Positions 1 to 22,620 of a DNA stretch of 22,620 nt are shown piece by piece. A program made the translations under genes and the position numbers. Position 1 is the stretch's first letter; each line of letters begins with the position of its first letter. The DNA is taken from positions 1 through 22,620 of the forward strand of contig KL197800.1 in assembly GCA_000697665.1 (NCBI GenBank), in the 5' to 3' direction. The stretch comes from Jaapia argillacea MUCL 33604. Lineage: Eukaryota; Basidiomycota; Agaricomycetes; Jaapiales; Jaapiaceae. The notes under the pieces are model-generated. The model saw only the letters and a list, made by a program, of their open reading frames with translations. It was not told the DNA's origin and ran no database searches.

Positions 1-300
1 AAGCGCGAGCGAATCAAGATAAGTCGAAAAGGAGTAAAGAATAACAGGCTATCCGAAGAGTAGACACTGTTTCGATAATCTCTTCAGACTCTTTACTCTA
101 GGCTTTTATATTGCCTGGCATGGGTTCCGGCCCGAACTAACCCCGGAGTACCCATGAGAAAATTCCCATCAGGAATGATATACCCGTTTCTCCATCACAG
201 CCGACTTAGGTTAGGGTTATGAGGATTGGCAGAATTGGTTACATGAGACCAAACCCTAACCCTAAGGTTGCTCTCGGCTATCCCAAAAAGGAAAGCACCT
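1..300. other. Left edge, no gene; telomere-like inverted motifs
   Basis: No convincing coding region is seen. A TTAGGTTAGGGTT stretch at about 207-219 faces AAACCCTAACCCTAA at 251-265, so the two can pair as an inverted repeat about 30 bp apart. TTAGGG is the usual basidiomycete telomere unit, but only one or two units are present on each side, so this is at best a degenerate interstitial remnant. Confidence 0.4.
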
Positions 301-2430
301 TACATGGTGGGGACATGGGCGTCCAAGACGCCCATGGAGGGGAAGGAATGTGCAGATAGAGTACCCACCCCCTGGGTGACAGTGCGGCATGTGCATGTAG
401 GTACTAGTAATATTAAATGAGACTTGTACCAGGTGGGCGTCCAAGATGCCCACAGAGGAGAGCCATATGCCTGCACATAATCACTGTATCATGAAGTAGC
501 ATTTTGTATAGACTACACAACCACTATATCTACTAGACAAGTGACATGGGCGTCCAAGACACCCACAGAGTAGAGAGGAATGTGCCCAGACTCTGTAGTT
601 ATATACTGAAGCTGCAAAACTCTCTCTCCATGGCCGTCCAAGACGCCCACGTGATCTCCTATATTGTATGCAACATAGGACATGAGCGTCCAAGATGGCC
701 ATAGAGTAGGGAGGGATATGCAGGGAGCACTCACAATATGACACTCCAGGTAGGTAGCACACAGATTGCAAAGGAGACCACCACCTGGTGGGCGTCTTGG
801 ACGCCCATGGAGAGGGGTTTACAGAGAAGACACTCACTTCAATAGGTAACAACTGTAATGCCACATATAGTACACAACCACCTGCCATCTATGAGATAAG
901 GGGGATATGGGCATCTGAGATGGCCATAGAGCAGAGAGACTGGATTCTGAGTAGTCGCCCATTTACATGAAAGGGAAGGGTATAGGTGGGACCTAGAAGG
1001 AGACTCACATCTGATGGGCATCTTGGACGGCCACTGAGGGAGGAATTTGAGTGGGAACAGAGTATAGGACCACTGCAGTACAAGTAGGAGATAGGCACAA
1101 CTACAGCCACGGAGTAGACAGAAATGAGACTCATACCTGAAGGGCGTCAAAGACGGCCACAGAAAGAGGGATTTTACAGAGGAAGTACTCATATAAGGTG
1201 AAGACATGGGCGTCCAAGACGGCCACGGAGGGAGAAGAAGTGTGCAGACAGAGCAGCATGTAGGTACCATAAAGACATCACATGTGAGAAATTACATTTG
1301 TACTTGGTGGGCGTCTTGGACGCCCATAGAGGAAAGAGACATTTGTAGGCAAAGTCACATTTTGCATACAATGAGTAACCAATACAATTGTACCCAGCTG
1401 CTACAATGGACAGAACCTGTAAGACATGGGCGTCCAAGACGACCATGGAGTAGGGAGGAATGTGTCTGGTAGACTATACAACCACCTGTGACCTGTGAGA
1501 CAAGCAAGGTAGGTGCGTCTGAGACGGCCATTGAGCAGAGAGACTTGAAGGGGTAGTACTCATCAATTTGTATGAAATAACAGCATATGGGTGCAACCCA
1601 GAAGCAGCCCTCGCACCTGGTAGGCGTCTTGGACGGCCACAGCAACAGGGTTATGTAGGAAAGGTACTCACCATTTCAGATTGTAGTCCTTTTGGCATAC
1701 AGGAAGTAGCCAAGATAACGTCGGATAAGTCATCCAACCACTCTCTACAAGAATAATAGGAGACAGGCGTCGAAGACGGCCATCGACTAGGGAGAAACTA
1801 GACTCATCAGGGGGGCGTCTTGGACGGCCACAGAAAGAGCGTTATCATTATCATACTCACCGTTTTACAATGTAGTTCCTTTCACATAAAAGAAGTATCC
1901 AGGGGGGAGATGGGCGTCCGAGACGGCCATGGAGCAGAGAGAGACTTGAAAAGGAAGTAATCACCAATTTAGTTGAGAGAGCAGCGATGATCGCTATGTC
2001 GAGACTCGTACCTGCTGGGCATCTTGGACGGCCGCGGATGAAAGAGAGATTTGCAGAGGAGGCACTTACCATTTCAGATGGTAGTCCTTTTTGCGTGCAG
2101 TAAGTAACTACTGCAGACATCAGTTTCAGGAACGTAATCAGGTATTTGGTGGCAAGAACGGACTCACTCAGCAGAAGACCAGATAGATCGCAGAGAGCTT
2201 GCTGATCTGGCTGGAGTTGCACTCCAGGCAGACGATGAGAGTGAGAGGTTGGGTGCTGCTTTCGATGAAACATGCAGGAGGTAGGATGTGGACGTGGAAG
2301 ACGGCCATGGAGTAGATATGTGCAGAAGAAGTACTCACCGATTTACGGGAATGGGCAACGTATAGATGCTATGGAGACATCACAAGTCAGAAATGAGACT
2401 GGCACCTGATGGGCGCCTGAGACGGCCGTG
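300..2430. repeat. Array A: ~20 interspersed GGGCGTC hairpins
   Basis: A short inverted repeat, best form GGGCGTCCAAGACGCCC or GGGCGTCTTGGACGCCC, recurs about every 50-150 bp. Copies start near 317, 434, 548, 631, 681, 790, 907, 1014, 1142, 1208, 1307, 1428, 1514, 1621, 1765, 1812, 1911, 2015, 2290 and 2409. The 3-nt loop is CAA or TTG and the two forms partly alternate; the 3' flank is often ATGGAG followed by AGAG-like sequence. The copy at 317 is palindromic over 23 bp (314-336). Between hairpins, minus-strand signals resembling 5' splice sites (plus-strand TACTCACC) recur. Minus-strand reading frames across the array are short, and peptides such as HGRLGRP are simply the hairpin translated. 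One hairpin of another type (CTGGAGTTGCACTCCAG, 2211-2227) is embedded here. Function is unknown. Confidence 0.85.
785..837 (-). other. Intron-like segment containing a hairpin
   Basis: On the minus strand a GTGAGTGT donor-like start and a CCCACCAG acceptor-like end delimit 53 nt. The hairpin at 790-806 lies directly before the acceptor. The same arrangement occurs at 1617-1671 (55 nt, GTGAGTAC to CTACCAG), 2012-2069 (58 nt, GTAAGTGC to CAGCAG), 14463-14517 (55 nt) and 14339-14409 (71 nt, GTGAGTAC to TTACAG). These lengths match the introns of real genes in this window. That they are spliced is inference from the signals alone. Confidence 0.45.
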
Positions 2431-2640
2431 GAGGACTAGGGTACAGGCACGGGTCACACCGCGGGTTCGCTGGCCAAAACCGTACCCGCAACCCTTGATA
2501 CTGCACCCTTGGAGGGTACGGGTTCAAACCCGTCTCACAACACCGACGGTGTAAGAAATACACCGCGGTGTCCATCACCGAGGGTGGAACCCGAGGGTTG
2601 ACATGTAAATGGAGCTGGATTTTACGGTTAAGAACATTCT
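2431..2640. other. Downstream flank of the hAT element, GGGT-rich
   Basis: This segment lies between array A and the end of the transposase. It is rich in GGGT/ACCC motifs in both orientations (for example GTACGGGTT, AAACCCGT, GTACCCGCAACCC), as is common for subterminal regions of hAT elements. A local inverted repeat GGTGTA/TACACC lies near 2548-2565. I could not define terminal inverted repeats or an 8-bp target duplication by eye, so the element boundary is uncertain. Confidence 0.35.
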
Positions 2641-2647
2641 ATATACA

Positions 2648-5458
2648 CTACACAATAGCTACTTGAATACTGTCACGATCACCAGTGTCAGTAGGGGCCC
2701 GCTTTCGCTTTCTAGTACTAACAGCCTCAAGGAGGTCTGGCATATGAATGAGATCATGGCGGCCCCAAGACCCAAGACAGATGGCAGCCCTAATGGACGA
2801 GGGAGAGAGTCGGTTTCGGGTGAAGTGGAGGAGCTGGCGGCCTTGCGAGAATACCCGTTCAACTGCAGTTGACGTTGCTAGATGGTTTGCGATTAACCAC
2901 GGTACATGGCACAAAGGGATAAAATAACTGTGATACGTACCAGGGATGCTCAAGTAGTCCAGGGCCATGCGATGAAGATTGGGATAAGCCTTTTGATTAT
3001 CCCACCACCACACCAATGGGTTCTTGACGGCCTCGACTGGCAGGCTGAGGTACTCGTCAAGTTCGTTGCGAGTGGGAACTCGACCAGCAAGCGAGATATT
3101 TGCGAATCCACCGAAGTCGTCATCGTCGTCGTTGCTGTTACCCTGTGTTGCATAAACTCGAACATCAGGAAACAAAATAATTTTCGGGAAGGAAAACGAG
3201 TCATGACACACCTCGACATCCATACCCAAACCAGTATCCCTGCCATTGACCTTGTTCTCGTACACCAGCGTATATTCTGTCCAAGTACATTCCTCGGCAG
3301 TCTTGATCCACTCGGACGTCCAGTTCTGTTGACGAAATTACTCAAACTTAAGGCCAGGGTGCAAGACTAGATCGAAGACAGTGAGATGATGCCACTAAGA
3401 TCAAGAAGCCGATTGAAAGGAACACCTGCACTCACCCATGGCAATACGATAGATGTTGGAGAGATCAGTCTTCGAATAATACCGATTCATAGTCGCCTTA
3501 CCCAGCCGCATAGCGACCTGGATTGCGGGATGATAGACACGAGTGGGTAAGTTCGGATGGAGCAGTTCATCGATCTTGTCCATGCTCGGGATGACGTTGG
3601 CGATGGTGGTGACAGTGTCTTGCGAATAGAATAATGTTGCACATTTAAATGTCTAAAAAGGCGATCAACAAGAGTTCATATTCTTAGGACGAGATACATG
3701 CCTCAAGTACACGAACTAAGTCTTCAAGGATTCTCCAATCATCATTATCTAGCTCAAACTTCCTCAGCTTCAGAGACTTGTCGGCAGTGATCGCGTCAAT
3801 TGGCAGACGACGTTTGACAGCGAACGAGATCATGTTGTGTGTCGAGTTCCACCTAGTGACAACATCACGTGGAATGAGACGGACTCGCAAACCGTGGGTC
3901 TTGCATGCAATCCGCCAGGCAGGCAGGGCGATAGTGGTGGAGTGTACAATAGCGAAGGCCAATCGATGAATCTGGGATGGGGTGAGTCAAGTAAACAGCA
4001 AGAACCAATGATATCATATGTACCTTAGATAATGTTGTCCGGACATCAGCCGTCTTCTCGAGCAGTGACGTCCGTGCCTCTTCACTCAACTCTTCCAACT
4101 CATTAACTTCCCCTTCGTCATCGCTATCATCATCACCTGTATCATCGGATTCATCGTCGGAGACTGCTGCAAGATCGGGGAGGTTGTCGTTGTCATGCTC
4201 GGTGACATTATCGTCGGTAGCGGAGGTGGATCGACAACCATTGAACGGCTTGAGGATTGACTTTACGACGAGGTTGAGGGTGTGGTTAAAGCAGCGGACG
4301 CGGTTGGTGAGTTCAAATGAGTTGGCGAGGCTAGCAAGTTTCTCGGTTTGCTTGTCGTTCGATGAGGCGTTATCTCCGGTGTATGATAAGATCTACAAAG
4401 GCCCGAGAGAGGTCAGCAACTAGTGAAGACAAGAGAACAATAAGGGGCTTACCTTCTCTTCAATACCGTAATCAACAAGCATATTTTGGAACGCTTGGCC
4501 GAGGGTGTTGCCGGTATGAGACTGGTTCGAGAGTGAGATATATACCCCAAGGCAAACGGTACTGAACTGGACATACCTCCGGCACTTCAACGATATCGAG
4601 GACAAAAGACAGCAAGCTACCTTCATACTCCAGATGAACGGTCCAAGCGAGAAAGGCGCGGTGATTCGGTGATGTCCAGGCGTCAGTCGCAAAGTTGAGA
4701 CGGCCAGGGTGATCCTATGTGCTACAATTAGTGATTTAAAAAAGAGATAAGGTGCCGTACTTACTCGCAAGAGAATCTTGATATGATTGCGGCACCCCCC
4801 AAAGGAACTGTGAATGTCACGGGCGACCGTCGAAGGCGATGGAAGACTGAGACCTGGACGTCCCGCAGTCATCAACTGTTTGTATTCGGGGTCGGAGACG
4901 ATGCTGGATGGGCGGTTACTCCCGGTGAGCCACTTGACAAGGTGAGCTCTGCAAACGAAGTAACACATCAGTGACCGAAAGGGAAAAACAAACGAACAAC
5001 CCTACCGAACTTCTGCATTGGTATGACTACGGTGCGACACCGTAACAGGCTGCTGACCTTGGCGTGCAAACGCCCCGAAGATAGAACCGCCACGAGTGGT
5101 GGCCTTCTTTCCCGTCATTGTTAACTGAGGTGCGTAAACAGAGTATATACATACCAAGCTCCTTCTCAGGTGTGTCTTCCACGGTGACAGCGCCTTCCAG
5201 TAAATCAACAACGGATGGGGAGGGACTGAGACTGCTGAGACTGGAGCCACTCAAACTACCACGAGATTTGTTCTGAGTGCCGTGAGTCAAAGGTGCTGGA
5301 GATGATCGAGAACGAGAGGAGAAGACGGAGGCTGTCTTTTTGAGAGTTGGCTTTGCGCCGGCTTTCACCTTTGCAGCAAGCTGTCGGACCTTTGCTGAAG
5401 CACCAGAGGAGACCGAAGAAACTGAGTTAGCGGCGCGAGCTTTCTTCCTGCCTGACAT
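2648..5458 (-). pseudogene. hAT family transposase, broken
   Basis: This encodes a fungal-type hAT (Ac-like) DNA transposase, which would cut and paste the element. A consistent model has exons 5155-5458, 5006-5124, 4765-4948, 4577-4714, 4453-4521, 4024-4392, 3702-3971, 3436-3652, 2941-3366 and 2648-2877. Exons 2-10 sum to exactly 674 codons in one frame. Visible hAT features are FATDAWTS (first catalytic Asp, 4682-4684), YTGDNASS (second Asp, 4372-4374), RCFNHTLNLV (Cys/His motif), TRWNST, and the C-terminal dimerisation block with STAVERVFS (catalytic Glu, 2858-2860). Defects: a TAA stop (3338-3340) in the KFE-x-F stretch of exon 9, where relatives usually have an aromatic residue. The low-complexity first exon ends at a DTPEKEL motif, but the BED zinc finger expected after it is absent. 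The junction to exon 2 is only 30 nt long and out of frame. The element is probably inactive. Confidence 0.88.
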
Positions 5459-5867
5459 GGCGGAAACAGGAGGGGGCGAGTAAAAACCCTACACACCTCT
5501 TGGCACCTCTTATACAAATTTGTGCGTGATTGAAGCCACTGCCCTGGGTGAGTGGGTGGTCATGCATGCGGCCGAAGACTTGAGCGCCATGTAGGTGCCG
5601 TTGTGCGTGTACCTGAGATGCGAATGATTCAGAAAATCGAAAGACAATAAAAATGACTTGGCTTACGGCTCAAGAGACTTTCTATGCAATGCCGGATGGC
5701 GGACAGATCAAGATATTTGCAGGGAAGCTGCTCACCATCTCACATCATATCAGGTATTTGGTGGCGAGAACAGACCTGAATCGGAGTGGAGAATATTGAG
5801 TAAGAGAAAAACGATGAACGGAAGAAAAAGACGGTAATCCGTAGGTGCAACTAAGAGCATCAGCGAC
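5459..5867. other. Upstream flank of the hAT element
   Basis: No gene is seen. The segment at about 5715-5775 (TTTGCAGGGAAG, CTCACCAT, then ATCAGGTATTTGGTGGC) resembles array A at about 2050-2155, which also has ATCAGGTATTTGGTGGC. The array-A type sequence therefore lies on both sides of the transposon, suggesting that the hAT inserted into it. A matching terminal repeat was not found by eye. Confidence 0.4.
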
Positions 5868-6087
5868 GATGAGGATGAGTACGCGAACGCTAAGAAATCC
5901 ACCCTAAGTTGAACTCAGGGAGGATGAGCATGAGTACGCAAACGCTAAGAAATCCACCCTAAGTTGAACTTAGGGAGGATGAGGATGGGTACGCAAAAGC
6001 TGAGAAATCCACCCTAAGTTGCACTCAGGGAGGATCAGGATGGGTACGCGAACGCTAAGAAATCCACCCGAAGTTGAACTCAGGGAG
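5868..6087. repeat. Four 55-bp tandem repeats with CTCAGGG hairpins
   Basis: Units start at 5868, 5923, 5978 and 6033, with a constant 55-bp period. Each carries an inverted repeat such as CCCTAAGTTGAACTTAGGG, in which CCCTAAGT pairs with ACTTAGGG (some units have a G-T type step). The core AGTTGAACT, or AGTTGCACT in the third unit, matches other hairpins in the window. The same hairpin on the opposite strand occurs at 22059-22077 and 22278-22296. Confidence 0.9.
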
Positions 6088-6189
6088 AAGTGAGAAAGAA
6101 AGGCACGTTGCAGAACCCGGCAAGATCCGATAATGATTCTGAACCTAACCCTTTTTGGTTTAGGCGAACTTTGCGTTTATTTAGGCTCT

Positions 6190-6480
6190 TTTCAACGTCT
6201 CTCGCCAAGAGTTCAACTCTTCCTAGTCCCTGCCTCGTTTCCACTCACTCGCCGTCTTCCAAGAGTACAACTCCTGGTAGATCAGCGTACTTGGTGTGAA
6301 GCTCTCTCTTACGGGTCTCTCTCTCGCCGTCTTCCTGGAGTGCAACTCCTGGCAGATCCACGTACTTGGCCTTCTATCCTATTCGCTCACTCGCCGTCTC
6401 GCTGGAGCGTAACACTCTTACTCTTACTCTCTCTCGCCATCTCCCTGGAGTGCAACTCCTGGAGCTAACACCCTCACTTT
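6190..6480. repeat. CTGGAG-type hairpin block, left
   Basis: Hairpins lie at 6205-6223 (CCAAGAGTTCAACTCTTCC), 6259-6277, 6334-6352 (CCTGGAGTGCAACTCCTGG) and 6444-6462, with a degenerate copy near 6401. They are separated by pyrimidine-rich CTCTCTCGCCGTCTCC-like sequence and often followed by CAGATCCACGTACT. The preceding 6100-6180 segment is the reverse complement of sequence near 21925-22000. Confidence 0.8.
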
Positions 6481-6514
6481 CACCGATTCTAAGCGTCGCC
6501 TCAACACCGACAAA

Positions 6515-7705
6515 ATGCGCGCGCGCTCCGACCAGAATCGCACCCTTCGAAGAAGGTCAGCACGTTTGGTTGATCTAAGGCAAACGGAGAAGCAGGTGGG
6601 TATTTCCGTCTGATTTTGCTCAACGTATTGAGCCAAACCCTTTCAATCAGACGACGCGAACAAAGATTCGGACAGGCAGAGCGGGTGGAGAGGTGAACCA
6701 TCACGTTTCTCCATTGGTTTCCATTGCTGATCACACCTCTGCCATTTCCAAGGAGCCGTCGCTTACAGAGCAGCTGAAGGAGGCGAAGAGGCATCTCCGT
6801 GAGACCGAGAAGCAGCTTCGAGTCGAGCAGACCATTGGAGAGGCACGCCGAGAAGGTTATGCTCTGGTAGAAGGGGAGAAGAGAGAGCTGGAGGATACGT
6901 TGGGAGAGCTGGAGGGTAAGTTGGGAGAGCTGGAGGGTAAGTTGGGAGAGCTGGAGGACAAGTTGGGAGAGCTGCAGGGAGAGAATGATGAGTTGAAAGG
7001 AGGTCGAGCCGATGCAGACGTGGAACTGGAACTGAAGGTATGTCGAGTTCATTACCGCTTCCTAAAACTCACTGACGACCTTTTAACCGCCAGGTCAAAG
7101 ACCTGCTCTTGGATGGGGCCGGGTGCCTCAAATGTCAAATCGCCAAATCGGACATCTATATGTAAGTCCTGCAGATTCTCATACCTTCCGGAAGTTGATC
7201 CCTCTCCCTTAGCCTGCCGGCTTGCGGCCACATCTTCTGCTGCATATGTTTGAGGAGCCACTTCCAGACAACCCTTAGCAAATACCGGCAACGTATTGAT
7301 GCAAACTATCGTTTGCCGCCGACCACATATGAGGACGTCCGCTATCTCGTGGACGTACAATCCGACCCGGAAAAAACCAAGCAGGTTCGGGCCCAGTATG
7401 ACAATGCTAGGCGTCAGCAGCATCCGGCATACCATTGCCTGCTGTGCCATGAGGTGGTTAGAGGATGGGTGCCCGGAGGCAAACCCGTGAGGCTCCAAGC
7501 CATGGGGAAGATGATCCAGATCGCGACTTCGCTGGGAGGCGGCCCACCCCCCCCTGTGGAAGTGGAAGTGGAGAACCGTTATATGGATTGCTGGAATGCC
7601 TTCTGGCTTAACCCCATGCTATTCGCGAGGTTTCTCCCTGAGCTGGATGGCGTCCGCATACGGGTCTACGCCGAGTCCCGCTTGGAGGTTGTCTCCTGTG
7701 ATTAA
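6515..7705 (+). CDS. Coiled-coil RING-finger protein
   Basis: This is a probable ubiquitin E3-type RING protein, judged from its zinc-binding pattern. The model joins 6515-6595, 6651-7037, 7094-7161 and 7213-7705 and encodes 342 residues. All introns (51-56 nt) have GT-AG ends and keep the frame. Residues 1-27 are basic. About residues 60-155 form a coiled coil that includes four 7-residue units (LGELEGK-like). The RING pattern is C167-x2-C170-x12-C183-x-H185-x2-C188-x2-C191-x62-C254-x2-C257, with an unusually long gap before the last cysteine pair. The ATG was chosen because the 81-nt first exon equals that of the coiled-coil genes at 15300-15985 and 16583-17254. Substrate and cellular location cannot be read from the sequence. 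Ubiquitin ligase activity is inference from the RING family. Confidence 0.78.
6900..6983 (+). repeat. Four 21-bp tandem units inside the coiled coil
   Basis: The unit TTGGGAGAGCTGGAGGGTAA plus one base repeats four times with few changes. It encodes successive heptads of the coiled coil in the RING protein. Near-identity at DNA level suggests recent in-frame expansion. Confidence 0.9.
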
Positions 7706-7894
7706 CGTCATCCTGTATTTCTGTTTATCTATTTATGGCTTCGTCTCCATCATCATTTATTCTACTCATGGTTGAATGATAATTACTGGTCAACCCTCTA
7801 TTATGTCTCAGAACATTGAAGACCTTGAGCTTTTCCATGAGTGTGATCCACTGATTCTTCGGTAACCAACTCCTGCTTGGTAGTCTCCTTCTCA
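7706..7894. other. Intergenic, nothing recognised
   Basis: AT-richer sequence follows the RING gene and likely contains its 3' untranslated region. No other feature was seen. Confidence 0.5.
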
Positions 7895-8420
7895 TTTCCA
7901 TTCTCTCACCGTCTCCCTGGAGTAGAACTCCTGGCAGATCCGTGCACTCGGCGCCCTCTCTCATTGGCTCACTCACCGTCTCGGTGGAATGTAAAGCTTA
8001 CTCTCTTACTCTCTCTCTCGTCGTCTCCCTGGAGTAGAACTCCTAGCAGATCCATGTACTCGGCGCCCTCTCTCATTAGCTCACTCGCCGTCTCGCTGGA
8101 ATGTAAAGCTTATTCTCTTACTCTCTCTCTTACTCTCTCTCTCGCCGTCACCCTGGAATAGAACTCCCGGCAGATCCATGTACTCGGCGCCCTCTCTCAT
8201 TGGCTCACTCGCCGTCTTGCTGGAGTGTAAAGCTTATTCTCTTACCCTCTCTCTTACTCTCTCTCTCGCCATCTCCCTGGAGTACAACTCCCGGCAGATC
8301 CACGTACTTGGCGTGCTCTCGTATTCCCTCACTCTCCGTCTGGCTCGAATGTAACACTATTTCTCTTACTCGTTCTTTCTCTCTCCGTCTCCCTGGAGTG
8401 CAACTCCTGGCAGACCAGCG
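7895..8420. repeat. Tandem ~118-bp repeat with CTGGAG hairpins
   Basis: About 4.5 units carry hairpins at 7917-7935, 8028-8046, 8152-8170, 8277-8295 and 8392-8410, spaced 111-125 bp. Each unit pairs a hairpin (CCTGGAGT...ACTCCTGG or close) and CAGATCC with a second motif, CTCGCCGTCTCGCTGGAATG followed by TAAAGCTTA, and with TTACTCTCTC runs. The reverse-complement version lies at 21470-21900. Confidence 0.88.
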
Positions 8421-8849
8421 TTCTCTATCTCCATAATACCCAGTTCCTTCATCTGGCCTACAATAATTCCATTCCCTCCTTATTCTTCCGCTCGGAACTT
8501 GACCCTTCATTCAATACGTACAGGACTGCCCACTGTTTTTTCCTCCTGCGTTCCTTGAGCCAAGCCCTGGGTGAAATCTCTCAGTTAATATGTGAGTACC
8601 CTGACGGCTCATTCTGTGTGTGGGTTACGTCCTTCTTGACAAACGGGACAAACTGATACTTTACATCGCTCCGTGAATCTCTCTTGACGCTAATCAAATT
8701 CGTCCCTGGCTTCTCATCAGGCCGGATCCTCTTCTGTCCGGGATACAGGTGAAATCCCTGCCTGCCCTAACTTTGCCTCCCACTGGGTCCCATCCCTTAT
8801 AACCCCCAGGTCACCTCAATCTTCCACCCATCCATTCGACTTGACTGCC
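8421..8849 (+). other. Shared upstream region of a coiled-coil gene
   Basis: This segment is similar to the reverse complement of 20961-21470. Shared tracts include CAATAATTCCATTCCCTCCT, a CCTCCTGCGTTCCTT stretch and TGTGTGGGTTACGTCC. Related sequence also lies upstream of the genes at 15300-15985 and 16583-17254. It probably includes promoter and 5' untranslated sequence. Confidence 0.6.
8797..8802 (+). promoter_or_regulatory. Possible TATA element
   Basis: TTATAA lies 48 bp before the ATG at 8850. The inverted paralogue has TTATAT at the same distance (21009-21014 before its start at 20960), in the shared context CCCTTATA-CCCCCAGGTCACCTCA. Conservation in both copies supports it, but recent duplication could explain this alone. 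Confidence 0.35.
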
Positions 8850-9533
8850 ATGTCTATCAGAAGATCAACCCAAATTCTGTCTACCAGAGCCGGCTCCTCT
8901 CGACAACTCAGGCCTCTCTCTGCCCAGGCTGATCAGGACCCCCAACCACGGCCCCTGGGGAAACGTCCTCGCCTGGATTCTAAAGATAGAGTTCTTTTGG
9001 CCTCAGGATCCCAAGACCCTGAGGTGAAGGAGGAAGGACCACATGACCTTGGTTGGTGGGAGAACAGTTACAAGAGGCTTTCGATGGTCAGTGACTCAGT
9101 CTCATTTCGCTCGCTTATTTATATTTGCTAATCAGAGATGCTCTCACCCCATATGTAGCAACTGGACATCCTCATCAGGGAAAACATTCGGCTCAAGGCC
9201 AACGCAACCGACACTGATAGGACCGTCATAGGTCTTCAGGGTGCAGTGGCTCAACTGGAACTGGAGGCGGAGGAATTCCATTCGGAAAAGGAGCAACTCC
9301 TCCAGTGGAACCAGGACTTAGAGGATGAGGTCGAGAAGCTGACCGATGAGGAGCGCAGACTACTCAAGGTTCTGGAAACCCAGAAACATGAAATCACTAC
9401 CCTTAAGGATGATGATGAGCGCATGCACGACATCATGGCTGACTTGAGAGCAGATGTCGCATCTCTGGTACGTTTCTTCTCGACTTGGTCGTTTCACCAA
9501 GATCTGACCTTGCCGCCAATCTAGCGATCTTAG
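8850..9533 (+). CDS. Coiled-coil protein lacking the RING domain
   Basis: The model joins 8850-9086, 9159-9467 and 9525-9533 and encodes 184 residues. The N-terminus (MSIRRSTQILSTRAGSSRQL) is basic and is followed by a proline-rich and then acidic stretch ending near DLGWWEN. Exon 2 starts QLDILIRENIRL and forms a long coiled coil rich in Glu, Leu and Lys. The last exon adds only Arg-Ser before TAG, at the position where the RING gene enters its zinc-binding exon. It is paralogous to the gene at 20284-20960 and more distantly to 15300-15985 and 16583-17254. The first donor is GTCAGT, weaker than GTAAGT in the paralogue. No function is assigned; a dimerising or regulatory partner of RING-bearing relatives is a possibility only. 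Confidence 0.62.
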
Positions 9534-9959
9534 GTCCTTGGCTCCGGGTCAGGAGGGGTAGCTAGATGAACACTAGTAGATTACCTTATATTTGTTCATC
9601 CCCCTTCTTGTTGTTATTGATCTGGACGGCTTTCACCTGGACTGGCACTATAAGTCTCAACTCAAGTACCATTTGGGTTGTTGGCTACGGGTGTGACATG
9701 GTCAACTACAATTCATATTCGTAATCAATCTAACATGCTTCTATATTTAACATAAGATAAGACCAGGAAGGTCGGCCAGCCAGTCAGAGAGAATGGACCT
9801 CAAATCGGACTCTGGTGCCGCGTGATAGATGAAAGACATCAACGCTTACCTCAGTCACCATGACCGCCAGTATGTTATCCATGGGAGAACATCGCGAACA
9901 TTGAGGTGGCTCTCTTCCAACCTTCAGAGACAGACGACAGAGGACCAACGTGATAAGCG
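9534..9959. other. Intergenic, half of an inverted repeat pair
   Basis: About 9590-9800 matches the reverse complement of about 19140-19385, sharing TTCATC, CCCTTCTTGTT, TTTCACC, GTTGTTGGCT and GACATGCTTCT blocks in the same order. No coding region is supported. Confidence 0.6.
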
Positions 9960-10760
9960 ACGAAGAGTTATACTCTTCGATGTGAGCGTTGGCGAGATCA
10001 GGAAGTTTGGGTACGGGAGAAAGACAGTCGACCAAGAGCGTGGATCAAAGGTTTTCGAGGACGTGAGGAGATAAATAAACCAAGGACAAAGGCTTGTGGC
10101 AAGAAATTCAAAGAGTTGGACTCTTGGACACAAGAACGTCGGCGAGATGAGAAAGACAGTCGACCAAGAGCGTGGATCAAAGGTTTTCGAGGACACGAGG
10201 TGATAAATGAACCAAGGACAAAGGCTTGTGGCGAGAAATTCAAAGAGTTGGACTCTTGGACACAAGAACGTCGGTGAGATGAGAAAGACAGTCGACCAAG
10301 AGCGTGGATCAAAGGTTGTCGAGGACATGAGGAGATAAATGAACCAAGGACGAATGTCGAGAAATTCGTGACGAAGAGTTGGACTCTTCGACACAAGAAC
10401 GTCGGCGAGATGAGAAAGACGGTCGACCAATAGCGTGGATCAAAGGTTGTCGAGGACATGAGGAGATAAATGAACCAAGGACAAATGTCGAGAAATTCGT
10501 GACGAAGAGTTGGACTCTTCGTAAGATAATCGCAAGATGAGCAAGACAGCCGACCAAGAGTATGGATCAAAAGTTGTAGAGGACATGGGGAGATAAATGA
10601 ACCAAAAGGACAAATGTCGAGAAATTCGTGACGAAGAGTTGGACTCTTCGACACAAGAACATCGGAGAGATCGTGGAGAAGAGAGAGACAGGGGCGAGGA
10701 GACAACAACGAACATCCAGCGACACAAGACGAAGAGTTGGACTCTTCGACTCAAGATAAT
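9960..10760. repeat. Tandem ~130-bp array with CGAAGAG hairpins
   Basis: Hairpins lie near 9962, 10109, 10239, 10372, 10501, 10630 and 10729, about 100-147 bp apart and mostly about 130. Typical forms are CGAAGAGTTGGACTCTTCG and the less perfect CAAAGAGTTGGACTCTTGG. The spacer contains GACACAAGAACGTCGGCGAG, AGTCGACCAAGAGCGTGG and GAGGAGATAAATGAACCAAG blocks. Long minus-strand open frames here are a by-product of the repeat. The same hairpin in the other orientation recurs at 18581-18872. Confidence 0.9.
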
Positions 10761-11450
10761 TGCAAGATCTCGGACAAGCGGAGTATCGAAGGGTGGCGAT
10801 GCATCGGCGAGCCACGATTTCCGAGTTTGTCTGTGTTTGTGTTTGATCTCCGACAATCGCGGATCAAAGGTGATCAACAATGGGTGGCGATGCAACGAGG
10901 CCACAGCGTGCGATTTTGTTTGTACTTGTGCTTGTCTTGTGGCCTGTTCCTGGACTACAGTACTTACAGAACTTGGCGCTTGCTTTCCTTCCAACATCAC
11001 CATCAATCTTCAGCCTCGGATAGTTCAACTATCCCAGGTGTTTCTTCTCCATCTTCATCTCTTGCGATCCTTACATCTCGCTGTCCCTCTGTCCAACCTC
11101 GGATAGTTCAACTGTCCCAGGCGTGTCGAATCCTTTGCCATCGTATTTCGGGATCCCAGTCCGGCACCAACGATCCATCGCCGTCCTTGCTCATCAAGTC
11201 GCCGACGTTCTTTTCCTTGACGAGGTTTACTGAACGTCCACCGTGCTATCACGTGGTGTCAGGTAAGCTCTCATCCTCTTCAATGCGTCCATCAGCCCCT
11301 CACGACCCGTATAACATAGACATTGTTAGACGGTAGACGTCGGTTTTCTGGGGTTTTCTCGCTTTGCGTTTGTAGTTGAACGATAGCGTCCTGGTAAGTC
11401 TCATATTTCCTCCCTCTTTACCCTCCGGCACTTTCTGACGGCTTCACCAG
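10761..11450. other. Upstream region of the proline-rich gene, with repeats
   Basis: A GGGTGGCGATGCA-led segment at about 10791-10850 is repeated at about 10883-10940. Two hairpins, GGATAGTTCAACTATCC (11018-11034) and GGATAGTTCAACTGTCC (11101-11117), share the AGTTNAACT core with other blocks but have their own arms. Possible 5' exons of the following gene may lie here: an 18-nt segment at 11376-11393 lies between an acceptor-like TTTGTAG and a GTAAGT donor, and 11394-11450 fits a 57-nt GT-AG intron. Confidence 0.5.
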
Positions 11451-13559
11451 GTTGAGTGGTTTTGGTGGGGCTCCCTTGGGAACTACAGCACACCCAAGAC
11501 CAACTGCGATTTTTTGATCATCCCCAGTCAAGACGAACTTCAACCCTGGCTGCAACGTCCACGTCCCCAACTCCCGAGGGACTCCCATCCCTACGCCAAC
11601 CGACCAACCCGTCTCCCATCGCCAACACCTATCAGAGCCCCAACGGCTCCTGTCCAGTTTGTCAATGTGGATCAGCCCATGCATGATCCCTCCAATACTG
11701 CCGGTTCTGATCATCCCCGGCCACCCAGCCCTTCAGCAGGTCCCTCTCCACCAAAACCCGGCCCTGCCACCCCCATGGCAGGGGAGACATACATCCAGTT
11801 CTTCGCCCGGCGCCGTGTTTATTCAGAATATATGATGACGTTGCAAACCACAGCTGGTGAGAGGTGCAGGTCTCGGTACAACAACTCTCTGAGGTTTCCC
11901 GAGCCTGGTCGCCAAGGGGCCAGGGTTTATGAATGGACAGTTGGTGACGATGGTGGTCTCGTCAGGGTGAGCATTCCCCGGGATGCCGTCCCGACCGCAT
12001 GGTCATCATTCCCTTCGGAACACCTCGTCTTCGACCCATTCAGGAATGAGTGGGATGTCTGTGTAGAGTTGGATCCACGTGCTTCTGTCGACACTCCGCC
12101 CTCCTCGCCAATCCCCCGAACACTGTCACCTCTCCCTGCCTACTTGCCGCCCCCACCAGGGTACCCCAACCCCCCTCCCTATCTTCCCCCACCCTCTCAT
12201 TCGTTGGACCCTCAGATCGTTTCCAGTCATGTCACACCCCTCATTCCGTTGCAGTCCATCCATGCCGATTTGGCTCACATGGACAACGGCCCTCCCATCA
12301 CCAATCCTACCTTCGATCCCTTTGAGGATCATCTCTATCATCGCTATGGGTTCACCAATGAGAATGAACCACCTCAATTAGCCGCCAACTCGAACTTCCG
12401 GTGGCAGGACCTCGCACCAATATATGGGTATGATGTTCGGGTGATTAACATCCCTGGCCTAGTACCCCCTCCCAACAATCGCATACCCCGCATCTCCATC
12501 TTCACGACATTCATGGTTTCTGGTCAACCTTCCCACCCCTCCATCCAAACGGACCTAAACCCAAACGTGATGGAACCCTTCCAATTGGATAGCGTTGGCC
12601 TGAGACCCTCATTGGAGAGGCACCTCACCAGGTTACGTTCTCCAAGGAGAACCACGAGAGACATGAGTAACCATGTGAACGCTCTGCCTGCCCCTCCACC
12701 CAGCACACCAGTCTTTATGATTCGGTTTCCCTCCTGGTTGAGGGATGACGGAGAACACCCATCCTGGGACATCGTCTTCGAGAACATGGCCTCACCCATT
12801 CAATGCATTCGCGCGTTGGGCACTCAAGTTAAGCCTCACCACATGGCCCTTTGGTTGGTCCAAAGAGGGATACCCTTCCGCACCGTCATCACGATGCCAA
12901 CGTTGCAGCACGTGCCCCCTGAATACCCGTACCGACGTCCAGTTGGTCTTGGCTGGCGTATGTCCTCAGATGCACCCGTTCGTCCGGAGGACTACCCCGT
13001 CTATGAAGCCACCAGGAACCAGTTCCTTACCCAGTCACCCCGCGCTCGAGCGGCTTTATTAAAAGGTGGCATCTTGTGGAGGCTCTCCCTTCAGGCTTTC
13101 GGTTATGACTCCGTCCTGGAGGGTCCCTCTCGTCAGGTCTTTAGCATGGGCAGCGGTTATCTCGACCCCAACACCAGCCTCTCTTGGTGGGATGACGACC
13201 TCACCGAAGGGGAGATGATGTTGATATGCGGGACGTACATCATTGGTATAAGTGAGTCTGTCCCCCTAAAACTGATCTGTTTGATTATCACTAACAACCC
13301 CTCAGACAGAAAACACGATGAGCACGTGTCCTGGTGGCCCAAGCAAATTACCTGGGAAGCCGGGTATTTGGACGCTGGGTATTGGACTCCTACAGCAGAG
13401 AGCTGGTTCCAGGCTCGGATGCGGAGCATCAGGGATGGCACAGCCAAGCCGAAGAATGCCACCCAATGGCTGCAGGTGTTGAAGGTGTCCAAGAAGGCGA
13501 ACAAGCTCGTTCGTGCAAATGAAGAGTTGCATAGCCTGTTTGTCGAGGCACGGTTTTAG
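11451..13559 (+). CDS. Proline-rich protein of unknown function, 5' end uncertain
   Basis: A single long frame runs from an acceptor-like TTCACCAG at 11450 to TAG at 13559, giving about 682 residues after removing a 60-nt intron (13246-13305; donor GTATAAGT, branch CTAAC at 13291, acceptor CCCTCAG). The intron length is a multiple of three and it contains no stop, so retention would add 20 residues. The first 100 residues are proline-rich, and another proline-rich stretch (YLPPPPGYPNPPPYLPPP) lies around residue 225. The second half is more globular, with aromatic motifs such as PSWLRDDGEHPSWDIVF, LSWWDDDLTEGEMM and HVSWWPKQITWEAGY, and a basic C-terminus. No signal peptide, membrane segment or catalytic motif was recognised. 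In-frame ATGs lie well downstream of 11451, so the true start may be in an upstream exon. Codon use looks genuine. I do not recognise the family. Confidence 0.72.
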   Translation, partial: VEWFWWGSLGNYSTPKTNCDFLIIPSQDELQPWLQRPRPQLPRDSHPYANRPTRLPSPTPIRAPTAPVQFVNVDQPMHDPSNTAGSDHPRPPSPSAGPSPPKPGPATPMAGETYIQFFARRRVYSEYMMTLQTTAGERCRSRYNNSLRFPEPGRQGARVYEWTVGDDGGLVRVSIPRDAVPTAWSSFPSEHLVFDPFRNEWDVCVELDPRASVDTPPSSPIPRTLSPLPAYLPPPPGYPNPPPYLPPPSHSLDPQIVSSHVTPLIPLQSIHADLAHMDNGPPITNPTFDPFEDHLYHRYGFTNENEPPQLAANSNFRWQDLAPIYGYDVRVINIPGLVPPPNNRIPRISIFTTFMVSGQPSHPSIQTDLNPNVMEPFQLDSVGLRPSLERHLTRLRSPRRTTRDMSNHVNALPAPPPSTPVFMIRFPSWLRDDGEHPSWDIVFENMASPIQCIRALGTQVKPHHMALWLVQRGIPFRTVITMPTLQHVPPEYPYRRPVGLGWRMSSDAPVRPEDYPVYEATRNQFLTQSPRARAALLKGGILWRLSLQAFGYDSVLEGPSRQVFSMGSGYLDPNTSLSWWDDDLTEGEMMLICGTYIIGISESVPLKLICLIITNNPSDRKHDEHVSWWPKQITWEAGYLDAGYWTPTAESWFQARMRSIRDGTAKPKNATQWLQVLKVSKKANKLVRANEELHSLFVEARF

Positions 13560-13980
13560 CCAATCGTTTGGGTCTTTCATTTGGGTCGTTCATGCTTGGG
13601 AGCCAATTTTTTTTAACATTATCACAAATTTGTCGAATCAATGCAATCTATCATCGTCCTTCCACTCCGATATGAGTCAGTGAGCTCCTGACAGATAAGA
13701 CTAATTCATCCAGATCAACCGACGATACCATGGGCATCTAGGTCAACCGTCATGAAGAATAGTTGATGGCTAGGATGCGTGAACCAGGTAATCCTTCCAT
13801 GACCCAACCTTCTCCTTTAAGGTTGTGAGAGGTGTCCGGCATTTGCTCGACCCATCAGTTCATCTCCCTCTTCCATCCTGAGTTTCTTTCCTCCATACAT
13901 GATAGCTGATTCCAAAGTATAACTCGCAAGCCATCTATGAACTAACATGCGGAACAAGCCGTCAGAGGAATCTGCAGAGG
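13560..13980. other. Intergenic, nothing firm
   Basis: This follows the proline-rich gene. A GTGAGAGGT...GCATTTGCTCGACC stretch at about 13826-13852 resembles sequence near 18980-19030. No gene was seen. Confidence 0.45.
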
Positions 13981-15120
13981 ACTCGCACCTGGTGGGCGTC
14001 CAAGACGCCCATGGAGGAGAGGGGTTTGCAGGCAACATAATCACTAAGTCACAAAGTAGCATTGTATATGGACACTACATAACTAACAGAGGGCAGATGA
14101 ACTGTACCTGGTGGGCGTCCAAGACGCCCATGGAGTAGAGAAGGGTTTCACAACACAATCACTGAGTCACGGGGTAGCATTCCATATAAACTACATAACC
14201 AATACAATCTCACATTCCCTATGGATCGGCCATGATCTAAGAGACAAGCATGATATGGACGTCCAAGACGGCCATGGAGTAGGGAGGAATATGCCCAGAC
14301 ATCGGTATTGTCTCATAGACTACACAACCACCTGTGACCTGTAAGACAATCAGGGTAGGGGCGTCTGAGAGGGCCATTGAACAGAGAGACTTGAAGGGGT
14401 TGTACTCACCAATTAGTACGAAATAGAAGTATATGGGTGTAACCCAGAAGGAGCCCTCCCACCTGGTAGGCGTCTTGGAAGGCCTCAGGAAGAGAGATAT
14501 GTAGGAAAGATACTCACCATTTCAGATTGTAGTCCTTTGTGCATGCAGGAAGTAGCCACGATCAAGTCAGAGTAGGGACCCAACCACCCTCTACAAGACA
14601 AGTAGGAGATGGGCGTCGAAGACGGCCATGGACTAGGAAGAATTGAGACTCATGCCTGGCCCACGTCTTGGACGGGCATAGAAGGAGGGTTATCAAATCG
14701 TCATTCCAGTAGTCATGTAACTCTTCAATACTAAAAGATCTATCCATTACTCCCTTCTAATGCCGATGAATGCGTTGTCTTGCATGTGATGTATGACCAT
14801 ATGACTACATGGCCGAGTTCGACAGAAGAGACCCATTTCACCCTCAAGAATGCCCTTTCTTTTAGAAAGTTTGAAAGGATCTGGCACTGTCACAAGCTGC
14901 TGTATTCTGGGGTGTCATGTCATACAAGACGAACATATGCTACTCTGTTCTGTCACAACCCACTACCATCAATGAGACAAGTACGTCATGGGCCTCCAAG
15001 ACGGCCGTGGAGCATAGAGGGTTATGTGGAGGGAGCACTTATTAGAGTGTATGAAAAGACAGCATATAGGAGCAACCAGAAAGGACTCAAACCTGGTGGG
15101 CGTCTTGGATGGCCATGAGA
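13981..15120. repeat. Array B: GGGCGTC hairpins, homologous to array A
   Basis: Hairpins start near 13994, 14113, 14256, 14358, 14469, 14610, 14660, 14988 and 15095. About 14250-14700 aligns with about 1420-1850 of array A in the same orientation, including hairpins and the sequence between them, with many substitutions. The donor-like TACTCACC motif is conserved at 14403 and 14511. Two intron-like segments (14463-14517 and 14339-14409) flank a 53-nt exon-like segment, 14410-14462; the array A equivalent is also 53 nt. Confidence 0.85.
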
Positions 15121-15299
15121 AGCGTGATTTGTGGAGGACTCACTCAATGCAGAAATATTCATCTACAGCGGTTCTCATTCTCTTTAGATGGGCAAACCTG
15201 TTGGTTGGAGAGAGCGTCCTAGCGTGCTACTGTAATATAAGACCCGCTTCACTACAAAAATCCTAGACATATGACCAGGGTTAAGCAGGTCTCACATGC

Positions 15300-15985
15300 T
15301 TAGTCCTGAAATACGGTTAGCAGGGGCAGAAAGAGAAAGGAGAAAAACATACGGATAAGATGAAACCCATCTCAAGGTTATCAATCGTCTTCTTCAAAGC
15401 ATGATTTTCCAAGGAGAGGATATGAATCTTATCCCTGGTCTCCTCCACAATCGATTTCAACCGAAGATTGGCCGCCTTCAACCTTCTGATCTCTTCCTCT
15501 GACTCGCCACTCTTCTCACAGTACAGATCATACTCAGCTTCCATATCCCTGGCTTCAGTCTCTAACCCGGAGTTTCTGTACCTGACCACCTTGAGGGACA
15601 ACTTCAACGAATCCCTTTCCTTTAACAACGTCAATGAACAGGAGAATAAAAAGATAGGGTTAGACGGCAAAGATAGGGTTAGACGCACGGCAATCAGCTC
15701 GTCTACCCTCGCCTTCCACAACTCCTCCATGTCCTCATAACCACTCACAGCTCCACCCTCACCACGGTCCTCTATGTCATCCTTGCCATCGAAGAGCTAT
15801 AGAAGAAGATCAGATGTAATCCCCATATGACTAGGGTGAGGGAAATTGACATTATCATCGCATGGGCCCTTGAGAGAAGGAGGAGGGAGAAGCTGGTCCC
15901 TTACCAGAGACACCCCTCTTCGTACACGACGAGAGCTCCCCTTTTGAGTAACAAGAACTCCATCAGACTGCACTGCGTTATCCAT
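15300..15985 (-). CDS. Coiled-coil protein lacking RING (tandem copy 1)
   Basis: The model joins 15905-15985, 15689-15796, 15353-15619 and 15300-15305 and encodes 153 residues. Exon 1 is 81 nt (27 codons), as in the RING gene, and ends in a basic segment (GSSRRVRRGVSL). Exon 2 is acidic (FDGKDDIEDRGEGG). Exon 3 is 267 nt, begins ERDSLKLSLKVVRY and forms a coiled coil. The final exon adds one Asp and then TAA. The last intron (15306-15352, 47 nt) has a TGCTAAC branch site. The start was chosen from exon-length agreement with relatives; an in-frame upstream ATG also exists. It is the tandem paralogue of 16583-17254. Function is unknown; coil-mediated dimerisation is likely. Confidence 0.65.
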
Positions 15986-16490
15986 GAGCAACGCTATCTT
16001 ATGGTTGGGAGGAGGATGCTGAGACGATGTAGCAAGGACTTCCAAGGTTATAAAGGAAGTGTCCACGTACGAGGTGTGATTAGGCAGGCGCAGAGAGCAT
16101 CAGTCAGACAAGGCTGATTATGGAGGGACGAGAAGAGGTGAGGCAAGAGAGGAGCCATCCCGTTGGAAGCCAGGGCCGATCTGTGTCCACGAACCGGCAG
16201 TTCGGAGGGACAGAAGATGCGACTGATTTCTGGAAGTAGTGATAAAAATGAAGAGCAGGTGAGGTCACCATGGGATGCGGGGGACAGACTCTCGGCTCCT
16301 GCTCAAGCAGATGAAGTGTGTCTTACTTGTCATGAGAGGTTGGGACACGTAACCCACATGCAGAGCAACCGGTTAGATGTTTGTGACGGAACTGGGAGTA
16401 TTCACCCAGGGCTTGGCTCAGAGACACGACTCCGGGAAAAAGAGTTGGTGGCAAAGTAACCGACAGATTCCCTGCTGTACAGTAAACCGG
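15986..16490 (-). other. Shared upstream region of tandem copy 1
   Basis: This is the 5' region of the minus-strand coiled-coil gene. It is shared with 17255-17725 and recognisably with 20961-21400 (ACGTAACCCACA, GGGCTTGGCTCAGAGACACG-like, GAAGCCAGGG tracts). A TTTATAA (minus strand, 16048-16054) lies about 63 nt before the ATG and is conserved at 17318-17324 in copy 2. Confidence 0.5.
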
Positions 16491-16582
16491 TGAATGAAAG
16501 GGTGCTACTGTAATCTAAGATCTATTCACAAAAACCCTGAACATGGGGTGCAGGGGTCACAGACCGAGAAGCTTGCACGTGC

Positions 16583-17254
16583 TCAACCCTGAAATATAGT
16601 TAGCAGGGGCGGAGGGAGGATGAGAGAGAAACATACGGAAGAGATCAAATCCGTCGCCTGGTCATCAACCAGCTTCTTCAAATCTTGGTTGTCCATCAGG
16701 AGACCCTGAAGCTCTGCCCTCTTGTCGTCCAGACTCATCTTCAATCGACGGACGGTCAGCTTCAGCTTCGTCACCTCTTCCAGTGCCTCATCACGCTGGT
16801 CACAGATATACTCGCAGTCAGCCTGGGATTCCCCGGCCGTACGCTCCAGACATGAATTTTGCTTCTTGACCTTCCTGAGGGACAGCTTCAAGGAATCCAG
16901 TTGCTTGAATGATGTCAATGAACAGAAGACTGAAAAGATTCAGAAAAACGCACGACCGTGAGCTTGGCTACCTTCTGGTTCAAGGACACCTCCACATTCT
17001 CCTGAACCCCCACAACTCCATTCTGGCCACCGTCCTCTACATCATCCTTGACATCTGTTGTAAAGACCTATAAAAAGAGATCAGATGTAGTTCCATAGAC
17101 GAGCAGGAGGGAACTTGACATGATCATCTCGTGAGGGCTTGAGGGAAGGAGGGGGGAGCAGCCTGTCCCTTACCGGAGAAACGTGTCTTCTTACAGGACG
17201 AGAGCTCCCGGTTTGAGAAATAAAAACTCTGCTAGCTTGAACTAGGCTATCCAT
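16583..17254 (-). CDS. Coiled-coil protein lacking RING (tandem copy 2)
   Basis: The model joins 17174-17254, 16954-17067, 16637-16903 and 16583-16588 and encodes 155 residues. Exon 1 is again 81 nt (27 codons) and exon 3 again exactly 267 nt, starting QLDSLKLSLRKVKKQ. Exon 2 is acidic (TTDVKDDVEDGGQN). The last exon adds Gly and then TGA. Introns are 106, 50 and 48 nt; the last has TGCTAAC followed by TATTTCAG. The coil includes four cysteines without zinc-finger spacing. All exons are open, which argues against a dead copy. Function is unknown, as for its neighbour. Confidence 0.65.
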
Positions 17255-17997
17255 GAGCAACGCAATCTTATGGTTGGGAGGACGATGCTGAGATGATTTA
17301 GCAAAGACTTCCAAGGTTATAAAGGACATGTTCACGTACGAGGTGTAGTTAGGGCAGGCCCAGTGACCATCGGTCAGACAAGGCTGATGATCGAGGGACG
17401 AGAAGAGGTGAGGCGAGAGAGGAGCCATCCCGTTGGAAGCCAGGGCCGATCTGTGTCCACGAACCGGAGTGACAGAAGATGCGACTGATTTCTGGAAATA
17501 GTGATAAAAAATGAAGAGCCGGTGACGTCACCGTGGGATGGGGGGGACATACTCTCGGATCCTGCTCAAGCAGATTAATGTGTCTGTCTTGTCATGAGAG
17601 GTTGGGAGACGTAACCCACACCTAGAGCACCAGCTCGGGATGTCTGTGGCAGAACTGGGAGTTTTCACCGAGGGCTTGGCTCAGAGACACGGCTCTGGGC
17701 AAAAGGGTTGGTGGTCAAGTACGTGGTCATTGAACGGTCAGGTTCCGTGCTGTAAAGTAAACGGGGAAATGAAATCTTTGATTAGAAGCAGAGAGGAGGG
17801 AGCTTGACGTATGGGGACTCACCGTTGATTTCCACTGAAGTCTAGCATGGAAAAAAGGGGGAACGTGATGGCCTTTCCCCTGTGAGTCGAAATGGTGGTT
17901 AGATTCACGCTTAGACTGAGGAACGTGTGAAGACTTACCCCGATTCAAGAAAGATATCGCACATCAGGGCTTTTGTATGAAGCCAGATAGACGCCTG
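17255..17997 (-). other. Upstream region of tandem copy 2; possible extra exon
   Basis: To about 17725 this repeats the upstream region of copy 1. On the minus strand, 17823-17879 (57 nt) lies between an acceptor-like CTCACAG and a donor GTGAGTCC, and another donor-like GGTAAGTCT lies near 17935. These could be 5' exons of the coiled-coil gene or a separate remnant. The evidence is splice-like signals only. Confidence 0.3.
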
Positions 17998-18337
17998 GGC
18001 GACTTGTACGCCCACCAAGAGTTACGTTCGTGGAGGAGGAACCAATATTACATGGCATAAAGTGGGAGCATAACAACTCGTCCTGTGAGGGTGGTTGGAT
18101 GCATGCAATGACCGACAAACGCGTCAAGCCTCACCCTGGTTTACTGAGAGCGTCATGTATTTCTCGTTGGCACTCTTGCATAAAGCAGGTACGAAAGCTC
18201 CATTTGAGAGGGTTTGGATGACTTGAGAATCCACCAAGAGTTGTACTCTTGGTGGAGGAACGAATGCTGCGCGGCACCAGAGATCGATTTGAGGATTGGC
18301 TGAGTCGAGAATCCGCCAAGAGTTGTACTCTTGGGGG
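17998..18337. repeat. Mixed hairpins, including a 25-bp palindrome
   Basis: GGGCGACTTGTACGCCC at 17998-18014 recalls the array A type with a different centre. At 18231-18255 an exact inverted repeat has 11-nt arms and a TGT loop (core CCAAGAGTTGTACTCTTGG). A second copy at 18313-18337 has one or two arm changes. Both are preceded by GAGAATCC and lie 82 bp apart. Confidence 0.85.
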
Positions 18338-18580
18338 ACGGACGGCTATGCAGAACGATGGGGACGGGAGAGACTGTGGCGGTAGCAACGTGGGAGCGCC
18401 AAAGTCCACATGGTCTTTGCATCATTATTGATCGCGGGATGTATCTGTAATGTTGTCTGTTATTTGCACATATATATGACGATGTTTCCAAATTGGGCTA
18501 TGTTGAACTTAGCCCAAATTTCGGACGACATTTCGCCCCGTCCACTGCTCCTCAATCGTCTCTCTCACCGCTGCTTGTGT
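18338..18580. other. No gene seen
   Basis: This is short intergenic sequence between hairpin groups. A local GGGCTA...TAGCCC inverted repeat lies near 18494-18519 (AATTGGGCTA facing TAGCCCAAATT). Confidence 0.5.
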
Positions 18581-18872
18581 CGAAGAGTACAACTCTTCGT
18601 CATGAATTCCGGTCTTGGTCCTCCATCGTCATCTCCTCCTCAAACTTATGGATCCGCCCTTCTCCTCAACCGCCGTTCTCCGTAACACCAACCTCTGCGA
18701 TCTTGCCAACACCCGTGTCGAAGAGTGTAACTCTTCGTCAAATATCCCGCTCACCCATTATGGTCTAGAACTTCACCTCACCTTTCACCTTCCAGAGTCG
18801 AGGAGTACAACTCCTCGTCATGTATTGTCTCTTACCAGTCCTTGGCATCACTTCTGAAGACCTCAACTCTTC
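18581..18872. repeat. CGAAGAG-type hairpins, right arm
   Basis: Hairpins are CGAAGAGTACAACTCTTCG (18581-18599), CGAAGAGTGTAACTCTTCG (18719-18737), CGAGGAGTACAACTCCTCG (18799-18817) and a degenerate copy (18855-18872). They match the 9960-10760 type on the opposite strand, including the flanks TTGTGT before and TCATGAATT after. In the third copy both arms changed together (A to G and T to C), keeping the pairing. Confidence 0.85.
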
Positions 18873-19400
18873 GTCACTTAACCCTATGACCCTTTCCAAG
18901 GGCAAACTAAGGTATTTATCTCCGTTGGGTCTCCCAGCTTTATCACCATCCCTTCCCCTTTCTATTTGGCATACTGGTTCTCGAGCATTTGCCCGACCCA
19001 TGTTTGCAGTGAGAGGTATCGAGCATTTGTGCGACCGATCCGTTTCCCCCCCAGAGCCCTTTTTGATATCTTTTACACGTCACAGCCTTTCATGTCAGAT
19101 GGCCCACTAACTTTCCTCATTTCTTTCCCAGGGAACTGGAGACCACTCCATTCATTCTCTCTGACCGGCTGGCGGACCCTCCTGGTCTTATATTAAATAC
19201 AGAAGCATGTCAGATGGACGAGGTGTATGGTTTGACCCTTGTCTAATATGAATTGAAGTTGACGGCATCTGCCCTGTCACACCCGTTCACCATTCATGAG
19301 CCAACAACCTAATTGATACTTGGGCTGAGATGTGTAGTCCGGGTGAAAGTGGCCCAGATCAAGAATAACAAGAAGGGTGATGAACGCAAAGTAAGCATGG
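18873..19400. other. Intergenic, half of an inverted repeat pair
   Basis: About 19140-19385 is the inverted counterpart of about 9590-9800. No coding region is supported. The rest shows nothing recognisable. Confidence 0.5.
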
Positions 19401-20283
19401 AACATGTCGTTTAGTACCATGACAGCAACTAGTGTATTGCGGATGAGATGCCTGCCTGCAGAGAGAGAGACGAGAGTTCCGATAGAGGGTTGAAGTCTTG
19501 ATAGTCCGATGGAGGAGGAATCCTAGCTAGCTAGGGTTATGAGTCGAGGAGAGAAGGTGAGATGAGAGATGAGCCGCATGATTGTGGCTACTTTAGTAGT
19601 GGGTCTTGTACCGTCTTATGGTTTACAGGCGCTGCCAATTTTTGGCTCGATTACAAAGCTGAGACTTTTCTTTTGTCTGACCTCCAAAACTTAAGGGCGT
19701 TTCCGTGGCCATCCTCATCGGCGACGATTGTCTGTGCTCAGTAAGTGCCAACCCTCGCCTCCGCTCGTATGAGATCTGCTGTCCCTCCATGGATCATATC
19801 TCTCTTGGTGGGGGCATCCTCCTCAGCATGCTGCCGCCCCATTCTCTGTCCGTCAGCTTCGCCCACAAGCACAGCATTCCAACGTTCAATCTCTTCCGTC
19901 CCATCATTGTTTACACCCGGGAAGACATTTATCAGTCAACCTTCCCTTAGACCGAGCTGCTGTCGTCGTTTACTATTCATTCACATGCTATACTTATGTA
20001 TTTGTTCCATCGTCTACTGTGTGTCGTTTGAGAGAGAATCTGGTATCCGTTCCTTTGGTTTTCTTCAAGATGTCGACGTGAAATTGCTATGTTTATAAAC
20101 CCTGGTAGCTGGCTCTTGCGGCACATAAGGCCTTTCATGTTATACTTTACAGGCGCTCTGCCAGATTTTTGCTCAATTACAGAGCTGAGACTTGTCTTTT
20201 GTCTGAGCTCTAAAACTTATGGGCGTTTATCTGGCTATTGTCGTACATGATGATTGTCCGGGAGTTAATAATCACTAGACATG
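19401..20283. repeat. Non-coding region with a ~125-bp direct repeat
   Basis: About 19617-19740 and 20141-20265 are direct copies sharing TTACAGGCGCT, TTTTTGCTC- or TTTTTGGCTC-like, ACAAAGCTGAGACTT, CTTTTGTCTGA and GGGCGTTT blocks. Short open frames exist here, but none shows a recognisable motif. A purine-rich stretch lies around 19460-19570. Confidence 0.6.
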
Positions 20284-20960
20284 CTAGATACCTCTCTGGA
20301 ACGTAGAACCGTGGACAGGAGGTCGCTACGTGAACAATAAGGTCAGATCTTGATGAAAGGGCTCAGTCGGAAACAAACATACCAGAAGGGCGACATCTGC
20401 CCTCAGGTTGGCATTGATGTCCCTCTGATTCTTCAGGACAGTGCCTAGCCTGCCCTCCTCATCGGTCAGCCTCCCAACCTCATCCTCTAGGTCATCGATC
20501 TGCTCCATAAACTGTTGCTTTTCAGAAACCAAATCCTCCACCTCCTCTTCAAGTTGTGCCACCGCCCCTTGAAGACCTGTGACCGTTCGAGCAGTGTCGG
20601 CTGCGTTGAGCTTGAGACGAGTATTTTCCGTGCCGAGGATGTCCAGTTCCTATATATGGGGTGAGAAAGACGGAAACATCTCTGATTAGCAAATATGGAG
20701 AAGGAAGAGAAACGGGATGAGGTACTTACCGTCGAAAGCATCTTGGCTCTGTTCTCCCACCAGGCAAGGTCATGTTCTTCGTCCTGGGTCACCTCAGGGT
20801 CTTGGGATCCTGAGGTGAAAAGACCTATATCCAAACGAGGGCGTTTCCGCAGGGGCCGTGGTTGGGGGTCCTGATCAGCCTGGGTAGAGAGAGGCTTTCT
20901 GAGTTGGCGTGAGGAGCCTGCTCCGGTTGACAGAGTTTGACTTGATCTTCTGATGAACAT
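20284..20960 (-). CDS. Coiled-coil protein lacking the RING domain, inverted paralogue
   Basis: The model joins 20730-20960, 20383-20649 and 20284-20325 and encodes 179 residues. It begins MFIRRSSQTLSTGAGSSRQL and has the same proline-rich and acidic linker (DLAWWEN) as the gene at 8850-9533. Exon 2 is exactly 267 nt, as in the two tandem genes, and forms a heptad-rich coil (LEEEVEDL, LEDEVGRLTDEEGRL). Introns are 80 and 57 nt, with GTAAGT and GTATGT donors. The final exon adds 13 residues of different sequence, so the coil is conserved and the C-terminus is not. It is the minus-strand partner of 8850-9533 in the large inverted duplication. No function is assigned. Confidence 0.65.
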
Positions 20961-21470
20961 GGGTGGTAGAGTCAGATGAATGGGCGTAAGACTGAGGTGA
21001 CCTGGGGGATATAAGGGATGTGACAAGCACAAGGTGACGTTAAGGCAGGCGGAGCTCACCTGTATCCTGAAAGGAAGGGGAATGAGGTGGAAGAGGATCC
21101 CATCTGATTAGAAGCCAGGGTTAATCTGACTCCATCAACGGTCCGGAGGGGGGACAAAGATGTAACTAGCTTCCAGACCATACTAAACATAGCATGAACA
21201 CAGATGCACGGAGCGATGCAAGGCACAAGTTTGTCCGGTTTGTCATGAGGAGTTGTAGGACGTAACCCACACACAGAATGAGCGATCAGGGTGCTCGCAT
21301 ATCAACTGAGAGTGTTCACCGAGGGCTTGGCTAAGGAACGCAGGAGGAAAAAGACGTGGGCAGTTACGTACATATTCAATCAAAGGGTCAAGTTCCGTAT
21401 CGAAGATAAGGAGGGAATGGAATTATTGTAGGACCGATGAAGGAACCGGGCATACGGGGATTGAGAACGC
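20961..21470 (-). other. Shared upstream region of the inverted paralogue
   Basis: This is the reverse-complement counterpart of 8421-8849 and is related to 15986-16490 and 17255-17725. It carries ACGTAACCCACACACAGAAT and GGGCTTGGCTAAGGAACGCA tracts. A possible TATA element lies at 21009-21014, about 49 nt before the ATG. Confidence 0.55.
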
Positions 21471-21900
21471 CGGTCTGCCGGGGGTTGCAATCCAGAGAGA
21501 CGCAGGAACAGAGAGTCAGAGTAGGAGTAAGAGAAATAGTGACACACTCCTGCGAGACGGCGAGTGAGCCAATAAGAGAGAGTGCCGAGTACTGGGATCG
21601 GCCAGGAGTTGCACTCCAGGGACACGGTGAGAGAGAGAGTAAGAGAGAGTAAGAGAAATAGTGTTTCGCTCTAGCGAGACGGCAAGCATGGGGACCAGCC
21701 AGGAGTTGCAGTCTGGGGAGACGGCGAGAGAGAGAGAGTAAGAGAATGAGCTTTACACTCCAGCGAGACGGCGAGTGAGCGAATGAGAGAGGGCGTCAAG
21801 TATGCCGATCTGCAAGGAGTTGTACTCCTGGGAGACGGCGAGAGAGTGGGAACGAGGACGAGACTAGCATGCATATCAGCCAGGAGTTAAACTCCAGGTA
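21471..21900. repeat. CTGGAG-type hairpin block, right (inverted)
   Basis: Hairpins are at 21602-21620 (CCAGGAGTTGCACTCCAGG), 21699-21717 (degenerate), 21813-21831 (CAAGGAGTTGTACTCCTGG) and 21880-21898 (CCAGGAGTTAAACTCCAGG), with a weaker copy near 21477. Between them lie GAGACGGCGAGAGAGAGAG-like purine runs, the complement of the CTCTCTCGCCGTCTC runs at 6190-8420. Confidence 0.85.
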
Positions 21901-22039
21901 GATGAATGCGAGGGAAGATTGAGAAAGAGTCTAAATGAACGCTAAGTTTCACTTAACCAAAAAGGGTTGGGTTCGGAAACATAATCGGATCTTGCCGCTT
22001 TCTGCAGCTGTCTCTCTTCCGAGTCTTTGTTACCTCTGC

Positions 22040-22340
22040 TTTCTTTCTCCCATCTCCTCCCTGAGTACAACTCAGGGTGGATTTCTCAGTGTTCACGTCC
22101 CCAGCATTCAGTCTCTTCACGGCCCTCTCAGTTCCAAACGAGTCAGCTCCTCGACACTCTTAATTGCCCCCTACGGGTCGCCATATTTTTTCTTCCATTC
22201 ATCGTCTTTCTCTTATTCAATACTCTCCACTCCATTTCATTACCTCTGCACCGCTTCTACCGACTATCTTCATTCTCCCTGAGTACAACTTAGGGTGGAT
22301 CACTCCGGCGTTCAGGTCTCTTCACGGCCCTCTCAGCAGT
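22040..22340. repeat. CTCAGGG-type hairpins, right (inverted)
   Basis: CCCTGAGTACAACTCAGGG (22059-22077) and CCCTGAGTACAACTTAGGG (22278-22296) are each followed by TGGAT and then TTCAG...TCTCTTCACGGCCCTCTCAG, so a unit of about 219 bp is partly repeated. They are the opposite-strand counterpart of 5868-6087. Confidence 0.8.
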
Positions 22341-22620
22341 ACCGGCACCGTCCAAGGCTTTATTTTCCAGAGTTCTTGAACGCTCGCCCTCCAATCAATC
22401 GAAAGGGCGTCTTGAATAGACCATGGATGCCATGATGACTGCCACCGTAAGTACCGGGTATTACTCCTTCACAATCAACCCCGGTTGAATAGAGGACGCT
22501 TTGCACAGGGTATGCCCACTCCTCAAGCCACACACAAATACCTGCCCCCTTTGCCACGATTCCGTATGTTCACTTTTTTACATCAAATTCAACCTCCCCC
22601 CCCCCCCCCCCCCCCCCACC
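22341..22620. other. Right edge with a 22-bp C run
   Basis: No convincing gene is seen. An uninterrupted run of 22 C occupies 22596-22617. It may be a natural homopolymer or an assembly or sequencing artefact. Confidence 0.6.

Follow-up and report, generated by a model that had tools for sequence, protein, structure and literature searches.

The iron-responsive element and the histone stem-loop are protein-read mRNA stem-loops common to several genes, each with a fixed apex and a stem that mainly needs to pair, and the iron-responsive element has in addition a fixed irregularity in its stem. Both are named in one published account (PMC2413145). Bacterial REP sequences and REPINs, as portrayed in PMC3116915, are short imperfect palindromes of several types that show compensatory changes and form inverted doublets with a spacer, and the Helitron 3' hairpin is given as 16–20 nt with a short loop (PMC4289320). 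For fungi, a screen of Ascomycota only describes covariation-supported non-coding structures, some of them in UTRs (PMC8216456). About fifty small hairpins in the wood-dwelling fungus Jaapia argillacea keep their tip and their pairing while their stems change. A literature search found no matching element, and no Rfam family reached its cut-off in five sources: the window, which is the whole 22.6-kb contig (22,620 nucleotides) analysed here, and the loci L028, L030, L043 and L040. Up to an E value of 0.5 there was one match, at 11917–12011 of the window, which is far below the cut-off and not at a hairpin.

The core AGTTGNACT/AGTNCAACT occurs 27 times in the window, 26 times within 5868–22296 and once at 2215. 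The superfamily with one core that an earlier note had claimed for that interval is confirmed, with 25 examples of the stricter form RAGTTGNACTY in the window as compared with about 0.3 expected per 22.6 kb. All of the arm types named in that note are present (Table 1), and the cores it described as broken have the loops TAT (9961), GTA (18719), TAA (21880) and AGA (7916). Perfect hairpins with arms of at least 6 and a 3-nt loop number 23 in the window, as compared with a mean of 3.8 in five dinucleotide shuffles, and comprise 15 of the core family, five of array A and three of neither; for loop lengths of 0–2 and 4–8 with the same arms, the window counts are near or below the shuffled means. 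A model search gives 34 members in the window, the weakest of which (18490..18521) scores 20 bits.

Table 1. Hairpins of the family and associated features in the window; distances to ATG codons were judged by eye
Feature	Position	Strand	Remarks
Lone CCTGG-type hairpin	2210..2228	-	Within array A, outside 5868-22296
Four CCCTRAGT-type hairpins	5902-5920, 5957-5975, 6012-6030, 6067-6085 (5902..6085)	-	55-bp tandem array; NCA loop on - strand
Centre between outward-facing - and + hairpins	6086..6204	.	Putative promoter-like core
Four hairpins, CCAAG/CCTGG arms	6205-6223, 6259-6277, 6334-6352, 6444-6462 (6205..6462)	+	NCA on +; last hairpin ends about 52 nt ahead of ATG at 6515
Five CCTGG-type hairpins	7916-7934, 8028-8046, 8152-8170, 8276-8294, 8392-8410 (7916..8410)	+	AGA loop in 3/5; about 440 nt upstream of ATG at 8850
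Seven CGAAG/CCAAG-type hairpins	9961, 10109, 10241, 10372, 10503, 10632, 10730 (9961..10748)	-	5/7 in 132-bp tandem array; NCA strand -
Two CGGAT-type hairpins	11017-11035, 11100-11118 (11017..11118)	+	NCA on +; upstream of 681-aa ORF (11514-13559)
Two CCAAG-type hairpins	18234-18252 (12 perfect pairs), 18316-18334 (18230..18334)	-	NCA on -
Longer-armed relative AAATTGGGCTATGTTGAACTTAGCCCAAATTT	18490..18521	-	One pair broken near apex
Three CGAAG/CGAGG-type hairpins	18581-18599, 18719-18737 (loop GTA), 18799-18817 (18581..18817)	+	NCA strand +
Three CCTGG/CCAGG-type hairpins	21602-21620, 21813-21831, 21880-21898 (loop TTA on - strand) (21602..21898)	-	NCA strand -; about 640 nt upstream of - strand ATG at 20960
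Two CCCTGAGT-type hairpins	22059-22077, 22277-22295 (22059..22295)	+	NCA on +; about 128 nt ahead of ATG at 22423

Over the assembly as a whole RAGTTGNACTY is not enriched (571 places versus 621 for the reversed control), which rules out a genome-wide superfamily. A 19-nt pattern occurs at 35 places versus 6 for its reversed control, with 30 of the 35 on five contigs, and the family is nearly confined to these contigs rather than genome-wide. Searches with GGAGTNCAACTCC gave 27 places versus 6 for the control, and those with AAGAGTNCAACTCTT at no more than one mismatch gave 26 versus 30, the 11 exact matches being 10 on C92 and one on C25. Nine control stretches (90 kb) contained one weak model hit of 16.2 bits, and the C63 stretches L045 and L046 (15.8 kb) had none up to an E value of 1. 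Singletons on C1, C9, C13, C20:280k, C24, C25, C36, C38, C83 and C76 (L031–L039 and L044), with 5–6 of 8 arm pairs, were taken as chance, as were 10 exact matches to CCTGGAGTNCAACTCCTGG in IMG/VR, 8 of which lie in two recurrent contexts with one or two cores per locus. The copies on C18 and C20 are CpG-depleted relics in which hairpins are still visible.

The unit was sharpened over 50 hairpins and comprises an NCA triloop, a near-invariant apex and 8 paired positions. This set omits degenerate copies (L025 4509, 4729 and 4950; L026 4701 and 4911), paralogous copies (two of L029; L041 1826) and window 21698; the last, a degenerate copy at 21698–21722, is in alignment A1 and, having been shifted by the aligner, not in A2. 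A further match on L029 (4602–4624, 18.2 bits), the centre of which differs, was left uncounted. The apex AGTNCAACT is nearly invariant; when half-site conservation was looked at, pairs 1–3 hardly vary, and pairs 4–8 change together and differ in sequence between arm types. Pair 9 is usually a pyrimidine-pyrimidine mismatch (CC in 18 and TT in 17 of the 50), and pairing resumes at pairs 10–12 (36/50, 37/50 and 35/50, p 0.0005 each); at pairs 13–16 of the same hairpins, pairing is not above that in shuffles. Pair 9 is paired in 8 of 50, which is not lower than the 5.7 given by column composition. Mismatches also occur within the eight pairs, as T.T kept at pair 6 of the CCTGG type and at both pairs 5 and 6 of the CCTTG type. 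An arm type on C63 that is absent from the window, TGAGGAGT TCA ACTCCTCA, follows the same pairing rule in three perfect copies and was found with a pattern in which pairs 5–6 were unconstrained. The earlier note did not include the usual mismatch with the pairs beyond it, the outward orientation described below or the finding that the family is nearly limited to five contigs.

The proposal in that note that changes in one arm are matched in the other is borne out by the stems, in which 91.7% of cells are paired versus 76.4% after shuffling and 48 cells are double changes versus 16.3, values that none of 500 shuffles reached. Two weaker measures, pairs with a double change (5 versus 3.6) and further pair types (12 versus 9.7), were reached by 34 of the 500. 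Slid registers gave 27–53% pairing, and a slide of +1 still has a covariation score of 0.234 versus 0.382 in the true register. Because many copies derive from tandem arrays and segmental duplications, one representative of each of the 13 distinct arm types was also tested; 55 of 65 cells are paired as compared with a null mean of 30.6 and a maximum of 46 in 5000 shuffles, and 48 of 55 (shuffle maximum 44) when the C18 and C20 copies are left out. There is support for an action on the hairpin itself: the stem covaries and the hairpin outlives its flanks.

The abundance of tandem arrays and segmental duplications would suit a functionless descent, in which a few promoter copies spread by duplication and recombination while template-switch repair of quasi-palindromes kept the arms complementary, and so would the presence of hairpins in the CpG-depleted relics. 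The 27-nt unit is 83–94% identical within three groups of copies versus 24–31% at 24–60 nt away; arm type was the basis of the grouping, so that the inner identity is partly by construction, which also favors such a descent. However, pairs 9–12, which were not used in choosing copies, are 65–95% identical within the groups and likewise outlive the flanks, mismatches persist unrepaired at pair 9 and, in the CCTGG type, at pair 6, and orientation is strict, and we consider functionless descent unlikely. Large duplication explains part of the copy number, as the earlier note had allowed for, but not the distinct and still paired arm types.

Six of six hairpins tested fold as predicted as RNA (z from -2.55 to -6.25). 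On the sense strand G.U and A.C occupy 8 and 6 cells in pairs 1–8 and 13 and 7 in pairs 10–12; G.U is not clearly commoner, so these counts do not distinguish RNA from DNA. The same lack of a clear preference would fit palindromic sites bound as double-stranded DNA by homodimeric transcription factors, the arm types corresponding to paralogous factors and the half-sites changing together as both monomers read the same sequence. Several hairpins clustered per promoter side, on C63 often near a TGACGTCA element, would also fit such sites, but a symmetric dimer site would not predict a fixed apex with changing yet paired flanks, a usual pair-9 mismatch followed by pairs 10–12, an NCA centre that lacks symmetry or hairpins that point outward, making dimer sites a somewhat unlikely explanation.

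The hairpins occupy equivalent places in paralogous promoter-like regions and often flank a promoter-like core on both sides, pointing outward, with 1–7 per side. All 10 close strand switches, about five of them independent, are divergent and 85–287 bp apart, and the six convergent switches are each at least 1569 bp apart; the orientation table includes the copies omitted from the 50-hairpin set except L025 4509 and window 21698. Inverted doublets are present; in several clusters the hairpins on one side number two or more, and at some loci all hairpins share one orientation. On C63, 5 of the 7 hairpin regions have TGACGTCA at 47–85 bp from the hairpin closest to it; the element is absent from the hairpin regions of the window and is present in 2 of 9 control stretches. 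A search for 8–9-mers shared between promoter-like centres found TGACGTCA solely in those of C63 and turned up no convincing match with those of the window. To the left of the hairpins at 9961–10748 and to the right of those at 18581–18817 there is no ORF of at least 120 aa nearby except readings through the array itself, and in L030 the coding ORFs nearest the hairpins face them. A tRNA B-box was considered and dropped by eye since N varies, and ARAGORN (bacterial code) found no tRNA.

Inverted doublets with a spacer, as described for REPINs (PMC3116915), together with several C63 locus pairs that match over only 28–45 bp, at the hairpin, and the 17 matches to Helitron domains in the genome, could point to mobile hairpins moved single-stranded by an HUH-type transposase, like REP/REPIN doublets or Helitron ends. 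Against this, PF01797 (Y1_Tnp) has 0 matches in the genome versus matches in 5 of 14 control genomes, a search that could miss exon-split or withheld genes, and among the 17 Helitron matches listed none is on C92, C63, C59 or C20 and the single C18 match lies about 680 kb away from the hairpins. CTRR follows within 16 nt of the hairpin in 7 of 50 sense and 4 of 50 antisense cases as compared with 8.2 by chance, and a Helitron end was rejected on this count. There is no genome-wide spread, and in the C63 copies L041 and L043 homology runs through the left hairpin without a boundary; no unit edge is seen. Mobility is very improbable, and the equivalent paralogous positions also count against it. 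The earlier note had proposed selection or a copying mechanism on the hairpin; action on the hairpin itself is supported, and REP-like single-strand transposition is not.

The location in apparent control regions and the outward pairs suggest that the hairpins are a new, shared signal for control and not a jumping element. The explanation we tentatively favor, at a little short of an even chance and on sequence evidence, is that the hairpins are copies of one structure-dependent cis-regulatory stem-loop, which a few multi-copy gene clusters carry in their promoter or leader regions and which probably works as RNA in the leaders of divergent transcripts. The unit on the sense strand consists of three pairs, the usual Y.Y mismatch, eight pairs ending in AGT, the NCA loop and then the complement, with the apex sequence fixed and the lower stem mainly needing to pair. 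The core between outward hairpins would be the promoter, the outward strand would be transcribed, for which the orientation gives only indirect support, and a protein reading the apex in the leader RNA may govern how the cluster transcripts are translated, their stability or their early elongation. The cis-regulatory reading draws on the invariant apex with covarying pairs 4–8, the pair-9 mismatch and the pairs that follow, the C63-only arm type that obeys the rule, the divergence of all close switches, the hairpins that outlive their flanks, TGACGTCA near C63 hairpins and the predicted folding. Counted against it are the lack of a clear excess of G.U over A.C, the hairpin sides without ORFs, the facing ORFs of L030, the absence of TGACGTCA from the window's hairpin regions and its presence in control stretches, the CCTGG and CCTTG mismatches and a frequency of pairing at pair 9 that is not below composition. 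A self-contained RNA regulon is a doubtful extension; in it the 27-nt stem-loop, with its covarying stem and its fixed NCA apex, would mark the divergent transcripts of lineage-specific gene clusters on both sides, and a dedicated RNA-binding protein, possibly cluster-encoded, would read the apex. On the cis-regulatory reading a mushroom-forming fungus would have a family of regulatory hairpins backed by covariation, and a single genome was enough to find it, since its paralogous promoter-like regions could be compared with one another. The consensus of apex, mismatch, stem length and orientation is precise and testable.

The Jaapia hairpins resemble the Helitron 3' hairpin, as outlined in PMC4289320, in size and short loop but lack a CTRR excess and occur many to a locus. 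With the fungal structural RNAs they have covariation support in common, and among those structures, as presented in PMC8216456, no repeated promoter hairpin is found. REP/REPIN sequences with RAYT, in the account of PMC3116915, are likewise short imperfect palindromes of several types with compensatory changes and inverted doublets; the Jaapia host, in contrast, is a eukaryote in whose assembly the Y1_Tnp domain was not found, and its hairpins are not dispersed through the extragenic space of the genome. The fixed apex and pairing stem common to several genes are shared with the iron-responsive element and the histone stem-loop, and the stem irregularity with the former, whereas the loop and geometry differ and the Jaapia hairpins are known here from the DNA of one genome, in outward-facing pairs. 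A requirement for self-complementarity would be unusual in a promoter element if they act as DNA; if they act as RNA, they are added to the few mRNA stem-loops that several genes share.

The unit of the hairpin family is a 27-nt stem-loop with an NCA triloop. Among 50 hairpins, Watson-Crick pairing is found in 43–50 at pairs 1–5 and 7–8, counted outward from the loop, and in 34 at pair 6. At pair 9 the count is down to 8; it rises again at pairs 10, 11, and 12 (36, 37, and 35 hairpins; p 0.0005 each) and is no higher than in shuffles at pairs 13–16. Pair 9 is CC in 18 hairpins and TT in 17. Because its pairing is no lower than column composition predicts (5.7 when shuffled), our claim is limited to a tendency of the same pyrimidine to occupy both sides. 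Across the 41 aligned copies, three bases never vary: the A at loop position 3 and the AC right after it.

The earlier note had counted at least 20 hairpins with a common centre, and the window indeed holds 27 cores AGTTGNACT/AGTNCAACT. Of its inverted repeats, 23 pair perfectly around a 3-nt loop, as compared with 3.8 in shuffles; 15 of these belong to the hairpin family, five to array A, a separate repeat array, and three to neither. Hairpins with a 3-nt loop and arms of at least 7 number 18 in the window versus 4 in ~97 kb of readable sequence at other contig starts. In the assembly of Jaapia argillacea, a wood-inhabiting mushroom relative (43.7 Mb in 95 contigs, the window being all 22,620 bp of contig C92), RAGTTGNACTY is at background level, with 571 occurrences, 25 of them in the window, versus 621 for the reversed control. 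The pattern YSNNGAGTNCAACTCNNSR occurs at 35 places versus 6 for its control, a figure that undercounts arm types without GAGT/ACTC, which the pattern skips, and that may cover only part of the assembly, the sampled contig starts being about half N. Fifteen places are on C92, nine on C63, three on C20, two on C18, and one on C59; at the five on other contigs, only 0–2 of the four outer positions are paired, as judged by eye.

The proposal that arm changes are matched across the stem was borne out. Double-change cells number 48 versus 16.3 in shuffles, a value reached by none of 500 shuffles, which ignore relatedness. Sliding the partner by 1–3 columns reduces pairing from 91.7% to 27–53%; the +1 slide still scores 0.234 for covariation versus 0.382 unslid, and two coarser covariation measures were matched or exceeded by 34 of 500 shuffles. 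When relatedness was handled with one representative per distinct outer arm, 55 of 65 positions pair over 13 types, which are not fully independent (null mean 30.6, maximum 46 in 5000 shuffles), and 48 of 55 pair over the 11 types that remain without the decayed C18 and C20 copies (null maximum 44).

In the TGAGG type (five C63 loci), the CCTGG type (five copies), and the CGAAG/CGAGG type (six copies), the 27 nt are 94, 85, and 83% identical, respectively, the inner 19 nt being alike partly by construction because the groups were chosen by arm type, versus 28–30, 24–30, and 28–31% at 24–60 nt away. Identity at 14–23 nt away is 31–57% in the three groups, and pairs 9–12, which lie outside the selection, are 95, 65, and 66% identical. 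Several pairs of C63 loci match by BLAST over just 28–45 bp at the hairpin, and the C63 stretch L030 aligns around position 1350 with L041 and with L042 over ~150–230 bp (66–71%), the hairpin lying within. In five of the seven C63 hairpin regions (L028, L042, and the close copies L029, L041, and L043), TGACGTCA lies 47–85 bp from the nearest hairpin; it was not found in the hairpin regions of the window and is present once in two of nine control stretches. Several C63 regions are accordingly old paralogous promoter-like regions. L041 and L043 share 93% identity over a stretch that takes in the left hairpin and reaches to ~46–78 bp before the right hairpin, where their arm types differ, a pattern that fits a swap of putative promoter halves; no mobile unit edge was shown by this comparison.

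All 10 close switches of the NCA strand, which amount to approximately five independent cases (four come from one block type and three from one C63 repeat), are minus-then-plus with gaps of 85–287 bp, and the six plus-then-minus switches all have gaps of at least 1,569 bp. The NCA strand thus faces outward. Single-orientation clusters (window 7916–8410 and 2210; C63 49.4k, 115.9k, and 118.6k; C59) are uninformative. Two hairpin sides have no ORF of at least 120 aa nearby except readings through the array itself, and in L030 the coding ORFs closest to the hairpins point toward them.

The hairpin copies on C18 and C20 are relatives of the window blocks at 5.8–8.7 and 21.2–22.6 kb. They look like decayed copies because the surrounding stretches are depleted in CpG (observed/expected 0.31 in L025 on C18 and 0.07 in L026 on C20, as compared with 0.71 in the window and, in nine control stretches, 0.90–0.97 in seven and 0.46 and 0.64 in two). 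Depletion this strong suggests methylation-driven decay.

The predicted RNA fold was recovered in all six hairpins tested (z −2.55 to −6.25). G·U cells are not clearly commoner than A·C cells (8:6 in pairs 1–8 and 13:7 in pairs 10–12), a balance that does not separate RNA from DNA. A protein that reads an RNA or single-stranded DNA hairpin would be expected to select for a constant apex, a stem that varies but stays paired, and a mismatch at a set position. A DNA site for a homodimer would keep its half-sites, unlike the changing paired stem found here. Because the three features suit a protein-read hairpin, we favor with moderate confidence, from sequence, the reading that the hairpin may act as RNA in a leader.

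Positions of ORFs, repeats, and other features in the window and in two C63 stretches
Sequence	Position	Strand	Feature
Window	300–2450, 13980–15115		Array A hairpins TGGGCGTC[CAA]GACGCCCA; 8-3-8 geometry in common, apex different; 16-mer GGCGTCCAAGACGSCC 10 times genome-wide (C92 6, C15 4), control 0
Window	2648–3265	−	ORF with hAT dimerisation domain
Window	6515		ORF start (ATG, by eye), 52 nt past last plus hairpin
Window	8850		ORF start (ATG, by eye)
Window	11514–13559		681-aa ORF, no Pfam family found; distant relatives occur in Pleurotus pulmonarius and Coprinopsis marcescibilis; matched at DNA level by C59 and C63
Window	15293–16499, 16576–17774		Coiled-coil gene region duplicated in tandem, 76% identity, without hairpins
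Window	17523		TGACGTCA in second coiled-coil copy
Window	19587–20143		Dispersed repeat, possibly transposon fragment; partial matches on 14 other contigs, 68–91% identity
Window	20960	−	ORF start (ATG, by eye)
Window	22423		ORF start (ATG, by eye)
Window	22596–22617		Poly-C run at contig end, probably assembly stop
L028	241–1227		328-aa protein, no Pfam domain found; 115 database matches, three of them from J. argillacea (own record included) and many from Suillus, Lactarius, Pisolithus, and Trametes
L043	2671–3945		424-aa ORF with DUF6830, presumably resembling Plavaka-type transposases

Rfam gave no match above the cut-off in five sources, and a literature search of open-licence PMC papers found no comparable fungal element. 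Helitron domains have 17 matches in the genome, none of them on C92, C63, C59, or C20 and a single one on C18, far from the hairpins; there is no excess of CTRR after the hairpins. The REP-like transposition envisaged in the earlier note found no support: Y1_Tnp was not found in the assembly, dispersal is absent, and no mobile unit edge was shown. REPINs, as characterized in PMC3116915, have a doublet layout and compensated changes; the hairpin family is alike in both, whereas the transposase and the genome-wide dispersal are missing here.
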